A DNA stretch of 64,000 nucleotides from Candidatus Bathyarchaeota archaeon (GTDB taxonomy: Archaea > Thermoproteota > Bathyarchaeia > Bathyarchaeales > Bathycorpusculaceae). Under the pieces are notes generated by a model. That model made no database searches. It saw only the letters and a program-made list of their open reading frames with translations, and had not been told where the DNA came from. Both the position numbers and the translations under genes were made by a program. Every line of letters starts with the position of its first letter. Position 1 is the first letter of the stretch. This document shows positions 1-64,000 of this stretch, piece by piece. The stretch lies in contig PLYI01000055.1 of the NCBI GenBank assembly GCA_003151735.1, positions 1 to 64,000 on the forward strand, in the 5' to 3' direction.

Positions 1-145
1 CCCGACCTAGGACGCTTTTGAGCTCCGCTATTGTAGGCTCAATTCCTTCTTCCTCGTTAAGCGCCGCTATAATAACTTGCACCAACGGAGTACGATGAAC
101 TGCTCCTCTCTCCAGCATAATCAAACGCTCTCTAGCTACATTCAC
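1..145 (-). CDS. Family 2 glycosyltransferase, N-terminal fragment
   Basis: The gene is cut by the left edge; about 48 N-terminal codons are present. Reading leftwards from GTG at 145 (or ATG at 118) gives a stretch ending PLVQVIIAALNEEEGI and then a TIAELKSVLG helix. This is the first beta-strand and nucleotide-sugar loop of dolichol-phosphate-mannose-synthase-like GT-A enzymes, where the segment AALNEEEGI is diagnostic. The family transfers sugars from nucleotide donors to polyprenyl or lipid acceptors at the cytoplasmic membrane face. A TATA-like box at about 159-170 would start transcription near 137-140, which favours the ATG at 118 as the true start. The acceptor and any C-terminal membrane domain lie outside the window. 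Confidence 0.7.
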   Translation of the reverse strand, partial: MNVARERLIMLERGAVHRTPLVQVIIAALNEEEGIEPTIAELKSVLGR

Positions 146-157
146 TTTGAATCAACA

Positions 158-170
158 TCTTATATAAAAT
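158..170 (-). promoter_or_regulatory. TATA-like box for the left-edge glycosyltransferase
   Basis: On the minus strand this reads ATTTTATATAAG, a good archaeal TATA element. Its spacing predicts a transcript start around 137-140, upstream of the ATG at 118. It overlaps the first copy of the 44-bp repeat (162-205), so the repeat may be a duplicated promoter segment. Confidence 0.45.
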
Positions 171-205
171 AATTATGAAATAAATAGAAATATATCGAAC
201 CTTAA
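162..205. repeat. 44-bp direct repeat, copy 1
   Basis: By eye this matches 534-577 at about 38 of 44 positions, including the shared block TCGAACCTTAA at the end and GAAATAAAT in the middle. The copies lie 372 bp apart in the same orientation. This copy overlaps the TATA-like box of the left-edge gene. Confidence 0.7.
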
Positions 206-533
206 AAGACCTTTCGTCTTTAACTTCCAAGCATCTATTCAAAGAGACCTAACTAAAACGGCTAGCAGGAATTTTCTGCTCGATTCCCCTTTTTTCTTTC
301 CATACTAGAAGCGTTAAATCTAAATACTAAACAAGACTACTAAAACTGTGGGCAGCATCAAACAAATGCTAGAGAGAGGGAATTACAATCTCAAGCAAAA
401 TATTTCAAACAATTATAGAAGATTTGGTTGAGAGCTCAATGCGCTTTAATAAGTGGAAAAACAGAAACAAAAAGTAATCTCAGCAACTCATGTTTCCACT
501 TTATGTTTCGACTTATGGTAAATCATCAATCTC

Positions 534-577
534 ATTTAAGATAATTGCGAAATAAATGGAAATATGTCGAACCTTAA
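534..577. repeat. 44-bp direct repeat, copy 2
   Basis: Direct repeat of 162-205 with about six substitutions. Its right end abuts the first arm (from about 571) of the longer diverged duplication, so the two repeats may belong to one composite element. Confidence 0.7.
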
Positions 578-840
578 TGATTCTCCAAAAGGCTAAAACT
601 CAAATGTGCCTTGACATTATGTTAGTTTTACTTGCTCCTGAGCTTGCAGATTCTAAAATGGCCGCAACAATGCTTACGCATTCGTGATTCTTACCCAACA
701 AAAACACTGTCTATAAAATTCAGAATCCTAACAAAAGTTAAAGCTCCTTTGACAAACAAGCAATGATAATGCTATCAAAATCCCTTCCTGACAAAAGTGG
801 ATATGAATCAAAGGATACTTTAACTAACTTTCAAATTTTC
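571..840. repeat. Diverged ~270-bp duplication, arm A
   Basis: Several short blocks recur in the same order and at a nearly constant offset (1301-1310 bp) in 1872-2150: TTCTCCAAAA near 579, CTTGCAG at 643-649 followed by a CAACAAT block, and TCCCTTCCTG at 781-790 followed by a GGATA block. The collinearity argues for an old duplication, not chance AT-rich similarity. No open frame is conserved between the arms. Confidence 0.5.
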
Positions 841-1298
841 AGTTCCTTCCTCCCAAAGAAGCAGACAAGGTACACCAGGCAAAATCTCTTAAAGTTTGTG
901 CAGAAACAAACCATAAATAACAGAGATAACCCAAGGAAGCCCTTTCTCCATTTGAATTTAACATTGAAGCCTTCCCTTCTCCTACAGTTCCTCTTTCCTT
1001 AAACAAGCACAACCGCAAAAACGCATATAAGCCATATTTCTAAAACCGATACAAAGCAAAAAAGAAGAGTGCGTTGAAACAGAAAAGCAAGAACAAATAC
1101 TCACATCCAATTTTGTTTACAAAAAATGTCGGAGATACAAAGCTTATAGTGGGCTGCGCCCTAAGAGAGTTGGAAAAATTGGCAAGCGCTTTTGTATATT
1201 CTTTTTTTAAGCGCAGATTTGTTGGTTGAGAACTTGTTTTGATGTTGACTATTTTTTAAATTCTTCAAATAACATCTGTAACCGTTGCCTTTGGGTTT

Positions 1299-1559
1299 TT
1301 ATATGATTGGTAGTTCTTGCGCGATTTCTCGGAAATACTTCAGCACGTTTATTCCGCGTTGCGTGACTACATAAATTACGCGCGCGTCTTTAGTAGTTGG
1401 TTCTTCGATCAAGCCTTGCTTGATTAGAAAGCCCAGATACTCTTTGAGAATAACGCTGTTGATGTTAGTTTTGTTCATGATGTGTGTCAGCTTCAATGGG
1501 CCATTATGCGCCAACACTTTGAGGATGCCCACGTACAGTTCTAGTTTAAATCGTTTCAT
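1299..1559 (-). CDS. Winged-helix transcriptional regulator, ArnR1/HTH_45-like
   Basis: An 86-residue protein consisting of a single winged helix-turn-helix. The N-terminal KLELYVGILKVLAHNGPLKL segment, the recognition-helix region NINSVILKEYLGFLIKQGLIEE and the wing ending in YVVTQRGINVLKYFREI are typical of the small archaeal HTH_45 (ArnR1-like, COG3432) family. It should bind DNA as a dimer; no ligand domain is present. ATG starts at 1559. It stands alone between two non-coding stretches, so its target cannot be inferred from neighbours. Family assignment is fairly secure; the regulated genes are unknown. Confidence 0.8.
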   Translation of the reverse strand: MKRFKLELYVGILKVLAHNGPLKLTHIMNKTNINSVILKEYLGFLIKQGLIEEPTTKDARVIYVVTQRGINVLKYFREIAQELPII

Positions 1560-2198
1560 TTGCGAGTCTCTTGTCCGTTTCGGTTAATTTCAAATTCAAC
1601 CTTTATCGATGTGTTTCAATGGAACCTTCTGAGCCAACATTGCAATATGAACGGCCACACTTCAAACTTACCCGATTTCGTGTGTAGTTAGTGTTCATAT
1701 ATTGATTATCAAAATGTTTATAAGCTTTGCCTTTTTAGCCGTTGCTTGATTCAATCAACTGTTTTTTTGTTGACAGAACTTGCATATAGAATCAAAAAAA
1801 TAAACTTAAAACTAACATAACTGAAGAAAATTAATAATACGCTGCTTCAGTGATTATGCCAGGCCGTGCTACACTTAAATACTTCTCCAAAAAGACCAAA
1901 ATTCAAATTCGCCAAAAGCATAGTAATACGGGATTTGTTCTTAACAGAACTTGCAGCCCTCCAAAATCTGCAACAATAAGAAACGATCACGATTATTACC
2001 ATACAACCCCCTTCATAAAAACTCACGAAATCAAGCCAGAGAAGCCAAAGGCCCAGCTCCAAAACTAAATTTGGAGTCAACTCCTCCAAATCCCTTCCTG
2101 AAGGAAACGGATAAGAAACAAAGAAAACTTAATCTCAGCCATTCCCCGGTAAAATCCCTATCTTTTCCTATTTGAGTCTAGTTTTAATTTGACTTAAC
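1560..2198. other. Non-coding interval with repeat arm B
   Basis: About 640 bp between two small minus-strand genes. Open frames at 1847-2089, 1850-2068 and 1951-2175 overlap one another on both strands and have composition unlike real archaeal proteins. The interval is largely occupied by arm B of the diverged duplication (1872-2150) preceded by AT-rich sequence. Confidence 0.5.
1872..2150. repeat. Diverged ~270-bp duplication, arm B
   Basis: Same-orientation partner of 571-840, with matching blocks at 1881 (TTCTCCAAAA), 1950 (CTTGCAG) and 2091 (TCCCTTCCTG). The tail near 2110-2140 (a GAAACAAA block followed by TAATCTCAGC) also resembles 460-485, hinting at a third, more decayed copy. No transposase frame or terminal inverted repeat was recognised. 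Confidence 0.5.
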
Positions 2199-2444
2199 TT
2201 ATTTTTCACTATTTTCGGATTGGCTTGCTTTACTAAAAACCTGTGCGATTAAGTTATCTCGAATGCGTTCAGTTTCCGCAGTTGTTCGCGCAGAGGCTTT
2301 CAATTTCTGGATGTGTACGATTACATGAGCGTCTATAGCTTTACTCATTGCCGTTACATCAGGCAGGATAAGGATTTCCGTTCCGCACTCACATCTGACC
2401 TTATCAATACTTCGATGAGAACGCGCAAGTCTCCTAATAGTCAT
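2199..2444 (-). CDS. Small conserved archaeal protein with a CxC motif
   Basis: An 81-residue protein. After a basic N-terminus (RRLARSHRSIDKVRC) comes a CECG motif, then EILILPDVTAMSKAIDAHVIVHIQKL, predicted helical, and a C-terminal helix ending in a charged tail. It resembles short uncharacterised proteins of uncultured archaea that share the CxCG.EIL..PD..AMSKAI..HV pattern; that resemblance is from memory and unchecked. A single Cys pair plus His residues could bind metal in a dimer. There is no partner gene nearby. Function unknown. Confidence 0.55.
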   Translation of the reverse strand: MTIRRLARSHRSIDKVRCECGTEILILPDVTAMSKAIDAHVIVHIQKLKASARTTAETERIRDNLIAQVFSKASQSENSEK

Positions 2445-2621
2445 TACCGTAATAAATCTCCTAAAGTTTTTCCAAAGTGCTGTAATAGTCGCCGATTATT
2501 AAAATATGCTGACAAGAATGAATAGTCACTCTCAAAAAACGCAATTTAGTGACAAAAAAGGTAAATTCTATATTGACGAGTAACTAAGTATAGGTAAGTA
2601 CCCCGATTGAGTTGAAACTAA

Positions 2622-3413
2622 TTGAGCCACGGATCCAATGCTTCCGGCTACGAAAAATTGGCTGCAATACTTAATGTTCTAGGTGATCCTGAACAGCTAA
2701 GGATTCTCGACAAAGCCGCAGCAGGATTCGAGAGTGGGAAGGGAACCATAAAAGAGCTTAAAACGACACCGAGAAAATACTACCGAAACTTAAGAGAGCT
2801 AAACGACGCTGAATTAATTATACATTTTGAGAACAAATATAATTTGACACCTCTCGGTGAGGTCGTACACAAACTAATATTCAACGATATTTCAAGGTAT
2901 TTGTTTTCGGACCAAAGCATGTCAGAACCTCTTAAGGGGATTGGCAACAAAACCGAACTGAGAATAATTGACGATTACAAAGACCTTATCACTGTGCTGG
3001 TGGCTACGATTGAAAAATCAAAATCAGAGATACTCCTTGCCACCAAATATCTGGATATTACAGTCGTCCAGAGCATAATATTTGCCCTCCAAAGGAATAT
3101 CACAATAAAAACAATAACAAGCGAAAAAGTAGACTTTTCTGGTTTCGTTAAACTACTTGGCAGTTTCGTTAGGAACCTTAGGCCAAACGCGTTAAAATTT
3201 GTTGTTGGCGGAGAGAACAACTACAGGTCGGGAAATCTTCCATTGTCATTCATGATAGTTGACAATGAAATTTCTGTTTTTGAAATCCCAGACGACAAAT
3301 TTAGACTTGCCTTTGTTTCAACCGACAAAGAGGTTGTTAAGAGTCTATGTAGTCTTTTCTGGGAAATTTGGAACCAATCCAGAAAACTACACATGAAAGT
3401 CGATAAATCTTGA
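2622..3413 (+). CDS. HTH regulator with C-terminal phospholipase-D-like sensor domain
   Basis: A 263-residue protein. Residues about 8-95 form a winged helix (YEKLAAILNVLGDPEQLRIL, then a LRELNDAELI recognition region and the wing YNLTPLGEVVHKLI). From about residue 105 the protein resembles the DUF1724/TrmB-type PLD-like regulatory domain of archaeal regulators: helix, then LLATKYLDITVV, ending LAFVSTDKEVVKSLCSLFWEIWNQS. It is therefore a probable transcription regulator, not an enzyme. The start is TTG at 2622, with a TATA-like stretch near 2565-2573. Its TGA overlaps the TTG start of the UbiA gene, so the two are translationally coupled and it may sense a lipid or membrane state; that link is inference. 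Confidence 0.7.
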   Translation: MSHGSNASGYEKLAAILNVLGDPEQLRILDKAAAGFESGKGTIKELKTTPRKYYRNLRELNDAELIIHFENKYNLTPLGEVVHKLIFNDISRYLFSDQSMSEPLKGIGNKTELRIIDDYKDLITVLVATIEKSKSEILLATKYLDITVVQSIIFALQRNITIKTITSEKVDFSGFVKLLGSFVRNLRPNALKFVVGGENNYRSGNLPLSFMIVDNEISVFEIPDDKFRLAFVSTDKEVVKSLCSLFWEIWNQSRKLHMKVDKS

Positions 3414-4282
3414 CAATCAAAAATCAAAAGATAGTAGCTTACCTAGAGCTGACAAAAATTTTTAACAGCTCAAAATCCACTCTATACTATGGTTTCAGTT
3501 CATTTACAGGAAGTCTTTTGGCATCTTCATGGACCCTTCCGATACGGACGTCATTGACAACTGCATTAGCTATAACCCTTTCAACATTTGCCATATACGC
3601 ATTGAACGACATTTACGACGCGAAAATTGACGCAATTAACGACCTTGAAAGACCAATCCCTTCAGGCCGGGCAACAATGCGCGAGGCTAAATATCTGTCA
3701 ATAGTACTTTTTGTTGTCGGTGCAGCAATTGCCGCCACCGTTAACTTACAAGTTTTTCTCTTCACTGTAACGCTTTCAGTCTTAGGAATTGCTTATTCTG
3801 TACCACCGTTAAGATTCAAAGACGGCATGTTCGCAAACGTCTGCTGGGGCTCAGGAATAGCAACCACAATCCTAGGAGGAGCAAGCGTCACTTCAATCAA
3901 CACCAGTTCACTAATTGCAGCTTTCACCTTGGCTTTCCTAACAGCCGGTTGCGGTCTAACAAAAGACTTGAAGGACCTTGAAGGAGACAGAGCTATGAAC
4001 GTGCACACGCTTCCCATTATGCTTGGAGAACCGGGCGCAATAAAGGTCATGACAATTGCAGCCTTCGGAGGATTTCCACTGCTATTCTTTAGCTTTATGT
4101 TTATCAACTTCAACATAGTTGCCTTGGCCACTATAACGTTAACTATAGCATTATTCGCTTACAGTCTTCTCGTACTCTACAAGAATCCCGGATCAAAGAT
4201 TATCTATAAGAAAGCCTACAAACTACAAGCTTATGCAGGTTTCCTCATCATTGTGGCATTTATGATAAGTGCATTAACATAA
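3410..4282 (+). CDS. UbiA-family prenyltransferase (DGGGP-synthase-like)
   Basis: A 290-residue membrane enzyme with about eight transmembrane helices. The first Asp-rich motif is NDIYDAKID (N66, D67, D70, D74) and the second is KDLKDLEGD near residues 187-196; together they bind Mg-diphosphate of the prenyl donor. Archaeal members include digeranylgeranylglyceryl-phosphate synthase, which attaches the second geranylgeranyl chain in ether lipid synthesis, and the length and motifs fit. Related UbiA enzymes make quinones or prenylated hemes, so the substrate is not settled by sequence. The start (TTG at 3410) overlaps the upstream stop. A geranylgeranyl-reductase-family gene lies elsewhere at 32790. 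Confidence 0.8.
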   Translation: MTIKNQKIVAYLELTKIFNSSKSTLYYGFSSFTGSLLASSWTLPIRTSLTTALAITLSTFAIYALNDIYDAKIDAINDLERPIPSGRATMREAKYLSIVLFVVGAAIAATVNLQVFLFTVTLSVLGIAYSVPPLRFKDGMFANVCWGSGIATTILGGASVTSINTSSLIAAFTLAFLTAGCGLTKDLKDLEGDRAMNVHTLPIMLGEPGAIKVMTIAAFGGFPLLFFSFMFINFNIVALATITLTIALFAYSLLVLYKNPGSKIIYKKAYKLQAYAGFLIIVAFMISALT

Positions 4283-4437
4283 CACAATAATGCTCCATCC
4301 GTATGCTAATCTAACAAATTCGCGACTGTATGGAAAGAAAAATCACAAAAACGTTTGAAGAGACATGCAGGATTGAGTTTTCAAAAACAAATTGAAGATA
4401 ATTTTCCTTGAAAGGTCTTATACGCTTCGGAATCTCT

Positions 4438-4590
4438 CTAATTATCCGCTGAGTTCAAGCGGTTTTGTTTTTCTTCAAAACGTTTCAATCTCTCTTCAAA
4501 TCTTTTATTCCGTTCTTTCCGCTCAAGCCCGGACAAAGAACGCATTGCAAGAGCAATAAGACCCTGCTCAATTTTTCTAAATAAGTTCAT
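4438..4590 (-). CDS. Small basic helical protein, unknown
   Basis: About 50 residues from ATG at 4590: MNLFRKIEQGLIALAMRSLS, then a strongly charged RKERNKRFEERLKRFEEKQNR helix that looks like a short coiled coil. A purine-rich GGGAAAAGAG precedes this ATG. A TATA-like element at about 4640-4650 would also allow a leaderless ATG at 4623; a start at 4686 is less likely. No family is recognised. The amphipathic charged helix suggests a structural or nucleic-acid-associated peptide, but this is a guess. Confidence 0.35.
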   Translation of the reverse strand: MNLFRKIEQGLIALAMRSLSGLERKERNKRFEERLKRFEEKQNRLNSADN

Positions 4591-4762
4591 GAAATCTCTT
4601 TTCCCATTTGTTTTGTTGTGCATAGAAGACACTCTGAGATTTAAATGTTTATTGAGTCTTACGATGTTATATTTATGGTACAGCAAGTAAATACTAACGC
4701 TACAGAATCTTCAGGAAATAAAGCTTAATAATATTCTCAGGAAGAATTCGCAAATCGTATTT

Positions 4763-6334
4763 CTATTTAAAAGAATTCTTGGGATCCTCAACGACCTCAG
4801 CTTGTTCGCTGTCGATTCCTCGCCATCTAATCTTGTAGCCAAGCGCCGCCAGCACATTGGCTGAATCATCTACTCCTTCTTCTTCAATGATTCTAGCAGC
4901 TTCCTTAAGAGGCAGTTTTCCAGATTGAATTATAGCATTTTTAATCTTGCCCCTGATTTGCAGAAGCTTTACGTTGCTAACCAAAGAATCTCCTATCACG
5001 ACATAGCTGGAAGGCGGATTGCTAACTAAGAAGGCTCGTGCCGCTTCAATAGAGACACCAATCCTATCTGCGAATTCTCCAAAACCCACAACAGGTTCCG
5101 TAAATCTAAGAGGTAAATCCTCAAGAATCTTAATCTCTTTATCTTTAACTTCTTCAAAAATTTTTTCTAAATACCTCAGAATCGGAGCCAATGGAATTTT
5201 ATGCCTATAATAAATCAAGTTAAGCTGTGGGCGTTTCTCCAAAACAGAGAGTTTCTCGCATGCCAACGCCTCATTGACTAAGAGAAGAATCTTTTCCTCC
5301 ACTTGCTTTAGCTTCTCTATCTTTCGCAGAAGGTACTCCTCTGTCCAGAAACCTACAATTTCCAAATAAATTTTAACGCTGGCTTTTTCAAGGGAGAAAT
5401 CAGGAATAATCACCTGTTTCCCAGCAGACAAAGGCTCAGGTTCTCTCTTCAAAACCCAACCAGAAGTTAAAGCTTGAAACTGGGCGGCGAAATCAGCTTC
5501 TATGAAGCTATCATAAGTCAAAGCCGGCAAACAAAGTTTCTTCAGCAACGAGGAGTGTTTTTGGCTTTCAATCTCAAAATCACAGATTTCGTTTGTAAAC
5601 CTCCAAAGAACCTTCGCTTTAACAGTCCATTGGGCGTTAGCAACGATAAATGGCAGAAGCTTGGCAATGCCCACTCCATATCTCCGAGTAAGCTTGAAAA
5701 GGCTGGCAGGACCATCTATTTTAACCCACAATCCATTGTCCTTGCTAACTTCATAGATCAACCCGAACCTCTTCATTGCATGAAAGAGGTCTTGCCAGTT
5801 GCCAGAAGCCGTGAAACTAAGCTCTGTGGCATCAAAAAGCAACGTCTGAGTCAAACTCAAGTTATACTCACCCAGCAACTCCGACGCTGAAGGCGCCAAA
5901 AACTTTTCAAGAACTAATTCACTATCCAAATCCGAGTAAAAGATCCCCTCAACCTCCTCTACCGAAAGAGTCATTTTTGAAGCCACACTTTCCATGATTC
6001 TTTGTCTATTAACAGAAGTCGTGGGCAGACCGAATTGTTCCGTGGCTTGAAATATTTTTCTCCTCAAATCAACTGGGTTAACTTTGCCATGGCAGACAAA
6101 AGTGCTTTTTCGATCAAGTAACAAAGACAAAGCCCTGACAAAACGGTACTCATAACCTTTTTCTTCAAGCTCAACGACCAAGGCTTTTAGAACTTTCTTC
6201 TTTTCCCCAACATGATTCTGGTACACTTCGATTAGAAAATTCGCCGCCTCATCATTAATCGTGGAGGGCTTGGCAAAGCGTGGAAGAACCTCCCCTTTCC
6301 TCTTCCGCACCAAAAGCAAATCACCTGGAAGCAC
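4763..6334 (-). CDS. bax1: Bax1, XPB-associated nuclease (DUF790)
   Basis: A 523-residue DUF790/Bax1 protein. The N-terminus MLPGDLLLVRKRKGEVLPRF is the family's signature opening. A PD-(D/E)XK-type nuclease core is visible around residues 308-335 (IPDFSLEKA, then YLEIVGFWTEEYLL). In archaea Bax1 binds XPB helicase, stimulates it and incises DNA at bubbles and forks, so the pair is thought to act in nucleotide-excision-type repair or transcription-coupled DNA opening. GTG at 6334 directly abuts the TAA of the XPB gene, so both are on one transcript and presumably made in equal amounts. Function comes from characterised Sulfolobales and Archaeoglobus homologues. Confidence 0.88.
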   Translation of the reverse strand: MLPGDLLLVRKRKGEVLPRFAKPSTINDEAANFLIEVYQNHVGEKKKVLKALVVELEEKGYEYRFVRALSLLLDRKSTFVCHGKVNPVDLRRKIFQATEQFGLPTTSVNRQRIMESVASKMTLSVEEVEGIFYSDLDSELVLEKFLAPSASELLGEYNLSLTQTLLFDATELSFTASGNWQDLFHAMKRFGLIYEVSKDNGLWVKIDGPASLFKLTRRYGVGIAKLLPFIVANAQWTVKAKVLWRFTNEICDFEIESQKHSSLLKKLCLPALTYDSFIEADFAAQFQALTSGWVLKREPEPLSAGKQVIIPDFSLEKASVKIYLEIVGFWTEEYLLRKIEKLKQVEEKILLLVNEALACEKLSVLEKRPQLNLIYYRHKIPLAPILRYLEKIFEEVKDKEIKILEDLPLRFTEPVVGFGEFADRIGVSIEAARAFLVSNPPSSYVVIGDSLVSNVKLLQIRGKIKNAIIQSGKLPLKEAARIIEEEGVDDSANVLAALGYKIRWRGIDSEQAEVVEDPKNSFK

Positions 6335-7684
6335 TTAAGCTACACTTCCAATTTTTTGGTGACGCCTACGACTCGTCCCAACTTCCATGGTTTCTTTGGA
6401 AATAATCTCGATTAGGCGAGCTAATTTGCCTTCCTTCTTCCTGAGCAATCGTCCGAGTCTTTGGACATATTCTCTGTTACTTCCCGTGCCACCCAAAACT
6501 AAACCTACTGAAGCATCAGGCACATCCACACCCTCATCCAAAACCTGAGAGGTAACAACAACGGGGTATTTACCGCTTCCAAAGTTTGCCAGTATTTCTC
6601 GACGCTCTTCCCTAGGAGTCTGATACGTTATCGCCGGAACCAAGAAACGCAGACTAATCCTGTAAACCAGATCGTTGTGGAGAGTGAAAATCAAAATTTT
6701 CTCTTTTTTATAGGTTTCAAGCAGTTGGGCAAGTACACTTATTTTAGCTTCCGAGTTCACGGCTACCTTTACAGCTCGATTTCTTGCCAAGAGTGCTTTA
6801 CGCGCTTTTGGGTCTCTGCCTGTACTGATTATGAATTTTTGGAAGTCAGCGGCATTTCTCAAAGTAATTCTTCTTTGCTGAAGAAAGCGTCTAAAAATAT
6901 TCATTTGAGAGTCGTAGCTTTGCTTCTCTTTAAGCGTTAGTTCAACTAATATTTTCTCGTATGTATAGGGTGACAAGTGTTCTTCTGAGAGTTCTTCGAC
7001 GCTAACTGAATAGACTGGGTCGCCGACGAGTTGCGGAAGCAAAAAGTGCCTTTGATCGCTTCTTTCGTAAGTGGCTGTTAAGCCCATGCGGTATGGTGCA
7101 AGGTACATTTCGGCTATCTGCATGTAGCCTGTAGAAGCTAAATGATGAACCTCATCGAAGACCATTAGCATGAACTTGTTGCCAAGATGTTCTGCATGTA
7201 TGTAAGCAGAATCATAAGTTGTAACAGTAACCATGCGCAGATTGTTTTCGCCTCCGCCTACAACCCCCGCTTCCAGGCTGAGGCAGTCTTTTATGCGTTT
7301 TCTCCATTGATCGATAAGGTCCAAAGTGGGAACCACAATCAACGTCTGAACTTTCAATTTTTCAATTGCTTTTAGCGCAATGAAAGTTTTTCCAGCAGCG
7401 GTAGGCAACACAAGAACACCCCTGTTGCGTGCCCTACACCAATTGTCCAAAGCCTGGTTCTGATAATCCCTAAGCGCAATATTACTTCTAAGTTGTTCCA
7501 GAGGAGGGAGGACGGGAGCTAAATCTTCAACTTGAAGTTTGCTTTCAGCCAAGTACTCTAAAACATCTCGGTAATGGTATGCCTTAATTCTGTAGCAGCC
7601 TACTCTTGGGTCCCATTTTCCATATGGAGTTCCCACTTGTCCTTTCAAAAGAAGTGTGCCTTTATCGTAGCACAAACGAAGCAT
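6335..7684 (-). CDS. xpb: XPB-type superfamily 2 DNA helicase
   Basis: A 449-residue 3'-5' helicase. A damage-recognition-like N-terminal region (1-65) precedes RecA domain 1 with the Q-region LRDYQNQAL, Walker A LPTAAGKT (K99), Walker B DEVH (177-180) and the TAT motif near 203-205. RecA domain 2 ends in QRLGRLLRKKEGK, typical of XPB. The RED-type segment follows TAT as YERSD. The next gene is its partner Bax1 with no spacer. A TATA-like CCTTAAAAC at 7718-7726 (read on the minus strand) is well placed. Archaeal XPB does not belong to a TFIIH complex; repair with Bax1 is the accepted role. Confidence 0.92.
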   Translation of the reverse strand: MLRLCYDKGTLLLKGQVGTPYGKWDPRVGCYRIKAYHYRDVLEYLAESKLQVEDLAPVLPPLEQLRSNIALRDYQNQALDNWCRARNRGVLVLPTAAGKTFIALKAIEKLKVQTLIVVPTLDLIDQWRKRIKDCLSLEAGVVGGGENNLRMVTVTTYDSAYIHAEHLGNKFMLMVFDEVHHLASTGYMQIAEMYLAPYRMGLTATYERSDQRHFLLPQLVGDPVYSVSVEELSEEHLSPYTYEKILVELTLKEKQSYDSQMNIFRRFLQQRRITLRNAADFQKFIISTGRDPKARKALLARNRAVKVAVNSEAKISVLAQLLETYKKEKILIFTLHNDLVYRISLRFLVPAITYQTPREERREILANFGSGKYPVVVTSQVLDEGVDVPDASVGLVLGGTGSNREYVQRLGRLLRKKEGKLARLIEIISKETMEVGTSRRRHQKIGSVA

Positions 7685-7788
7685 AACACTGAATCAATTC
7701 CAAGCCAATTAAACCTGCCTTAAAACGGTCAGCATAAAGTCAGTTAACCCTTTAGGTTCAAAAGGCTGTTGCTACCGCGTAGCTAACG

Positions 7789-7798
7789 ATTTAAATAT
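7789..7798 (+). promoter_or_regulatory. TATA-like box deciding the start of the 7829 gene
   Basis: The element GATTTAAATA predicts a transcript start near 7819-7822, downstream of the in-frame TTG at 7802. The ATG at 7829 is therefore the better start. The same 117-bp gap also holds the divergent XPB promoter. Confidence 0.45.
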
Positions 7799-7828
7799 AG
7801 ATTGAGAGTCAGATTTGATGACAAAGAA

Positions 7829-8428
7829 ATGACAACTTCCAACGAATGGTGTGTTGCAGTTTTCAAATGTAGTCCTGGCTCGGTCAAGAAGGTGCTTGTT
7901 GAAGTCTACAGGTTTACTGATAGTCTAAAAGGTGTGCGGAGTCTGCATTTCTTAATTGGAGACAGAGTTGAGGATGAGGTTGTTTTCAGTTTTAGAGTCA
8001 TGGTTGAACCCAAATTCAAAGAGATAGTTAAAAGTAAGTTAGCCTATAAACTGAGCAATTTACTGTCCGAAGGCAAGTATGCCATTGACCCAGCTGCAGG
8101 AAGCAGTCTCGAGCGATATGTTGCTTGGCAGCCTGAAAAGAGAATTGCCAATCATGGACGAACAAAGTTTAACCAATTCATTGATCTATTAAAAACTATG
8201 AGCGCTATCATTATTCAGTTGATTGAGGATGACTACTTTGCTTCAAACGAACGGGTTGAATTAACCCACGTTGTGTCTTGGATGCTAGGATGCACAGAAT
8301 ATGGGCTGCTTCGCACCTCCGGAATGGAAGTAGGGTACTACGACCGCTTGGATGACAAGTATTGTTCGTATTTGAACCAGGTTTTCCCAAAATCAAGCGA
8401 TGACAAGAAAACACAAAATACCACTTGA
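7829..8428 (+). CDS. Unrecognised 199-residue cytoplasmic protein
   Basis: No family is recognised. The protein is soluble, with an alternating beta-rich N-terminal part (WCVAVFKCSPGSVKKVLVEVYR, LHFLIGDRVEDEVVFSFRVM) and a helical second half that includes FIDLLKTMSAIIIQLIEDDYF and HVVSWMLGCTEYGLL. The ends are polar and there is no signal peptide or membrane helix. The segment ERYVAWQPEKRI superficially recalls scaffold domains of peptide-modifying enzymes, but too weakly to name. The start is ATG 7829, chosen from the promoter. It is divergent from the XPB-Bax1 pair and has no close downstream partner. Confidence 0.6.
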   Translation: MTTSNEWCVAVFKCSPGSVKKVLVEVYRFTDSLKGVRSLHFLIGDRVEDEVVFSFRVMVEPKFKEIVKSKLAYKLSNLLSEGKYAIDPAAGSSLERYVAWQPEKRIANHGRTKFNQFIDLLKTMSAIIIQLIEDDYFASNERVELTHVVSWMLGCTEYGLLRTSGMEVGYYDRLDDKYCSYLNQVFPKSSDDKKTQNTT

Positions 8429-8593
8429 GTCTTTTGGGCGGAACCAGGAACAAGACCCAATTTGCCATCTCAAACAAGCAGAACACTCATGCTTCTCCAA
8501 CCTTGCTTAAACATTTCCTATTAAAGACGCCTCAGAAAATGCTATCAAATTAAAAGAATTGCCTAACTCAATGATCACTTTCCGACCAGGAAC

Positions 8594-8830
8594 TTAAAAG
8601 AGCGTGTAAATCATCAAATAATCATTACCGGAGCCTATTCCTAATTTATGGCTCTTAACATAATCTTCCAATTCATCGAAACATAATCCCTTAGCTAAAG
8701 CTGCTTCAGCCAGAACCACGTAGCCTTCTGTTTCAGTATCACAAACACCCCACTCAACAAACCCTTTGAATACTTTTGGACGACAAGTGGGAAATTTCTT
8801 TGCGAACTTTATAGCATCAGAAAAATCCAT
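8594..8830 (-). CDS. Small hypothetical protein
   Basis: A 78-residue protein beginning MDFSDAIKFAKKFPTCRPKVF and continuing with a mixed alpha/beta pattern (GFVEWGVCDTETEGYVVLAEAALAKG, then a FDELEDYVKSHKL helix). Composition is protein-like. A minus-strand TATA-like TTTAAGTA at 8870-8877 puts the transcript start near 8848, which fits the ATG at 8830 with a short leader. No family is recognised and it stands alone. Confidence 0.5.
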   Translation of the reverse strand: MDFSDAIKFAKKFPTCRPKVFKGFVEWGVCDTETEGYVVLAEAALAKGLCFDELEDYVKSHKLGIGSGNDYLMIYTLF

Positions 8831-9247
8831 GCAAATTAACCCAACTACAGAATATTTGGTTGTATTAAATACTTAAACAATTGTGATTACAAACAGTAAC
8901 AATAAAGATGTTATTAACCCAAAACAATTGTTCTTTAATTGAATTCCTTTTAATCACTTCACTGTTTGGCAAAATAGAGAAGACGTTGTAGTTTAGCAAA
9001 GAAAAACAGTTGAGCAAAAGCGGAATAGAACTTGATAAGCCCCCTTTTCCAATTAGACAAGCAAGAGCTCAGAAAGATTATAAAGCCTTATTACCTAAAC
9101 GGTAATACAGAAAACAATTAGAGAACTTTGCCAACCCTGCAAAGAATTTTGATACTTAAACTTCACCCAAAATGATTATGCTGTTATCACTTTCGTGGGA
9201 TAGATTTACTGCATGTCAAATTAGTTAAGATGTTTTGACCGGTTAAT
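8831..9247. other. Intergenic AT-rich stretch
   Basis: About 420 bp without a convincing gene. Its left end holds the promoter of the 8594-8830 gene, and the motif AACAATTG recurs at about 8876 and 8923. No RNA gene or mobile-element signal was recognised in the rest. Confidence 0.4.
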
Positions 9248-9484
9248 TTAGCGCCTCATAGCTTTAGAGCACACTCGATTTCGAGGATTAGTTTTATAGC
9301 CTAATTTGCACCTAAAATCTTTGAAGTGGCTGCAATCTGTGCAAAAAACCGGAATTTGATACATAGTAACTGATTTTGCGTTTACTAAGGAATGCCCCAA
9401 GTTGTTTTTCCTCAAAAATGATTGTACCTGTTGAGGTTTATTGCTTATGAAGGAGTAATCTGAATTAAAAATATTGCACCACAA
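9248..9484 (-). CDS. Small Cys-rich putative metal-binding protein
   Basis: The C-terminal 38 residues carry a C-x2-C-x6-C-x12-C pattern (CTDCSHFKDFRC, then NPRNRVCSKA). This spacing, with a Pro before the last Cys, recurs in tiny archaeal and bacterial zinc or Fe-S proteins. The upstream 40 residues of the open frame look less constrained, so translation may begin at the internal ATG at 9364. No clear ribosome binding site helps to choose. Function unknown; the metal site is an inference from cysteine spacing. Confidence 0.4.
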   Translation of the reverse strand: MWCNIFNSDYSFISNKPQQVQSFLRKNNLGHSLVNAKSVTMYQIPVFCTDCSHFKDFRCKLGYKTNPRNRVCSKAMRR

Positions 9485-9606
9485 GAAAATAGACTAAGGT
9501 TTTGTTTAGCTTTATTTTTTCTGAAATCCAATTTGGTTCTGCTCTAAAGGCTGTGAAACGGTTAAGCGTTCCCACTAAGCTGCTTTTAATTCATCGCCAG
9601 TTTTTA

Positions 9607-9942
9607 CTAGTAGGCGCCAACTGTAGTTATGATTGTTTCGAAGCTAAAATCGGTAATATCAATAATCGTGGGATGCACAGTTAGTGTTAATTCTATAGCA
9701 ATAACTTCATTTGTGCTAAGGACTTGACCAGTGTAGTTCCAATTTAAAGACATGTAATTCGAAGCTGCAGATGGAGTCCAGTTTGAAGCCTCCAACCGCA
9801 GCGAAACAGCCGAACTGTATTCATTTCTAACATAAACCGTCAAATTACTGCTTGACCCTACTTCTATAACCCCCCAATTAAGCGAAATAGTTCTGTTAGT
9901 ACAAGCCTCATCCCAGTAAATTCCAGCGCCTATGCCCTTCAC
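9607..9942 (-). CDS. Secreted beta-sandwich protein with disrupted signal peptide
   Basis: The frame from GTG 9942 encodes 111 residues with extracellular beta-sandwich character: WDEACTNRTISLNWGVIEVG, SNLTVYVRNEYSSAVSLRL and IELTLTVHPTI, with several N-glycosylation-like NxS/T sites. The same frame stays open upstream to about 10050 and encodes a classic signal sequence (RRKTIFAAICILIVIALIAS), yet no ATG, GTG or TTG lies there in frame. An out-of-frame ATG at 10050-10052 sits just after a GGAAGG motif. The gene is therefore either frameshifted at its 5' end or uses an unusual start. It resembles short exported archaeal proteins of unknown function. Confidence 0.5.
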   Translation of the reverse strand: MKGIGAGIYWDEACTNRTISLNWGVIEVGSSSNLTVYVRNEYSSAVSLRLEASNWTPSAASNYMSLNWNYTGQVLSTNEVIAIELTLTVHPTIIDITDFSFETIITTVGAY

Positions 9943-10328
9943 GGAATCTGCATAGGCAACACGGTTAGCTGAACTAAAATCTTCTATGGATGCAATGAGA
10001 GCTATTACAATTAAAATGCATATTGCAGCGAATATTGTTTTTCTTCTAACATCCTTCCCGTTGTGATGTGGAGCGGCACTCTTAGGTTAACTAATTGTTT
10101 ATTGATCATGTTCAGCGGTTTAAGTTCTTCCCAAAACATTCTAAAACCCCAATATAGTGTCGTAATATATTGTATATACCCTTGAACGATAAATAATGAT
10201 GTGACTGTTATCTTGCAGTCACAAAATAGCAACAGGGTTAGAAACTTGGTTTCAGAAACTTAGAGTTAATGAATCGGGGTCAAGATTGTTAAGTAAGCTC
10301 GGTAAAATTTCGTTTTTGGTCACTTCAT

Positions 10329-10340
10329 GTTTTTATAGTT
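10329..10340 (+). promoter_or_regulatory. TATA-like box of the SNF2-zinc finger-Mrr operon
   Basis: The element GTTTTTATAG predicts a transcript start near 10360. That leaves a leader of about 70 nt, unusually long next to the leaderless genes elsewhere in the window. Confidence 0.4.
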
Positions 10341-10387
10341 AGATGGTAAGTAAACCGCGATTCTTTTGACTGTCAACATCCAAGCCA

Positions 10388-10408
10388 AATGCCGCGAGTG
10401 CCGGCATT
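10388..10408 (+). promoter_or_regulatory. Leader hairpin before the SNF2 gene
   Basis: A perfect inverted repeat, AATGCCG and CGGCATT, with a 7-nt loop. It lies 12 nt upstream of the AGGGG ribosome binding site. It could be an RNA hairpin that tunes translation or a DNA operator; it is not followed by a T tract, so it is not an obvious terminator. Confidence 0.45.
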
Positions 10409-10432
10409 CCTATTCAGTAAAGGGGAATTCTA

Positions 10433-12361
10433 ATGGCAGTTGACGAGCAGACGCCTAAGAGCGAGAAACCGCTGAAAAAAATCACCGAAAAATCCGCGCC
10501 CTATACAAAAAAGCCAGCTACAACTGTGAAGTCGCCTGAAAAAACGTTATCTTGTGAATTTGAAGAAGAAACGGCAACAGGTGAAAAAGACAAACATAGG
10601 TATTCCCTTAGCTTTTCAGACCCATATAGTATAAAAAAACAAATTGAAGCAAAGAAATTTTCACTCTTTCAAGAATTTCAGCTTAACCTCGAAGCTCTAC
10701 AAATAAAGCACACGGGCAAAATCGACAGACTAATCTCCTTGGACGCCATACGAACAAAATTGATCCCTTATAATTTTCAGATGCAGACTGCGCTTCAAGT
10801 CATAAACGAAATGAATGGAAATGCTATTCTTGCTGATGAGGTGGGTCTTGGCAAAACAATCGAAGCCGGCCTCATAATGAAAGAGTTGCTCCTAAGAGAG
10901 GAAATTAATTCAATTTTGATTGTTTGTCCCAAGAGCCTTTTATCGCAGTGGAAAACCGAAATGGCTGAAAAATTCGGAGAGGCTTTTTTAGTAGCTAATA
11001 ACCCAAGGGAACATGCGAATCTTGAGACCGATGATAGAATAATATGCTCACATAACCTTTTAGCCAGAAAATACTATCAGCTTGCAAGTCGAACCTGGGA
11101 CCTAATTGTTGTAGATGAAGCCCATGGATTTAGAAATACACATAGCAAAGGCAGGGTTTGCCTAGCAAATCTAAGAAAAAATCATTTATTGTTACTTACT
11201 GCCACACCCTTATGCAATAAACTTACTGATTTGTACAGTATTATAGATTTGATTCAACCAGGGCTTCTTGATAGTGAGCGAGCTTTTATTTCCCGATTTG
11301 CTGAAGACGCTAAAAGCCGAGTTGTAAGGTCAGAAGAAGTAGATTATTTAAGGCAAAGTCTTCGGGATGTTATGTGTCGGACTCGAAGAGAACAATCGGG
11401 CATTCCATTTACAAAGCGATGCGTTGAGTCTAGAACGCTTGAAGCAAATAAGAGCGAACGTGAATTTATTGATCAAGCAACCGAATACCTGCGAGATATG
11501 AGCAAAAACCATTTCAAGACAATAGAAGCTTTAATGGCGGAGAATCCAACTAGAAGAATCAGTGAATCACAAAGTAAAGCGATTTTAGTGTTTCAAGCGA
11601 TTGCTCTTCAGCAATCTTTCTCAAGTTCACCTTTTGCATCTGTTGAATCGTTAAAGAGAAGACAAGAGCGGTTCCCTTTTGAGGCTGAAGTTACAAGTAG
11701 ATTAATTGAAATGGCAAAACAAGTTAAAAGCTCAAAAACGGAGTTGCTAAGAAACGTTCTAAACGAGATTCCCAATGAACAAGCAATAATATTTTGCCTA
11801 CGAAAGATCACAACTCACAAACTCAAAGAAATGCTGGACATAGAATTCGGAAAAGCAGCGGCCTATTTAGGCGATATGAGCCAAACAGAAAGAGACCAAG
11901 TTATTGAAAGTTTCAAAAAAGGCGAAACGAAATATCTTGTCGCCACCGACGCTGCAGCTGAAGGCCTGAACCTTCAGAATTGCTGCATCATGTTCAATTA
12001 TGATTTGCATTGGAATCCCATGAAAATTGAACAGCGGATAGGTCGAATACACAGGTACAAACAAGACCGAGATGTTACAGTCTTCAACTTAAGCGTAAAA
12101 GACACCATAGATGACTATGTGCTTCACATCCTCTACCAAAAAATAGACTTATTTACAATGACAATCGGCAAAATGGAAACAGTACTTGCGGAATTAAAAG
12201 AAGGATCGCAGGATATTCAAAAAACAATTGTTGAAATTCTGCTTAGAAGTAACTCGCGTTTGGACATAAAAAAAGAACTTGAAAAACTAGCAGATGACCT
12301 GAATGTTTCGAGGAAAAATCAGGAATTATCCGAAAAATTCACACAAGGGGTTATTGATTGA
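10433..12361 (+). CDS. SNF2/RapA-type ATP-dependent helicase-translocase
   Basis: A 642-residue SF2 ATPase. A polar, Lys/Thr-rich N-terminal tail (1-60) precedes Walker A ADEVGLGKT (K141), Walker B DEAH (228-231), the LLTATP motif and a second RecA domain ending in EQRIGRIHRYKQ near residue 530. The pattern is that of the HepA/RapA branch, whose members translocate on DNA to remodel protein-DNA complexes and occur in several defence systems. The frame ends soon after the helicase core, without the C-terminal module usual in about 900-1000-residue relatives; that module may be the next gene. The stop overlaps the next TTG start. Confidence 0.85.
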   Translation: MAVDEQTPKSEKPLKKITEKSAPYTKKPATTVKSPEKTLSCEFEEETATGEKDKHRYSLSFSDPYSIKKQIEAKKFSLFQEFQLNLEALQIKHTGKIDRLISLDAIRTKLIPYNFQMQTALQVINEMNGNAILADEVGLGKTIEAGLIMKELLLREEINSILIVCPKSLLSQWKTEMAEKFGEAFLVANNPREHANLETDDRIICSHNLLARKYYQLASRTWDLIVVDEAHGFRNTHSKGRVCLANLRKNHLLLLTATPLCNKLTDLYSIIDLIQPGLLDSERAFISRFAEDAKSRVVRSEEVDYLRQSLRDVMCRTRREQSGIPFTKRCVESRTLEANKSEREFIDQATEYLRDMSKNHFKTIEALMAENPTRRISESQSKAILVFQAIALQQSFSSSPFASVESLKRRQERFPFEAEVTSRLIEMAKQVKSSKTELLRNVLNEIPNEQAIIFCLRKITTHKLKEMLDIEFGKAAAYLGDMSQTERDQVIESFKKGETKYLVATDAAAEGLNLQNCCIMFNYDLHWNPMKIEQRIGRIHRYKQDRDVTVFNLSVKDTIDDYVLHILYQKIDLFTMTIGKMETVLAELKEGSQDIQKTIVEILLRSNSRLDIKKELEKLADDLNVSRKNQELSEKFTQGVID

Positions 12362-13734
12362 ACACAAAATATCCCGACACGAAAATTCATCATTTTGTTA
12401 AAGCTTATGTCAAATCCAAAGGTGGCGAGTTAACTGAACAATCAGATGAAGTCTTCTCTGTGAAATATCCAAACGAATCAAGCCCCAAAGAGTACGCCTA
12501 CCAGCCTGCTTTGTCCCGTGAGAGAAAAATACCTCTTATTACACCAGGGAGTCCAGCTTTCCAACAAATACTGAAAGAATCCTTAGAAAACGGCGTTCTA
12601 TGCCAAATTTTACTTAACCCGAAAGGTGAAATTGACACGCTACTAAAAAAGTACTTTAAAGATTTACCCTTTTCTTGTGAAGATTGCGACAAGGTAACAA
12701 GTGGAGATGAAGTGCTTAGTGCCTGCGTAAAATCGCCACCGTGTTATCATCAAATAAATAATGGAAAAATTGTCTCAGTAAAAGTTATCAAAAAAGAGCC
12801 TGTTAGATACTTCCTATTTTATTTTTCTGCAACATTCCAGAACAAACTTAGACCGAGAAACGAAGAAACAATCACATTACTGATAGGCGAGGAAGACAAT
12901 TTTGTTAGCGCTGGGGAGTTTAGTGAAGATAATTTCCTGACTAATGATGCGCTAGAGATTCAAGATTTTAAGGCCAAGCTCCAAGTTGCGGTCTTTGATA
13001 AGCTGAAAAAAGTTGCAGACGAAAAGCTAGAGTCTATCATTAAGGAAAAGCTGGTTCTTTTTGATTTAACGCTTGCCAAAGAGAAAAAATCTAAACTTAG
13101 AAGCTTCGACAAGAGACTTAGAAGGGAGCGCCGTGAAAAGGTCATATCGAGAAAACATGATTTTGACCTACCTCAATGGCGAGCCAACTACGAGGAGCTT
13201 CTGAAAAGAGAAGAAGAATCATTCATAACCAACATAGCAGTAAAATTCATCAACTTACTTGTAATTAACACAAACAAGATTCGATTCGAAATTAACCTTG
13301 ATAATAAATCAACCATACGCTCCTCCACCATCTTGGGCGTTGATCACGCTTCAGAAGTTACTTGCCCCATCTGCCGAAAACCTTTCTCTGAGGGTTATGC
13401 AACTCAAGATTCCCTCTACGTCTGCAAAAGCTGCATCAGACAATCCGTAGACACAGCTAAAATTTACTCAAAAAAAGCAGCTTTATCGTTAGATGAAACG
13501 CTGAATGAGTACTTTGAACATGACTCAGGCTTTGTGTGCGCAGTTTGCGGAAAAAGGCACAGTCGGTTGCTGGAATTCAAATGTAGTCATGACAATTCAA
13601 GCGTATGCATCCATCATTACGGACTTTGCGATGTATGCGGAAAAATTTTCTCAAAACTTAACCTCACATACACTGAAGAATTCAAGTGGAAATTATGTCC
13701 CGTGCACGCAAAACGTGAATTAAGGGAGCGTTAA
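12358..13734 (+). CDS. Zinc-finger protein, probable detached C-terminal partner of the SNF2 helicase
   Basis: A 458-residue protein translationally coupled to the helicase (TTG 12358 overlaps its TGA). Residues 1-100 (FVKAYVKSKGGEL, then LITPGSPAFQQILKESL) resemble, from memory, the region that follows the helicase core in single-chain RapA-like proteins. A highly charged coiled-coil segment spans about 205-290. The C-terminus has several putative zinc sites: C336/C339 with C356/C359, C394/C397 with C409/C417, and C424/C427 with C447. An N-terminal CEDC (107-110) may add another. No catalytic motif is seen. It probably provides DNA or protein recognition for the helicase and the following nuclease. 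Confidence 0.65.
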   Translation: MNTKYPDTKIHHFVKAYVKSKGGELTEQSDEVFSVKYPNESSPKEYAYQPALSRERKIPLITPGSPAFQQILKESLENGVLCQILLNPKGEIDTLLKKYFKDLPFSCEDCDKVTSGDEVLSACVKSPPCYHQINNGKIVSVKVIKKEPVRYFLFYFSATFQNKLRPRNEETITLLIGEEDNFVSAGEFSEDNFLTNDALEIQDFKAKLQVAVFDKLKKVADEKLESIIKEKLVLFDLTLAKEKKSKLRSFDKRLRRERREKVISRKHDFDLPQWRANYEELLKREEESFITNIAVKFINLLVINTNKIRFEINLDNKSTIRSSTILGVDHASEVTCPICRKPFSEGYATQDSLYVCKSCIRQSVDTAKIYSKKAALSLDETLNEYFEHDSGFVCAVCGKRHSRLLEFKCSHDNSSVCIHHYGLCDVCGKIFSKLNLTYTEEFKWKLCPVHAKRELRER

Positions 13735-13735
13735 G

Positions 13736-14665
13736 ATGCATCATTTGAAGTTTAACGGCGTCTTGCAAGAAATTATTGAGCGGTACCCAAATATCGATAT
13801 TGTAGAGTTTCTACAAGACAAACTTCAGATTTCTATGGATAGTGCAGAGGAATTAGCTACCAGAATAGAAAATTACTACCTAAAAGATATCAGTAAAACA
13901 AAGCCAAATTTAGAAAAAATAATTTTGGAAAAGCCAAATAAATCTGAGCTTCCTCCGAAAGCAGTTGTTTATTCAGTTGACTGTCTTTCGGAAAAGGAAT
14001 TTGAACGTTTTACACAATGGTTGCTTGAAGAAATAGGCTATGAAATCCATCCAGAAAAGTATTCAGCTGATTCGGGAGTTGACTTGGTGGCAACGAAGGA
14101 TGGCGAGAAAATCGCGATTCAAGTCAGATGGTACCCGAAAAATAGAAAGGTATCGAATTCAATCATTTTGAAATCCCAAGAAACAAAGCCCACCTTCGGG
14201 TGCAACAGATCAATTGTCGCAGCAAACGCATATTTTACTCAACAAGCCACGGTTGACGCTCAGAAGTTAAGCGTCGAGCTTTGGGACAGAGACACCCTGG
14301 CAGCAAAGATTACTAAGGTAAGGAAAAAGGCTGAACAAGAAGAGCACTCTTGTTTTCCACCGTTCAAGGAATCACTTCTGCAAAGTCTACTTAGGCTCGA
14401 GGAAACTAAGGATTTCATGATTGAGCCTAAAGCAGATGGAAAATACGATTTGCATTTGCCCGGGGTGAAATTTCCTTTGCTGACTTTTCATGCTCACGGT
14501 GATGACGTTATCAGATGTGTTTTTAGAATTAAATATAATGAACCTGTTGGAGAATTTAACGGTGAACCATTAATCAGCGTTGACCGCAACAACGACAGGT
14601 TTGGTCCTGACGGCGCAAACGCTTATGCATTAATAATTAAGTATCTAGAACAGTTTGTGGAATAA
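13736..14665 (+). CDS. Mrr-type restriction endonuclease domain protein
   Basis: A 309-residue protein starting one base after the previous stop, behind a GGAGCG ribosome binding site. Residues 85-190 form a PD-(D/E)XK Mrr_cat fold: FERFTQWLLEEIGYEI, then SGVDLVA (D116), IAIQVRWYP (Q129, R131) and the typical ending FTQQATVDAQKLSVELWDRDTL. In Mrr enzymes the third motif is usually QxK; here it is QVR, so catalysis may be altered. The N-terminal 80 residues are helical and may bind DNA; the last 100 are beta-rich and unassigned. Mrr proteins cut modified or foreign DNA. It overlaps nothing downstream and converges on the giant helicase gene 12 bp away. Confidence 0.75.
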   Translation: MHHLKFNGVLQEIIERYPNIDIVEFLQDKLQISMDSAEELATRIENYYLKDISKTKPNLEKIILEKPNKSELPPKAVVYSVDCLSEKEFERFTQWLLEEIGYEIHPEKYSADSGVDLVATKDGEKIAIQVRWYPKNRKVSNSIILKSQETKPTFGCNRSIVAANAYFTQQATVDAQKLSVELWDRDTLAAKITKVRKKAEQEEHSCFPPFKESLLQSLLRLEETKDFMIEPKADGKYDLHLPGVKFPLLTFHAHGDDVIRCVFRIKYNEPVGEFNGEPLISVDRNNDRFGPDGANAYALIIKYLEQFVE

Positions 14666-14677
14666 GTTTATGGCTGC

Positions 14678-17600
14678 TTACTTGGGCTTGTTTTCAGATT
14701 TAACGTAGACTTCAACCTTAACTGGCAAAGCATCCTTGCCGAGAAACTCTGACAGGTTTCCTGTCCACTGTGCTTTTGAGTCAGCCGTAAATCCGACCGT
14801 CTGTGAAATCCCACGCCATAGCAGTGCCTTGTCGTAGTCTTTGGCGTCCTGTGGCATGAACTCAAAAATCGAGCGGCTCGCAATGATAACTATCTTTTTC
14901 TTCATGCGCGAAATGGCTACGTTAATTCGGTTCAGGTTGAGCAGGAAGTCGCTTTCGCTGCGGACGTAGTCGGGGTCGCTGACGGTGGATGAGATTATGA
15001 TGAAGTCTGCTTCACCTCCTTGATACCGCTCTACCGTGTCGATCCTGGCGTTTTCGCAGCCTTCGGAGAGCATGTTCTTTAGCAGGCCTTTCTGGGCGTT
15101 ATGTGGTGTAATCACGCCTATGCCCTCAGATTTGACGTTACGAACCAGGGCTTCCACAATCGAAGCCTCAACAAGGTTTGACTGGAAACTTTCAGCCTCA
15201 TCGTGAACAATCAACACAAAAACGTTCTCAGGCTCCAAAACAACGCCTAAACCATCCGTCTTAGGATGCGAAGCCGCCAACGTCTTTTTCTGGTCCGAGC
15301 GAAAATCAATCTTATCCTTCTCATAAACCCATTCCCGCAAAAACTCCGCCACAACCGAGTGGCACCTGTGGCTTTCACACAATCGCTCAGCAGGAATATC
15401 TGCGGGATGTTTGCAACTGATCCGTTCAATGCCAAGGTCTTCTTGGCGCAGTAACCGCAGGAAATCCATGGCTGAGAGGAAGGATGCCATTTCTTCGAGT
15501 GTTCGGCGGTCTTCCTTTTCCCAGTTGTGCGCTTGAATTGGAGGCAACTGACGATGGTCCCCCGCCACCAGAATCTGGCTGCTCTTGGATAGGAATGATC
15601 CTGAAAGAATCAGCTCGGGCAAACGCATCATACTCGCCTCGTCAACCACAAGCAAGTCAAAGAAGCCTTCGCCCCAGGGCGGCTCGGAACCACCGATTTT
15701 CTTCATTAACCCATACAAGCTTGGAGGGGTCAGACATAAAATCAAAGGATCTGAGCCAGAGGCGTTAGGAGTTAACGTTGACTGATTCATCAAGCAATCA
15801 GTTAGTTCCTGAACTGTTTCCTCATCCTCGTTGTAATTGACGTATTTGACCCCATCAATAAGCGCAGCCGATGAAACCGAACTGCTCAGCACTCGGTAAA
15901 TGTTTAGGTCTTTTAGGTCGTTACCGCCTTCTCTGCAGTATTCTTGCCAACAGCGAGCAAGCTTAGTTACGAACTCATGGATTGCCTTGTGAGTTGGAGC
16001 AACCATAAGCACCCTGCATCTGCCATTGGCTCGGTGTGCAGCGACGTGAGCTAAAACCGCCAACTGCAAAGTCTCAGTCTTCCCCGTTCCAGGTGGACCC
16101 TGCAACATAACAATCTGCTCTTTCCCAAAAACCCGCTCGATGAAACATTGTTGCTCAGCCTTTGGAGGAAACCGTCTGCCCTCGACCCAGCGCAAAAACG
16201 AAGCCGCAGCATCCCTTGGCAAAGCAGCATGCGAAGAAGCCTCTGATTTGCCCGCTAAGAAATCCGCTAACAAACAGTAGAGCACATTGTTGGCTGCGTA
16301 GTCAAGGCATTTGGCAGCCCTGTCAGAAATAATGTCGTCGGCTAACTCGTCGAGGATGTAGATTCGTCCAACTTCAAAGAGCTGCATGTACTTGCTTTTT
16401 GCCTTCTCAGGGTCAGTTGTTGGGAGGTTGTGCCAGGCGCTGTACTTTCTGCGTTTGCCGCTTGGCCAACTAACTACGTTAATGGATATCTCGCCCTTTC
16501 GAACATCCACTTTATCAACGATTGCGCGGGCTGATTTCGCAACTTCTGAAGGCGAGCGTTTCTGGGCTTCTTCAAACTGCGCCTGCTCATTTCGCCTTAG
16601 CTCAGTTACAACCATCCAATCGCCCGAACTTGAACCATCCGCACCCTTAACTCTGCAAGCATTAGCCACGCAATCAGCTTTCGGCAAACCAATGCCCTCA
16701 TAGACCAACTTACCGCGAACCACAAAGTCATTCTCGGATTCAGCGACGACGGTGCACTCAAAAATCAGCGACCTACCTGAAGCTACCCGCTGGTAAGGGA
16801 GCAAAGCATAGTGCTGATACATTTCTTGACGCTTGGAGAAATATTCCAAATCCAAAAATTCTCTGCAGCCACGCTCCAAAGTGGCGGTTCCCAACGAAAA
16901 TTTGGCAATTGTTGGGACCGCAATCGGTTTCTTACCCAATCGCCTGTTACGAATCGTGAGTGACCGCTCAATATGCTCCAGAGCCATGCAAAGCTTCAGA
17001 CCCATGAGTTCAAGTTCTTCATTAGTGATCCGCCTTGTCTTTGTCACGTAATCGCACCATTTGTGTTTCTCCAACAAAACCTTAGATGGATAAGTATCCA
17101 AACGATTCTTGGCTGCCCACAAGTACTCGATGGGTATTTGGTTGCCAAACCGAGCCCGCGCAGGATAATATCCGTCCTTTAGGCCATGTGAATCTCCAAG
17201 AAAATGGATTGTTCCATCTGGGTTTCTGTGATAAGGAAGAGAATAGTTGAATAGTCCATCGCGGAAAACTAAACGTAAATCAACAGATGATCCGTCTTTG
17301 CGCTTTGCTGACCAAGCTTTGTTTTCGAAAAAACTTGATTGCTCAAGAATTGGCAAAAGCCCAGAGCTATGAAACTTTAGCGCTTTCCTATGGAGTACTT
17401 CGTCTTGAATTATTGAGAACATAGGTTGGTCGATGGCTTGTCTTAAGCCCAGAAGGTCCCTTATTGCCATGGCACTCATCAAGGTGGGCTGGCGCCGGAC
17501 TGCTTTCATGAGATTGTCTCGTTCTCCTCGACTAAAGAAGTAAAGGTGGATTGGAACTTCGTCGGGGCTGCCTACTTCGTTAGCGACTTTTGTTATGGCG

Positions 17601-19009
17601 ACGGTGAGGTTTTGGAAGAAAGTTTCCAGCAGCTTCTTTTCTTCATCCAAACATTCCAGTCGGTCATCGGGAAGACTGGCGATAACATGTGATACACCCA
17701 AAGGATCGCCTCTAAATCGGGTACAATCCACCCGAGCACTAATCATCGAAATAACGTCTAACATATAGTCGCGTTCAACAAAAAGGTAAACGCGGACCAT
17801 GCTGTCGGGGCTAAACAGAAGCGCTGAATCCATGCCGTTTGAAGGAGCATCTTCAGGGAGCCCGCCGTAGCCTGTCCCAGTTAACCAAGGCATCCACTTG
17901 CTTTTGCTCGCAAAGGGGCTGTTGGGTCGAATGCCGCCTAACATATACTGGGCACGTTGAACCAGCCAATCCAATTTGGCGCCTACAACTCGGTCAGTGG
18001 CTAACAAGTGTACCTTTTCAGTGTCTTTGGCTGGGATGCTCGTGAAATCGTAGGGACGCAAGTTGCTGGATTCCATCACAACCTTTAGTTTTGCTAAATC
18101 CTCTAACCGTTTAACCCCGTAATGCCCAAGTGCCCTCTGTTCGCCCCTGCTTAAATTAAGCAACGCAATACTCTCATTTTCAACAGAGCAAACTATGCAA
18201 TACTCGTTGAATCCGCAGTTGTCGCATCTTGAGCAAAGCTGGTACTCAACCTCTGGCAAAGGAGTTTTGTGAATCCGATTTAACTCGCCGTTTTCAGCAA
18301 GTAGACGCTCAACATCCATAATTAGGGGACTAAGCTTGAATTTGGGAAGAGTTTCAGGAGTGATGTTTTCCAAATTCGTCTCTCTGTTAATTACTCCGCC
18401 TTCAAGATTAATTTTCGATGATAGGTCACTTAATTCTTTTAAGAGTAGTAACACATAGATAGCTACTTGGATTCGGTGAGCAGTCTGCTCTAGCCAAGAG
18501 GATTTGAGCTCGAAAATTCTGACCTTTACTTTTCCGCCTTTGGAGGGCCAAATGGCAATCAAATCAGCGATGCCCTTGACTTTCCAAGCTCCTATTCTAC
18601 CTTTCATCGGAACCTGATAGAGTAGAACAGGCTTACCATCAACCATTTCTTTGGAAGAAATCGTTTCCTCGATGACTTCACGCAAATTATTGAAGGAGGC
18701 TTCCTCGTTTTCAGTATACTTGGTAAAATCTTGGTAGTTGGCTGCTTTTTCTTTGAGTTCTGATACTTTTTTCTCCTCGAGCGTTTTTCCTACGCCGTAA
18801 AGTAGCGGGCTGATGGGCTTGAATATTGGCCACTTGCGGTTTTCCGCTTCCTCATCGTCTTCGAGTCTTAGTTTGAAGAATCGGGGGCAGCAGTTGAAGC
18901 GGATGTACTCTGCTATTCCTGAGGCAGTTAAGGAATCCTTGCTTCGCTTCTTTTTGTGTGAATGTTCTAAGTTTAGGTCGTCATTGCTCAACTGTTTCGC
19001 TTGCCTCAC
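14678..19009 (-). CDS. Giant RecB-like nuclease / SF1 helicase fusion (Dna2/TM0106-like)
   Basis: A 1443-residue protein. The N-terminus is a RecB/Cas4-type nuclease with D149 (GIADLIA), E167 and K169 (FELKSS) and Q181-x3-Y185. A cysteine set C259, C262, C265, C271, C274, with C40/C41, could hold a 4Fe-4S cluster as in Cas4, AddB and Dna2. A long middle region (about 290-930) is not recognised in detail. The C-terminus is an SF1B helicase: GPPGTGKT near residue 970, VVDEAS near 1120, a GDHRQLPP motif, then VERYQGGEAD and NVAISRMKK. Such proteins process DNA ends or unwind and degrade DNA. The start is GTG 19009; the gene converges with the Mrr gene. Its base composition looks richer in G+C than the SNF2 operon. 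Confidence 0.85.
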   Translation of the reverse strand: MRQAKQLSNDDLNLEHSHKKKRSKDSLTASGIAEYIRFNCCPRFFKLRLEDDEEAENRKWPIFKPISPLLYGVGKTLEEKKVSELKEKAANYQDFTKYTENEEASFNNLREVIEETISSKEMVDGKPVLLYQVPMKGRIGAWKVKGIADLIAIWPSKGGKVKVRIFELKSSWLEQTAHRIQVAIYVLLLLKELSDLSSKINLEGGVINRETNLENITPETLPKFKLSPLIMDVERLLAENGELNRIHKTPLPEVEYQLCSRCDNCGFNEYCIVCSVENESIALLNLSRGEQRALGHYGVKRLEDLAKLKVVMESSNLRPYDFTSIPAKDTEKVHLLATDRVVGAKLDWLVQRAQYMLGGIRPNSPFASKSKWMPWLTGTGYGGLPEDAPSNGMDSALLFSPDSMVRVYLFVERDYMLDVISMISARVDCTRFRGDPLGVSHVIASLPDDRLECLDEEKKLLETFFQNLTVAITKVANEVGSPDEVPIHLYFFSRGERDNLMKAVRRQPTLMSAMAIRDLLGLRQAIDQPMFSIIQDEVLHRKALKFHSSGLLPILEQSSFFENKAWSAKRKDGSSVDLRLVFRDGLFNYSLPYHRNPDGTIHFLGDSHGLKDGYYPARARFGNQIPIEYLWAAKNRLDTYPSKVLLEKHKWCDYVTKTRRITNEELELMGLKLCMALEHIERSLTIRNRRLGKKPIAVPTIAKFSLGTATLERGCREFLDLEYFSKRQEMYQHYALLPYQRVASGRSLIFECTVVAESENDFVVRGKLVYEGIGLPKADCVANACRVKGADGSSSGDWMVVTELRRNEQAQFEEAQKRSPSEVAKSARAIVDKVDVRKGEISINVVSWPSGKRRKYSAWHNLPTTDPEKAKSKYMQLFEVGRIYILDELADDIISDRAAKCLDYAANNVLYCLLADFLAGKSEASSHAALPRDAAASFLRWVEGRRFPPKAEQQCFIERVFGKEQIVMLQGPPGTGKTETLQLAVLAHVAAHRANGRCRVLMVAPTHKAIHEFVTKLARCWQEYCREGGNDLKDLNIYRVLSSSVSSAALIDGVKYVNYNEDEETVQELTDCLMNQSTLTPNASGSDPLILCLTPPSLYGLMKKIGGSEPPWGEGFFDLLVVDEASMMRLPELILSGSFLSKSSQILVAGDHRQLPPIQAHNWEKEDRRTLEEMASFLSAMDFLRLLRQEDLGIERISCKHPADIPAERLCESHRCHSVVAEFLREWVYEKDKIDFRSDQKKTLAASHPKTDGLGVVLEPENVFVLIVHDEAESFQSNLVEASIVEALVRNVKSEGIGVITPHNAQKGLLKNMLSEGCENARIDTVERYQGGEADFIIISSTVSDPDYVRSESDFLLNLNRINVAISRMKKKIVIIASRSIFEFMPQDAKDYDKALLWRGISQTVGFTADSKAQWTGNLSEFLGKDALPVKVEVYVKSENKPK

Positions 19010-19477
19010 TTAACTTACGATGAATTATTGTATTTACCGTTGGCTTACGTTTAAAGGCATTACCAATAAACGAGCCTTCAACCGAATTAAACTCGCATCA
19101 GCAGAAGAGGAATAAGCAAACTTTGCGCAGACTCAGTCTCTTCCACTGACCTTGTTTTGTCTCCTAGCTCCAGCCGGAGATGACAGCTTTCTCTTACAAT
19201 ACAGTCTCCACAGCTAACACTTTCTTTTTGGGTTTGGCAATCAATTACTATTTGAGCATACATATTTTTTAAACCTCAGGAAATTACACTAAGAGCAAAG
19301 CACGCTTATAGGTAATGTCAACTGCGCGGCGGCATTTTCCGCTAGCGAGTTTTCCTTTTTTCTCGATGACCTTGAACACGAAAATGTTCAAAAAAATATT
19401 TTTCGATAATTTAAGACCAAGGTTTGCCTAAAAGTTACATGTTAATAAAACGTTGTCCTAAGCCATTCAAGTTAGCT
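19010..19477. other. Intergenic region without recognised genes
   Basis: About 470 bp between two minus-strand genes. It must hold the promoter of the giant nuclease-helicase gene. A small inverted repeat CTCCAGCCGGAG is at about 19165-19176. Nothing else was recognised. Confidence 0.4.
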
Positions 19478-20299
19478 TTATGCTCGTTTGGTTTTGCTTG
19501 AGACAATTTGGTAAGCAACGATGATTGCGTAGAAGGCGTATGAAAGTAGAAGTTTAGGGCGGTGAACGGCGTACTTTAAGTCGCTGACCATGAATTCGAC
19601 GTGTTTACTGAATGTCCAAACACCGTCTGATCGAAAATGGATACAGTAGGGTTCATAAACGCCAAGTACTTTGTAGCCTTTTTGGCTTATCCAATCTTTA
19701 ATGTATCCATCCTCGTAAGTATGCAGTTTAAAGGGGATTTTTATGTCTTCAACAGTTTTACGGCGAACCAAAAGATCGTGAGTTCCGCCTCTTTTCTCGA
19801 AGATTTTTAGTGTGACTCTTTCAAAGAGCTTTAGAACTTTCGTGCCTCTAAGAACTGACCAAATTTCGATTCCCCATACTGCGCCAACATCGTCTTTCAC
19901 CAGTTTCTCTGCTTCAGCAAACCAGTTTCTTGAAAGGACAACGTCGCTGTCGACGAACATGAACCAGTCGCCTTTTACCAGTTGAATTGCTGTTTGCCTA
20001 GCGCTGCCTCTTGTTCCCTTTTCTTGAAAGAAGATAACGTTCCCGTATTTTTCTTGGAACTCTTTAATTATGTCCGCTGTGGCGTCAGTGGAGAAACCGT
20101 CAACAACAATCAGGTTTTTAACCGGCACATTCTCGTAAACCGACTCAATGCATTCTCTTAGCATGTGTTCGCTGTTCATGGTGAGAATGGCAACGTCTAT
20201 GGCCCCTATTTTGGTTGAAAAAGATTGTTTCGGTTGCTGGTGGTCGTCATCTTTTTTTGGCTGATTCTGTTGTTGCGCTGTCAATGTATTCGCCTCCAT
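19478..20299 (-). CDS. Family 2 glycosyltransferase
   Basis: A 273-residue GT-A enzyme. A Gln/Asp-rich N-terminal tail (1-30) leads into IDVAILTMNSEHMLRECIESV and LIVVDGFSTDATADII; the metal-binding DxD is in MFVDSDVV. The C-terminus has one hydrophobic helix (LLLSYAFYAIIVAYQIV) that probably anchors it to the membrane, giving a cytoplasmic catalytic face. It lies 16 bp after a radical-SAM/SPASM gene on the same strand, so the two probably work on one product, for example modification of a surface glycolipid or protein. Donor and acceptor cannot be told from sequence. Confidence 0.82.
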   Translation of the reverse strand: MEANTLTAQQQNQPKKDDDHQQPKQSFSTKIGAIDVAILTMNSEHMLRECIESVYENVPVKNLIVVDGFSTDATADIIKEFQEKYGNVIFFQEKGTRGSARQTAIQLVKGDWFMFVDSDVVLSRNWFAEAEKLVKDDVGAVWGIEIWSVLRGTKVLKLFERVTLKIFEKRGGTHDLLVRRKTVEDIKIPFKLHTYEDGYIKDWISQKGYKVLGVYEPYCIHFRSDGVWTFSKHVEFMVSDLKYAVHRPKLLLSYAFYAIIVAYQIVSSKTKRA

Positions 20300-20315
20300 T
20301 AGGGGGAAGCCATTT

Positions 20316-21485
20316 TTAGTATCCCATTAAGCCGCAACATCGGGAACATATGGGGAAAACTCCGTTGTCACAGCTTCTTAGTGCTTGTCGGAATTTGCGG
20401 TGTTTTTCACCATTGTATATTTCTTGGATGCTTGATTCCTTGATGTTTCCTGTAACGAAGTCGGGGAAATCTCGGCATGTGACGGTGTCTCCGTTTGGCA
20501 TTATATCCAGTTGGAACCAGGGTGAAACGCATTTTTTGTATCCGAAGAAGTTTTCTGGCTCAATGTAGTACGTGCGAATCTGCTCTGGGCTGAGGTCGGG
20601 AACGAACAGAATGGGTGTTTTGAATTTGTGCGCTTTTATTTCTTGCACTTGTTGAGCAATTTTTTCGATGTCCAAGTTTGAGGTGTCGCGGACGTAGCCT
20701 TTCCAAGCGAAAGGAGTTATACCCAACTTTTCTTCGGCTATTTTTGTGTGTTTTTGTCCTATCCATTCTTTGGTGAACCATGAGTAGTACACTGTCATTC
20801 CGTCTGCGTTTATTTTTTCTACTTCTTTAACGGTGTCTACTAGGGTTGATTCGTTGTTTTTGGATATTGTTGTGATGGCGTAGATGCCGGGTTTGCTGGT
20901 TTTTTTCTCTTTCTTGAGTTTTTGGATCGCCATTATGCCGCGGGTTGCTGTTTCCAGTGCTCCTGGGACGCCTCGGCATTTGTCATGTATTTCTTTGGGT
21001 CCATCGAAGGAAACACAGATCATGTCCCATCCGTTTTCAACGATGGTTTCAGCGTTCTTTTCCAATCCAACCCCGTTTGTTACAATTTGAACCGTCAATC
21101 CTTTTTGCTTCATGTAATTGACAAGTTCAATTAATGGCTCGTACAGGAAAGGTTCTCCGCCTGTTATGTAGACATGGACTTTTTTTGGGGCGACTTCATC
21201 TACTACTTTTTTGTAAACTTCAACTGGGACTTCTCCCGCAACTATGGGTTTGTCTGCTGTTGCGTTGTAGCCGTTTTTTCCCCATTGGGCACAGATTGCG
21301 CATCTGTGGTTGCATCGGTGAGTGATTCTTAAGCTTAGCAGCCAGAGGGCGGAACTACGTCCATCCTCATTTCCGTAATCTAATTTGGATTTTACGAATT
21401 GTCTGTAGGTGCCTCTGGCGAAGCTTACCATAAGCTGGGGGTTTCTGCATACTGGAGTGAAGAACTGGGTTGGAATCCGTCTCAT
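20316..21485 (-). CDS. Radical SAM protein with SPASM-type C-terminal domain
   Basis: A 389-residue protein. The radical SAM cluster motif is CNHRCAIC (C-x3-C-x2-C) near residue 60, followed by ITGGEPFLYEPL. The C-terminal region has CVSPWFQLDIMPNGDTVTC and then ICSRCCGLMGY, a SPASM/Twitch-like auxiliary Fe-S region found in enzymes acting on peptides, carbohydrates or cofactor precursors. The substrate is unknown. It is followed after 16 bp by a glycosyltransferase, suggesting a two-gene modification pathway. Start ATG at 21485. Confidence 0.85.
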   Translation of the reverse strand: MRRIPTQFFTPVCRNPQLMVSFARGTYRQFVKSKLDYGNEDGRSSALWLLSLRITHRCNHRCAICAQWGKNGYNATADKPIVAGEVPVEVYKKVVDEVAPKKVHVYITGGEPFLYEPLIELVNYMKQKGLTVQIVTNGVGLEKNAETIVENGWDMICVSFDGPKEIHDKCRGVPGALETATRGIMAIQKLKKEKKTSKPGIYAITTISKNNESTLVDTVKEVEKINADGMTVYYSWFTKEWIGQKHTKIAEEKLGITPFAWKGYVRDTSNLDIEKIAQQVQEIKAHKFKTPILFVPDLSPEQIRTYYIEPENFFGYKKCVSPWFQLDIMPNGDTVTCRDFPDFVTGNIKESSIQEIYNGEKHRKFRQALRSCDNGVFPICSRCCGLMGY

Positions 21486-21634
21486 GAATACAGCTCGTTG
21501 TTCTGTGCCTTAGGTGTTTGTATAATTTAAATTTGACTCATATAAATAGGGTTTTTTTGTACCTCTTGCGGTTAAGCTCCATCCCATAGCAGATTTGGCA
21601 ACATATCTTTTGCCCACAGGAACTTGATTATTTT

Positions 21635-21952
21635 TTATTTTTTGATTTCAACACATATTTTTCCGTTCTCGATTTTGCATCGGTAGCACGTGAGAGCAGT
21701 TTGAGGGCTATCTTGGTATTGCCCATTTCGCACATCAAACTTCCAGCCATGGCACGGACACATAAGGATGTAGCCAGTTAGGATTCCGCCTTGAAACCCG
21801 CACCCCGCATGAGGGCAAAAGTTGGATACACCGAAAACTTCTCCAGCCACCTTTGCCAGCAGAATAGGCTTACCCTTAACACGTACAGCTCTTATCTTGC
21901 CCTCTTCTAGTTCCCGCTCTTTTAGGCAAGAAACAAAACCATCAGTGCCCAA
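21635..21952 (-). CDS. Rieske-type 2Fe-2S ferredoxin
   Basis: A 105-residue soluble Rieske protein. The cluster ligands are in CPHAGC and CPCHGW; no membrane anchor or catalytic domain is attached, so it resembles small ferredoxins feeding oxygenases or reductases (NirD/BphF-like). The start is TTG at 21952, preceded by GGTGG, only 10 bp after the lysK stop, so it is read from the lysine operon. No oxygenase partner is nearby, and its electron donor and acceptor are unknown. Confidence 0.85.
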   Translation of the reverse strand: MGTDGFVSCLKERELEEGKIRAVRVKGKPILLAKVAGEVFGVSNFCPHAGCGFQGGILTGYILMCPCHGWKFDVRNGQYQDSPQTALTCYRCKIENGKICVEIKK

Positions 21953-21962
21953 ACGCTACCAC

Positions 21963-23096
21963 CTAAGTTACCTGTTGTTCCACGTTTTTATTGTTGTATA
22001 GTTCAGCTAGTTTTAGAAGAGTTTCTTTGTAGACCTCAATAGCTTGCAGGTACTCGTTGACTTCTATATGTTCATCGACTGTGTGGTCTAGATGCGAATC
22101 GCCGGGTCCATAAGTTACGATGGGCAAGTTCATAGCTTTTCCAAGAATATTCATGTCGCCTGTTCCAGTTTTATGCAGAAGCGTCGCCGGTTTATTGAGC
22201 ACTTTACGGACAGACGACGACAACACATGGACAAGCGGTGAAGCTTTGTTTACTTCAAAGGGTTCAACTGTGTCAAGAACAGTCGCTTTCACGGAAACCT
22301 TTGGGTTGGCAGTTTGGTACTTGGCTATTATCTTTTGTATCTGCTCAAAAACCTGAGCTGTAGAAAACTGAATAGGCACTCGCACATCAAGGTTAATTTC
22401 AACCTCAAAAGGAACCACCGAGGTAGCTCTGCCGCCTACAACCTTAACTAAGCAGGCTGTGACAGCGTTGTACGGGCTTGCTGAGGGATCCAGCGACGGA
22501 TATGAAGAAGCATTTTTAATTTGTTCCCAAAGCTCATACGCTTTCTCCAATGAGTTATCGTAAAGCCAAGGCGTAGAGGCATGTCCCGTCTCAGTTTTAA
22601 GTGCAATTTTTAGTTGGATTTGTCCTTTGTACCCGATTGTTACGTTCTCGACGCCGCTGGGTTCACCGAAAATTGCGTAGTCAGCCATTATTCCCTGAGT
22701 GATAAGGTGCTTGACGCCTCGGCTGGTCGCTTCTTCCTCGACGACGCTGGCAACCAGGATTTTTCCCTTAAACCCAGGCTCCTTTGAAGCGGCAAGGGCA
22801 GCCATAATCATTGCGGCAAGCGGACCTTTCGCATCGACGGCGCCTCTTGCGAAAATTTTGCCTTCTTCAATGCGAAGCGGAAGATGCCCAGCTACCGTAT
22901 CCATGTGACCGCACAGGAGGATGACTGGTTCACCTTCTCCTACAACGCCGATGACGTTTCCGATGGCGTCCTTGCCAACATCAAAACCCATCTTCTTCAT
23001 TTCAGATTCTAAGAAGTTGCCTGCGTCTTCCTCTTTTCCTGATGGACTGTAGATGCCTAGTAAGTTAGTTAGAAACCGTACTGCTTGCTCGCTCAT
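21963..23096 (-). CDS. lysK: LysW-aminoadipate-semialdehyde pathway hydrolase (LysK)
   Basis: A 377-residue M20-family zinc hydrolase that releases lysine (and possibly ornithine) from the carrier LysW. The metal and catalytic signatures are GHMDTV, GAVDAKGP, VVEEEA, FGEPSG and the late SHLDHT histidine. In the LysW pathway it is the last step. Its ATG at 23096 lies inside the end of lysJ (32-nt overlap), showing tight coupling. Assignment to LysK and not ArgE/DapE rests on the operon and on the short LysK-like N-terminus (SEQAVRFLTNLLGIYSPSGKE). Confidence 0.9.
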   Translation of the reverse strand: MSEQAVRFLTNLLGIYSPSGKEEDAGNFLESEMKKMGFDVGKDAIGNVIGVVGEGEPVILLCGHMDTVAGHLPLRIEEGKIFARGAVDAKGPLAAMIMAALAASKEPGFKGKILVASVVEEEATSRGVKHLITQGIMADYAIFGEPSGVENVTIGYKGQIQLKIALKTETGHASTPWLYDNSLEKAYELWEQIKNASSYPSLDPSASPYNAVTACLVKVVGGRATSVVPFEVEINLDVRVPIQFSTAQVFEQIQKIIAKYQTANPKVSVKATVLDTVEPFEVNKASPLVHVLSSSVRKVLNKPATLLHKTGTGDMNILGKAMNLPIVTYGPGDSHLDHTVDEHIEVNEYLQAIEVYKETLLKLAELYNNKNVEQQVT

Positions 23097-24276
23097 GTTC
23101 TTCTTCTCCTAAAACGGAATCTAAAACTGAGATTGCTTTGTCGATTTGTGCTCTCTCAATTACGAGTGGCGGAAGCAAACGAACCACTGTTCTGCCTGCA
23201 TCTAGCACCAAAACGCCTTTTGCCTGCGCCTTCAAGATTACGTTATGAACGTCGTACCGTAGTTCCATGCCTAGCATTAAACCTAAACCGCGGACTTCTT
23301 TGATGATTTTGTGCTTAGCCTGCAAGGCTTCGAGTTGCGACTTGAAGTATTTGCCGTTGACAGTGGCTTTATCTGCGAGTTTCTCTTCCACGAGGGCATC
23401 TATCGCAGCGCATCCCGCAGCACAGACCAATGGGCTACCGCTGAAAGTGGTCGAGTGTTCACCAACTTTAAGCGAGGACATGATGTTTTCTTTGGCTACA
23501 GTTATACCGATGGGTAAACCGCCTGCAAACGGCTTTGCCAAACACATAACATCGGGTGTTACACCCCAGTTTTGGCAGCCGAACAGTTTGCCCGTACGAC
23601 CAAAACTCGTTTGCACTTCATCAAACATTAAAAGAATATTCTTTTCATCGCAGATTTTTCGCACCGCCTGAAGGTAACCATCTGGTGGAACACGAACGCC
23701 GCCTTCACCACGAATCGGCTCCATAAGTACCGCGGCAGTTTTCTCGGTTATAGCTTCGCGTATTTTGTCTGCATTGTCAGGGGGGACATGCTTGACTTCG
23801 GGAATGAGAGGCAGGAATGGTTCGCGGTATTTTTTATCCCACGTCGCTGACAGTGCGCCCATGGTTTTGCCATGAAAAGCGCCCATTAACGCGATTATTT
23901 CTGGTTTGCCAGTATATTTGCGAGCGAGTTTTATGGCGCATTCGACTGATTCGGCGCCGCTGTTTGAGAGGAACGCTTTGTCTAGGCCCTTAGGCGTTAT
24001 TTTCACTAACTTTTGCACGAATTCAGCACGTTTATCGTTGTAGTAGCAGCTGTGACATGTAATGAGCTCTTCAGCTTGAGCTTTTATTGCCGCCACAACC
24101 TTTGGGTGACAATGCCCCAGCGCTGCAACTCCGTAGCTGCTTGAGCAATCCACATATTCTCTACCGTTAATATCCCACAGAAGCGCGCCCTTGCCATTTG
24201 TAATGACAACTGGTTTTTTGGAGAAAACGTTCGCCATGTAGCGGGTTTCAATGTCAATTATTTCTTTTTCATTCAC
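23065..24276 (-). CDS. lysJ: LysW-aminoadipate-semialdehyde aminotransferase (LysJ)
   Basis: A 403-residue class III PLP aminotransferase. The cofactor lysine is in CLAKPFAGGLPIG; upstream are LSNSGAESVECAIKLAR and the LLMFDEVQTSFGRTG motif that holds the pyridine-binding Asp. It converts the LysW-bound semialdehyde to the amine using glutamate; the same enzyme often serves the ornithine branch. Its 5' end overlaps lysZ by 8 nt and its 3' end overlaps lysK by 32 nt. Confidence 0.92.
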   Translation of the reverse strand: MNEKEIIDIETRYMANVFSKKPVVITNGKGALLWDINGREYVDCSSSYGVAALGHCHPKVVAAIKAQAEELITCHSCYYNDKRAEFVQKLVKITPKGLDKAFLSNSGAESVECAIKLARKYTGKPEIIALMGAFHGKTMGALSATWDKKYREPFLPLIPEVKHVPPDNADKIREAITEKTAAVLMEPIRGEGGVRVPPDGYLQAVRKICDEKNILLMFDEVQTSFGRTGKLFGCQNWGVTPDVMCLAKPFAGGLPIGITVAKENIMSSLKVGEHSTTFSGSPLVCAAGCAAIDALVEEKLADKATVNGKYFKSQLEALQAKHKIIKEVRGLGLMLGMELRYDVHNVILKAQAKGVLVLDAGRTVVRLLPPLVIERAQIDKAISVLDSVLGEEEHERASSTVSN

Positions 24277-25078
24277 TAGTTATCACTGTACCGACCTGAT
24301 GATTGAGAGCTGAAGTAATAGGCTGCTTAGCTGTGCCCGAGGTAACAAGGACTTCTTTGACACCTTGGTTTAACGCTTCCAAGCCAGCGTGCACTTTGGT
24401 GCTCATGCCTCCTCCGATTTTGAACAGAACCTCTTTGACTTCGGTTGCAGCAATTTTGGGAACCTTTTCACCTTTAAGTATTAAACCTTCAACATCGGTG
24501 AGCAGGATTAGTTTGTCTGCTTTTAACGCGCCTGCAATTATGGCTGCAGTTCGGTCGCCATCCACGTTTAAGGGTTCAAAGTCTTGGCTTAGCGCTATAG
24601 GCGTCACAATTGGCATGTAACCGTTCACTAGTAAAAGGTTTAGAAGTTCAGTGTTGACTTGGGTAATTTTGCCCGTGTAGCCGCCATCCATAACCTTCTT
24701 TCTGCCCCGCTCATCCACTGCGATCAGTTTGGTTTTTCGTTCAGCCTTCAATATTCCTGCGTCAAGTCCACTCAAGCCGACAGCGGGGATGCCTTGGCTT
24801 TGCAGCGCCAAAACAATTTGCTTGTTAATTTTGCCTGCCATAACCATAGTGTAGATTTCAATGGTTTCTTTGTCGGTGTACCGGCTACGAAAACCCTCGG
24901 GTGAGATGATAAATTTTTGTTCTTTACCCAGTTTTGAGGCGATTTCAGTGACTTCTACCCCTCCGCCGTGGACGAGGACGACTTTGTTTTGTTTGGCAAC
25001 CTCTTTCAGGTCAGCGATCAGGTCGGTGGATGCGCCTTCTTTTAGGATGCTTCCGCCCATCTTAATAACAAGCAACAT
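24269..25078 (-). CDS. lysZ: LysW-aminoadipate (or glutamate) kinase (LysZ)
   Basis: A 269-residue amino-acid kinase (ArgB/LysZ family). The phosphate-binding motifs are KMGGSILKEG near the N-terminus and VHGGGVEVT; the ATP-site segment ILLTDVEGLI and the late GGGMSTKV glycine loop are present. It phosphorylates the side-chain carboxylate of the amino acid held on LysW, ready for reduction by LysY. There are 6 bp between it and lysY, and it overlaps lysJ by 8 nt. Confidence 0.92.
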   Translation of the reverse strand: MLLVIKMGGSILKEGASTDLIADLKEVAKQNKVVLVHGGGVEVTEIASKLGKEQKFIISPEGFRSRYTDKETIEIYTMVMAGKINKQIVLALQSQGIPAVGLSGLDAGILKAERKTKLIAVDERGRKKVMDGGYTGKITQVNTELLNLLLVNGYMPIVTPIALSQDFEPLNVDGDRTAAIIAGALKADKLILLTDVEGLILKGEKVPKIAATEVKEVLFKIGGGMSTKVHAGLEALNQGVKEVLVTSGTAKQPITSALNHQVGTVITSE

Positions 25079-25084
25079 GGCAAG

Positions 25085-26137
25085 TCACATCGGGTGGAAC
25101 CCAGTGCTCGTTAAGCCTATGGTTTCGTCTATACCCATGATCAGGTTCATACATTGTACACCTTGTCCAGACGCGCCCTTGCACATGTTATCGAGTGCTG
25201 AGAAGAGAAGGAGTCGGTTTGCGTGCTCATCAATTTCGAAGCCGACGTCACAGAAGTTTGTGCCCAAAGCAATTTTTGGGTCAGGCAGCTGGTAGGGTCC
25301 TTTCTGGTATTTCACTAAACGAACAAACGGTTCAGTTCCATACATACCGCGTAGTGCTCTCCAAACATCTTTGTTCTCTAACTTTTGCTTTGGGAAAGCA
25401 TGAATGGTAGCAAGGATACCGCGCACCATGTTCACTGCATGTGGGGTGAAAGAGATTTTGACTGGTTCACTTGAAAGCGCGTTTAGTTCTTGTTCAACTT
25501 CGGCGATGTGGCGGTGACCCGCAACTTGGTAGGGGCGCACTCCGCCAAATCGTTCGGGGTGATGTGACGATAGGGTTGGTTTGCTGCCGCCGCCTGAAGA
25601 ACCAACTTTTAAATCTACAACAATTTTGTCTTTGTCAACTAAGCCAGCTTTGATTATTGGTGCTAAGCCTAGGATTGCGGTTGTCGCCATGCAACCGGGA
25701 CAAGCGACAAGTTTTGCTTTTTTGATTTCTTCCCGGTGAAGCTCAGGCAACCCGTATGCGGCTTCTTTTAGCATGTCGGGGTGTGCGTGTTTCCAGCCGT
25801 AGTACGTTTCGTAGTCGGCTGGGTTTTTGAGTCGGAAATCGGCGCTCATATCAATTACTTTTAAGCCTGCTTCTAAGAGTTTGGGAACCAGGTTTACTGA
25901 GCCGCCATGCGGCGTAGCTGTGAATATCAAGTCACAGTTCTTCTGAAGCTCACCTAAGTCTTGGGGAACAAATTTCAGCTGAGTTAAACCTCGCAGGTTT
26001 GGGTGCACGTTAAACACGAATTCGCCTGCACTCTGACGCGAAGTAACCATAGTTACCTCTGTTTGCGGATGCATAAGCAGCAGTCTGAGAAGTTCACTGC
26101 CAACGTATCCTGAACCCCCGATTATTCCAATTCGCAT
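25085..26137 (-). CDS. lysY: LysW-aminoadipyl/glutamyl-phosphate reductase (LysY)
   Basis: A 350-residue ArgC/LysY semialdehyde dehydrogenase. The Rossmann start GIIGGSGYVGSELLRLL binds NADPH; the catalytic Cys is in VACPGCMATTAIL; the late GHRHIAEVEQEL and SFTPHAVNMVRGI motifs are typical. It reduces the LysW-bound acyl phosphate to the semialdehyde. It is the third gene of the operon, 24 bp after lysX. Confidence 0.93.
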   Translation of the reverse strand: MRIGIIGGSGYVGSELLRLLLMHPQTEVTMVTSRQSAGEFVFNVHPNLRGLTQLKFVPQDLGELQKNCDLIFTATPHGGSVNLVPKLLEAGLKVIDMSADFRLKNPADYETYYGWKHAHPDMLKEAAYGLPELHREEIKKAKLVACPGCMATTAILGLAPIIKAGLVDKDKIVVDLKVGSSGGGSKPTLSSHHPERFGGVRPYQVAGHRHIAEVEQELNALSSEPVKISFTPHAVNMVRGILATIHAFPKQKLENKDVWRALRGMYGTEPFVRLVKYQKGPYQLPDPKIALGTNFCDVGFEIDEHANRLLLFSALDNMCKGASGQGVQCMNLIMGIDETIGLTSTGFHPM

Positions 26138-26161
26138 TTTCTTGTCCTCTCTATTTTTTGA

Positions 26162-27358
26162 TTAATGGTCAATTAGGCTTTGAGCACCGTTCAGGAGCGG
26201 AATAGCAACGTTAAGGCCTGTTGCGAGTCTTGTGTTCTCCCAGAATTCTGGGCAAGAATTCGACTCATGAAACACCAATGCGCTCTTGTTTTTTTCTACG
26301 TTTTCTTCAATTATGTTTTTAATGTTTTCGTATGATTCTATGTTCTTGTATCCGTTGAAGGCTTTTTCTAACTTGACAGTCCATGCTTCGAAATCAGTCA
26401 GGCGCATCTCATCTGCCTTAACCTTCTGAACGGGACCAAATGCTTGAGCAGCTTTATCAAGTTCACCCTTAAGGTAAACATCATCCGCATTCTTGTTATC
26501 TTTAACATCCACCATGGCATCTAAGGCGAATATCCATGCTTCGCTGCCTTTGCCAAGGGTTTTTCCGCATTTCACCGCCAACTCCTGAATACTAAGTGGC
26601 AGTTTGGCGTGGAAAACCAGGTTGCCAAGGAAGGTGTTGGTGCGGAAATCTTTGAAGCCGGCACGCGCCATCGCAGTGTGGTAGCAAACGGGGTGTTTGC
26701 CTTTTTCTTTGGATACGATTATTCGTAAATCATAGAACCATTTCTGCACCAGTTCCTGAGCGACAACGCCGATAGGATTGATTATTGAAGATTTTGTTTC
26801 TTTGATGCTGGCCTCCAGTTCTTCGCGGGTTTTTGACAGCATAATCATTTTGCCATGTGTTCCAGCATCAGCCTTGATAACGATACCTTCCTCTAAAGGA
26901 ATTTCTTGCTCAAAGAGGTCAGCAATGTCTTTTTCGTTGTGGATTTCTTTTCCGTTTTTCAGGGTGTCGGTTGAGTCGCAGGGGACGAAGACGGTTTTGG
27001 GAATTGGGATGCCTTCTTTGAAGAGGTGCAGCAGTGTGCGTAGTTTGCTGTAACAGATGAATTCGCTTTGCGAAGTGTTGAGGGTTTTTTTGCCGAGCAT
27101 CTCCATGATGTATGAGGCTTGGAGACGCCGGTTTTTGCTCTGCGCACGATTAAGCACAACAGCGGTGCCATTAATGATGCTGGTGTAGTCTTTGCCCTTG
27201 GTTTTAGCGCTAAAACCATTTTTAGAAATGGACAGGGCGATTTTGCGGAAGGGAATGTAAGTTAGGTCTATTCCGAGTTGCTGGGCGGTGAACTTTATGC
27301 CGTTTTCGTCGCTTTCCGAGCGCTCATACAAAAGTGCAATGCTCATCGCTTTCAGCAT
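26162..27358 (-). CDS. lysX: LysX-type ATP-grasp ligase with an unusual insertion
   Basis: A 398-residue ATP-grasp (RimK-like) ligase that should attach aminoadipate or glutamate to the C-terminal Glu of LysW. The N-terminal domain begins MSIALLYERSESDENGI; ATP-binding residues are in IVIKADAGTHGKMIML and the metal site is FHESNSCPEF (residues 363-372), followed by the usual ENTRLATGLNV end. Known LysX proteins are about 270-290 residues. Here about 75-80 charged residues (about 283-360) separate the strand IFALDA from FHESN, the two halves of the catalytic core. A TATA-like element at 27376-27384 could give lysX its own, almost leaderless transcript. Lysine versus arginine specificity is unresolved. 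Confidence 0.82.
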   Translation of the reverse strand: MLKAMSIALLYERSESDENGIKFTAQQLGIDLTYIPFRKIALSISKNGFSAKTKGKDYTSIINGTAVVLNRAQSKNRRLQASYIMEMLGKKTLNTSQSEFICYSKLRTLLHLFKEGIPIPKTVFVPCDSTDTLKNGKEIHNEKDIADLFEQEIPLEEGIVIKADAGTHGKMIMLSKTREELEASIKETKSSIINPIGVVAQELVQKWFYDLRIIVSKEKGKHPVCYHTAMARAGFKDFRTNTFLGNLVFHAKLPLSIQELAVKCGKTLGKGSEAWIFALDAMVDVKDNKNADDVYLKGELDKAAQAFGPVQKVKADEMRLTDFEAWTVKLEKAFNGYKNIESYENIKNIIEENVEKNKSALVFHESNSCPEFWENTRLATGLNVAIPLLNGAQSLIDH

Positions 27359-27421
27359 CCGTGAAAAGAATTTGACTTAAAAACGTGATTTAATGCAAGA
27401 AATTGGGCTGTTGGATACTTT

Positions 27422-27640
27422 TTATTCGCCCCAGTCTTCCCCTTCAATCGTTAACTCTTGAAGGTCAACGCAACCGCATTTTATCTGTTTAACTTCGAGT
27501 TCAAGGCCGCAGCCAGGGCAACTTACAATTTCTCCTTTCTCTGTATCTGCTGGAACATCAAGTTCTGCGTCGCAGTCGGGGCATTTTGCTTTGTTAATAG
27601 CCTTTGCTTGTTGAGGATTCGAGTTTACTGGTTTAATCAT
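27422..27640 (-). CDS. lysW: Amino-group carrier protein LysW
   Basis: A 72-residue acidic carrier. Zinc-ribbon cysteines are CPDC and CPGC, the globular end has a further CGC, and the C-terminus is EGEDWGE, the conserved EDWGE tail whose terminal Glu side chain carries the growing amino acid. Residues 1-18 are a basic extension not usual in the shortest homologues. It is the first gene of the lysine operon, 63 bp before lysX, and divergent from an Lrp-type regulator. Confidence 0.95.
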   Translation of the reverse strand: MIKPVNSNPQQAKAINKAKCPDCDAELDVPADTEKGEIVSCPGCGLELEVKQIKCGCVDLQELTIEGEDWGE

Positions 27641-27696
27641 TTTTTATTCGTCACTTTATTGTTTTAGGAAATGTCAATCAGATAATTTCCAGTTTC

Positions 27697-27704
27697 TTTT
27701 AAAC
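27697..27704 (-). promoter_or_regulatory. TATA-like box for lysW
   Basis: On the minus strand this reads GTTTAAAA, about 57-64 nt before the ATG at 27640, giving a predicted leader of about 35 nt. The 247-bp gap to the divergent regulator is the natural place for an Lrp operator. Confidence 0.45.
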
Positions 27705-27848
27705 ATTTTGACTTATTTGTTACAACTTGGACTTTTAATGTTCCATTTGGTGCAACCTATTCGCTTGCTTAGGATTACAAAAAACGTACCACAACCGTGC
27801 CGCCACAACGAAATCCGGATCTCCCCTTTGGGGGCAACGATGGAAAAC

Positions 27849-27857
27849 GTTAAATTT
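27849..27857 (+). promoter_or_regulatory. TATA-like box for the Lrp/AsnC regulator
   Basis: The element GTTAAATTT lies about 35 nt before the ATG at 27888, predicting a transcript that starts a few nucleotides before the start codon. Confidence 0.45.
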
Positions 27858-27887
27858 TTCTAAAGCACTAGTCACTCGGCTGAAAAA

Positions 27888-28298
27888 ATGGATGAAAAAG
27901 ACAAGCAAATCATAAAAATCCTAAAAGATGACGCAAGAGCAGGCTACGGCGATATAGGCAGCAAAGTCGGATTATCAGAAGGCGCCGTCCGAAAAAGAAT
28001 CAAAACATTAACCGACGAATCCGTTATCAGAAAATTCACCGTCAAAATCGGCGTAGCAGAAGGCGCCCAAGCTATAACACTACTCGCAACAAACCCCGCG
28101 TACCCAACCCAGGAAGTATCCAAAAAAATCCAAGCAACCCCAAACGTAGAAACAATCTACGAAGTCACAGGCGAATACGACATCGTCGCAGTCATCAGCG
28201 GCATGAACGTGACGGAAGTTAACGAATGTATAGAAAAAATTCGCCGAGTCGAAGGCATCATGAAAACCAACACAATGATAGTACTACGCAGCTGGTAA
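27888..28298 (+). CDS. Lrp/AsnC-family regulator, possible LysM counterpart
   Basis: A 136-residue two-domain protein: an N-terminal HTH (DEKDKQIIKILKDDARAGYG, then VGLSEGAVRKRIKTL) and a C-terminal RAM/AsnC ligand domain (IYEVTGEYDIVAVISGMNVTEVNECIEKI), ending MIVLRSW. Lrp proteins form octamers that sense amino acids. In Sulfolobus an Lrp-type protein (LysM) controls the lysW-X-J-K genes in response to lysine; the divergent position beside lysW suggests the same job here, which is inference. A TATA-like box precedes the ATG. Confidence 0.85.
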   Translation: MDEKDKQIIKILKDDARAGYGDIGSKVGLSEGAVRKRIKTLTDESVIRKFTVKIGVAEGAQAITLLATNPAYPTQEVSKKIQATPNVETIYEVTGEYDIVAVISGMNVTEVNECIEKIRRVEGIMKTNTMIVLRSW

Positions 28299-28486
28299 CT
28301 AACTCTTCTTACATTTTTACGCATTTAATACACCACAGCAAACATGAAACCGGAATCATAGCAACCAACCGCGGTTTAAGTCTCAGTAAAGGGCAGTTTA
28401 AATAACAGACCTTCAAAAAGAAGTAAACATTAAACGGTTGGATATCCCTGAGCATAATAACACAATTAAAAACGGAACTTTCGCTT

Positions 28487-28741
28487 TTGATGCCAACCCT
28501 CGAAAGAAAATACCATGTTGAGACTATCGAAATTTTCGGTTCATACGTCCGAGGAGAGCAATCACAAAAAAGCGACTTAGACTTGCTGATAACGTTTTCG
28601 CAGCCTTACAGCCTTTGGGAACTCCTCGATGTCAAAGAATTTCTTTCCAAAAAATTACGTTTACAAAGTGACTTAGTGCCGAAAGACTCCATAAAACCAA
28701 TGTTAAAAGAACAGATTACCCAAGAAGCCATACCTGTATGA
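28487..28741 (+). CDS. mntA: MNT-type minimal nucleotidyltransferase (antitoxin)
   Basis: An 84-residue MNT protein with the signature GSYVRGEQSQKSDLDLLI (GS at 18-19, D30 and D32). MNT partners neutralise HEPN RNases by AMPylating them. The call starts at TTG 28487/ATG 28490, but the same frame is open upstream to the TAA at 28424 and encodes LSIITQLKTELSLLMP, which matches the N-terminal helix of full-length MNT proteins. The original start may therefore be lost or non-canonical. Its TGA overlaps the ATG of the broken HEPN gene. Confidence 0.78.
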   Translation: MMPTLERKYHVETIEIFGSYVRGEQSQKSDLDLLITFSQPYSLWELLDVKEFLSKKLRLQSDLVPKDSIKPMLKEQITQEAIPV

Positions 28742-29084
28742 AAAGAAACTATGCTCTACCTTAAGGACATTTTTGATGCATTGATGAAATCGAAGAGTTC
28801 ACAGGGGTCTAACAGAACAGGGCTTTGTAACAAACAAAGTGGTTGTCAGGGCAATAATTACCGATTTAATTATAATCGGGGAAGCGGTCGATAAAATTCC
28901 TAAAAACGTCAAGTACAAGTATAGGCAGATTCCATGGCGTACATGGGAGAGAATGAGGGAAACCAGAAATGAGCTTGCACACGAATACTACAATGTTAAA
29001 CCTGAAGTTTTATGGTCAATTGTGAAACATGAATTGCCGCCTCTAAAACCCTTAATTAAGGAAATGCTTGAAAAAGAAACATAG
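28738..29084 (+). pseudogene. hepT: Frameshifted HEPN-domain toxin (DUF86)
   Basis: ATG 28738 overlaps the MNT stop, and the sequence reads MKRNYA in frame 1, then LYLKDIFDA in the next frame, then DEIEEFT back in frame 1, then GLTEQGFVTNKVVVRA in a third frame that stays open to 29084. Placed in order these give a normal DUF86/HEPN N-terminus, so at least three small indels have broken the gene. The last 81 codons (open from 28839) keep the RNase motif RNELAH (RNxxxH) and the PWRTWERMRETRNELAHEYY core. A truncated product starting at 28839 (GTG) is possible but would lack the first helices. Confidence 0.8.
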
Positions 29085-29400
29085 AACCGGGCTCCGTATA
29101 CACCACAGTAAATAAAGAACCTGACATTGCTAAAAGTTATGCCCGCAGCAAAAAGTTTGATCACTGCAAGATGAATAATTGTAAGTATTGAGGTTGGTGC
29201 TGCTTAGAATTGCTTGTGTTATAGATTTTTAATTTACATTTTTGTTTGGTGGGATTGTTTTTTAGGGTGGTGGGGCGGTTGTTGCCGAATGGCCATGCTA
29301 GTGCCCGCTTGCATCGTGCTGTGCATTGCTTTCTTTGCTGTCGTTGTCATTTTTGGGTAGCTCACCAACGTATTAGGAGCATATTAGGCGTCTATTAGCA

Positions 29401-29441
29401 TCCAAATAGCAGATCTATGCAGAAACCTACAGGGGGTAGGT
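29401..29441. repeat. Dispersed 41-bp element with hairpin, copy 1
   Basis: Matches 49051-49091 with four differences, and 28 of the last 29 bases agree (ATCTATGCAGAAACCTA, then AGGGGGTAGGT). The end folds as ACCTAC / GTAGGT around AGGGG, followed by a T tract. The single change within the stem in the other copy is C to T, which keeps a G-U pair. It could be a terminator, a small RNA or a tiny mobile element. Confidence 0.65.
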
Positions 29442-29512
29442 CTTATTGGCGTTTTTTTTAGGTCAAAACCATTAGAGCGGATTTACGCCTAAAACAAAGT
29501 TTCCAAGCATAG

Positions 29513-29523
29513 CAAATATAAGG
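29513..29523 (+). promoter_or_regulatory. TATA-like box for the zinc-ribbon/EF-1beta operon
   Basis: The element CAAATATAAGG lies about 44 nt before the ATG at 29562, giving a predicted leader of about 15-20 nt. Confidence 0.5.
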
Positions 29524-29561
29524 AACCCTTACAATATTGACGGCACAGAAGTGTTTAGTTC

Positions 29562-29741
29562 ATGTCAGAAAAATTGTCCTTAGTCACATGTACAAGTTGC
29601 GGTAAACCGATTCCTCCAGGCAGTGAATCTACGAAGTTTCTGTGCCCAAATTGCGGTGATATCCAGATTAAACGAGATGGAAAATGCCGCAAGTTCGGTC
29701 GCCTCTACAAATGCCCCAAATGCGGTTTTAGCGGACCATAA
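29562..29741 (+). CDS. Small two-knuckle zinc-ribbon protein upstream of EF-1beta
   Basis: A 59-residue protein not caught by longer-frame searches. It has four CxxC-type pairs: CTSCGK near the start, CPNCGD, a Cys in GKCRKFG, and CPKCGF before the end SGP. This matches the small archaeal zinc-finger family (DUF1610-like, HVO_2753-type) that is conserved directly upstream of elongation factor 1-beta. It starts at ATG 29562 and stops 12 bp before EF-1beta. A translation-linked role is inferred from conserved gene order. Confidence 0.82.
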   Translation: MSEKLSLVTCTSCGKPIPPGSESTKFLCPNCGDIQIKRDGKCRKFGRLYKCPKCGFSGP

Positions 29742-29753
29742 AGGCGCATTTGC

Positions 29754-30032
29754 ATGGGTAGCGTTCTTGTAACTTACAAGGTTTTTCCAGAAGACATAGT
29801 TCCAAGCTTTGACGACTTAAAAGCCAAAATCAAGGGTATCTTGCCTGAATTCGCAGCAATCGAAGGATACGGCGAAGAACCCGTTGCATTCGGGCTAGTA
29901 GCGCTTCTAGTTCAAATCAAATATCCTGAGGATAAAAGCGGTTTGGTTGATGAATTTGAGGAAAAACTCGCGAAAATTCCAGGTGTAAGTCAAGCTCAAA
30001 CCTTTCAGGTGCGCCGAACAAGCCGCGATTAA
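29754..30032 (+). CDS. ef1b: Translation elongation factor 1-beta (aEF-1B)
   Basis: A 92-residue archaeal EF-1beta, the guanine-nucleotide exchange factor for EF-1alpha. The sequence GSVLVTYKVFPEDIVPSFDDLK, the core GYGEEPVAFGLVALLVQIKYPE and the C-terminal IPGVSQAQTFQVRR are characteristic, and the length is normal. It is cotranscribed with the upstream zinc-ribbon gene. Confidence 0.93.
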   Translation: MGSVLVTYKVFPEDIVPSFDDLKAKIKGILPEFAAIEGYGEEPVAFGLVALLVQIKYPEDKSGLVDEFEEKLAKIPGVSQAQTFQVRRTSRD

Positions 30033-30096
30033 GCCCCTTTACCCCTAACACCCTTGTCTTATATGTACTTGAAAGTCGTATTTCTTACACTTTAAA

Positions 30097-30107
30097 GTTT
30101 ATATAGG
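30097..30107 (+). promoter_or_regulatory. TATA box for cdc48
   Basis: The element GTTTATATAGG is one of the strongest TATA matches in the window. It predicts a start near 30128 and a leader of about 45 nt containing the TAGGAG ribosome binding site before ATG 30174. Confidence 0.55.
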
Positions 30108-30173
30108 AATAACCGCTTTTTCAAACACATATCCCAGAAACAGATAATCAGGATTATTTAGGAGAAATTCTAC

Positions 30174-32378
30174 ATGAGCGAAGTACAATTACGCGTTGGA
30201 GACGCACGACAAAGAGATGTCGGTAGAGGAATCGCCCGCATTGACCAGCGAACCATGCAGAAACTAGGCATAAGTGCTGGAGACGTAATTGAAATCGTGA
30301 ATAAACGCACAACCAGCGCCATCGCTTGGCCAGCATACAGTGAAGACCAAAACCGCGACATCATCCGCATTGACGGTTTCACCCGCAAAAACAGCGGCGT
30401 AGCCATAAACGAATATGTCGTGATACGTCCTGCAAAAGTTAAAACAGCTCTCTCTATAACCCTTGCGCCAGTGGACATGCGCCTCAATGTAGATGAAGAC
30501 TTCACCACTTTTGTCAAAAACCGCCTTATGGAACGCACCCTGGTTGAAGGCGACACAACACTTGTCATGATGCTGGGACACGCTATCCCATTTACAGTTT
30601 CAAAAACACGCCCCCACGGCATCATAAAAGTAACAGCTGAAACCCACCTAACCATACTAAACGAGCCAGCGCCCGAAGGCAAAGGATTACCCAGAACCAA
30701 CTACGAAGACATCGGTGGATTACACACAGAAATCCAACGTGTCCGCGAAATGGTAGAGTTGCCGCTAAGACACCCAGAACTTTTCCAACGCTTAGGAATT
30801 GAACCGCCAAAAGGCGTTCTCCTACACGGTCCACCTGGCTGCGGCAAAACCCTCCTCGCTCGCGCAGTCGCTAACGAGTCAGAAGCAAACTTCTACTCCA
30901 TCAACGGACCAGAAATCATGAGTAAATTCTACGGAGAATCCGAAGCACGACTCCGAGAGATTTTCCAGCAAGCCCAACAGAACGCTCCAAGCATAATATT
31001 CGTTGATGAACTTGACGCCATTGCGCCTAAACGTGAAGAGGTCACTGGCGAAGTGGAAAGACGCGTTGTCGCTCAACTCCTCGCATTGATGGATGGCTTA
31101 TCTGGAAGAGGAAACGTCATAGTTATAGGCGCAACCAACCGACCAGGAGCACTTGACCCTGCGCTACGTAGACCAGGACGGTTCGACCGCGAAATAGAAA
31201 TCGGCGTCCCGGACAAGAAAGGAAGATATGAAGTTCTCCAAATTCACACCCGCGGAATGCCCCTACATGGAGTGGAGAAACCTGAGGGCGAAAAATCAGG
31301 CGAAGACGTTGACCTCAAAAAACTCGCCGATATGACACACGGCTATACAGGCGCAGACTTATCTGCACTGGGCAGAGAAACCGCCATGAAAGCGTTAAGG
31401 CGATACTTACCGCAGATTAACCTTGAAGAAGAACGCATCCCACCGTCAGTGCTGGAGAAGATGGAGATTAAAATGGATGATTTCCTCGGCGCCTTCAAAG
31501 AAGTCACGCCTACAGCTATGCGGGAAGTCTACATTGAAGTTTCAACCGTCCACTGGGCTGATGCCGGCGGACTAGACGACGTTAAACAACACTTGATTGA
31601 ATCTGTGGAGTGGCCGATAAAGACGCCTGAAATATTCACTAAGCTTGGAATTAGACCGCCAAAAGGCATCTTGCTCTATGGTCCACCTGGCTGCGGCAAA
31701 ACCCTCTTAGCTCGCGCAGTAGCGACGGAAAGCGAAGCCAACTTCATTTCCATTAAAGGACCAGAGGTCTTTAGCAAATGGGTGGGCGAATCAGAAAAAG
31801 CCATCCGCGAAGTCTTCCGCAAAGCACGCATGGCAGCACCAGCAATAATATTCCTCGACGAAATCGACTCTTTAACGCCGAGACGCGGTATGGGTATGTC
31901 TGACAGCGGAGTTTCAGAACGGGTCATAAGTCAGCTGCTAACTGAGATGGATGGCATAACTACGTTGCAAGACATCGTGGTGATTGCTGCTACTAACCGC
32001 CCTGACATGGTTGATTCAGCTGTTCTTCGTCCAGGACGCTTTGACCGCTTAATCTATGTGCCTGAACCTGACGAAAAAAGCCGTTTGCAAATCCTAAAAA
32101 TCTACACAAAAGGCATGCCAATCAATAAAGATGTGGACCTAAACCAGCTGACAATTGCAACCAAATACTATTCTGGCGCTGACATAGAATCCCTATGCCG
32201 TGAAGCTGCAATGCATGCACTGCGAAAGAACGTTAACTCCACCGAAGTTCTGATGAAAGACTTCCAGGATGCACTAAAAGAGATGGGCCCATCGATTACT
32301 CCTGACATGGAAAAATGGTACAAGAGCTTCATGCAGCAAATCCGACAAGTACAAAAGCCACAAACCCCAGTTGCATAG
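30174..32378 (+). CDS. cdc48: CDC48/VCP-type double AAA+ ATPase
   Basis: A 734-residue protein: an N-terminal substrate/cofactor domain (about 1-185), then two AAA modules, each with [15 protein letters not shown] (about residues 220 and 502), Walker B DELDA and DEIDS, sensor NRP and second-region arginines. It unfolds proteins for degradation, feeding the 20S proteasome whose beta subunit is at 37892, and remodels complexes. The C-terminus (QTPVA) lacks a clear HbYX proteasome-docking tail. A downstream small gene starts behind a GGAAAGG site. Confidence 0.97.
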
Positions 32379-32391
32379 GAAAGGAAAGTTT

Positions 32392-32628
32392 ATGCCGCAG
32401 ATAAAAACTTGGAAAACACGCCCAGCCTACTTCTTCCTTTTAGAAGTTTTAACCAAGAAGGGCGACTTAACAGACGACGACCTTTTCGACCAACTTAAAA
32501 GCGAGTACGAAGATTTAGGCTTCAAAGACTTCAACGAAATACTCTTGAAACTTGAGGTAAGCGGCAAAGTCCGAACTTCTTCAATGTCACGCGGCAAACG
32601 CCGAATCGAACTAGTACACCCACATTAA
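32392..32628 (+). CDS. Small conserved protein coupled to cdc48
   Basis: A 78-residue protein from ATG 32392 (preceded by GGAAAGG; the frame extends to TTG 32371 inside cdc48 but that start is less likely). The sequence begins PQIKTWKTRPAYFFLLEVL, followed by LTDDDLFDQLKSEYEDLGFKDFNEILLKLEVSGKV, a winged-helix-like arrangement of helices with a basic end. It resembles a conserved archaeal hypothetical found beside CDC48; that is from memory. It might bind nucleic acid or act as a CDC48 adaptor. Function unknown. Confidence 0.7.
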   Translation: MPQIKTWKTRPAYFFLLEVLTKKGDLTDDDLFDQLKSEYEDLGFKDFNEILLKLEVSGKVRTSSMSRGKRRIELVHPH

Positions 32629-32665
32629 CCCAACCTTTTCTTAACTATTCTTCGAGTTTTTTCAC

Positions 32666-32715
32666 TTATTGGAAATGGAACTTGAACCTTTTTTGTTGTT
32701 TTTTAGCCTTTTTCA
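32666..32715 (+). terminator. T-rich dispersed element, copy 1 (probable terminator)
   Basis: Begins with ATTGGAAATGGAA at 32668-32680, then two T-rich tracts (GAACCTTTTTTGT and TTTTTTAGCCTTTTT). The same module follows the RuBisCO gene at 60721-60770. Both lie about 25-40 nt after a stop codon on the plus strand, and T-rich tracts terminate archaeal transcription. Confidence 0.6.
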
Positions 32716-32789
32716 GGATAGCCTAAAAAAAATCCTGCTCTCTGTGACTCCCCTCCCCTTATATAAAAGACAAATCCAATAGCTTAACA

Positions 32790-34025
32790 ATGATAGCCCA
32801 AAAAATTCAACCTACAGACGCAATAGTAGTGGGGAGCGGACCGGTAGGTTCCTACGCTGCTGAACACTTAGCCAAAAAAGGCGTAATAGTTACTGTTTTT
32901 GAAGAACACCCAACGATTGGGCTGCCGTCGCATTGCGCTGGGCACATCAGCATACGAAGCCTAAGAAATATGGGGCTCTATCCGCTTCCAAAGGGAATAG
33001 TTGAGAACACTTTTTGTGTCGCGAACTTTCACTCGCCGCTTGGAGCTAAATTCTCGCTTAAACTGTCTTGTCCAGTCACAACCGCCTTGAATAGGGCACG
33101 GTTTGACCAGTACTTGTCCGAAAAAGCTCAGTTGGCTGGAGCAAGCTATGTAATGAACTCTCCAGTTCAATCTTTATTGATAAAAGAAGGCCGCGTTAAA
33201 GGTGTCACAATTGAGAAAGAGGGTGCTCAAGATAAAATTTACAGTAAAATCGTGTTGGATGCAGAGGGAGTGTCCTCTAGACTCTTGAGGCAAACTGGAT
33301 TGAAGGCTCTCAAACCCAGCGGGCTGGTTTATGCAGTTGAAGCGGAAGTGGAGGGCGTTCAGGATGTTGAGCTTGACGCGGTTGAGGTTTACTTTGGCAA
33401 ATCTTATGCTCCGGGGTTTTACGGGTGGCTAATCCCAAGACCAGATGGCTCAGCGAAGGTTGGTTTAGCAACAAACCATGGAGATCCACGCACGTACCTT
33501 AAACTACTCATGTCAAAGCACCCAGTCGCTTCAAAACAGCTTAGCAAAGCCAAAATAACACAGATTGGCTACCACACCATCACGTTGGGCGGACCAATCA
33601 ACAGATCCTATGCCGATGGTTTTCTTGCTGTCGGCGACTGCGCTTCACAAGTCAAGCCCACAACGGGCGGCGGAGTAATCTTCGGGTTAACCTGCGCCAA
33701 AGAGGCTGCGGAAGTTGCAAGCCAAGCCATAGCTCAAGGCGATGTTTCATCTAATTTTCTGAAGACATATCAAAAGCGATGCGGTGATTTGTTGAATTTT
33801 GATTTCCTCGTAATGCTTCGACTTAGACGGTTTCTTAATTCTCTTTCAGACGAAAAATTAGATGAGGTGCTGCGGGTCTGCGGAAAATTAGGGGTAGACA
33901 AAGCATTAAGAGATGTAAATGAGATTGATTTTCAGGGAAAACTTTTGCTTACAGCAATGAGAAAACCTGCTATGGTTGCGGCTCTGTCTTACTTTGGATT
34001 ACTTTACCTGTCTGCAAACCCTTAA
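32790..34025 (+). CDS. Geranylgeranyl-reductase-family FAD oxidoreductase
   Basis: A 411-residue flavoprotein. The FAD Rossmann motif VVGSGPVGSYAAEHLAKKG is followed by the family-specific GLPSHCAGHIS region, and the second FAD motif is GFLAVGDCASQVKPTTGGGVIFGL. Archaeal members saturate the geranylgeranyl chains of ether lipids at the membrane; others act on related isoprenoids. It begins at ATG 32790. With the UbiA enzyme at 3410 it suggests local lipid-core genes, but the two are far apart. Confidence 0.85.
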   Translation: MIAQKIQPTDAIVVGSGPVGSYAAEHLAKKGVIVTVFEEHPTIGLPSHCAGHISIRSLRNMGLYPLPKGIVENTFCVANFHSPLGAKFSLKLSCPVTTALNRARFDQYLSEKAQLAGASYVMNSPVQSLLIKEGRVKGVTIEKEGAQDKIYSKIVLDAEGVSSRLLRQTGLKALKPSGLVYAVEAEVEGVQDVELDAVEVYFGKSYAPGFYGWLIPRPDGSAKVGLATNHGDPRTYLKLLMSKHPVASKQLSKAKITQIGYHTITLGGPINRSYADGFLAVGDCASQVKPTTGGGVIFGLTCAKEAAEVASQAIAQGDVSSNFLKTYQKRCGDLLNFDFLVMLRLRRFLNSLSDEKLDEVLRVCGKLGVDKALRDVNEIDFQGKLLLTAMRKPAMVAALSYFGLLYLSANP

Positions 34026-34058
34026 AATCTTGAACGCAAACTATAAACGGGAAATCCA

Positions 34059-34421
34059 ATGAGTCAATTTGAATACAAACAAGTCCTCGTCTTCCGAACC
34101 GACCTACAACTGAGCAAAGGCAAAATCGCAGCCCAAGCTGGACACGCAGCAGTCTCCGCAGCCCAAGACGGTTATGCTCGCCATAAGAAGTGGTGGGACG
34201 CTTGGATGCATGAGGGTCAAAAAAAAGTCGCGGTTAAAGTTGCAAGCGAAAAAGAACTGCACGAACTCGAAGAGGCAGCGGACGATTTAGGTTTGCCTCA
34301 TGCACTTATTGTTGATGCAGGTTTAACGGAGATTCCTGAGGGCACCGTGACTTGTTTGGGGATTGGTCCAGCGCCAACAGGCATGGTTGACCGTTTAACT
34401 GGCAAACTAAAGTTGCTCTAA
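34059..34421 (+). CDS. pth2: Peptidyl-tRNA hydrolase, Pth2 type
   Basis: A 120-residue Pth2 enzyme that recycles peptidyl-tRNA released from ribosomes. The core motifs are KQVLVFRTDLQLSKGKIAAQAGHAAV, KVASEKELHELEEAA and GLTEIPEGTVTCLGIGPAP; length and ends are normal. It is followed after 9 bp by truD, a common archaeal pair. Confidence 0.97.
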   Translation: MSQFEYKQVLVFRTDLQLSKGKIAAQAGHAAVSAAQDGYARHKKWWDAWMHEGQKKVAVKVASEKELHELEEAADDLGLPHALIVDAGLTEIPEGTVTCLGIGPAPTGMVDRLTGKLKLL

Positions 34422-34430
34422 GGCGATTTT

Positions 34431-35804
34431 TTGCCTGTTCCTGAACTTGACAAGTTGCTTGGAATCGAAGTCTACGCCACCAGGACAAAGGGTGTTGGGG
34501 GGGTTATTCGGGAGTCGATTGACGATTTTGTGGTTGAAGAAGTACTTGTGGACGGCTCCAAAGCCAGCTTGAATGGAGAGGTTCCTAACAGGGTTTTAGG
34601 TTCAACACTTCAAAGGCAGCGGTATCTGCTTTGTATTTTGGTAAAGCGCAATTGGGACACATTCATCGCGGTAAAAAACATAGCAAAGTCCTTAGGCATT
34701 GACCAAGCCAGAGTTCAGTTTGCAGGAATCAAAGACGCTAAAGCCGTCACAGCCCAGCATATCACCATAGAGAACATTTTGGTAGAAGACATAGCGAAGG
34801 TTGACGTTAAAGATGTTGAAGTTCTCCCTGTCGGTTACGTGCGAGAAATGCTCTCGCTTTTTTACCTTTTAGGCAACAACTTCACCATAACAATAAAATC
34901 CACAAGAGGCCCAGAGGCAGCCGTTCAAGAAGAAATCTCTCAAACACTGCAGTTGCTTGAAAGCATCGGCGGTATTCCAAACTTTTTTGGGCACCAACGC
35001 TTCGGAACCACACGCCCCATAACTCATTTGGTTGGAAAAGCCCTTGTCCGAGGCAATTTTGAGGAAGCAGCGATGCTTTTTCTGGCTAAACCCAGCGTTC
35101 ATGAGCATCCAGCTTCAAGGCAAGCACGCCAAGAACTGGAAACAACAAAAAATTTTAACCAGGCAGTGGCGGATTTTCCTAAGCAACTTCGTTTCGAAAA
35201 AATAATGCTTGATCATTTAGCCGATAATCCCGACGATTTTGTTGGCGCATTCCAATGCTTGCCCCTTAAGCTTCAAGCACTTTTTGTTCAAGCACACCAG
35301 TCCTATCTGTTCAACCGTTTTCTCAGCGAGCGTATTAAGCATGGTTTGCCATTGAATGAGGCTGTAGAGGGTGATTATGTGGTTGGTGTTGAGCGTTCTG
35401 GTTTACCAATGACTTCTGTGGCTAAGGTTGCGACTGCCGAAAACTTGCCTGAACTTAACGCTCAGGTTAAGGCTGGGAGGTTGCGCGTTTCTCTTCCGAT
35501 TTTTGGAGTGAAACAGAAGCTTTCCCGAGGCAATATGGGACTGATAGAAAACGAGGTGCTTTTGCAAGAAGAGGTTGAAACGAAGAATTTGCGTTTTAAC
35601 GTGTTATCAAGGACAGGTGGAAAAGGCGGTTTGCGCACAGCCGTTACTCCAATTAAAGACTTCAAACTGCAAAGCGTTTCAGCGAGTGCAGATGGCAAAG
35701 GATACGAGGCAAAGGTCAGTTTTATGCTGCTCAGAGGCTCATACGCAACAGTGGTTTTAAGGGAAATAATGAAGCCTTCAGACCTCATCGCTGCTGGCTT
35801 CTAA
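34431..35804 (+). CDS. truD: tRNA pseudouridine synthase TruD
   Basis: A 457-residue TruD enzyme that makes pseudouridine 13 in tRNA. The catalytic Asp is in AGIKDAKAVTAQH; NFFGHQRFG and the late GSYATVVLREIMKP are family markers. The start is TTG at 34431, 9 bp after pth2, so the two share a transcript. Length is usual for archaeal TruD. Confidence 0.95.
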   Translation: MPVPELDKLLGIEVYATRTKGVGGVIRESIDDFVVEEVLVDGSKASLNGEVPNRVLGSTLQRQRYLLCILVKRNWDTFIAVKNIAKSLGIDQARVQFAGIKDAKAVTAQHITIENILVEDIAKVDVKDVEVLPVGYVREMLSLFYLLGNNFTITIKSTRGPEAAVQEEISQTLQLLESIGGIPNFFGHQRFGTTRPITHLVGKALVRGNFEEAAMLFLAKPSVHEHPASRQARQELETTKNFNQAVADFPKQLRFEKIMLDHLADNPDDFVGAFQCLPLKLQALFVQAHQSYLFNRFLSERIKHGLPLNEAVEGDYVVGVERSGLPMTSVAKVATAENLPELNAQVKAGRLRVSLPIFGVKQKLSRGNMGLIENEVLLQEEVETKNLRFNVLSRTGGKGGLRTAVTPIKDFKLQSVSASADGKGYEAKVSFMLLRGSYATVVLREIMKPSDLIAAGF

Positions 35805-35866
35805 GAAGTTGGCGAAAACGCTGATAAGGAAGTGATTGCTCATTATTTATTTGGAAGCTTCTTTTT

Positions 35867-36433
35867 ATGGAAAATCAACCCGCCCGCCAATGCGTTATTC
35901 CACTTCATAAGCCCAGTAAAAAAGAACTAATTTTCTTTTTTGCTTCGGGAATTTTGGTGAGTCTTCCTTTTGCGTATTTCTTCGAGACGTTGTACCCATC
36001 GCAGTTTTCTGTAGCTTTACTCATTATTGTTTTGGCTCCCTTCATAGAGGAATTAGCTAAAGTTTTTCCCTTGTTCTACAGACATGGCGAAACAGAACGC
36101 TCACTTGTGACCTTGGGTCTTTTAACTGGGTTAGGTTTTGGAGTTGCAGAGTTTGTAGAGTACGTTTTCTTTGTAGGTGTTCCGCCTGTTGTTAGAATAC
36201 CTGGCATTATCTTTCATGCTTCCAGTGCCACTATAGTCGCTTACGGCATAGCTAAAAAGAAGCCGTTGCCCTTCTACCTGATTGCAGTGACACTGCACAT
36301 AGCCAACAACTTCTTTGCCTTCGCAGGAGACCTCTTTTTCGGGGTTTTCGTTGAACTGTTCGTGTTAATCACCGCTTACCTGTTGGCTTACCGATATTAC
36401 CATCTGTCTTCAAACGAAAAAATAGTTGTTTAG
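35867..36433 (+). CDS. PrsW-like intramembrane metalloprotease
   Basis: A 188-residue membrane protein with about six transmembrane helices. The conserved polar residues of the PrsW/CPBP-related family lie in the membrane segments: IEELAKVFP, FGVAEFVEY, IIFHASSA and TLHIANNFF. In bacteria PrsW cleaves membrane anti-sigma factors; the archaeal substrate is unknown. It starts at ATG 35867 and overlaps the convergent nadM gene by 4 bp. Confidence 0.75.
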   Translation: MENQPARQCVIPLHKPSKKELIFFFASGILVSLPFAYFFETLYPSQFSVALLIIVLAPFIEELAKVFPLFYRHGETERSLVTLGLLTGLGFGVAEFVEYVFFVGVPPVVRIPGIIFHASSATIVAYGIAKKKPLPFYLIAVTLHIANNFFAFAGDLFFGVFVELFVLITAYLLAYRYYHLSSNEKIVV

Positions 36434-36957
36434 CCAACCCTGTCTGTTCGCGCTAAGTCTCTTAGCCTGTTTACTCCATCTATCTGTAAAATGAAGTCAG
36501 CTACGCTTTTGGGCACAAGCTCTGTCCAGCTGTCGTCTTTAATCATTTTTTCGCGTATGATCGTGGACATGTAGACTTTTCTTTTAAACAGCGGAGTGGT
36601 TTTGACTTCGAAGCCGGCTTCTATAAAAAGCCTCTTGGTTAGAGGCTCATTAGAGTACAGGACGTTGAACTTGGGTGTGTAACCTACGACGGCGCTGACC
36701 CAAAGCATGTGCAGGTGAACGTCTGGTACAGGTACAATCCACAAATTCGAATAATCCATCCCTGCCTCCTGCAAAGCTTTACGAACCATAACGAGCCTCT
36801 CGCCTGCTGTAAACGGGTTGTTGGTGTTGTGGCTGTATTGAGCGCTGCCGATTACAACTACTAGTTCATCGACTTCTTTTAGCACATGTTGGATGGCGTC
36901 TAGGTGTCCTAAATGAAAAGGCTGAAATCTTCCAACATAGAGGCCTCGATTAACCAT
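36430..36957 (-). CDS. nadM: Nicotinamide-nucleotide adenylyltransferase, archaeal NadM type
   Basis: About 175 residues forming NAD+ from NMN or NaMN and ATP. The HIGH-type motif is GRFQPFHLGH, the second nucleotide motif MSTIIREKM, and YSHNTNNPFTAGER is typical. ATG 36957 is preferred over GTG 36966 because the conserved VNRGLYVGRF follows it directly. nadC, another NAD-synthesis gene, is at 40513. Confidence 0.95.
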   Translation of the reverse strand: MVNRGLYVGRFQPFHLGHLDAIQHVLKEVDELVVVIGSAQYSHNTNNPFTAGERLVMVRKALQEAGMDYSNLWIVPVPDVHLHMLWVSAVVGYTPKFNVLYSNEPLTKRLFIEAGFEVKTTPLFKRKVYMSTIIREKMIKDDSWTELVPKSVADFILQIDGVNRLRDLARTDRVG

Positions 36958-37013
36958 TGCGCTCACTTGCTTTGAGTGGGACTCACATGCATTTATGATT
37001 TGCGTAAACTCTG

Positions 37014-37598
37014 TTAAGCGAAGTTTTTAAGAACGTTTTCGACTGGAAAAACCGTAAGCTTTCCACCGTTCACTTCGATTTCTTTTTTAGAAGAAAACCC
37101 CCGCTTCTCTCTTCCCAACAGCTGCATCTTGACTTTTAAGCCAAAACCATAACCGCCCAACGAAAAATCAGCCCTTACAACTCTATGGCAGGGAACAATA
37201 GGCGCGAATGGATTAGATGCCATGATGTTTCCAACTGCTCTAGGTCCGCCGCCGACGGCTCCGGCTATTGCGCCGTATGAAGTTACGTATCCAAGCGGAA
37301 TTGTTGAGGTTGTTTTGAGAACTTTTTTTGTGTATACGGGTAAATTTGCTGTTGCCAAGGATAGATTGGTGTTTACTTCTTTTCCGCCATAGATATCTTT
37401 CAAAGTTGCAAGTGTGTTTTTTGCGGAGGCTGTGGGTTCATGGAAAACTTGGAAAGGCAGATTGAAGGGTACGTTGCCCAAAACGTTGTTTATGGTTGTT
37501 TTTTGGGTTGGTCCAAAAGATGATGTAACGATTTGTTGCTTGTTGATGGCGACAGCAAACCATGTCTCCTCGAGGTTTTGAGTGTAGATCTCTATCAT
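37014..37598 (-). CDS. ogt: Methylated-DNA-protein cysteine methyltransferase
   Basis: About 194 residues. The alkyl-acceptor Cys is in VPCHRVV, followed by LGGYGFGLKVKMQLLGREK; upstream are IPLGYVTSYGAIA and the Arg-finger region NIMASNPFAP. It repairs O6-alkylguanine in a suicide reaction. ATG 37598 has a GGGAG ribosome binding site 7 nt upstream; the longer TTG start at 37619 is less likely. The N-terminal domain is short and weakly conserved, as usual in archaea. Confidence 0.93.
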   Translation of the reverse strand: MIEIYTQNLEETWFAVAINKQQIVTSSFGPTQKTTINNVLGNVPFNLPFQVFHEPTASAKNTLATLKDIYGGKEVNTNLSLATANLPVYTKKVLKTTSTIPLGYVTSYGAIAGAVGGGPRAVGNIMASNPFAPIVPCHRVVRADFSLGGYGFGLKVKMQLLGREKRGFSSKKEIEVNGGKLTVFPVENVLKNFA

Positions 37599-37639
37599 CT
37601 GGCTCTCCCTTACTCGCAAGTTGAAGGATACAGTAAATG

Positions 37640-37810
37640 TTAAAAGTTTCTGCGATAGAAGCTATTTCCGTTGGAGCAATCAAGGCATGTGGCAACTAAC
37701 TTGACGTTATCCTCTGTGGGTTTAGCTGCTAAGAAGGTCTTTGGGGTAACTGACACGTAACCGATGGGTTTGCCGCATTTTTGGCACCTTAACGGTTTAG
37801 ACTCACTCAT
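37640..37810 (-). CDS. Small zinc-ribbon protein
   Basis: A 56-residue protein from ATG 37810 (the frame is open to 37876, but that part overlaps the divergent proteasome promoter). Two Cys pairs, CQKCGK and CLDC, separated by about 33 residues, should bind one zinc. The rest is beta-rich (IGYVSVTPKTFLA, VKLVATC). No specific family is recognised. It is divergent from the proteasome beta-subunit gene. Confidence 0.6.
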   Translation of the reverse strand: MSESKPLRCQKCGKPIGYVSVTPKTFLAAKPTEDNVKLVATCLDCSNGNSFYRRNF

Positions 37811-37836
37811 GCAAGTCACTTCGCCAACTCTATAAT

Positions 37837-37850
37837 GGTTATAAGTAACC
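37837..37850 (+). promoter_or_regulatory. Proteasome beta-subunit promoter with palindromic TATA
   Basis: GGTTATAAGTAACC is a TATA box (TATAAG) embedded in a near-perfect palindrome (GGTTA / TAACC). It lies about 50 nt before ATG 37892, predicting a start near 37866. The symmetry could form an operator as well as a core promoter. Confidence 0.5.
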
Positions 37851-37891
37851 TTAATAATTTGTCTTGTGTATATCAAGAAAAGGCGAAAATT

Positions 37892-38590
37892 ATGGAAGAT
37901 TATGGACCACGATTACCACAGTTACCTCAAATTCCACAAATCCAATTAATGCCGCAGGAACAGCAGCAGGACCAAGGCAACCAAGCCCAAGGCGGCGGCG
38001 TATGGATGCCAGGCGCCACTACAGTTGGCGCAGTCTTCAAAGACGGAGTTATCTTAGCTTCAGAAAAAAGAGTTACATACGGAAACTTTATCATGAGTAA
38101 AGGCGGCAAAAAAGTCTTCAAAGTAACAGACCGCATCGGCGTTGCATGCGCGGGACTTGTTGGAGACATGCAGATTCTCGCAAAGGAAATGCAGGCGCAA
38201 GCCAACCTCTTCAGCATGGATGTCGGACGACCAATCAGCGTACGTTCTGCTGCAAAACTTTTGGCTAACGTACTGTTCAATCGCAGATACTCGCCATTGT
38301 TTACTCAAACAATCGTTGGGGGCTTAGATGAGGAAGGCGGATCACTCTACGTGCTCGATGTCTTAGGCTCGTTAATTCCTGACAAGTACGCGGTTGTGGG
38401 TTCAGGCACAGAAATCGCTATGGGTGTTCTTGAAGAAGGCTACAAAGAAACCATGAGTGCAAAAGAAGCAAAGGAGCTTGTTACGCGGTCGATTAAATCT
38501 GCTGTTAGCCGAGACTCCATGAGCGGCGACGGAATAGACTTCCTTATCATAACTAAGGAAGGCATCGCTGAAGAATCCATAAAGTTTTAA
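37892..38590 (+). CDS. psmB: 20S proteasome beta subunit
   Basis: About 232 residues, with a propeptide of some 40 residues rich in Pro and Gln ending at GA before TTVGAVFKDG; the exposed Thr is the nucleophile and K33 lies in ASEKRVTYG. GSLIPDKYAVVGSGTEIAMGVLEEGY and RDSMSGDGIDFLII are canonical. ATG 37892 is chosen because the promoter at 37837-37850 puts transcription start past the upstream ATG at 37835. It forms the proteolytic core fed by CDC48 or PAN ATPases. Confidence 0.97.
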   Translation: MEDYGPRLPQLPQIPQIQLMPQEQQQDQGNQAQGGGVWMPGATTVGAVFKDGVILASEKRVTYGNFIMSKGGKKVFKVTDRIGVACAGLVGDMQILAKEMQAQANLFSMDVGRPISVRSAAKLLANVLFNRRYSPLFTQTIVGGLDEEGGSLYVLDVLGSLIPDKYAVVGSGTEIAMGVLEEGYKETMSAKEAKELVTRSIKSAVSRDSMSGDGIDFLIITKEGIAEESIKF

Positions 38591-38595
38591 CCCCT

Positions 38596-38614
38596 TTATT
38601 TTTTAATATTTTTT
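38596..38614 (+). terminator. T-rich terminator after psmB
   Basis: Two T runs (TTATTTTTTAA and TATTTTTTAG) lie 6-24 nt after the psmB stop, as expected for intrinsic archaeal termination. Confidence 0.5.
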
Positions 38615-38653
38615 AGCTATATGAGCGGCTGAGCCGTTCATGGACGGAATGTT

Positions 38654-39277
38654 ATGTCGTTTGAACTAACCCTAGAAGAAGGAAAATTTCTAATCAACTT
38701 AGCCCGAAACACGGTAAAACAGTACTTGGAAACAGGCAAAGCCCCAAAACCACCAAATGAAACACCCAAAAAACTCTTCGCTCACTGCGGCGTCTTTGTC
38801 ACCATAAACAGCCTTAGAAACGGCGAGAAGGAGCTTCGCGGCTGCATAGGCTACCCATATCCGACGAGCCCGCTCGTGGAGGCAGTGATTGACAACGCCG
38901 TAAACGCCGCAACAGAAGACCCACGTTTTGAACCTTTATCCCCAGCTGAGTTGGATAAAGTTGTCTTCGAGGTCAGCGTGTTAACGCCGCCTGAACCTGT
39001 GGAAGTTAAGAATCCAAAGGAGTACTTAAGCAAAATCAAGGTAGGCGAGGACGGCTTAATTGTTGAGCGAGGTCCCTACAAAGGGCTGCTTTTGCCGCAG
39101 GTTCCTGTTGAATGGGGCTGGTGCGAAGAAGAGTTTCTCTGTCAATGCTGCATGAAAGCGGGTTTGCCACCTGACACTTGGTTGACAAAAGACGCTAAAA
39201 TCTACAAGTTCAAAGCCATCGTCTTTGACGAAGAAACTCCATGCGGCGAAGTTAAACGCCTAAACCTCACAAAATAA
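38654..39277 (+). CDS. AMMECR1-domain protein
   Basis: A 207-residue AMMECR1 protein. The hallmark LRGCIGYPYPTSPLVEAV is followed by DPRFEPLSPAEL and EVSVLTPPEPVEV; the second region has GLLLPQVPVEWGW and MKAGLPPDTW. The family is conserved from archaea to humans and often sits beside MEMO1-like or radical SAM genes, but its biochemical function is not established. It ends 2 bp before a convergent glycosyltransferase. Confidence 0.93.
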   Translation: MSFELTLEEGKFLINLARNTVKQYLETGKAPKPPNETPKKLFAHCGVFVTINSLRNGEKELRGCIGYPYPTSPLVEAVIDNAVNAATEDPRFEPLSPAELDKVVFEVSVLTPPEPVEVKNPKEYLSKIKVGEDGLIVERGPYKGLLLPQVPVEWGWCEEEFLCQCCMKAGLPPDTWLTKDAKIYKFKAIVFDEETPCGEVKRLNLTK

Positions 39278-39279
39278 CA

Positions 39280-40419
39280 TTAATCCAGCAGGGTTTCCAC
39301 GATTGAAACCGCCCTGTCTAAACCTCTAAACCTGTTAGAAAACTTGTTCAACGCCACCATACTTTGGTTGTAAGCTTCTTTTTCATTCTCCATTTTTTCA
39401 ACGGCTTTTTCAAGTTGCTTGCTGTTTTTTGCGGTTATGGAGCAGTTCAGATCTTGGAGTTTAGCCGCGTTGCCCAATTGTTCGGGCTGAGTGGGGATGC
39501 AGATGCTTGGTTTAGCATATTTGATGGTTTCAAAGCATGTTGCGTGGCCGCCGCTGAAAATAACGAATTTAGCCTTTTTCATGGCTTCCTGTCGTTCTTG
39601 ATGCGAGAGCCAAGTGTGGAGTTCACAGTTGCCAATTTTAGTTGAAACTTTCTTTCCCGGAGTACCTAAACTTATGATGCATTTGGTCTTGCGTTTTTCA
39701 AGCACCGGCAAAAGCGTTTTTGTAAGTTTTGCTCTAGTTCCAACAGGTCCGCTTATTGGAGCAAAAATATGTTCCTGAGAACCCTCTACCGCCGCTGTAT
39801 CCACGAAGCTTCCTACATACTCGACTTTTTCCTTTAATCCAAGGTTGTCCAGGTTGCCAACATTGTACTCGGACACTGTGTAGGGTGGTGGATTGTCCGG
39901 GATTATGATTTTTGAGCAGTTTTTTACGTACCGTTCAACTAGGCGTTCGCCTGGACTAAGAAAAGCCGAGAACCCGTAGCTTGGCCTTATCATGTTCGCG
40001 ATATAGACTGAGGGGATTTTCCATCTTTGAGCTAGACGAAGCGCGTTTATGTCGCCGTCAGCGATAAGGATGTCGGGTGCAATGTCATGCAAGTTTTCTC
40101 TTAAGTCATAGTAGCGGTGGATGGTTTCCATAGCGTTGGATTTTTTCATTTCAAATCTGTTCTGTTCCATGTTAAACAGCGGAAGTGGAAATAACATGTT
40201 GATCAGTGAAGCAGAGGTAATTATGCCATGGGCGTTTTCGTACCATGAGATTGGTTGGCACTTGTATACGTGACTGAACTCTTTCTGAAGCATCTCGTAT
40301 GCTTTGCCGCCTGAATAAAAGAACATTTCATGACCTTTTTTCTCCAGCCGCTTCCCTAACGGAATGATTCGTGAAACGTGACCTAATCCGAGTTCGGAGC
40401 AGCTGAGTAGCAGTCGCAT
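39280..40419 (-). CDS. GT-B glycosyltransferase (GT28/MGT-like)
   Basis: A 379-residue enzyme of the GT-B fold. The N-terminal glycine loop SELGLGHVSRIIPLGKRLEKKGHE binds the acceptor side; the C-terminal nucleotide-sugar domain has the strand CIISLGTPG, the loop FVIFSGGHATCFETIKYAKPSICIP and EQLGNAAKLQDL. The pattern is close to MurG/UGT relatives that act on lipids or secondary metabolites. Donor and acceptor are unknown. It is convergent with AMMECR1 and divergent from nadC. Confidence 0.8.
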   Translation of the reverse strand: MRLLLSCSELGLGHVSRIIPLGKRLEKKGHEMFFYSGGKAYEMLQKEFSHVYKCQPISWYENAHGIITSASLINMLFPLPLFNMEQNRFEMKKSNAMETIHRYYDLRENLHDIAPDILIADGDINALRLAQRWKIPSVYIANMIRPSYGFSAFLSPGERLVERYVKNCSKIIIPDNPPPYTVSEYNVGNLDNLGLKEKVEYVGSFVDTAAVEGSQEHIFAPISGPVGTRAKLTKTLLPVLEKRKTKCIISLGTPGKKVSTKIGNCELHTWLSHQERQEAMKKAKFVIFSGGHATCFETIKYAKPSICIPTQPEQLGNAAKLQDLNCSITAKNSKQLEKAVEKMENEKEAYNQSMVALNKFSNRFRGLDRAVSIVETLLD

Positions 40420-40512
40420 ACACCATACAGATATGGCAAGATTATATTTGAATTATCCCGTAAAGACTGAAAAAAGCAAGCAATTTAAACTCTAGGCGCC
40501 AACACTACAAGT

Positions 40513-41367
40513 ATGTTTGTGCCAAGAAAGATTGTGGAGAAGAAGCTCAAAAGGTTCCTAGCCGACGACATCGGACAAGGCGACGTAACGGCAGCAGCAG
40601 TTATTCCTGCAAATTTGACCGTTAGAGCAGAGGTTATAGCGAAGGAAGAAGGAATAGCAGCTGGAATTGAAGAAGCCACATTTCTTGCTGAATATTTAGG
40701 ATTGACTATTAAGGCAAAGGTTTCTGATGGAGCCAAAATTAAAAACAAACAAGTCCTAATGCAAATTTCAGGTGATGCCCAAACTATCCTTTCAGTTGAA
40801 CGGACCATGCTTAATCTTCTCTCACGAATGAGCGGAATCGCAACCAAAACACGAACCCTAACAGAGAAACTTGAGATGGCACATATGAAAGCGAAAATTG
40901 CCGCAACCCGCAAATCCGCGCCAGGGCTACTCTACTTTGACAAAAAAGCCGTTGTCATCGGAGGCGGTGACCCGCATAGGTTACATTTGGATGATATGGT
41001 TCTGATTAAAGATAACCACCTTGCAATTGTCGGAAATGTTGAAGAAGTAGTCAAGAGTGCAAAGGCTAAGGCTTCTTTTTCCAAGAAAATCGAAGTCGAA
41101 GTTAACACCATTGAGGATTCATTGAAAGCGGCAAAAGCTGGCGCCGACATCATTATGCTGGATAATTTTTCTCCTAAACAGGCTAAGGACGCCTCTGAAG
41201 CGCTTGAGGAAGCTGGGTTTGGGAGCGTGTTGCTTGAAGTAAGCGGCGGAATTACAGGCGAGAACCTTTTGGATTACGCGAAAGCAAAAGTTGATATAAT
41301 AAGTATGGGCGAGCTAACTCACAGCGTTAAAGCGCTTGATATAAGCTTGGAAATAGTGAAAAGCTAA
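40513..41367 (+). CDS. nadC: Quinolinate phosphoribosyltransferase
   Basis: A 284-residue NadC that converts quinolinate and PRPP to nicotinate mononucleotide in NAD synthesis. Motifs: LADDIGQGDVTAAAVIP, SGIATKTR, AATRKSAPGLLYFDKKAV, GGDPHRLHLDD and MLDNFSP, plus LLEVSGGITGENL. A TATA-like AATTTAAAC near 40483-40491 makes the transcript essentially leaderless at ATG 40513. No nadA or nadB is seen in the window. Confidence 0.96.
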   Translation: MFVPRKIVEKKLKRFLADDIGQGDVTAAAVIPANLTVRAEVIAKEEGIAAGIEEATFLAEYLGLTIKAKVSDGAKIKNKQVLMQISGDAQTILSVERTMLNLLSRMSGIATKTRTLTEKLEMAHMKAKIAATRKSAPGLLYFDKKAVVIGGGDPHRLHLDDMVLIKDNHLAIVGNVEEVVKSAKAKASFSKKIEVEVNTIEDSLKAAKAGADIIMLDNFSPKQAKDASEALEEAGFGSVLLEVSGGITGENLLDYAKAKVDIISMGELTHSVKALDISLEIVKS

Positions 41368-41376
41368 CGTGCCACA

Positions 41377-41928
41377 TTAGCCTAACACAGTTATTATCCA
41401 TACTTCTACTACGGCGCCAACGGCAAGCAAACCCGCACAGATGGCAATGAATAGTCCAGTCCATTTTAACTCGCGCCACCGCCGCTGCGTTAACCTGCGA
41501 AACAGCCAGATGCTCTCTGCCATGGCTATTGAGTAAGCGGCGAATTCCAGCCAAAACACAGGTGTTATCAATTCACTTAAAATTCCAATGTACGCTGGGT
41601 AGCCTTGTATCGCGGAAATTGCTCCAAGCGCAATGCCGGTGTCAAAGAGGATAAACATACCCAAAGCGGCGCCGACCACTGGAATAAACATCAGTAAGCA
41701 TATGGAAAAGTTGTTAATGAAAATGTATTCTGTTAGAGTGTTGTTGTTTTTATGCTGGTTTAAAGTTGCGTTCAAATCCTGACTAATTGTGGTGGCATCT
41801 TGGTGGCTTAGCGGTATAGCGCTTCCAATTACGGTAACCATGAAGCCAATTAAAAAGATGGCTATAATTGAATAGATTCTTTTTCTTCTCGGCGAAGCGT
41901 TCTTCCAAAAAGATAAATCAAGTTTCAT
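41377..41928 (-). CDS. SpoIIM/DUF95-family integral membrane protein
   Basis: About 183 residues with five predicted transmembrane helices. The segment FINNFSICLLMFIPVVGAALGMFILFDTGIALG and the ITPVFWLEFAAYSIAMAES stretch match the stage II sporulation M (DUF95) family common in archaea. Function is unknown outside spore formers; it may act as a small permease or in membrane organisation. ATG 41928 is preferred over TTG 41934. It lies 7-13 bp after a DUF4152-like gene. Confidence 0.8.
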   Translation of the reverse strand: MKLDLSFWKNASPRRKRIYSIIAIFLIGFMVTVIGSAIPLSHQDATTISQDLNATLNQHKNNNTLTEYIFINNFSICLLMFIPVVGAALGMFILFDTGIALGAISAIQGYPAYIGILSELITPVFWLEFAAYSIAMAESIWLFRRLTQRRWRELKWTGLFIAICAGLLAVGAVVEVWIITVLG

Positions 41929-41941
41929 AAACAAACCAGCT

Positions 41942-42643
41942 TTATTTCATAGGCTCAATCTTTAGGGCTCGGAATCCTCTCGCTATAGGGTTTAACGTTT
42001 CTGACAATTTAACCGTTGTTAATACACCTTCCGAGTCAACGGCGTAACTTCGCACGTCATGTTCGTTTGCCAAGAGGGAATGAAGAGTCACTTGGTTATC
42101 TAAGAATCTGGGCTGGCACATCAATGGCAACCCTAACAAAACAGCTTCTTTTTCATCTACAGCTTTTTTGGCGGCAAACAGAATCGCTTCTGCACCAGCT
42201 GTCAACTCAGCTATCCGCACGGGAACGCTTTCTTTGCCAATAGCTAAAATATCTATGCCATAAAGCCGCTTGATTTCACATGCGATTTTTCTAAGCTTTG
42301 GCAGAATTTTCAGGATGTTTTGACGCCCAGCCTTTGATGCTCGAAGGTTCATGAGTTCAACAGGAGACAATTCTTCAACTGAAATTCCTCCCAGCGACAT
42401 ATCCAAGTTCACCACGTCCGCCTTCATTTTATCGAGTAATCTTCTGCAGAGTTCAGCCTCATGCACAATCACGTCGAACCCGCCGTCAACTTCCTTGAAA
42501 ATCGGTTCAACAACCCGAAAAGAAGGTTCGCTGAAAGGCGGTTCAACCAGCACTGAAACTGAAGCAACATGAAGGATTGGTTTAAACTGTTCGTCAAGGA
42601 TTGCTGCTGCAGAGTCTGCTGCGATAATTTTCAAGTTTTGCAC
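41942..42643 (-). CDS. Conserved archaeal protein, DUF4152-like
   Basis: A 233-residue soluble protein starting with GTG 42643. The opening QNLKIIAADSAAAILDEQF, the central VNLDMSLGGISVEELSPVEL and YGIDILAIGKESVPVRIAELTAGA are highly constrained and match, from memory, the archaeal DUF4152 family of unknown function. The fold resembles a nuclease or phosphatase-like Rossmann core with conserved Asp residues (VNLDMS), but no activity is known. It is followed by the SpoIIM-like gene. Confidence 0.65.
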   Translation of the reverse strand: MQNLKIIAADSAAAILDEQFKPILHVASVSVLVEPPFSEPSFRVVEPIFKEVDGGFDVIVHEAELCRRLLDKMKADVVNLDMSLGGISVEELSPVELMNLRASKAGRQNILKILPKLRKIACEIKRLYGIDILAIGKESVPVRIAELTAGAEAILFAAKKAVDEKEAVLLGLPLMCQPRFLDNQVTLHSLLANEHDVRSYAVDSEGVLTTVKLSETLNPIARGFRALKIEPMK

Positions 42644-42672
42644 CTAAGTAAGATTGAGGTTAAAGTGGAAAA

Positions 42673-43314
42673 TTAGTTTTCCTCTTTAACTTCACGCGTA
42701 GTTTTAAAGCATAAAGCTAAAAGATACATTTCGGAGCTTTTTTGTCGGCTTGCCTGAGGCTTCACTAACTTTACTTCCTCAAACAGCGGCTTCATGTTTA
42801 GCATGAAATCGTTTAGCATTTCGCCTTCGAAGACTTTGACGAAGAAGCTTCCGTTGGGGCGTAGGACGCATTGGGCGATTTCTAAGGCTTTTTCAGCTAA
42901 GTCGATTTGTCTTGCATGGTCAACTTCCCAAACGCCAGTCACGTTTGGTGCAGCGTCGCAGAGAACCACATCTGCTTTTCGCGGAATAAAAGATAGGATT
43001 TGATCGACGGTTCCGGGTTCGGTGAAGTCTGCAATTATTGTGCGTATGTATTCCTGCGTGAAAGGCTCAATTGGTTTTAAGTCAACACCTAAGACGTAGC
43101 CATGTTTACCTGTCATTTTTCTGGCTGCTTGAATCCAGCCGCCGGGTGCAGCGCCTAAATCAACAACAATGTCGCGTAGCCTAATGAAGCAATATTTCTC
43201 GTTGGCTTGAATTAGCTTGTATGTTGATCTGCTGCGGTAGTTTTCTTCTTTGGCTTTTTTAAAATAATACTCGTTTTTTCTTTCATTTAACCAAGCTTTC
43301 GGCGTCGGAATCAT
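42673..43314 (-). CDS. rlmE: FtsJ/RlmE-type 2'-O-ribose methyltransferase
   Basis: A 213-residue Rossmann methyltransferase. The SAM motif is VVDLGAAPGGWIQAA; the K-D-K-E catalytic set is visible as the early YKLIQ lysine, LCDAAPN, SFFVKVFEGE and ASRQKSSEMYLL. It should methylate rRNA (or tRNA) 2'-OH. ATG 43314 lies inside the end of the TFE-beta gene (32-nt overlap), so the two are coupled. Confidence 0.93.
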   Translation of the reverse strand: MIPTPKAWLNERKNEYYFKKAKEENYRSRSTYKLIQANEKYCFIRLRDIVVDLGAAPGGWIQAARKMTGKHGYVLGVDLKPIEPFTQEYIRTIIADFTEPGTVDQILSFIPRKADVVLCDAAPNVTGVWEVDHARQIDLAEKALEIAQCVLRPNGSFFVKVFEGEMLNDFMLNMKPLFEEVKLVKPQASRQKSSEMYLLALCFKTTREVKEEN

Positions 43315-43735
43315 CCTCTTGTATGCTTGGCTCTGGTAGTGCTGTTACGCTTGGGCCTTCAGTGATTGCTGGTGCGGGTGCCGGTGGTTTTCCTAAGTTA
43401 AGTATCCAATCGGTTAGTTTTGGACAACTCTTCGGGGAAAGCGCAGTTGTAGGGTCGCAGCGTGCGTTGTCTGGGCATAGCAGGCATGGGCAATCCACGA
43501 TTGTTTCTATGGATGCAGGTAGCCTTTTGGGGTAGAGCCTATATGTCCATCTGCCTTCTTGAAGTTCTTTTTCTCTGCGAATAAGTCCCTTCTCTTCCAG
43601 TTTGATGGAGACACGGCTGCCTTCGCGGCTGCTTGCACCTAGTTCACGCCATAAATCTGATTGAAGCACACCATGATAGCCTGTACCGACGACGTAGTGG
43701 AGTGCTTTCTGTTCAAGGTCATTACGCTTAGGCAT
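43283..43735 (-). CDS. TFE-beta / RPC34-like transcription factor with Fe-S motif
   Basis: A 150-residue protein. An N-terminal winged helix (HYVVGTGYHGVLQSDLWRELGASSREGSRV, then LEEKGLIRREK) is followed by a cysteine module CPCLLCPDNARC and SPKSCPKLTDWIL, residues about 81-113. This spacing and the SPxxC..LTxWL end match the 4Fe-4S domain of RNA polymerase III subunit RPC39/RPC34 and its archaeal counterpart TFE-beta, which helps open promoters with TFE-alpha. A Pro-rich tail (about 116-150) is extra. It is coupled to rlmE. Confidence 0.75.
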   Translation of the reverse strand: MPKRNDLEQKALHYVVGTGYHGVLQSDLWRELGASSREGSRVSIKLEEKGLIRREKELQEGRWTYRLYPKRLPASIETIVDCPCLLCPDNARCDPTTALSPKSCPKLTDWILNLGKPPAPAPAITEGPSVTALPEPSIQEDDSDAESLVK

Positions 43736-43816
43736 TTAGATCAGTTCCAAATAATACAGTAATATAAGCGTTGGATTCACATAAAAATACGTATCCCTAA
43801 TTAAACGTGGATTGGC

Positions 43817-44845
43817 ATGAAAAACGCAAAGAAAAATGATTCGGGCAGTTGCTGCTTAGGTATTGAATCGTCAGCTGACGATTTCGGCGTTGGAATAGCC
43901 ACGTTTGATGGGGAAATCTTAGCTAACAAATCTGACAGCTACATCCCAGCGGAAGGCGGCATCCATCCGAGGGAAGCGGCACGACACCACGCTGAAGTAG
44001 CCGACAAAGTCCTAAGTGAAGCATTAGCAAAGGCCGGCGTGAAACCGCGTGAATTATCAGTTATTGCTTTCTCCCAAGGTCCAGGCTTAGGTCCGTCCCT
44101 GCGTACAGGAGCAACTGTTGCCCGAGCTTTAGTCTCATACCTTGACTTGCCGCTTGTAGGCGTCAACCACTCCGTCGCGCACATTGAAATCGGCAAACTT
44201 AAAACAGGAGCCCGCGACCCCGTGACGCTCTACGCTTCAGGCGGCAACACCATGGTCACTGCTTTTGAGTCGGGGCGGTACAGAGTGTTCGGCGAAACCT
44301 TAGACATAGCGCTGGGAAACTGCCTTGACGTGTTTGCGCGTGAGGCAGGTCTTAAGCATAGGAAAGGGGTGCCGCTGGGCGCTGCGGTGGAGCAATTGGC
44401 GGCTAAAGGCAAAAAACTCGTCACGTTACCTTATGTGGTGAAGGGTATGGATTTGTCGCTTAGCGGCTTGTTAACCGCGGCTACCGCTGCGTTGCAGAAG
44501 GGCAATTGCACGCTTGAGGATGTATGTTACAGCCTTCAAGAACACGCTTTCTCCATGGTAACCGAAGTTACTGAGAGGGCACTTGCGCATACTGAGAAGA
44601 AGGAGGTTCTGTTAACTGGCGGAGTAGCTGCAAACAAACGCTTGCAATCCATGCTTGCTATCATAGCACAGGAACACGACGCCAAGTTCAATGTGGTTCC
44701 GCTTGAGTTTGCAACTGACAACGGCGCCATGATTGCTTGGACGGGCGTTTTGGCTTTTAGGTATGGATTAGTTACGGCTTTGGATGAGAGTTTTGTGAAG
44801 TTGCGTTGGCGAGTCGACAAGGTGGATGTGCCATGGATACAATAG
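43817..44845 (+). CDS. kae1: Kae1, catalytic subunit of the KEOPS t6A complex
   Basis: A 342-residue TsaD/Kae1 ASKHA protein that transfers threonylcarbamoyl to A37 of ANN-decoding tRNAs. Metal-binding His residues are in ARHHAEV and NHSVAHIE; the nucleotide site has SGGNTMV and LTGGVAANKRL, and the late Asp is in FATDNGAM. A 10-residue N-terminal extension precedes the family start CLGIESSADD. It overlaps bud32 by 13 nt. Confidence 0.96.
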   Translation: MKNAKKNDSGSCCLGIESSADDFGVGIATFDGEILANKSDSYIPAEGGIHPREAARHHAEVADKVLSEALAKAGVKPRELSVIAFSQGPGLGPSLRTGATVARALVSYLDLPLVGVNHSVAHIEIGKLKTGARDPVTLYASGGNTMVTAFESGRYRVFGETLDIALGNCLDVFAREAGLKHRKGVPLGAAVEQLAAKGKKLVTLPYVVKGMDLSLSGLLTAATAALQKGNCTLEDVCYSLQEHAFSMVTEVTERALAHTEKKEVLLTGGVAANKRLQSMLAIIAQEHDAKFNVVPLEFATDNGAMIAWTGVLAFRYGLVTALDESFVKLRWRVDKVDVPWIQ

Positions 44846-45501
44846 ATAAAGTAGACACTGCTAAGCTGCTCAAGAAGGGAGCCGAAGCCAGTCTATTCCT
44901 TACAGATTGGCATGAAAGAAAAGTAGTCGTGAAGGTGCGTATCCCAAAAAAATATCGTCCGCCAGAGCTGGATATTCTGATTCGAAGTTACCGCACGGTG
45001 CATGAGCCACAGTTGATGCATGAGGCGAAAGCCGCTGGGGTGCCGACGCCGTTGATTTACATGGTTAACGTGCCCGAATCCTTGATTACAATGGAGTACA
45101 TTGAGGGGCTGCAAATAAAACAGCTACTAAACACCGTTTCCAAAGCCAAGCGACATGACTTATGCGTCAAAATCGGCGAATCCATCGCACACCTACACAC
45201 CCACGGCTTAATCCACGGCGACCTAACAACCTCAAACATGATATTAAACCCAGAAGGCAAAATCTTCTTCGTTGACTTCGGGCTGGGAGAAAAAAACATC
45301 GAAATAGAAGCCAAAGGCGTCGATTTGCACTTACTCAAACGTGCACTGCAGAGTACACATTACCAGTTCTGGGAAGAATGCCTCAAAAACGTGTTGCGCG
45401 GTTACACTTCGGTTTTAGGCATAGAGGCGGCGGAAAAGGTTTATGAGAAAATCAGGGAAATAGAGAAGCGTGGACGCTATGTCGAAGAACGCAGACAATA
45501 A
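44833..45501 (+). CDS. bud32: Bud32, KEOPS-associated atypical kinase/ATPase
   Basis: About 222 residues. The piD261/Bud32 kinase signatures are KGAEASLFL, HEPQLMHEAKAAG, ITMEYIEGLQ, LIHGDLTTSNMI and FVDFGLG. It regulates Kae1 within KEOPS; in some archaea the two are fused, here they are separate but overlapping. ATG 44833 lies inside kae1; the frame extends to 44806 without a better start. The 3' end overlaps the ITPase gene. Confidence 0.95.
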   Translation: MDTIDKVDTAKLLKKGAEASLFLTDWHERKVVVKVRIPKKYRPPELDILIRSYRTVHEPQLMHEAKAAGVPTPLIYMVNVPESLITMEYIEGLQIKQLLNTVSKAKRHDLCVKIGESIAHLHTHGLIHGDLTTSNMILNPEGKIFFVDFGLGEKNIEIEAKGVDLHLLKRALQSTHYQFWEECLKNVLRGYTSVLGIEAAEKVYEKIREIEKRGRYVEERRQ

Positions 45502-46093
45502 CCAATGTCAAATTCCAAAGCGAAAGGTTGTCTTTTTCGCCACTGGCAACATCAACAAGTTCAACGAAGCACGAAGCATCCTTGGACAATACGACATCGC
45601 AGTCGGCATGCTTCGCTTGAAAGGCGATGAAATTCAAAGTGAGAACCTGAAAGAAATCGCGGAAACAAGCGTCAAAAACGCCTACCAACGGTGCCGCTTG
45701 CCCATTTTTGTGGAAGATGCAGGTTTATTTATTGAGGGATTGGGCGGGTTTCCAGGTCCATACGCGGCTTACGTTTATAAGACAGTTCACAACTGCGGCA
45801 TCCTAAAACTTATGGAAAATGCAGCTGATAGGCGCGCGGAGTTCCAGTCAGTCATAGCTTACTGCGACGACCAAACTCCATGCGAACCAGTATGCTTTGA
45901 GGGCGAAGTTAAAGGCGAAATAACCTTGGCTGAGCGCAAGGAACAGGGAAAGTCAGGTTTTGGTTTTGACCCCATCTTCCAGCCAGCAGGAAGCCAAGAA
46001 ACGTTTGCGGAAATGACCATAGCGGAAAAGAATGGTTACTCTCATAGAGCTATGGCTATACGTAAATTCGCTGAATGGTACAAAAAGCAGTAA
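45479..46093 (+). CDS. rdgB: XTP/dITP diphosphatase (HAM1/RdgB)
   Basis: About 204 residues. The family start is VFFATGNINKFNEA; the central FVEDAGLFIEGLGGFPGPYAAYVYKTV and late GKSGFGFDPIFQPAG and YSHRAMAIRKF are diagnostic. It removes non-canonical purine triphosphates (ITP, XTP) from nucleotide pools. It begins within bud32 (ATG 45479; GTG 45470 also in frame), so it is part of the kae1-bud32 transcript, an arrangement frequent in archaea. Confidence 0.95.
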   Translation: MSKNADNNQCQIPKRKVVFFATGNINKFNEARSILGQYDIAVGMLRLKGDEIQSENLKEIAETSVKNAYQRCRLPIFVEDAGLFIEGLGGFPGPYAAYVYKTVHNCGILKLMENAADRRAEFQSVIAYCDDQTPCEPVCFEGEVKGEITLAERKEQGKSGFGFDPIFQPAGSQETFAEMTIAEKNGYSHRAMAIRKFAEWYKKQ

Positions 46094-46176
46094 ACTGTAA
46101 AGACTCTATGGACCTCTAAACAAAATTTTATATTGCTATTGTTGCATAAACAGAATTGTGAGAAGAGCGGAACACC

Positions 46177-46698
46177 ATGATTCGAAGTGCCGCTAGAAAC
46201 TGGTCTTTGCATGAAGGTTTAATCACAGCTTTAGCCATAGGCGGATTCTTCATTATCTTAGGCTCAGTGTTCGCGTTGACACCAGGCATCCCAAATCAGA
46301 CAAATGCGTTCTTCTCGGATATAACCAACGTAACTTATCACATTGGAACTTCAGGCACCGTGAATTTGCCCGCCCCAGCCCACCCTGCAGACCACACCGT
46401 TTTCTACACAGCCGTATTCAATTTCCTATTGGGCGTAGGCATCTTGCAGATATTTATCTTAGCGCTTCGGTTATGGGTGAAATCGCAGATTAGACGGATA
46501 GCTGAAACCATAGGCAACTTGATATTCTGGCTGGGTACCGCAGTGGTGGCGAACGTTTTTCTGCTGGCTGGAACGCAAAATGGCTGGTTCCAGTTTTGGT
46601 CATCACTGATCATACTCGTAGGCGCCTCTTTGATTGCAAGGTTCTTCGTACATCTTGCAGGAAGACAGTATGGGGCTGCACGGATAAAAGAACCCTGA
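46177..46698 (+). CDS. Integral membrane protein, unknown
   Basis: A 173-residue protein with four predicted transmembrane helices: residues about 14-34 (GLITALAIGGFFIILGSVF), 76-98 (VFNFLLGVGILQIFILAL), 108-128 and 135-155. An extracellular-type loop of about 35 residues with NxT sites lies between helices 1 and 2. A TATA-like TTTTATATTG at 46124-46133 gives it its own promoter. No family is recognised and neighbours give no clue. Confidence 0.6.
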   Translation: MIRSAARNWSLHEGLITALAIGGFFIILGSVFALTPGIPNQTNAFFSDITNVTYHIGTSGTVNLPAPAHPADHTVFYTAVFNFLLGVGILQIFILALRLWVKSQIRRIAETIGNLIFWLGTAVVANVFLLAGTQNGWFQFWSSLIILVGASLIARFFVHLAGRQYGAARIKEP

Positions 46699-46778
46699 GT
46701 TTTTCGGTTTTTCTCCTCAAAGGGATTACTTTTAAATATTCGTTGATTGTGGATAATGGTGCAGTTTAAGGTGTAACA

Positions 46779-47219
46779 ATGCCCAAGCAAGAAAAAGGAA
46801 AATCCCATTCGATGCGTCCAGTCAGCAGGCGCCCTCCAAGCTGGTGCAAATATCAGCCTGAAGAAGTAGAATCATTCATAATTAAATTGGCTAAGGAAGG
46901 CCATAACATGAGCAGCATAGGCACAGTCCTACGTGACCAATACGCTATTCCACTGGTGAAACCCATAACTGGCAAAAGCATAAGCGACACACTCAAAGCC
47001 TCAAACTTAGCTTCAACAATGCCAGAAGACCTATCTAACCTCATGAAAAAAGCTCAAAGCCTCGCCGTCCACATGGACAAAAACAAAAAGGACCTCCACA
47101 ACAAACGCAACATGCAAATCATCGAAGCCAGAATCCACAAACTCAGCCGCTACTATAAGCGTGAAGGCGTGCTTGCACAGAACTGGAAGTACGTGCCAAA
47201 AATCGCCTCAGTAACCTAA
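46779..47219 (+). CDS. rps15: Small-subunit ribosomal protein S15 (S13e type)
   Basis: A 146-residue S15. The archaeal/eukaryal N-terminal extension (SRRPPSWCKYQPEEVESFIIKLA) precedes the S15 fold with LRDQYAIPLVKPITGKSI, and the rRNA-binding end has KRNMQIIEARIHKLSRYYK. A TATA-like CTTTTAAATATTC lies at about 46730-46741. recJ and pcc1 follow, a conserved archaeal gene order. Confidence 0.97.
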   Translation: MPKQEKGKSHSMRPVSRRPPSWCKYQPEEVESFIIKLAKEGHNMSSIGTVLRDQYAIPLVKPITGKSISDTLKASNLASTMPEDLSNLMKKAQSLAVHMDKNKKDLHNKRNMQIIEARIHKLSRYYKREGVLAQNWKYVPKIASVT

Positions 47220-47313
47220 ACCGTCTTCTTCCATTTAATTTTACATTTTACAGTTTTTTGATACACCAGCTTTAAATCCAATTACCGCCTTTTAGCCCGA
47301 GAAGTGATTGGGC

Positions 47314-48780
47314 ATGGCTTCACAGCAAAAATCCATCGAAGATTTCTTAGCTTCTGAAAATGAAGCGGCAAAAGTAATTTTGGAAACTGTAAAGAAAGAC
47401 GGTTTTATCCTTGTGTTTTCGCATTTGGATGCGGATGGGGTTGCTGCTGCTGGCATCATGGGTAAAATGCTCTATCGGCTTGATGCCCGTTTCAGAATAA
47501 GGGTTATGCAGTGGGTTGACGAGAAAATCATCGGCGAAGTCATCGCTGACAAACCACAACTCGTGATTTTAACGGATTTTGGAAGCGGCTACCTTGACCT
47601 GTTAAACGAGAAAATCCCAAACACAAAAGTTGTAATCCTTGACCACCACCAAGTGAACAGCAAAGTGGTTAACCCGAATTTTGTGCAGGTTAACCCGCAC
47701 CTTTTCGGTATTGATGGAGCGACGGATGTTAGCGGTTCTGGTGTGGCTTATTTTGCGGCTAAAGCGGTGAACACAGCCAACGTGGATTTGGCGCCTATAG
47801 CTTTGGTTGGAGCGTTGGGCGACATGCAAGACAAATATGAGCAGCGAAGCTTTCGGAGTTTAAACGAGATAATCGTTAACGATGGTGTCTCGGCTGGCTT
47901 GTTAAAGGTTGAGAAGGACTTGATTTTTTTTGGTCGAGAAACAAGACCCATCTACAAGATGCTGGCTACCACAACTAACCCTTTTATTCCAGGTTTGAGC
48001 GGTCAAGAAACTGAAGCACTGAACTTTGTCGCTAACTTAGGAATCCCACTCAAGCAGGGTGACAAATTGAGGGCTCTTTGTGACTTAACCGATGAAGAAC
48101 GCAAACGCCTATGTTCAGCTCTAGCCGACTATCTGTTATCTAAGGGGCTGCATCTGGAAGTTGAGAACCTCGTCGGGTACGTTTACATTTTAACTAAAGA
48201 GGAACCAAACACGGCGCTTCGGGATGCAAGGGAGTTCGCAGTGGTTTTGAATTCAACAGGGCGAATGGACAGACCAAGCCTTGGCATAGCCATCTGTATG
48301 GGGGACCGCAAAGCAGCACTTGAAGAATCCAACAAAATCTTAGAGGACTACCGCAAAAACATCAACAAATACCTTGGCTGGATAAGCGAAAAACCCGAGC
48401 GGATGAGGGAACTCGAAAACATATACGTTATCTACGGCGAGAACTTTATCAACGAAAAAATCATCGGCACCGTCTCCTCCATAATCGTGTCAAGCCTTGC
48501 TAACAACGAAAAACCGCTTTTAGCTTTTGCTAATATTGAGCAGGAGAATGCTACAAAGTTCTCGGGCAGAACCACTGAGGCTGCACTGCGGAAAGGCGTT
48601 AACCTCGGCGATGTTATGAGGTTGGCTTCAGAAAAGTACGGCGGTAAAGGCGGTGGACACAACATTGCAGCTGGCGGCCAAGTGCCTCTTGACAAAGTGA
48701 TAGATTTCATTAAGACAGCGGATGAATTAGTCGGTCGGCAGTTGAAGGGTGAGAAGCTTGCAGGCAACAGTAACGCTTGA
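47314..48780 (+). CDS. recJ: Archaeal RecJ-like DHH/DHHA1 nuclease
   Basis: About 488 residues. DHH motifs: FSHLDADGVAAAGIMGK, ILTDFGSG, LDHHQVN and VALGALGDM-like IALVGALGDMQ; the DHHA1 part ends YGGKGGGHNIAAGGQVP. Archaeal RecJ/GAN proteins degrade single-stranded DNA or RNA and can join the replicative CMG helicase. ATG 47314 follows a TATA-like GCTTTAAATCC at about 47267-47277. The 3' end overlaps pcc1 by 32 nt. Confidence 0.93.
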   Translation: MASQQKSIEDFLASENEAAKVILETVKKDGFILVFSHLDADGVAAAGIMGKMLYRLDARFRIRVMQWVDEKIIGEVIADKPQLVILTDFGSGYLDLLNEKIPNTKVVILDHHQVNSKVVNPNFVQVNPHLFGIDGATDVSGSGVAYFAAKAVNTANVDLAPIALVGALGDMQDKYEQRSFRSLNEIIVNDGVSAGLLKVEKDLIFFGRETRPIYKMLATTTNPFIPGLSGQETEALNFVANLGIPLKQGDKLRALCDLTDEERKRLCSALADYLLSKGLHLEVENLVGYVYILTKEEPNTALRDAREFAVVLNSTGRMDRPSLGIAICMGDRKAALEESNKILEDYRKNINKYLGWISEKPERMRELENIYVIYGENFINEKIIGTVSSIIVSSLANNEKPLLAFANIEQENATKFSGRTTEAALRKGVNLGDVMRLASEKYGGKGGGHNIAAGGQVPLDKVIDFIKTADELVGRQLKGEKLAGNSNA

Positions 48781-49000
48781 GTACAAAGATGAAAAGACTG
48801 CGCGAGCCATTGCAGAAGCGGTTTCGCCCGACAATTTCAACGCGCCAATCGGCTTAAAAGTCAAAACGGAGCAGGAAAACAACAGGGTCATAACAGAAAT
48901 AGAATGCGAATGTAAACTCGCCACCTTCACCGCCACCATAGATGACCTGCTCTTTAGCGCATCCACCGCGGAGAAAACACTTCAACTAATAACAAAATAA
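48749..49000 (+). CDS. pcc1: Pcc1, KEOPS dimerisation subunit
   Basis: An 83-residue Pcc1: QATVTLEYKDEKTARAIAEAVSPDN, then VITEIECECKLATFTATIDDLLFSASTAEKTL, which is the whole fold. Pcc1 dimers hold two Kae1 subunits and bind tRNA. It starts at GTG 48749 inside recJ, so recJ and pcc1 are coupled. kae1 and bud32 are only 3-4 kb upstream. Confidence 0.93.
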   Translation: MRSLQATVTLEYKDEKTARAIAEAVSPDNFNAPIGLKVKTEQENNRVITEIECECKLATFTATIDDLLFSASTAEKTLQLITK

Positions 49001-49050
49001 AAAACCAACACCTTCTCCAAACGCATGCAGATTTTTTGGGCATATTTGGA

Positions 49051-49091
49051 TCCTAACAGCATATCTATGCAGAAACCTATAGGGGGTAGGT
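49051..49091. repeat. Dispersed 41-bp element with hairpin, copy 2
   Basis: Partner of 29401-29441. It lies 51 bp after the pcc1 stop and 45 bp before the end of a convergent membrane-protein gene. The hairpin is ACCTAT / GTAGGT around AGGGG, with a T-rich tail (49093-49105). Confidence 0.65.
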
Positions 49092-49135
49092 GTATTGTTT
49101 GTTTTTCAAGCCATTAACATGTTGAAACTAAAGAG

Positions 49136-49558
49136 TTATGGTATGGGCTTGTAGGTTAAAGCGAGTGCTCCACCAATAATCCCAAATCCTGCACCAACAA
49201 AGTAGCCGCCCATGCCCACAAAGCTAATGACTGAAAACACCACGATAACCACGCCCCAAAGAAAATGTTCCTCTGGGTGAATCCGCAAAATAAGCGCACT
49301 CATCAACACGATGACTCCGCAAACAAAGCTAGCTATTGAAACAGCGGTAAAGAAACCTGTCGAACTAGCGTATGTGCCCATGAAGTTGTGGTAGCCACCC
49401 ATCATGTTACGCATATAATCGCCAAATCCTCCCCAATTTGGGCCATTAGAACCAAACCAAACAGCATTAACCAAACTAACAAACAGTACAATTAAGCCTC
49501 CGACCAACGAAATTACAAAAGCCAACGTTAACCCTTGTTTTTCACTCATATTTTTCAC
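49136..49558 (-). CDS. Four-helix membrane protein, unknown
   Basis: A 140-residue protein with four hydrophobic helices (AFVISLVGGLIVLFVSLVNAV, a central FTAVSIASFVCGVIVLMSALIL, and two near the end) and a Gly/Asn/Met-rich loop (about residues 37-65). The pattern resembles small archaeal membrane proteins of the DUF6114-like type, but I cannot name it. It lies directly downstream of the rubredoxin-TPP fusion on the same strand (1-bp gap), so it may be its membrane partner. Confidence 0.6.
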   Translation of the reverse strand: MKNMSEKQGLTLAFVISLVGGLIVLFVSLVNAVWFGSNGPNWGGFGDYMRNMMGGYHNFMGTYASSTGFFTAVSIASFVCGVIVLMSALILRIHPEEHFLWGVVIVVFSVISFVGMGGYFVGAGFGIIGGALALTYKPIP

Positions 49559-49559
49559 C

Positions 49560-51320
49560 TCACAGAAACCTTCTCGGGTCAGTGTCGATGTCCACGATTG
49601 TGGGTTTTGTTGATTTGAGTGCTTTGTCTACGGCTGCTTCAAGCTGACTTGGCTCAGTAACTTTAATACCTAAACCACCAGAATGCTCGGCGAAGTCCGC
49701 AAAGTTGTAATCATACAGCTCCGTTTGCGAACTCTCAAAGCCCTCAACCTTCTGCTCCTGCATAATCATCCCCAACCGCTTATTGTTCATAACAAACACC
49801 TTCACATTCAACCCATACTTTAGCGCCGTCAAGAAATCGCCTAAAACCATCGTTAACCCGCCATCACCTGTTAAACACACAATCTGCCTCTCTGGATAAG
49901 CCAACGCCGCCGCTAAAGCTCCGGGCAAACCAAACCCCATCGTCGCCAAGCCGCCGCTCATAACCAGTTTCTGGGTTTTTCGCATCCTAAAGTTTCTGCC
50001 AAACCACCAGCAGTTCTCGCCGACATCTAGCGAAATTACCGCGGTGTCAGCGATTTTTTCGTTGAGCACTTTGATAATGTACTGTGGTCTAATGGGCTTC
50101 ACGGTTGCGTCGGCTTCTTTTTCAAGTTGGCTGAGCCATTCCTGCTTTAGCTTCGCAATCTCCTCTAAATAATCTGCCCTATGCTGCTCTGCGACCTTCT
50201 CGGTCAACTTGGGAATCAACACTGCGCTGTTGCCCAGCAACCCGACCTCAACTGGGTAGCGACGTGCAATCATAAGCATGTTAATGTCGATTTGCACTGT
50301 GCGTTTTTTTGGAATCTGCGACAAATCCGAAAACGAAGAACCAATAGCGATTAGCAAATCCGCTTTTTCCATAAGTTGCCCCGCTGCAGTCGAACCTACA
50401 CCGCCATGGCAACCAACGTAGAGCGTTTCGTTTTCGTCAACAACGCCTTTAGCTCTAAAAGTCCCGATAATCGGTGCACCAATCTTCGAGGCTAACTTTA
50501 ACAGTTTGGTGCCTTGGCCTCTGGCGCCAAAACCAGCCAAAATAACAGGCCTCTCTGATTGGTCAATAACTTTAGCTGCTTTCTCAATCACCCAATCCTC
50601 CTGTCCAAAAGCAAGATTTGGCATTCTGCCTTCAAAAGGCAAAATCTCTGTTTCATAGGGCAACTTTTGCACATCATTTGGAATTCCGATGTGAGCGACG
50701 CCTCGGTCGAGAAGAGCATGTTTAATCGCTAAGGTCACGAGCGTCGTAGTCTGGTCCTCAGTCATCAAAGTTTTGTTGTAGACACTTAAGGGCTCAAAGA
50801 ACGCTTGGTGATCAATCTCCTGCAAGGAACCCTGACCGATCAATGGGCGAGGAACCATTCCTGTTAAAGCTAAAACGGGCGAGTGATCCAACTGTGCATC
50901 ATATAAGCCAGTCACCAGGTTAGTTGCGCCTGGACCAGAAATCCCAAGGCAAGCTGCAACATGCCCCGTTAACTTTCCGTAAGCAGAAGCCATAAACGCC
51001 GCTGTTTCCTCGTGCCGCACCTGAAGGTACTTTACTTTTCCGTTGCTTTTGCGTATGGCGTCTACAATGCCCAAGGTTGATGTGCCTGGGATGCCGAAAA
51101 CGTATTTGACGCCCCATTCAGCCATCTGGTTGATTAGTACCTCAGAAACCGTATGCTCCACTTTCTTCTCTTCCACGGTTTTGTCAGATAACAAAACAAA
51201 CGCTGATTTGGGTGCTCCGCAAACGGGGCAAACCCACTCTTTTGGCAAATCACTAAACTTTATTTTTTCTTTCGCGTCATCGTAAACATAATTGCAGACT
51301 GTGCACCTGTATTTCGCCAT
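49560..51320 (-). CDS. Rubredoxin-fused TPP enzyme (pyruvate oxidase/acetolactate-synthase-like)
   Basis: About 586 residues from ATG 51320 (the frame extends to 51398 with an unlikely N-terminus). Residues 1-40 are a rubredoxin (C6-x2-C9, C31-x2-C34). Residues from 55 are a complete three-domain TPP enzyme: catalytic Glu in [15 protein letters not shown], then [17 protein letters not shown], a central FAD/Rossmann-like domain, and [13 protein letters not shown] with NNKRLGM binding TPP-Mg. It resembles pyruvate oxidase/glyoxylate carboligase more than IlvB. The built-in rubredoxin suggests direct electron transfer from substrate oxidation. It is divergent from a thioredoxin-reductase-like gene and next to nfn. 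Confidence 0.85.
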
Positions 51321-51458
51321 AACAAACCCTTCAAAAACACTATTAGAAACTAATGACTGCGTCCTTATCAGTTTATTGGAGCAACCAAAATGCATCAAAG
51401 ATTAGCCGAACAATTCATAAACTCCTCCAACCAACTATTTACCTAAGAGATGTAATTT

Positions 51459-52391
51459 ATGGAGAACTGGGATGTCATAATAATCGGCGCTGGTTCAGCA
51501 GGGTTAGCTGCTGGAATCTACACGGTGCGAAGCGGACTCAAAACTTTGATTTTAGATGAAAAATTGCCTGGCGGCACAATCTCAGACGCCTCAACTGTTG
51601 TGAATTATCCTGGTTTTGCTGAGATTAGCGGTGGAGAGCTTGCTGAAAAAATGACTCTACATTGCAAAAAAGTCGGCGCAGTCATCCACGATTTAGAGGT
51701 TGTTACAGAATTACAGCTTAAAGACGAAAAGAAAATTGTCAAAACCTCAAGCTCCAACTACGAGGCTAAAGCAGTAATATTTTGTGCAGGTTCACATTAC
51801 AAGGAAATCGACGTAAAAGGTGAAAAAGAGTTCCGTGGACGTGGCGTAAGCTACTGCGGCGTCTGCGATGGACCATTTTTTAAGGGCAAAAAAGTGCTTG
51901 TTGTCGGCGGCGGAAACTCTGCTTGTATAACGACTCTTTATCTTTCAGGTCTTGCTGGGCAAGTCACAGTGATTCATAGGCGGGAAGCTTTCAGAGCGGA
52001 AGAATCCTTGGTATCCGATATTGCATCAAAAGGCAACGTAAACGTCGTATGGAACACTGAAATTCAGGAAATAAAAGGCGACAAACAGGTAAAAACAGTA
52101 ACTTTAATCGATAACTTAACGAAGAAAACAAGTGAATTAGCGGTAGACGCTGTTTTTGTGCAAGTCGGCGAAGCACCTAACAGCCAATTAGCCAAAGCTG
52201 CTGGAATAGAAACAGACGAGCATGAATACATCAAAATTGACATTCGCCAACAAACCAATCTGCCTGGAGTTTACGCGGCTGGCGACGTTACCAATCACCC
52301 TGTTAAGCAGGTTGGTACAGCTGTGGGTCAAGGCATCACTGCGGCTCTTGAAGCGTACAGTTTTATTCGGCGACCCTATTACCGAAAATGA
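51459..52391 (+). CDS. trxB: Thioredoxin reductase (NAD(P)H-dependent FAD protein)
   Basis: A 310-residue two-domain flavoprotein. FAD motif IIIGAGSAGLAAGIYTVRSG, redox-active pair C133-G-V-C136, NAD(P)H motif VLVVGGGNSACITTLYLS and GVYAAGDVTNHPVKQVGTAVGQG. The usual CATC is CGVC here. It could reduce a thioredoxin or glutaredoxin-like protein, or, given the neighbour, rubredoxin. It is divergent from the rubredoxin-TPP enzyme and upstream of nfnA on the same strand. Confidence 0.9.
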   Translation: MENWDVIIIGAGSAGLAAGIYTVRSGLKTLILDEKLPGGTISDASTVVNYPGFAEISGGELAEKMTLHCKKVGAVIHDLEVVTELQLKDEKKIVKTSSSNYEAKAVIFCAGSHYKEIDVKGEKEFRGRGVSYCGVCDGPFFKGKKVLVVGGGNSACITTLYLSGLAGQVTVIHRREAFRAEESLVSDIASKGNVNVVWNTEIQEIKGDKQVKTVTLIDNLTKKTSELAVDAVFVQVGEAPNSQLAKAAGIETDEHEYIKIDIRQQTNLPGVYAAGDVTNHPVKQVGTAVGQGITAALEAYSFIRRPYYRK

Positions 52392-52523
52392 GCAGAAAAC
52401 AATATATCGGTAAAAGTACGTTTTAGGGTTTTAATGCATTAGTTTGGTATAAATAAGAAAAACGGAAACTGCCCGAAAAAAATGCAGACAGGTATTCAAA
52501 AAGTATCAATACGAGGCAAACAC

Positions 52524-53363
52524 ATGCATAAAATATTAGTCAAGCGGGAAATCGCTCAAAAAATCAAATTCATCGAGGTAGAAGCCCCTGAAATAGCTGC
52601 AAAAGCTCAAGCAGGGCAATTCGTTATTCTAAGACTTGACGAAGCAGGTGAAAGGTTCCCGTTAACGCTTTGCGACTGGAACAAGAAAAAAGGAAAGATA
52701 ACGCTTGTTTTCCTTGAGGTCGGAGTCTCAACTGAGAAAATGGGTAAACTTAACGAAGGCGACTCAATTCTGGACATTTGCGGTCCATTAGGGAAACCAA
52801 GCGAGATAACAAAGTATCCTTTAGTTTGTATTGTTGGCGGTGGAGTTGGAACAGCCGCAGCTTACCCCATAGCAAGAGCTTTCAAAGAAGCCGGCAGCAA
52901 AGTAATCTCCATAATAGGCGCCAAAACCGCCAATATGTTAATTCTGGAAGATAAAATGGCTGAAGCGTCAAACGAACTGGTAATTTGCACAGATGACGGC
53001 AGCAAAGGTGAGAAGGGATTTGTCAGCGGTGCCTTAAAAAAACTGATCGATTCAGGATACAACTTCAACGCTGTCTACGCAATTGGACCAACAGTTATGA
53101 TGCGTGCAGTCGCCGAAACTACAAGACCCTACAAGATAAAGACAGTTGTAAGCTTAAACCCAATTATGGTTGACGGCATGGGAATGTGTGGAGCATGCAG
53201 AGTCACCGTTGGCGGCCAAACAAGGTTTGCCTGTACGGACGGGCCAGACTTTGACGCTCACCTAGTTGATTTTAACGAGTTAATGAAGAGGCAGTCATGT
53301 TACTGTCCTGAAGAGAAATCTGTGTTGCAGCATTATCATGAGGGATGCACCTGTGGAAAATAA
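52524..53363 (+). CDS. nfnA: NfnA-type ferredoxin-NADP+ oxidoreductase small subunit
   Basis: About 279 residues. FAD and NAD domains (FVILRLDEAGERFPLTLCDW, then GGGVGTAAAYPIARAF) are followed by a C-terminal 2Fe-2S region with GMGMCGACRVTV and a later FACTDGPDFDAH. It forms, with NfnB, the electron-bifurcating NADH-dependent ferredoxin:NADP+ oxidoreductase or the related sulfide dehydrogenase. ATG 52524 has GAGG 8 nt upstream; 52482 is the longer option. Its 3' end overlaps nfnB by 26 nt. Confidence 0.88.
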   Translation: MHKILVKREIAQKIKFIEVEAPEIAAKAQAGQFVILRLDEAGERFPLTLCDWNKKKGKITLVFLEVGVSTEKMGKLNEGDSILDICGPLGKPSEITKYPLVCIVGGGVGTAAAYPIARAFKEAGSKVISIIGAKTANMLILEDKMAEASNELVICTDDGSKGEKGFVSGALKKLIDSGYNFNAVYAIGPTVMMRAVAETTRPYKIKTVVSLNPIMVDGMGMCGACRVTVGGQTRFACTDGPDFDAHLVDFNELMKRQSCYCPEEKSVLQHYHEGCTCGK

Positions 53364-54762
53364 GACACAATTAAAACCCAAAGCTCAGAAAACCGCAGTT
53401 CCAATTCCTAAGCAAACGCCTAAAGAACGCAAACACAACTTTAACGAAGTTGCACTTGGATACAGCGAAGAACAAGCACAAGTTGAAGCTTCCAGATGTC
53501 TGCAGTGTCCTAAGCCCACATGTGTTAAAGGTTGCCCAGTGGAAGTGGACATTCCAGCATTCATCAAATTAATGAAAAGCAAAGACTACGCGAAAGCCAT
53601 CAGCAAAATAAAAGAAAAGAACTGTCTTCCAGCTATTTGCGGTCGCGTTTGTCCCCAGGAGGAGCAGTGCCAAAAATTCTGTCTGCTGGGAAAAGTCGGC
53701 GAATCTGTTAGCATTGGACGGCTTGAAAGGTTTCTGGCAGATTGGGAACGCCAAACTGATATAGTATGCTCCGAAAAAGCTAAGCCGACGGGAAAGCGTG
53801 TGGCAGTAGTGGGTGCTGGACCAGCAGGGTTGACGGCGGCTGCCGATTTAATCAAACTTGGACACGAAGTCGTCATCTACGAAGCACTGCATTACCCAGG
53901 CGGAGTGCTCATGTACGGTATCCCCGAGTTTCGTCTGCCAAAGAACATAGTCCAAGGAGAAGCTGATTACGTAAAGAAACTGGGCGTTGACATGCGCTTA
54001 AACTGCATCATCGGAAGAACCTTCACAATTCCAGAGCTACTCAAAACGGGTTTCGACGCGGTATTTGTTGGGTCAGGCGCTGGACCACCACAGTTCATGG
54101 GCATTCCAGGCGAGAACTTAGGCGGAATCTATTCAGCTAACGAATTTCTAATCCGAGTTAACCTCATGAAAGCCTACACCTTCCCAAAATGCGACACCCC
54201 CATAAAGATAGGTAAAAAAGTCGCGGTTATCGGAGGAGGCAACGTAGCTATGGATTCAGCTCGCTCAGCACTGCGTTTAGGCGCCGAAGTCAGCGTTGTC
54301 TACCGCCGTTCAAGAGAAGAATTACCTGCAAGAAAAGAAGAACTTGAAAACGCTGAGGAAGAAGGAATAGATTTCAAGTTCTTGACCAGTCCTGTGCGAT
54401 ATATAGGAGACGAGAAGGGATGGGTGAAAGCGTTGGAGTGCGTTAAAATGGAGCTTGGTGCTCCTGACGCTTCTGGAAGAAGAAAACCCATACCAATCAA
54501 AGGCTCCGAATTCACAATGGACGTCGATTCAGTTATAGTTGCCATCGGCAGAAACCCCAACCCAATCATCCAAAGTACAACTGAAGGCTTACAGGTTACA
54601 AAGTGGGGCACGATTGTTGCAGATGAAAACGGTAAAACAAGTCTTCCAGGAGTCTTTGCGGGCGGCGACATCGTGACAGGAGAAGCCACAGTCATCAGCG
54701 CAATGGGAGCAGGCAAACGCGCGGCAAAAGCAATAAACGAATACCTAACCAACAAAAAATAA
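53338..54762 (+). CDS. nfnB: NfnB-type (GltB-small-chain-like) NADPH oxidoreductase subunit
   Basis: A 474-residue flavoprotein. The N-terminus has two 4Fe-4S-type Cys runs (CLQCPKPTCVKGCP and ICGRVCPQEEQCQKFC); two Rossmann domains follow (VVGAGPAGLTAAADLI and AVIGGGNVAMDSARSAL) and a GVFAGGDIVTGEATVISAMGAG end. As NfnB partner it handles NADPH and ferredoxin. Translationally coupled to nfnA. The alternative name, glutamate synthase small chain, is unlikely without a large subunit nearby. Confidence 0.9.
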   Translation: MRDAPVENKTQLKPKAQKTAVPIPKQTPKERKHNFNEVALGYSEEQAQVEASRCLQCPKPTCVKGCPVEVDIPAFIKLMKSKDYAKAISKIKEKNCLPAICGRVCPQEEQCQKFCLLGKVGESVSIGRLERFLADWERQTDIVCSEKAKPTGKRVAVVGAGPAGLTAAADLIKLGHEVVIYEALHYPGGVLMYGIPEFRLPKNIVQGEADYVKKLGVDMRLNCIIGRTFTIPELLKTGFDAVFVGSGAGPPQFMGIPGENLGGIYSANEFLIRVNLMKAYTFPKCDTPIKIGKKVAVIGGGNVAMDSARSALRLGAEVSVVYRRSREELPARKEELENAEEEGIDFKFLTSPVRYIGDEKGWVKALECVKMELGAPDASGRRKPIPIKGSEFTMDVDSVIVAIGRNPNPIIQSTTEGLQVTKWGTIVADENGKTSLPGVFAGGDIVTGEATVISAMGAGKRAAKAINEYLTNKK

Positions 54763-54775
54763 ACCTATTTTAGTC

Positions 54776-55219
54776 TCATTTTGAGACTCTTTTATTTGCT
54801 TGATTTTTACTTTTGTAAGTTAAAACTATGATTATCACTATTATGTATGCGGCTACAGCGGCTATCAGAAGAGGTATAACTAACCCATTTTGCGAGTCTG
54901 CGGTTTTCTGCGAATACTCGCTTGGCAACTGGTTTGTTTGTGCTGATGTACCATTTGTGGGCTGAGATGTTGCGGTTGGTGGTGTCATGTTTTCCTTTTG
55001 GGTGGCTCCAATCGGGGCTGAAGTGGGCGTAGTTGCTTGTTCCTTACCGCCACTCTCAGTAACCCCTGTGGTGTATGTTGCTCGTTCATCTTGCAGGTCA
55101 TAGAAGATGCCTTTGTCAAAAGCTAAGGTGACCTGATAGCTTGTGTTACTGGGTTGCGAGAGCGTCCAGTCAAAGCTGACTGAAAAGCTTGAATTAGAAA
55201 TAACTGACTGGCATGCCAT
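54776..55219 (-). CDS. C-terminal half of a split secreted, membrane-anchored protein
   Basis: A 147-residue open frame. It begins in the middle of a beta-rich domain (SNSSFSVSFDWTLSQPSNTSYQVTLAF), then a long Thr/Pro/Gln-rich linker (about 50-115) and one C-terminal transmembrane helix (NGLVIPLLIAAVAAYIIVIIIVLTY) with a basic cytoplasmic end. It has no signal peptide of its own; its 5' end overlaps the 3' end of the upstream frame by 26 nt. The two together read as one exported protein with a one-base frameshift at about 55205-55215. Function unknown. Confidence 0.6.
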   Translation of the reverse strand: MACQSVISNSSFSVSFDWTLSQPSNTSYQVTLAFDKGIFYDLQDERATYTTGVTESGGKEQATTPTSAPIGATQKENMTPPTATSQPTNGTSAQTNQLPSEYSQKTADSQNGLVIPLLIAAVAAYIIVIIIVLTYKSKNQANKRVSK

Positions 55220-55751
55220 TGACTGTTTGGAGACCTGTTATATCTGGAAAATGAGATACGCCGAGGCTAACGTCACCCAAGGTAACGTTCGTTGTCTCAG
55301 TGTCATTTACAAGGTTTAAGGCGTTTAAAAGCCCAGTCGAATCAAGTCCAGTCTGCTCCTGATGCGCTTGCAGTATGCGAGCGGCAACATCTTTCACGCT
55401 TGCGTAAGTTCTATCGCTAACTGGCGGGGTTCCTGTTGGGCTTACACCGCACTGGTGAAAAGCACCGTTAACATATACGCATACAACGTGGATTGTGCTG
55501 TCGCTGGATCTTGAATCAATGTCAACGGCTTGAGTAATGGTTGGGTCATTTGGCGCTGAGGGAAAAGAATAAACGCTGCCTACAGTAATGGTGTAGTGGC
55601 TCATGTCAAAGGGGAGAACGTTGTTTACATAGGAGAGTGCTTTGCTTTCAAGCAGAACAGTATCCGCATGCGCTACTTGAAAATGCTGAAATGACAAAAT
55701 CGATACCAGCAAGATAAGTGTTAAAGCCGCCAGCGTTGAAGGTCTCATCAT
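55194..55751 (-). CDS. N-terminal half of a split secreted protein
   Basis: A 185-residue open frame. A signal peptide (LAALTLILLVSILSFQHFQVAHA) precedes a beta/alpha domain: ALSYVNNVLPFDMSHYTITV, DSTIHVVCVYVNGAFHQCGVS and VKDVAARILQAHQEQTGLD. The style matches large families of exported archaeal proteins with a YxxxVLP..LS.Y.I.. opening, from memory. The stop at 55194-55196 falls immediately after PVSYF, where a shift of one base would continue into NSSFSVSFDW of the next frame. Confidence 0.65.
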   Translation of the reverse strand: MMRPSTLAALTLILLVSILSFQHFQVAHADTVLLESKALSYVNNVLPFDMSHYTITVGSVYSFPSAPNDPTITQAVDIDSRSSDSTIHVVCVYVNGAFHQCGVSPTGTPPVSDRTYASVKDVAARILQAHQEQTGLDSTGLLNALNLVNDTETTNVTLGDVSLGVSHFPDITGLQTVNGMPVSYF

Positions 55752-55905
55752 TCACACCATATAATAGCGAGAGTGTTAGACCCACAATTTAGCTCTCCCC
55801 AAGGAACAGAACGTTCCGCAAAAAGAACAACACCAAACATGCACTTGCAAAATTGGGTTGGAGTTGCCATACGGTAATATAGTATCTATCCTTCTGCCTT
55901 GACAT

Positions 55906-56622
55906 ATGCGTAAGATTAAAGGCTCCAGTAGCTACCTCAAAAATCAAGTCAGAAAAAACCTTGCTAAAGCAGCCCTCTGTGCGCTCATTTTTGCAGCCGT
56001 CTTTGCCTTTTTAATCTATAGATTCCTATCAACACTTCAAGTTGGCATCTTGGAAGAAGCCGGGCTCATTTTCTTGCTTGCACCACTGGTAGCTTTCTAT
56101 TTTTATCTGCGCAAATACCACATCTACAGCGGCGGCTGGCAAGGAGAAAAACAAGTCGCCAAACTCCTAACCAGCAAACTAAACGACGACTACTACCTCC
56201 TAAACGACCTGTACCTGCGGGACGGCGGCGGAGACATCGACCACATCGTTTTGGGACCCAACGGAGTTTTCGTTTTGGAAACCAAGAATTGGAGCGGCAA
56301 TATCTCTTGCAACGGCGACGAATGGCAACGAGTTGGCAAACGCAATTTTTCAGGTAGCCCCACTAGACAGGTTAAACGGAACGCGGCAAAAATCAAACAA
56401 ATAATCGACGCCAACCCAAACCTAAGAGCGCTGGGCATCTGGGTCGAAGGTGTAGTTGTTTTAACAAACAATCATTCCGCAATCCACTTGACCAATCCGA
56501 CTGTTCCAGTACTCAAGCTTTCCCAGCTTACCAACCACATAACGGAGATTAAAAATCCTCGGAGTTACTCTCGAGAACAGTTAGAAGCCATCGGAAAAGA
56601 AATTGTCAAGCAAAAACACTAA
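55906..56622 (+). CDS. NERD-domain protein with membrane anchor
   Basis: A 238-residue protein. Two transmembrane helices (about residues 20-40 and 47-62) are followed by a nuclease-related NERD domain: GGWQGEKQVAKLL, GDIDHIVLGPNGVFVLETKNWSG (D-x-D and ETK residues of the PD-(D/E)XK core) and VKRNAAKIKQII. The nuclease-like catalytic residues look intact. NERD proteins are often linked to DNA processing or foreign-DNA handling. It overlaps the convergent membrane-protein gene by 17 nt. Confidence 0.85.
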   Translation: MRKIKGSSSYLKNQVRKNLAKAALCALIFAAVFAFLIYRFLSTLQVGILEEAGLIFLLAPLVAFYFYLRKYHIYSGGWQGEKQVAKLLTSKLNDDYYLLNDLYLRDGGGDIDHIVLGPNGVFVLETKNWSGNISCNGDEWQRVGKRNFSGSPTRQVKRNAAKIKQIIDANPNLRALGIWVEGVVVLTNNHSAIHLTNPTVPVLKLSQLTNHITEIKNPRSYSREQLEAIGKEIVKQKH

Positions 56623-57349
56623 ATGACTTGGGATCTGGCGGCGTAATGTTTAGCCATGCCTTCCGTTTCACGCAAACAAAAGATGTTATACTGGTTATAA
56701 GGAGGCTGCTGATAGGAAACAGGTTCGCTACAGCACGGTTGCTGCCTCCAAGCGTATCCAGCAGAATGGATATGCAGCAGTAGAGTGCAAAGCAGCCTGT
56801 AACGAATTGGAGGGTATGAAGGGCTTTTCTCGCTTTGTAAGCTTTCATTTTTGTCCAGTTCAAAGCAGACTCTATTCTCTTTGAAACGTCAGGCAAGTCA
56901 TCTAAAAACAGCGCTAAACCCGCCAAAAAGAACACTCGTCCAGCATTGACTGCTATGCTACTTGATTCTACAAGGAACAGACTGAGCAACGGGATTGGTG
57001 TGAACTCTATAACAAAAACTGATGTTACTAGCAATATAAAGAAGCCGTAAACGTAATGGTGAAATAGGAACCGCCCTGTATGTAGAGACCGCCCGATGGA
57101 GGCGCTTGGAAAGATGTTGATTAACCCTGCTGCAAGTGCCAGCCAAAACAGGTTGCCATTTAGAAGCCACGGCGCGTAAGGCTGCCAGTATGGGTAAGCC
57201 ATGTAATAGCCGAATACGATGCCTGCAACACACGCTACCGTGATTAGGGCGTTGAAGATTAAAGCTAAACTGAATGTTTTCTTTAAGATTACCCAGACAG
57301 AACCAGCCATTTTACGCCAAGCCCAAAGATAGCCTTTATCTAGATTCAT
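56606..57349 (-). CDS. Multi-pass membrane protein, unknown
   Basis: A 247-residue protein with about six transmembrane helices, including LIFNALITVACVAGIVFGYYM, FLFHHYVYGFFILLVTSVFVIEF and SLLITSITSFVCV. Cytoplasmic loops are basic (KRIESALNWTKMKAYKARKAL). There is no recognisable family. It starts at ATG 57349 and is convergent with the NERD gene. Confidence 0.6.
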   Translation of the reverse strand: MNLDKGYLWAWRKMAGSVWVILKKTFSLALIFNALITVACVAGIVFGYYMAYPYWQPYAPWLLNGNLFWLALAAGLINIFPSASIGRSLHTGRFLFHHYVYGFFILLVTSVFVIEFTPIPLLSLFLVESSSIAVNAGRVFFLAGLALFLDDLPDVSKRIESALNWTKMKAYKARKALHTLQFVTGCFALYCCISILLDTLGGSNRAVANLFPISSLLITSITSFVCVKRKAWLNITPPDPKSFSVFA

Positions 57350-57477
57350 ATGGAAATTTGCTAAACCACTTTTTATAAGTACCGCATGTTACGAAGCTAA
57401 AATCACGCTTAACCAGAGTTCAAAAAGCAATGTTTTTATTTTGTTTTTTACTAGGCAATCTTGATTGGTGAAAACCT

Positions 57478-57834
57478 TTGGCAGGCATCGGATTAAGCGC
57501 ACTCGTAGGTTTCTTAGTAACAGTCATCATTAGCCTAATCTATCCTGGTGTTGGTTTCATCCTCGGCGCTTTCTTAGGTGGATTAATCGCTGGACTCATA
57601 GCACGAGGTACATTGGGTGGAACTATGGCGGGTTTCCTCTCTGGATTGATAAGCGCTGTTGTATTAGCAATCTTGGCGTTTCTACATTTTATTGTAGTTG
57701 AAACAGTTAGACATGGGGTTTTGGGTTTTCTATTCGGGGGCTTGGTAGGATTAGTTCTTGGAGTATTAGTTCTCATCTTGGTAACGGTGCTTTCTGCAAT
57801 CGGCGGTTTCATCGGCGGATTAGTTACAAGATAA
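57478..57834 (+). CDS. Small Gly-rich membrane protein (DUF5518-like)
   Basis: A 118-residue, very hydrophobic protein with three to four helices rich in Gly and Ala (FILGAFLGGLIAGLIARGTLGG, LGFLFGGLVGLVLGVLVLIL). The length and GAxxGGLIAGLIARG pattern resemble archaeal DUF5518-type proteins. It starts with TTG 57478 and ends 7 bp before the convergent AMP phosphorylase gene. Function unknown. Confidence 0.6.
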   Translation: MAGIGLSALVGFLVTVIISLIYPGVGFILGAFLGGLIAGLIARGTLGGTMAGFLSGLISAVVLAILAFLHFIVVETVRHGVLGFLFGGLVGLVLGVLVLILVTVLSAIGGFIGGLVTR

Positions 57835-57841
57835 ACTGCGC

Positions 57842-59395
57842 TTACCTGTCGAGCATAAACCTCTTCTCATGCGGTCCTTGTTCGGGTATTTGGTCTAAAA
57901 TCATCTTTTCCTCAGGTTTCTTGCTTAGCACAATCGGTGACAGCTGCCCAGCGAGTTCCAGCGCCGAAGCCAGTTTGCTGCTTCTTTCTGCGTAAATTTC
58001 AAACAGAACGCTATCTTTATGCACATCCCCGCTCAATTTTGCATGCAGCACAACCCCTGCGCCCTTCTCTTTAGGTGCTCCTGCTTCGCGGGCAATGCGT
58101 ACTATGTCATTTGTGCTCAGCCATAAGACTTTGCCAGCCCGCTCTGACCGCACAACAGCCTTTTCAGGACCCACTGGTATGTCCTCAGGCTTAACCGCAG
58201 GGTTACCACCTTGAGCTGAGATGATTTCACGCATCTTCTTTTCAGCCTTACCAGAATTGATCATGTCCTCAGCCATGCCACGCGGGTGTTCAACGCCGAC
58301 CATTTCAAAGAGCATACTTGCAAGGCTAAGGGCTTTCTCACGCAGGTCAGGCGGTCCCCCACCCATGAGAGTCTCTAACGCTTCCTTTGCCTCCAGCGCT
58401 GGACCAATGCCGCAGCCCAAAGGTTGTTCACCAAAAGTCAGGGCGCATTGAATGTTTAAGCCTAAACGTTTGCCTAAATCCACAAAATCCGAAGCCAATG
58501 TATAAGCTTCTGTTCGGGTTTTGATTTTTGCTCCCATCCCAGTTGGGATGTCGATGACCACGTGTGTGGCGCCGATGGCTTTTTTCTTGCTTAGAATCGA
58601 GGGCAAAAGCATAGGGTCGATTCCCAAGGGGTATTCAACTTGGATAAAGAGGTCGTCGGCTGGCGCAAGCTCCAGTGAACCGCCCCAAACCAGGCAACCG
58701 TTGGTTTTAGCTACAACCTTCTTGATTTCTTTTATTGATAGATCCACTGGGCAGAGGGTTTCCACTCGGTCTGCAGTTCCCGCAGGTGAAGTTATTGCCC
58801 GCGAAGATGTTTTGGGAATGGTGAATCCTGCAGCTGCCACAATGGGAACTATCAGCATGCTGGTTTTGTCGCCTGGAATGCCGCCGACGCTGTGCTTATC
58901 AAGGATGGGTCCTTTGCCAAAATCAAGAGTTTTTCCCGTGGAAATCATTGCTCTGGAAAGCGCTTCAGTCTCGCCCATGCTAAGTCCATGAATGCTAAGT
59001 GCCGTGAGGAACGCCGAGATTTCCACCGTGCTCAAATGTCTTTCAACAACGTCCTTCACGATGGCTACAAGGTCCTGCTCACGTAAACGTTCCCCATGCA
59101 GCTTAGCGCGGATGTTAAAGAGGGATTCAGGAAGCGGAGCCAACTCCACATCAACTTTTTCGCCCTCCTCCACACCGAGAGCTTCAACGGTTTCTTCATA
59201 GAGTCCGATTCGGTTTGGGGGAAAATGGTATGCGATGTTGGCTATAGCAATCATTTCTTGACCGTTGCATTTTATTTTTATTCTGTCAGAACTGTGCACG
59301 CCCAGCAGGTTGGCGCTTTCTTCGCTGAGCAAGGCGATTCTGCTGCCGCCTGTGGTAATCATTAAGGTTTCAACAGTTAACTCCATCTTGGACAC
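57842..59395 (-). CDS. deoA: AMP phosphorylase (archaeal DeoA family)
   Basis: A 517-residue nucleoside-monophosphate phosphorylase that turns AMP and phosphate into adenine and ribose-1,5-bisphosphate. An archaeal N-terminal domain of about 80 residues precedes the pyrimidine-phosphorylase core: ILDKHSVGGIPGDKTSMLIVPIVAAAG, SSRAITSPAGTADRVE and GIGPALEAKEALE. It is step one of the AMP pathway; steps two and three are at 61135 and 59446. GTG 59395 (or ATG 59386). It shares a 50-bp divergent promoter gap with the RuBisCO gene. Confidence 0.95.
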   Translation of the reverse strand: MSKMELTVETLMITTGGSRIALLSEESANLLGVHSSDRIKIKCNGQEMIAIANIAYHFPPNRIGLYEETVEALGVEEGEKVDVELAPLPESLFNIRAKLHGERLREQDLVAIVKDVVERHLSTVEISAFLTALSIHGLSMGETEALSRAMISTGKTLDFGKGPILDKHSVGGIPGDKTSMLIVPIVAAAGFTIPKTSSRAITSPAGTADRVETLCPVDLSIKEIKKVVAKTNGCLVWGGSLELAPADDLFIQVEYPLGIDPMLLPSILSKKKAIGATHVVIDIPTGMGAKIKTRTEAYTLASDFVDLGKRLGLNIQCALTFGEQPLGCGIGPALEAKEALETLMGGGPPDLREKALSLASMLFEMVGVEHPRGMAEDMINSGKAEKKMREIISAQGGNPAVKPEDIPVGPEKAVVRSERAGKVLWLSTNDIVRIAREAGAPKEKGAGVVLHAKLSGDVHKDSVLFEIYAERSSKLASALELAGQLSPIVLSKKPEEKMILDQIPEQGPHEKRFMLDR

Positions 59396-59445
59396 GTCAA
59401 TATCAATTAGTCTGGGAAATAGTTAAAGATTTTAAGGCTAAGCCG

Positions 59446-60696
59446 ATGAGTCTAGCAGGCGAGGATTACTCTTTGAAGTATCTTGACTTTGTCGATTTAA
59501 CTTACAAGCCTAAAGAATCCGATTTAATCTGCACTTTTCTTGTTGAGCCCCAAGGCATAAGCCTAAAAGAGGCTGCGGGCGGGGTGGCGGCGGAAAGCTC
59601 CGTTGGTACCTGGACAGAACTAACCACAGAGAAGCCTTATGTTAAGCGGTTGGCAGCACACGTTTACAGCATAGAAGGCAGCGAAGTCAAAATCGCCTAT
59701 CCCGCTGAGCTCTTCGAAGCAGCAAACATGCCAAACATCCTAAGCAGCGTAGCTGGAAACGTTTTTGGGCTTAAAGCTCTAAAAAATCTGCGTTTACTCG
59801 ATTTAGAATTTCCTAAACAGCTCTTAGCCAGCTTTAAAGGACCAGCCTTTGGCATCGCGGGCATCCGCAAACTCCTTAAAATTCCAAAGCGCCCGCTCGT
59901 AGGCACAATAATCAAGCCTAAACTTGGGTTAGAAACCAAAGACCACGCCAAAGTCGCTTACGAGGCATGGCTTGGCGGCTGCGACATCGTGAAAGACGAC
60001 GAAAACTTGAGCAGCCAAAAATTCAACCCCTTCGAAACACGTTTAACGCAAACGTTGGAGAGCCGAGAAAAAGCGCAGGCGGAGACGGGTGAACGAAAAG
60101 TCTACATGATAAACATCACCGCGGAAACCGACACCATGCTCAAGCGTGCCCAAACTGTTGTTGACCAAGGCGGCGAATACGTTATGGTGGATATTTTGAC
60201 TTGTGGCTGGTCCTCCCTACAAACCTTAAGAAACCAAAACCTAAAATTGGTTATCCACGCCCATCGCGCTGGACATGCCGCTTTCACCAAGAACCCGACG
60301 CATGGCATCGCAATGAAGCCTGTAGCTACAGTAGCAAGAGTAATCGGCGTTGACCAACTTCATGTGGGAACTGTTGTAGGAAAAATGTCAGAGACCAAAG
60401 CTGAGGTAATCGAAAACATCGACGCTTGCAAAACTCAGATGGGCGATTTAAGGCCTGTTTTGCCCGTTGCTTCAGGTGGACTGCATCCCAGGTTGATTCC
60501 TTCGTTAATGGAGACGTTCGGCAACAACTTTGTTATCCAAGCAGGCGGCGGCATTCATGGACACCCAGATGGCACGGTAGCAGGCGCCAAAGCCATGCGC
60601 CAAGCTGTAGATGCAACGTTGGAAAGGAAAACGCTTGAAGAGTACGCTAAAAACCACAAGGAACTTGCCACGGCTCTGAAACAATGGAAAACTTAA
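59446..60696 (+). CDS. rbcL: Form III ribulose-1,5-bisphosphate carboxylase
   Basis: A 416-residue form III RuBisCO large subunit. Active-site elements: GTIIKPKLGL, the carbamylated Lys in CDIVKDDENL, HAHRAGHAAF, and loop 6 VVGKMSE with the catalytic Lys. It carboxylates RuBP formed from AMP, yielding two 3-phosphoglycerates, linking nucleotide breakdown to central carbon metabolism. No small subunit, PRK or Calvin-cycle set is present in the window. ATG 59446; a T-rich terminator element follows at 60721. Confidence 0.97.
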   Translation: MSLAGEDYSLKYLDFVDLTYKPKESDLICTFLVEPQGISLKEAAGGVAAESSVGTWTELTTEKPYVKRLAAHVYSIEGSEVKIAYPAELFEAANMPNILSSVAGNVFGLKALKNLRLLDLEFPKQLLASFKGPAFGIAGIRKLLKIPKRPLVGTIIKPKLGLETKDHAKVAYEAWLGGCDIVKDDENLSSQKFNPFETRLTQTLESREKAQAETGERKVYMINITAETDTMLKRAQTVVDQGGEYVMVDILTCGWSSLQTLRNQNLKLVIHAHRAGHAAFTKNPTHGIAMKPVATVARVIGVDQLHVGTVVGKMSETKAEVIENIDACKTQMGDLRPVLPVASGGLHPRLIPSLMETFGNNFVIQAGGGIHGHPDGTVAGAKAMRQAVDATLERKTLEEYAKNHKELATALKQWKT

Positions 60697-60720
60697 AATC
60701 ATCTATACTCGGTTTGCGAT

Positions 60721-60770
60721 CTATTGGAAATGGAATTTAAGCCTTTTTTGTACTTTTTCCACCTTTTTTA
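60721..60770 (+). terminator. T-rich dispersed element, copy 2 (probable terminator)
   Basis: Carries ATTGGAAATGGAA at 60723-60735 followed by two T tracts, matching 32666-32715 along most of its length. It lies 25 nt after the rbcL stop. Confidence 0.6.
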
Positions 60771-60874
60771 GACCTTAACATTGCACAGGAAATAACTTTC
60801 TTACCAAAAACTTGACAGTGGCATTTCTGACAAACAAATATAAACAATCGGTACTACTATGAAGTAGAGTGAAA

Positions 60875-61063
60875 ATGCAGGCTTTAGAAGCAGTCACCAC
60901 CGTTGAAGTTCCAGTTGAAGCATTAATTAAATTACTAGGCACAAAAAGAGCAATCCAGTTCATTAAAGAAATTACGCAGTATTATGACGAGTCTATTATT
61001 GAAATAAAAAAAGGAACCAAAATAATTTCCATCAAACAAGTTGAAAATGAATTTTTAAAATAG
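60875..61063 (+). CDS. Small unknown protein
   Basis: A 62-residue protein from ATG 60875 (GTG 60869 also in frame). Acidic and helical: VEVPVEALIKLLGTKRAIQFIKEI followed by the strand pair SIIEIKKGTKIISIKQVE. A TATA-like AAATATAAAC at about 60835-60844 makes it essentially leaderless, which supports expression. The size recalls antitoxin-like or adaptor proteins, but no toxin is adjacent and no family is recognised. Confidence 0.55.
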   Translation: MQALEAVTTVEVPVEALIKLLGTKRAIQFIKEITQYYDESIIEIKKGTKIISIKQVENEFLK

Positions 61064-61134
61064 GTAATTAGTAAGCGGTGCAGTTGTCACCAGCAAGTTA
61101 ACAGCCTATCCACTAATACCAACTTCATTCAGAT

Positions 61135-62052
61135 TTAGAAAACCCACAGATACCTGCGCTGCATAACTTGAACTATCGATTGGGGCGCAATTATTCCTTC
61201 TTCGCATATTAAACCGTGGATATAGCGGTTTGGGGTAACATCGAAAGCGGGGTTACGCACCAGAAGCTTCGCTGGCGCCTCACTCCAAACCTCAGCTGGG
61301 CTTCGCTGTTCAATCTTTTCGCATTCGCCGCTAACAGTGGCTGGGTCGAACTTTAGCAGTTCCGAAACCACATAGAACGGCACCCGTGCCTCATGGGCTA
61401 AAACCGCGATTGCACTAGAGCCGATCTTGTTGACCACGTTGCCCTCTGAGGTAATGCCGTCGGCACCCACAATTACAACATCCACGTTTCCCATGAATGT
61501 GCGCGCTGCTGAATCAACGATAAAGGTGGTTTCAACGCCCAACTCCAACATTTCTCGTGCAGTTATTCTTCCCTGAAAAGCAGGGCGCGTCTCGGTGCAG
61601 ATAACCTTGAAGTTTTTGCCGTCAGCCTTTGCTTTCGCGAGCAGTCGGGTTACGGTTGAGGAGTGGCAATGCGTAAAAACCACTGAGCCATCAAGGATTC
61701 TTTTGGCGCCTATTTCTGCTGTTTGCTCTCTTGAAGTTTCCAAATCTTTGAGGAATTGGCTGGCACTTGAAACGACTACTTGACTTAATTTGTCTACCTT
61801 TTCTGTGTTGGCGGTTTGAGCTTGGGTGATTATCCAGTGAATAGCGTTTCGCATCAATGGTTCGGTTTCTCTGGAGGCAGAAAAGATGGATTGGGCTTCT
61901 TTGAGTTCGGCAAGAAAAGCAGCTTTGTTTTTCGCTTTTGTCTGCTCTGCCATTCTTTGGATTGCTTTGACGGCGGCTATGGCAATATTTCTGGCGCCTT
62001 GAACTTGGAGTTTATGTATTTTTTCTGCCGTTGAACGGATTGTTTCTGCCAT
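61135..62052 (-). CDS. e2b2: Ribose-1,5-bisphosphate isomerase
   Basis: A 305-residue eIF2B-like isomerase that converts ribose-1,5-bisphosphate to RuBP between AMP phosphorylase and RuBisCO. Motifs: FTHCHSSTVTRLL, VICTETRPAFQGRITAREM (catalytic Cys) and DVVIVGADGITSEGNVVNKIGS (catalytic Asp). The N-terminal helical domain (1-100) is typical. ATG 62052; a minus-strand TATA-like AAATAAAATAG near 62090-62098. Confidence 0.94.
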   Translation of the reverse strand: MAETIRSTAEKIHKLQVQGARNIAIAAVKAIQRMAEQTKAKNKAAFLAELKEAQSIFSASRETEPLMRNAIHWIITQAQTANTEKVDKLSQVVVSSASQFLKDLETSREQTAEIGAKRILDGSVVFTHCHSSTVTRLLAKAKADGKNFKVICTETRPAFQGRITAREMLELGVETTFIVDSAARTFMGNVDVVIVGADGITSEGNVVNKIGSSAIAVLAHEARVPFYVVSELLKFDPATVSGECEKIEQRSPAEVWSEAPAKLLVRNPAFDVTPNRYIHGLICEEGIIAPQSIVQVMQRRYLWVF

Positions 62053-62145
62053 GGTTCTCTACCTTAAACGTTAAACGTTTCGCAGTTCTATTTTATTTGT
62101 GGAGAAGCATATAAGCAAATTCATACCAAATTAATAGTGAGCGTT

Positions 62146-63285
62146 ATGTTGCCTGATGAAGATAGCATCAATGGTATTCTGCGACCGTACATTCAGCCAT
62201 GGTATGATTCCATCGAGGATCCGCAGAAGGCGCAGGATGGTGTGCTAGCTGACTTGTTGCAGGGATACGGTGGAACAGAATATGGCATAAGCCACAATGC
62301 TTCTCAAGTTAAGAGCATTGCTGATTATCGGATAAATTTTCCCATAATTAGCTATTCAGGGCTCACTTCGCACCTGAATCAGGTAAAAGAACGCAGTTAC
62401 AGGGCGTTTTTGGCTGAACCGCCTGAATGCTGGGTTATGACACGTGGCTCAACAGGAAAATCCAAAGTCCTACCCGCAACAAAAACCCACCTAAAACAAA
62501 TCTACAGCTGCGGCGCAAGAGGACTCATAAACTACGCAGTAAGAAAAAAGAACTACGAAGTTTTTCTGGGCGTCATCCTCAACTTAAATTTTCCCTCAAA
62601 CGTCCACACAATGAACGTCGACGGTAAACAAGTCAATTACGGCTACAGTTCAGGCACCTACGCAAGACTAAATCCCATGTTTGATAGGGTAAGTCTTTTG
62701 CCTCGCCAAGAAGAAATCGATGCTTTAGGCTGCGGTGTCAGTAGGAAAGATTGGGAAAAACGCTTCGACCTCGCCTACCAAATGGCTCTTAACCAAAACG
62801 TATCCGCAGCCATGGGCGTAACCCCTGTGATTTTGTCCTTTGCCAGATATGTTAAGCGCAAATACGGAAAAAGACCCGGTGACATATGGAAAACCCAGGC
62901 GCTCTTCTGCACCAGCGTGCCCAAAATCCACTTCAAGTACGGTCCCACCCTCAAATGGTACTTCGGTGACGTGCCAATTGTGGAAATGTACACTGCGACG
63001 GAAGGAGTCTTCGGTCAACAACTCGACGATTTACCCTACATAACGCCAAACTACGACTCATACCTCTTCGAAGTTGCCACAGGCAAAGGAGTAAAAATTC
63101 TGCATGAACTCAAACGTGGCGAATGGGGCAGACTGATCGTTTCCTCATGTATGTTTCCACGCTATGACATCGGCGACTTGATTGAAGCGGCAGGAAAAAA
63201 CCATTACCGCGTGTTCGGAAGAAAAAAATCTTTAACGCTTCTGGAACATAGGCTTTACCGAGCGTTTTTAGGAAGGCTAATCTAA
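62146..63285 (+). CDS. GH3-like adenylating (acyl-amido synthetase) protein, short form
   Basis: About 379 residues of the GH3 branch of adenylate-forming enzymes. ATP-binding motif MTRGSTGKSKVLPAT, second motif EMYTATEGVFGQQ and the hinge-side PRYDIGDLIEAAGKNHYRVFGRKKS are present. Plant GH3 proteins (about 600 residues) conjugate amino acids to acyl hormones; this protein stops soon after the hinge and lacks most of the mobile C-terminal domain. ATG 62146 fits a TATA-like ATATAAGC at 62109-62116. Substrate unknown. It overlaps the convergent zinc-ribbon gene by 4 nt. Confidence 0.78.
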   Translation: MLPDEDSINGILRPYIQPWYDSIEDPQKAQDGVLADLLQGYGGTEYGISHNASQVKSIADYRINFPIISYSGLTSHLNQVKERSYRAFLAEPPECWVMTRGSTGKSKVLPATKTHLKQIYSCGARGLINYAVRKKNYEVFLGVILNLNFPSNVHTMNVDGKQVNYGYSSGTYARLNPMFDRVSLLPRQEEIDALGCGVSRKDWEKRFDLAYQMALNQNVSAAMGVTPVILSFARYVKRKYGKRPGDIWKTQALFCTSVPKIHFKYGPTLKWYFGDVPIVEMYTATEGVFGQQLDDLPYITPNYDSYLFEVATGKGVKILHELKRGEWGRLIVSSCMFPRYDIGDLIEAAGKNHYRVFGRKKSLTLLEHRLYRAFLGRLI

Positions 63286-63689
63286 GATGGCTGAGGAGAA
63301 CGCTTCCGTGCAATAAAAGCTACGTAGACCGCACCGATGATGATGATTATGCCAATTATTAGCAGCATAATGGGCCAGACTTGTCCTGAATCAGTGAAGT
63401 AACCACTTATTTGCAGCACGGAGAAAAGTCCAAACGTAATCAGGATTAAACCGCCGATTAAGTAGCCGATAAATCCTGCCTCGCCTTTCTCTTGTTTTTC
63501 GCCTTTCTCAGGACGCTCCTGTTTTTCATGTTTCTCATTCTTCTCTGATTTCTCGTCTCTTCTGTGGGATGGTGGAGCAGGCGCTGGCGCAGGTTGAGCT
63601 GACGGAACGGCTTTTAATGATGCCCCGCAGTGAGGGCAGAAAACCATGGTTTCATCAATTTTGTTGCCGCAATTCGGACAATACGACAT
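63282..63689 (-). CDS. Zinc-ribbon protein with charged linker and membrane helices
   Basis: A 135-residue protein. An N-terminal double-knuckle zinc ribbon (CPNCGNKI, then CPHCGASL) is followed by an Ala/Pro stretch, a Lys/Glu-rich repeat (about residues 44-68, built from short EK and KQE units) and two C-terminal transmembrane helices (GFIGYLIGGLILITFGLFSVL and IMLLIIGIIIIIGAVYVAF). It resembles archaeal zinc_ribbon_2 membrane proteins with unknown roles. Confidence 0.75.
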   Translation of the reverse strand: MSYCPNCGNKIDETMVFCPHCGASLKAVPSAQPAPAPAPPSHRRDEKSEKNEKHEKQERPEKGEKQEKGEAGFIGYLIGGLILITFGLFSVLQISGYFTDSGQVWPIMLLIIGIIIIIGAVYVAFIARKRSPQPS

Positions 63690-63808
63690 GCAAGCTCACC
63701 CTAAATACAGTTTATCAGGTCTAGGTATTTAAAATATGCACATGCCCTCTTGAAGAGAAAGATATATTTGCCAAATGCTCCATTCTCGGATAGAGAATAA
63801 ACATCTTG

Positions 63809-64000
63809 ATGAACATCTTTAATCCGCAGGCGTTAACAGACAAGAAAAAAGAAAATCTGTTTACTGCCATCTACGTCGGCGGCCTCTTCATCATCATAGC
63901 TTTGATTTATTACATCCATGTAGCTGACAACCTTTGGAATGGCGTGATAAATTTTTTCACCTCTCTCACCCTTGCGCCCGTACCCACCACAGGCATCTCT
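63809..64000 (+). CDS. Membrane protein, N-terminal fragment at the right edge
   Basis: 64 codons open from ATG 63809 to the end of the window. A short polar start (NIFNPQALTDKKKENLF) leads into a transmembrane helix (IYVGGLFIIIALIYYIHV) and then a loop with a second hydrophobic stretch beginning (VINFFTSLTLAPVP). The rest lies outside the window, so no family is named. Confidence 0.55.
   Translation, partial: MNIFNPQALTDKKKENLFTAIYVGGLFIIIALIYYIHVADNLWNGVINFFTSLTLAPVPTTGIS

What the first reader, a model, noticed from the sequence alone, without database searches (positions are those of the whole stretch)
10433..14665. Three-gene SNF2 helicase / zinc-finger / Mrr nuclease operon
A RapA-type translocase, a multi-zinc-finger protein and an Mrr-type nuclease are coupled (4-nt overlap, then a 1-bp gap) behind one promoter with a leader hairpin. 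Helicase-plus-nuclease sets of this kind act in restriction-like defence, but this combination does not match a system I can name; DISARM, for instance, needs DrmA/DrmB and a methylase, which are absent. The zinc-finger protein may be the detached C-terminal half of the helicase, making a split enzyme that hands substrate to the nuclease.
Basis: partly seen in the sequence, partly recalled or inferred. Interest (0 to 1): 0.72.

Follow-up and report, generated by a model that had tools for sequence, protein, structure and literature searches.

The report
Split RapA-type remodeller with dead nuclease
Three neighbouring archaeal genes encode a DNA-walking motor cut into two proteins plus a nuclease relative that has lost its cutting residues; the set is kept together across a whole genus, and related sets, some with an intact nuclease, occur in other archaea, so it looks like an unnamed family of molecular machines probably derived from antiviral defence.

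Summary
The three genes are real and exactly placed. H (SNF2 ATPase), Z (zinc protein) and M (Mrr fold) occur together in the same order in 26 of 32 Bathycorpusculum genomes and in one mixed bin, in varying surroundings; one further genome keeps only a collapsed relict. The same split recurs: H-Z-M trios in another thermoproteotal family and on three haloarchaeal plasmids, and H plus a short Z-like partner in BREX-related islands, cyanobacteria and a proteobacterium. 'Restriction nuclease' is not supported here: none of 27 M proteins keeps the D...Q/E-x-K triad, although M is under purifying selection; two relatives elsewhere keep it. Best reading: a split RapA-type DNA translocase whose defence-type nuclease became a non-cutting subunit. 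No named family in Pfam, NCBIfam or PADLOC fits. Function is inferred, not shown. The leader hairpin is no better than chance.

The parts
10330..10337 (+). TATA box (TTTTTATA), likely single promoter of the operon
   Evidence: The same TTTTTATA lies upstream of H in most of the 27 loci, read by eye
10388..10408 (+).
   Evidence: Present in the sequence, but the leader folds no better than shuffles and no matching repeat was found in relatives; probably not functional
10433..12361 (+). H: SNF2/RapA-type ATPase core, 642 aa, ends about where the helicase unit ends
   Evidence: Pfam SNF2-rel_dom 3e-35 and Helicase_C 2e-27; DEVGLGKT, DEAH and QRIGR motifs conserved in 27 sequences; nearest PDB sequences: a Snf2/Rad54-family helicase (1z63) and RapA
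12358..13734 (+). Z: detached C-terminal half of a RapA-type helicase plus zinc clusters, 458 aa, TTG start inside the overlap [T/C]TGA conserved in 27 of 27 loci
   Evidence: AlphaFold model, Foldseek against PDB: top five hits all RapA; match to the C-terminal half of an unsplit SNF2 protein; junction
12358..12657 (+). Z residues 1-100: alpha-beta-beta-beta-alpha-alpha-beta unit, by order equivalent to RapA's first alpha+beta (degenerate REase) domain
   Evidence: Secondary structure of the model; RapA architecture in PMC12839542; inference
12670..13332 (+). Z residues 105-325: antiparallel sheet with long helices inserted before the last strand, as in RapA's C-terminal alpha+beta domain; also holds a conserved C/H cluster (C107, C110, C123, C129, H131)
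   Evidence: Model, conserved residues, domain description in PMC12839542
13363..13707 (+). Z residues 336-450: zinc clusters (C336, C339, C356, C359, C394, C397, C409, C417, H420, C424, C427, C447, H450), partly spaced by 15 residues
   Evidence: Invariant in the 24-sequence alignment; 15-residue CxxC period in the longer haloarchaeal and G414 relatives
13736..14665 (+). M: Mrr-fold protein, catalytically degenerate, 309 aa
   Evidence: Mrr_cat 5e-18; catalytic lysine is R in 20 and K in 1 of 27, full triad in none; dN/dS 0.13-0.22
14357..14662 (+). M residues 208-309: C-terminal domain with much of the invariant sequence of the protein, absent from the 138- and 158-aa M proteins of Halocatena and G414
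   Evidence: Alignment A2; model at pLDDT about 90; short relatives

Best explanation
H and Z together are one RapA-type SNF2 DNA translocase encoded by two translationally coupled genes: H is the ATP-driven motor, Z the missing C-terminal half (degenerate-REase-like unit, then the RapA-specific alpha+beta domain with long helices), extended by zinc clusters that probably bind nucleic acid or a partner. M is a former Mrr nuclease that no longer cuts and serves as a binding or sensing subunit. The complex most likely moves along double-stranded DNA and displaces or stalls bound complexes (RNA polymerase, or the machinery of invading DNA) without cleaving. It descends from a helicase-nuclease type of defence module; in this genus it has become nearly fixed. 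Shown here: conserved three-gene set, RapA-half identity of Z by fold and by an unsplit relative, conserved ATPase motifs, loss of the nuclease triad, purifying selection on all three. Inferred: physical complex, translocation, target, defence ancestry and present role.
For: Set conserved in 26 of 32 genomes, all or none, with a collapsed relict in G083. Fold of Z: only RapA above background. Unsplit L142: Z profile probability 97%, E 1.4e-10, score 82 against at most 28 for reversed tails. H homologue next to a Z homologue in G311 and G414. Trios on haloarchaeal plasmids. Pairs inside DUF1156/DUF499 islands, in cyanobacteria and Rhodovastum. Split forms group with RapA and L142, apart from the DISARM/BREX-related full-length helicases (support 99/100). 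M: no intact triad in 27, yet dN/dS 0.13-0.22. H, Z and M distances correlate with one another after controlling for RpoA1 (0.56-0.61).
Against: The Z model is of medium confidence (pLDDT 75, pTM 0.50); the Foldseek match is flexible (TM 0.2, rmsd 13) and its coordinates on RapA are not given. Direct sequence comparison of Z with E. coli RapA or with the other full-length helicases finds nothing significant. Only one unsplit relative gave a strong match. For the short partners in haloarchaeal islands and cyanobacteria the match to Z is weak (E 3e-5 to 0.2). No structure of a complex and no experiment. Defence ancestry rests on the contexts of relatives, not on this locus.
Confidence: 0.6

Rival explanations
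1. An active restriction-like defence system: H-Z scans DNA and M cuts foreign DNA, with an unusual active site in which arginine replaces lysine.
For: Relatives in Halocatena and G414 have the intact D...QAK motif; M's best PADLOC match is the Mrr part of Zorya ZorD; related two-gene pairs lie in BREX-related islands.
Against: None of 27 M proteins in this group keeps the full triad; the lysine position is R, V, Q, L, I or K. No DUF1156 methylase in 29 of 32 genomes, so no self-protection of that type. Near fixation, and shared synteny within subclades, are unusual for a defence gene.
Confidence: 0.15
2. A housekeeping RapA-like factor that recycles or dislodges stalled RNA polymerase (or similar complexes) in this genus, with no defence role now.
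For: The closest solved fold of Z is RapA; the set is present in 26 of 32 genomes with low dN/dS for H (0.03-0.09); subclades of the RpoA1 tree are mostly recovered in the trio tree.
Against: H lacks RapA's N-terminal TUDOR-like pair (by length and profile start). The cassette is absent from three genomes of 95-97% completeness (G084, G085, G098) and sits in different surroundings in different subclades. Z and M diverge much faster than RpoA1 (mean identity 56% and 48% against 91%).
Confidence: 0.2
3. Chance grouping of three unrelated genes.
For: Neighbouring genes outside the trio differ between subclades.
Against: Same order in all 26 genomes of the genus that have the set, conserved stop-start overlap in 27 of 27 loci, and occurrence of related sets in other archaea.
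Confidence: 0.01

Closest known systems
E. coli RapA (RNA-polymerase-associated Swi2/Snf2 ATPase)
   Same: SNF2 core of the same broad type; Z's predicted fold matches RapA only; alpha+beta domain with long helices before the last strand as described for RapA (PMC12839542).
   Different: Two genes instead of one; no N-terminal TUDOR-like pair; added zinc clusters; an Mrr-fold third protein; sequence similarity of Z below detection; RNA polymerase binding untested.
BREX-related (BR) Type-1 helicase-nuclease effectors and BrxHII (PMC12839542)
   Same: The order Snf2 core, inactive REase-like unit, alpha+beta domain, then a PD-(D/E)XK domain maps onto H-Z-M; related two-gene H plus short-partner pairs occur next to DUF1156 and DUF499 genes.
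   Different: Three separate proteins, no TUDOR domain, zinc clusters, degenerate nuclease, no DUF1156 methylase in the window's genome; in a different part of the helicase tree.
DISARM (DrmD helicase; split DrmA/DrmB)
   Same: DrmD is the best profile match of H (E 1e-75); a helicase split into two adjacent genes is a known theme there for DrmA/DrmB (PMC12458937).
   Different: H scores 255 against a DrmD cut-off of 950; no DrmA, DrmB or methylase partner seen at the locus.
Zorya type I ZorD (SNF2 plus Mrr-like nuclease)
   Same: SNF2 and Mrr-like modules in one system; M's best PADLOC match is the Mrr part of ZorD.
   Different: ZorD is one protein; H scores 73 against a cut-off of 1500; no zinc RapA-like half; active site lost in M.

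Membership tests
RapA (NF003426) | Score above the curated cut-off (576 bits) | tested here: not met
   H scores 172.5 bits
RapA (NF003426) | C-terminal Spacer and CTD fold | tested here: met
   Present on a separate protein, Z: fold search, model; sequence comparison with RapA itself not significant
RapA (NF003426) | Association with RNA polymerase | not testable with these tools
   Needs a binding experiment
DISARM | DrmD-type helicase above cut-off | tested here: not met
   255 and 227 bits against cut-offs 950 and 610
DISARM | DrmA/DrmB and methylase at the locus | tested here: not met
   Genes next to the trio in the window are XPB-like and SF1 helicase genes; no flanking gene cluster is shared by all 27 loci
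BREX-related (BR) system | DUF1156 methylase | tested here: not met
   None in the window's genome; 3 of 32 genomes
BREX-related (BR) system | DUF499 ATPase | tested here: not met
   None in the window's genome; 1 of 12 genomes tested
BREX-related (BR) system | Module order Snf2 core, inactive REase, alpha+beta, REase | tested here: inconclusive
   Order fits across H, Z and M by model and motif, but the REase nature of Z's N-terminus is inferred from secondary structure only
Mrr restriction endonuclease | Mrr_cat domain | tested here: met
   PF04471 E 4.6e-18, 65.8 bits, cut-off 21
Mrr restriction endonuclease | Catalytic D...Q/E-x-K | tested here: not met
   Full triad in 0 of 27
Zorya type I | ZorD above cut-off | tested here: not met
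   72.8 bits against 1500
Zorya type I | ZorA, ZorB, ZorC in the genome | not tested
   Not searched

The most novel reading that the evidence does not exclude
A previously unnamed family of split RapA-type SNF2 complexes spans archaea and some bacteria: motor (H) plus detached C-terminal half (Z), with a branch in which Z carries an extendable array of 15-residue zinc repeats (up to about 48 CxxC motifs in Haloferax) and is followed by an Mrr protein that has lost its active site at least twice; in Bathycorpusculum this defence-type module has turned into a near-fixed, non-cutting DNA remodeller.
Probability: 0.5. Interest if true: 0.72.

Novelty: new variant of a known kind. Interest (0 to 1): 0.6.

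Why it matters
Many defence helicases share the RapA layout, but how their C-terminal half and attached nuclease work is unclear. Here motor, C-terminal half and nuclease are separate genes, so each can be purified and recombined. The loss of the active site in a conserved subunit, beside relatives that keep it, makes it testable whether such nuclease folds in SNF2 systems act as sensors rather than cutters, and how a defence module becomes part of an archaeon's normal equipment. It would also give an identity to proteins now called 'hypothetical' on haloarchaeal plasmids.

Tried and rejected
Leader hairpin as a regulatory element: folds like shuffled sequence, no Rfam match. Frameshift fusion of H and Z: in many relatives a stop lies directly before the Z start in its own frame, so coupled re-initiation is the simpler reading. 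Z as HypA- or RING/TRIM-related: only the zinc motifs match, weakly. Direct profile match of Z to E. coli RapA: not significant. Z profile against long SNF2 helicases of the same genus: no match. Viral contigs: no relative of Z; viral fold library: nothing significant. First genome-contig scan with the single sequence found nothing; the alignment scan found 21 named loci. G129 as evidence for a second genus: its bin has two RpoA1 genes, one from the Bathycorpusculum side, so it is not counted as independent. A halobacterial genome survey was not possible.

Full report
Observation. The window holds H (10433-12361, 642 aa), Z (12358-13734, 458 aa) and M (13736-14665, 309 aa) on the + strand, with a 4-nt TTGA overlap and a 1-nt gap as stated. 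H carries SNF2-rel_dom and Helicase_C, M carries Mrr_cat, and Z has no Pfam family above threshold. No specific NCBIfam family is reached at its cut-off, and PADLOC gives only cross-matches to SNF2 and Mrr parts of several systems. A TATA box at 10330-10337 recurs upstream in most relatives, by eye. The leader folds no better than shuffles.

Distribution in the lineage. Z was found in 27 of 257 genomes of the class: 26 of the 32 genomes of the window's own genus and one bin assigned to another genus. H and M sit next to it in all of these; in G087 Z is broken by a frame change. Named records show the genus to include Candidatus Bathycorpusculum. Neighbours outside the trio are shared within subclades and differ between them. 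Of the six genomes without it, G102 (60% complete) and G088 (82%) may simply be incomplete; G083 keeps a collapsed relict in which the start of H runs into the end of M. The other bin, G129, holds two RpoA1 genes, one on the Bathycorpusculum side of the tree and one with its nominal genus, so it is probably mixed. The trio tree recovers the main RpoA1 subclades with a few conflicts: mostly inherited, with loss and some exchange.

Z is the missing half of H. The AlphaFold model of Z (pLDDT 75) finds E. coli RapA as its only significant PDB neighbour: five RapA entries rank first (the best four at E 5e-7 to 1e-5, 4s20 at 2e-3) and the next hit is at 0.23. The paper on BREX diversity describes RapA and BrxHII as Snf2 core, degenerate REase, then an alpha+beta domain with two long helices inserted before the last strand, unique to these helicases (PMC12839542). 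Z's secondary structure follows that order (helix and strands in 1-100; sheet, helices 210-288, last long strand 292-314). H ends about where the helicase unit ends. Sequence alone does not link Z to RapA, but a profile of Z and its relatives matches the last 300 residues of an unsplit 999-aa SNF2 protein of genome G311 (L142) with 97% probability, E 1.4e-10, score 82, against at most 28 for reversed tails.

The pair and the trio recur elsewhere. In G414 (another family of the phylum) an H homologue (E 3e-114) is followed by a 585-aa protein with 15 CxxC motifs and an Mrr protein; in G311 an H homologue (E 5e-113) is followed by a Z homologue without M. Plasmids of Halocatena, Haloferax lucentense and Halorhabdus carry SNF2, zinc-rich protein and restriction endonuclease in the same order; the zinc proteins match the Z profile at E 1e-15 to 2e-39, part of that score coming from the repeated zinc motifs. 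Shorter partners of about 350-400 aa follow SNF2 genes in other haloarchaea (some beside DUF1156 or DUF499 genes), in cyanobacteria and in Rhodovastum; their match to Z is weak (E 3e-5 to 0.2, Rhodovastum none). In the helicase tree all split forms lie with L142, L158, two bacterial full-length proteins and RapA, apart from the BREX-related and other full-length helicases; RapA itself is on a long branch.

M does not look like a cutter here. E. coli Mrr and three of four plasmid homologues have D...QxK; in the 27 M proteins the lysine is R in 20, K in 1 and V, Q, L or I in 6, and none has the full triad (counts by reading the alignment). Halocatena and G414 have it intact; Haloferax and Halorhabdus appear to have lost it (by reading). 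M is nevertheless under purifying selection (dN/dS 0.13-0.22; Z 0.08-0.15; H 0.03-0.09). No DUF1156 methylase is found in the window's genome and only three of 32 genomes have one.

Zinc clusters. In the haloarchaeal trio and G414 relatives CxxC motifs follow each other every 15 residues, up to 48 in Haloferax; in the window's Z the residues C394, C409 and C424 keep this spacing. This suggests an extendable binding array of which Bathycorpusculum keeps a short piece; what it binds is unknown.

Translation. In all 27 loci the end of H and the start of Z share [T/C]TGA with a non-ATG start, and in many a stop lies directly upstream in the Z frame. This fits coupled re-initiation rather than a frameshift.

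Reading. Shown: a conserved three-gene set; Z as detached RapA-type C-terminal half (fold, unsplit relative, recurrence); conserved ATPase motifs; lost nuclease triad with selection on M. Inferred: complex formation, translocation, non-cutting role, defence ancestry.

Noticed in passing
L055 1140-1690 (minus): Relict of the whole trio in G083: an early part of H runs directly into the last part of M, as after an internal deletion.
   Followed up: yes
L030 about 8610-9945 (G087): Z is split into two frames while H and M are intact; real decay or a sequence error.
   Followed up: no
G129 (L102, L128): The bin contains two RpoA1 genes from two lineages, so it is probably mixed; genus-level statements based on it are unsafe.
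   Followed up: yes
L198 about 6870-10611; L199 6815-10102: Haloferax and Halorhabdus zinc proteins of about 1246 and 1095 aa with CxxC motifs every 15 residues (48 and 38 of them); no Pfam family matches the Halorhabdus one.
   Followed up: partly
window 14678-19009 (minus): 1443-aa SF1 helicase with a weak Cas4-like match in its N-terminal part; nearest PADLOC profile MkoA.
   Followed up: no
window 4763-7684 (minus): XPB-like helicase (6335-7684) next to a probable Bax1 nuclease gene (4763-6334; Bax1 from memory, not tested).
   Followed up: no
window 1-14665: The first 14.7 kb is AT-richer (39% GC) than the rest of the window (46%).
   Followed up: no
L178 8974-10269 (minus): DUF2130 gene directly before the G414 trio.
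   Followed up: no
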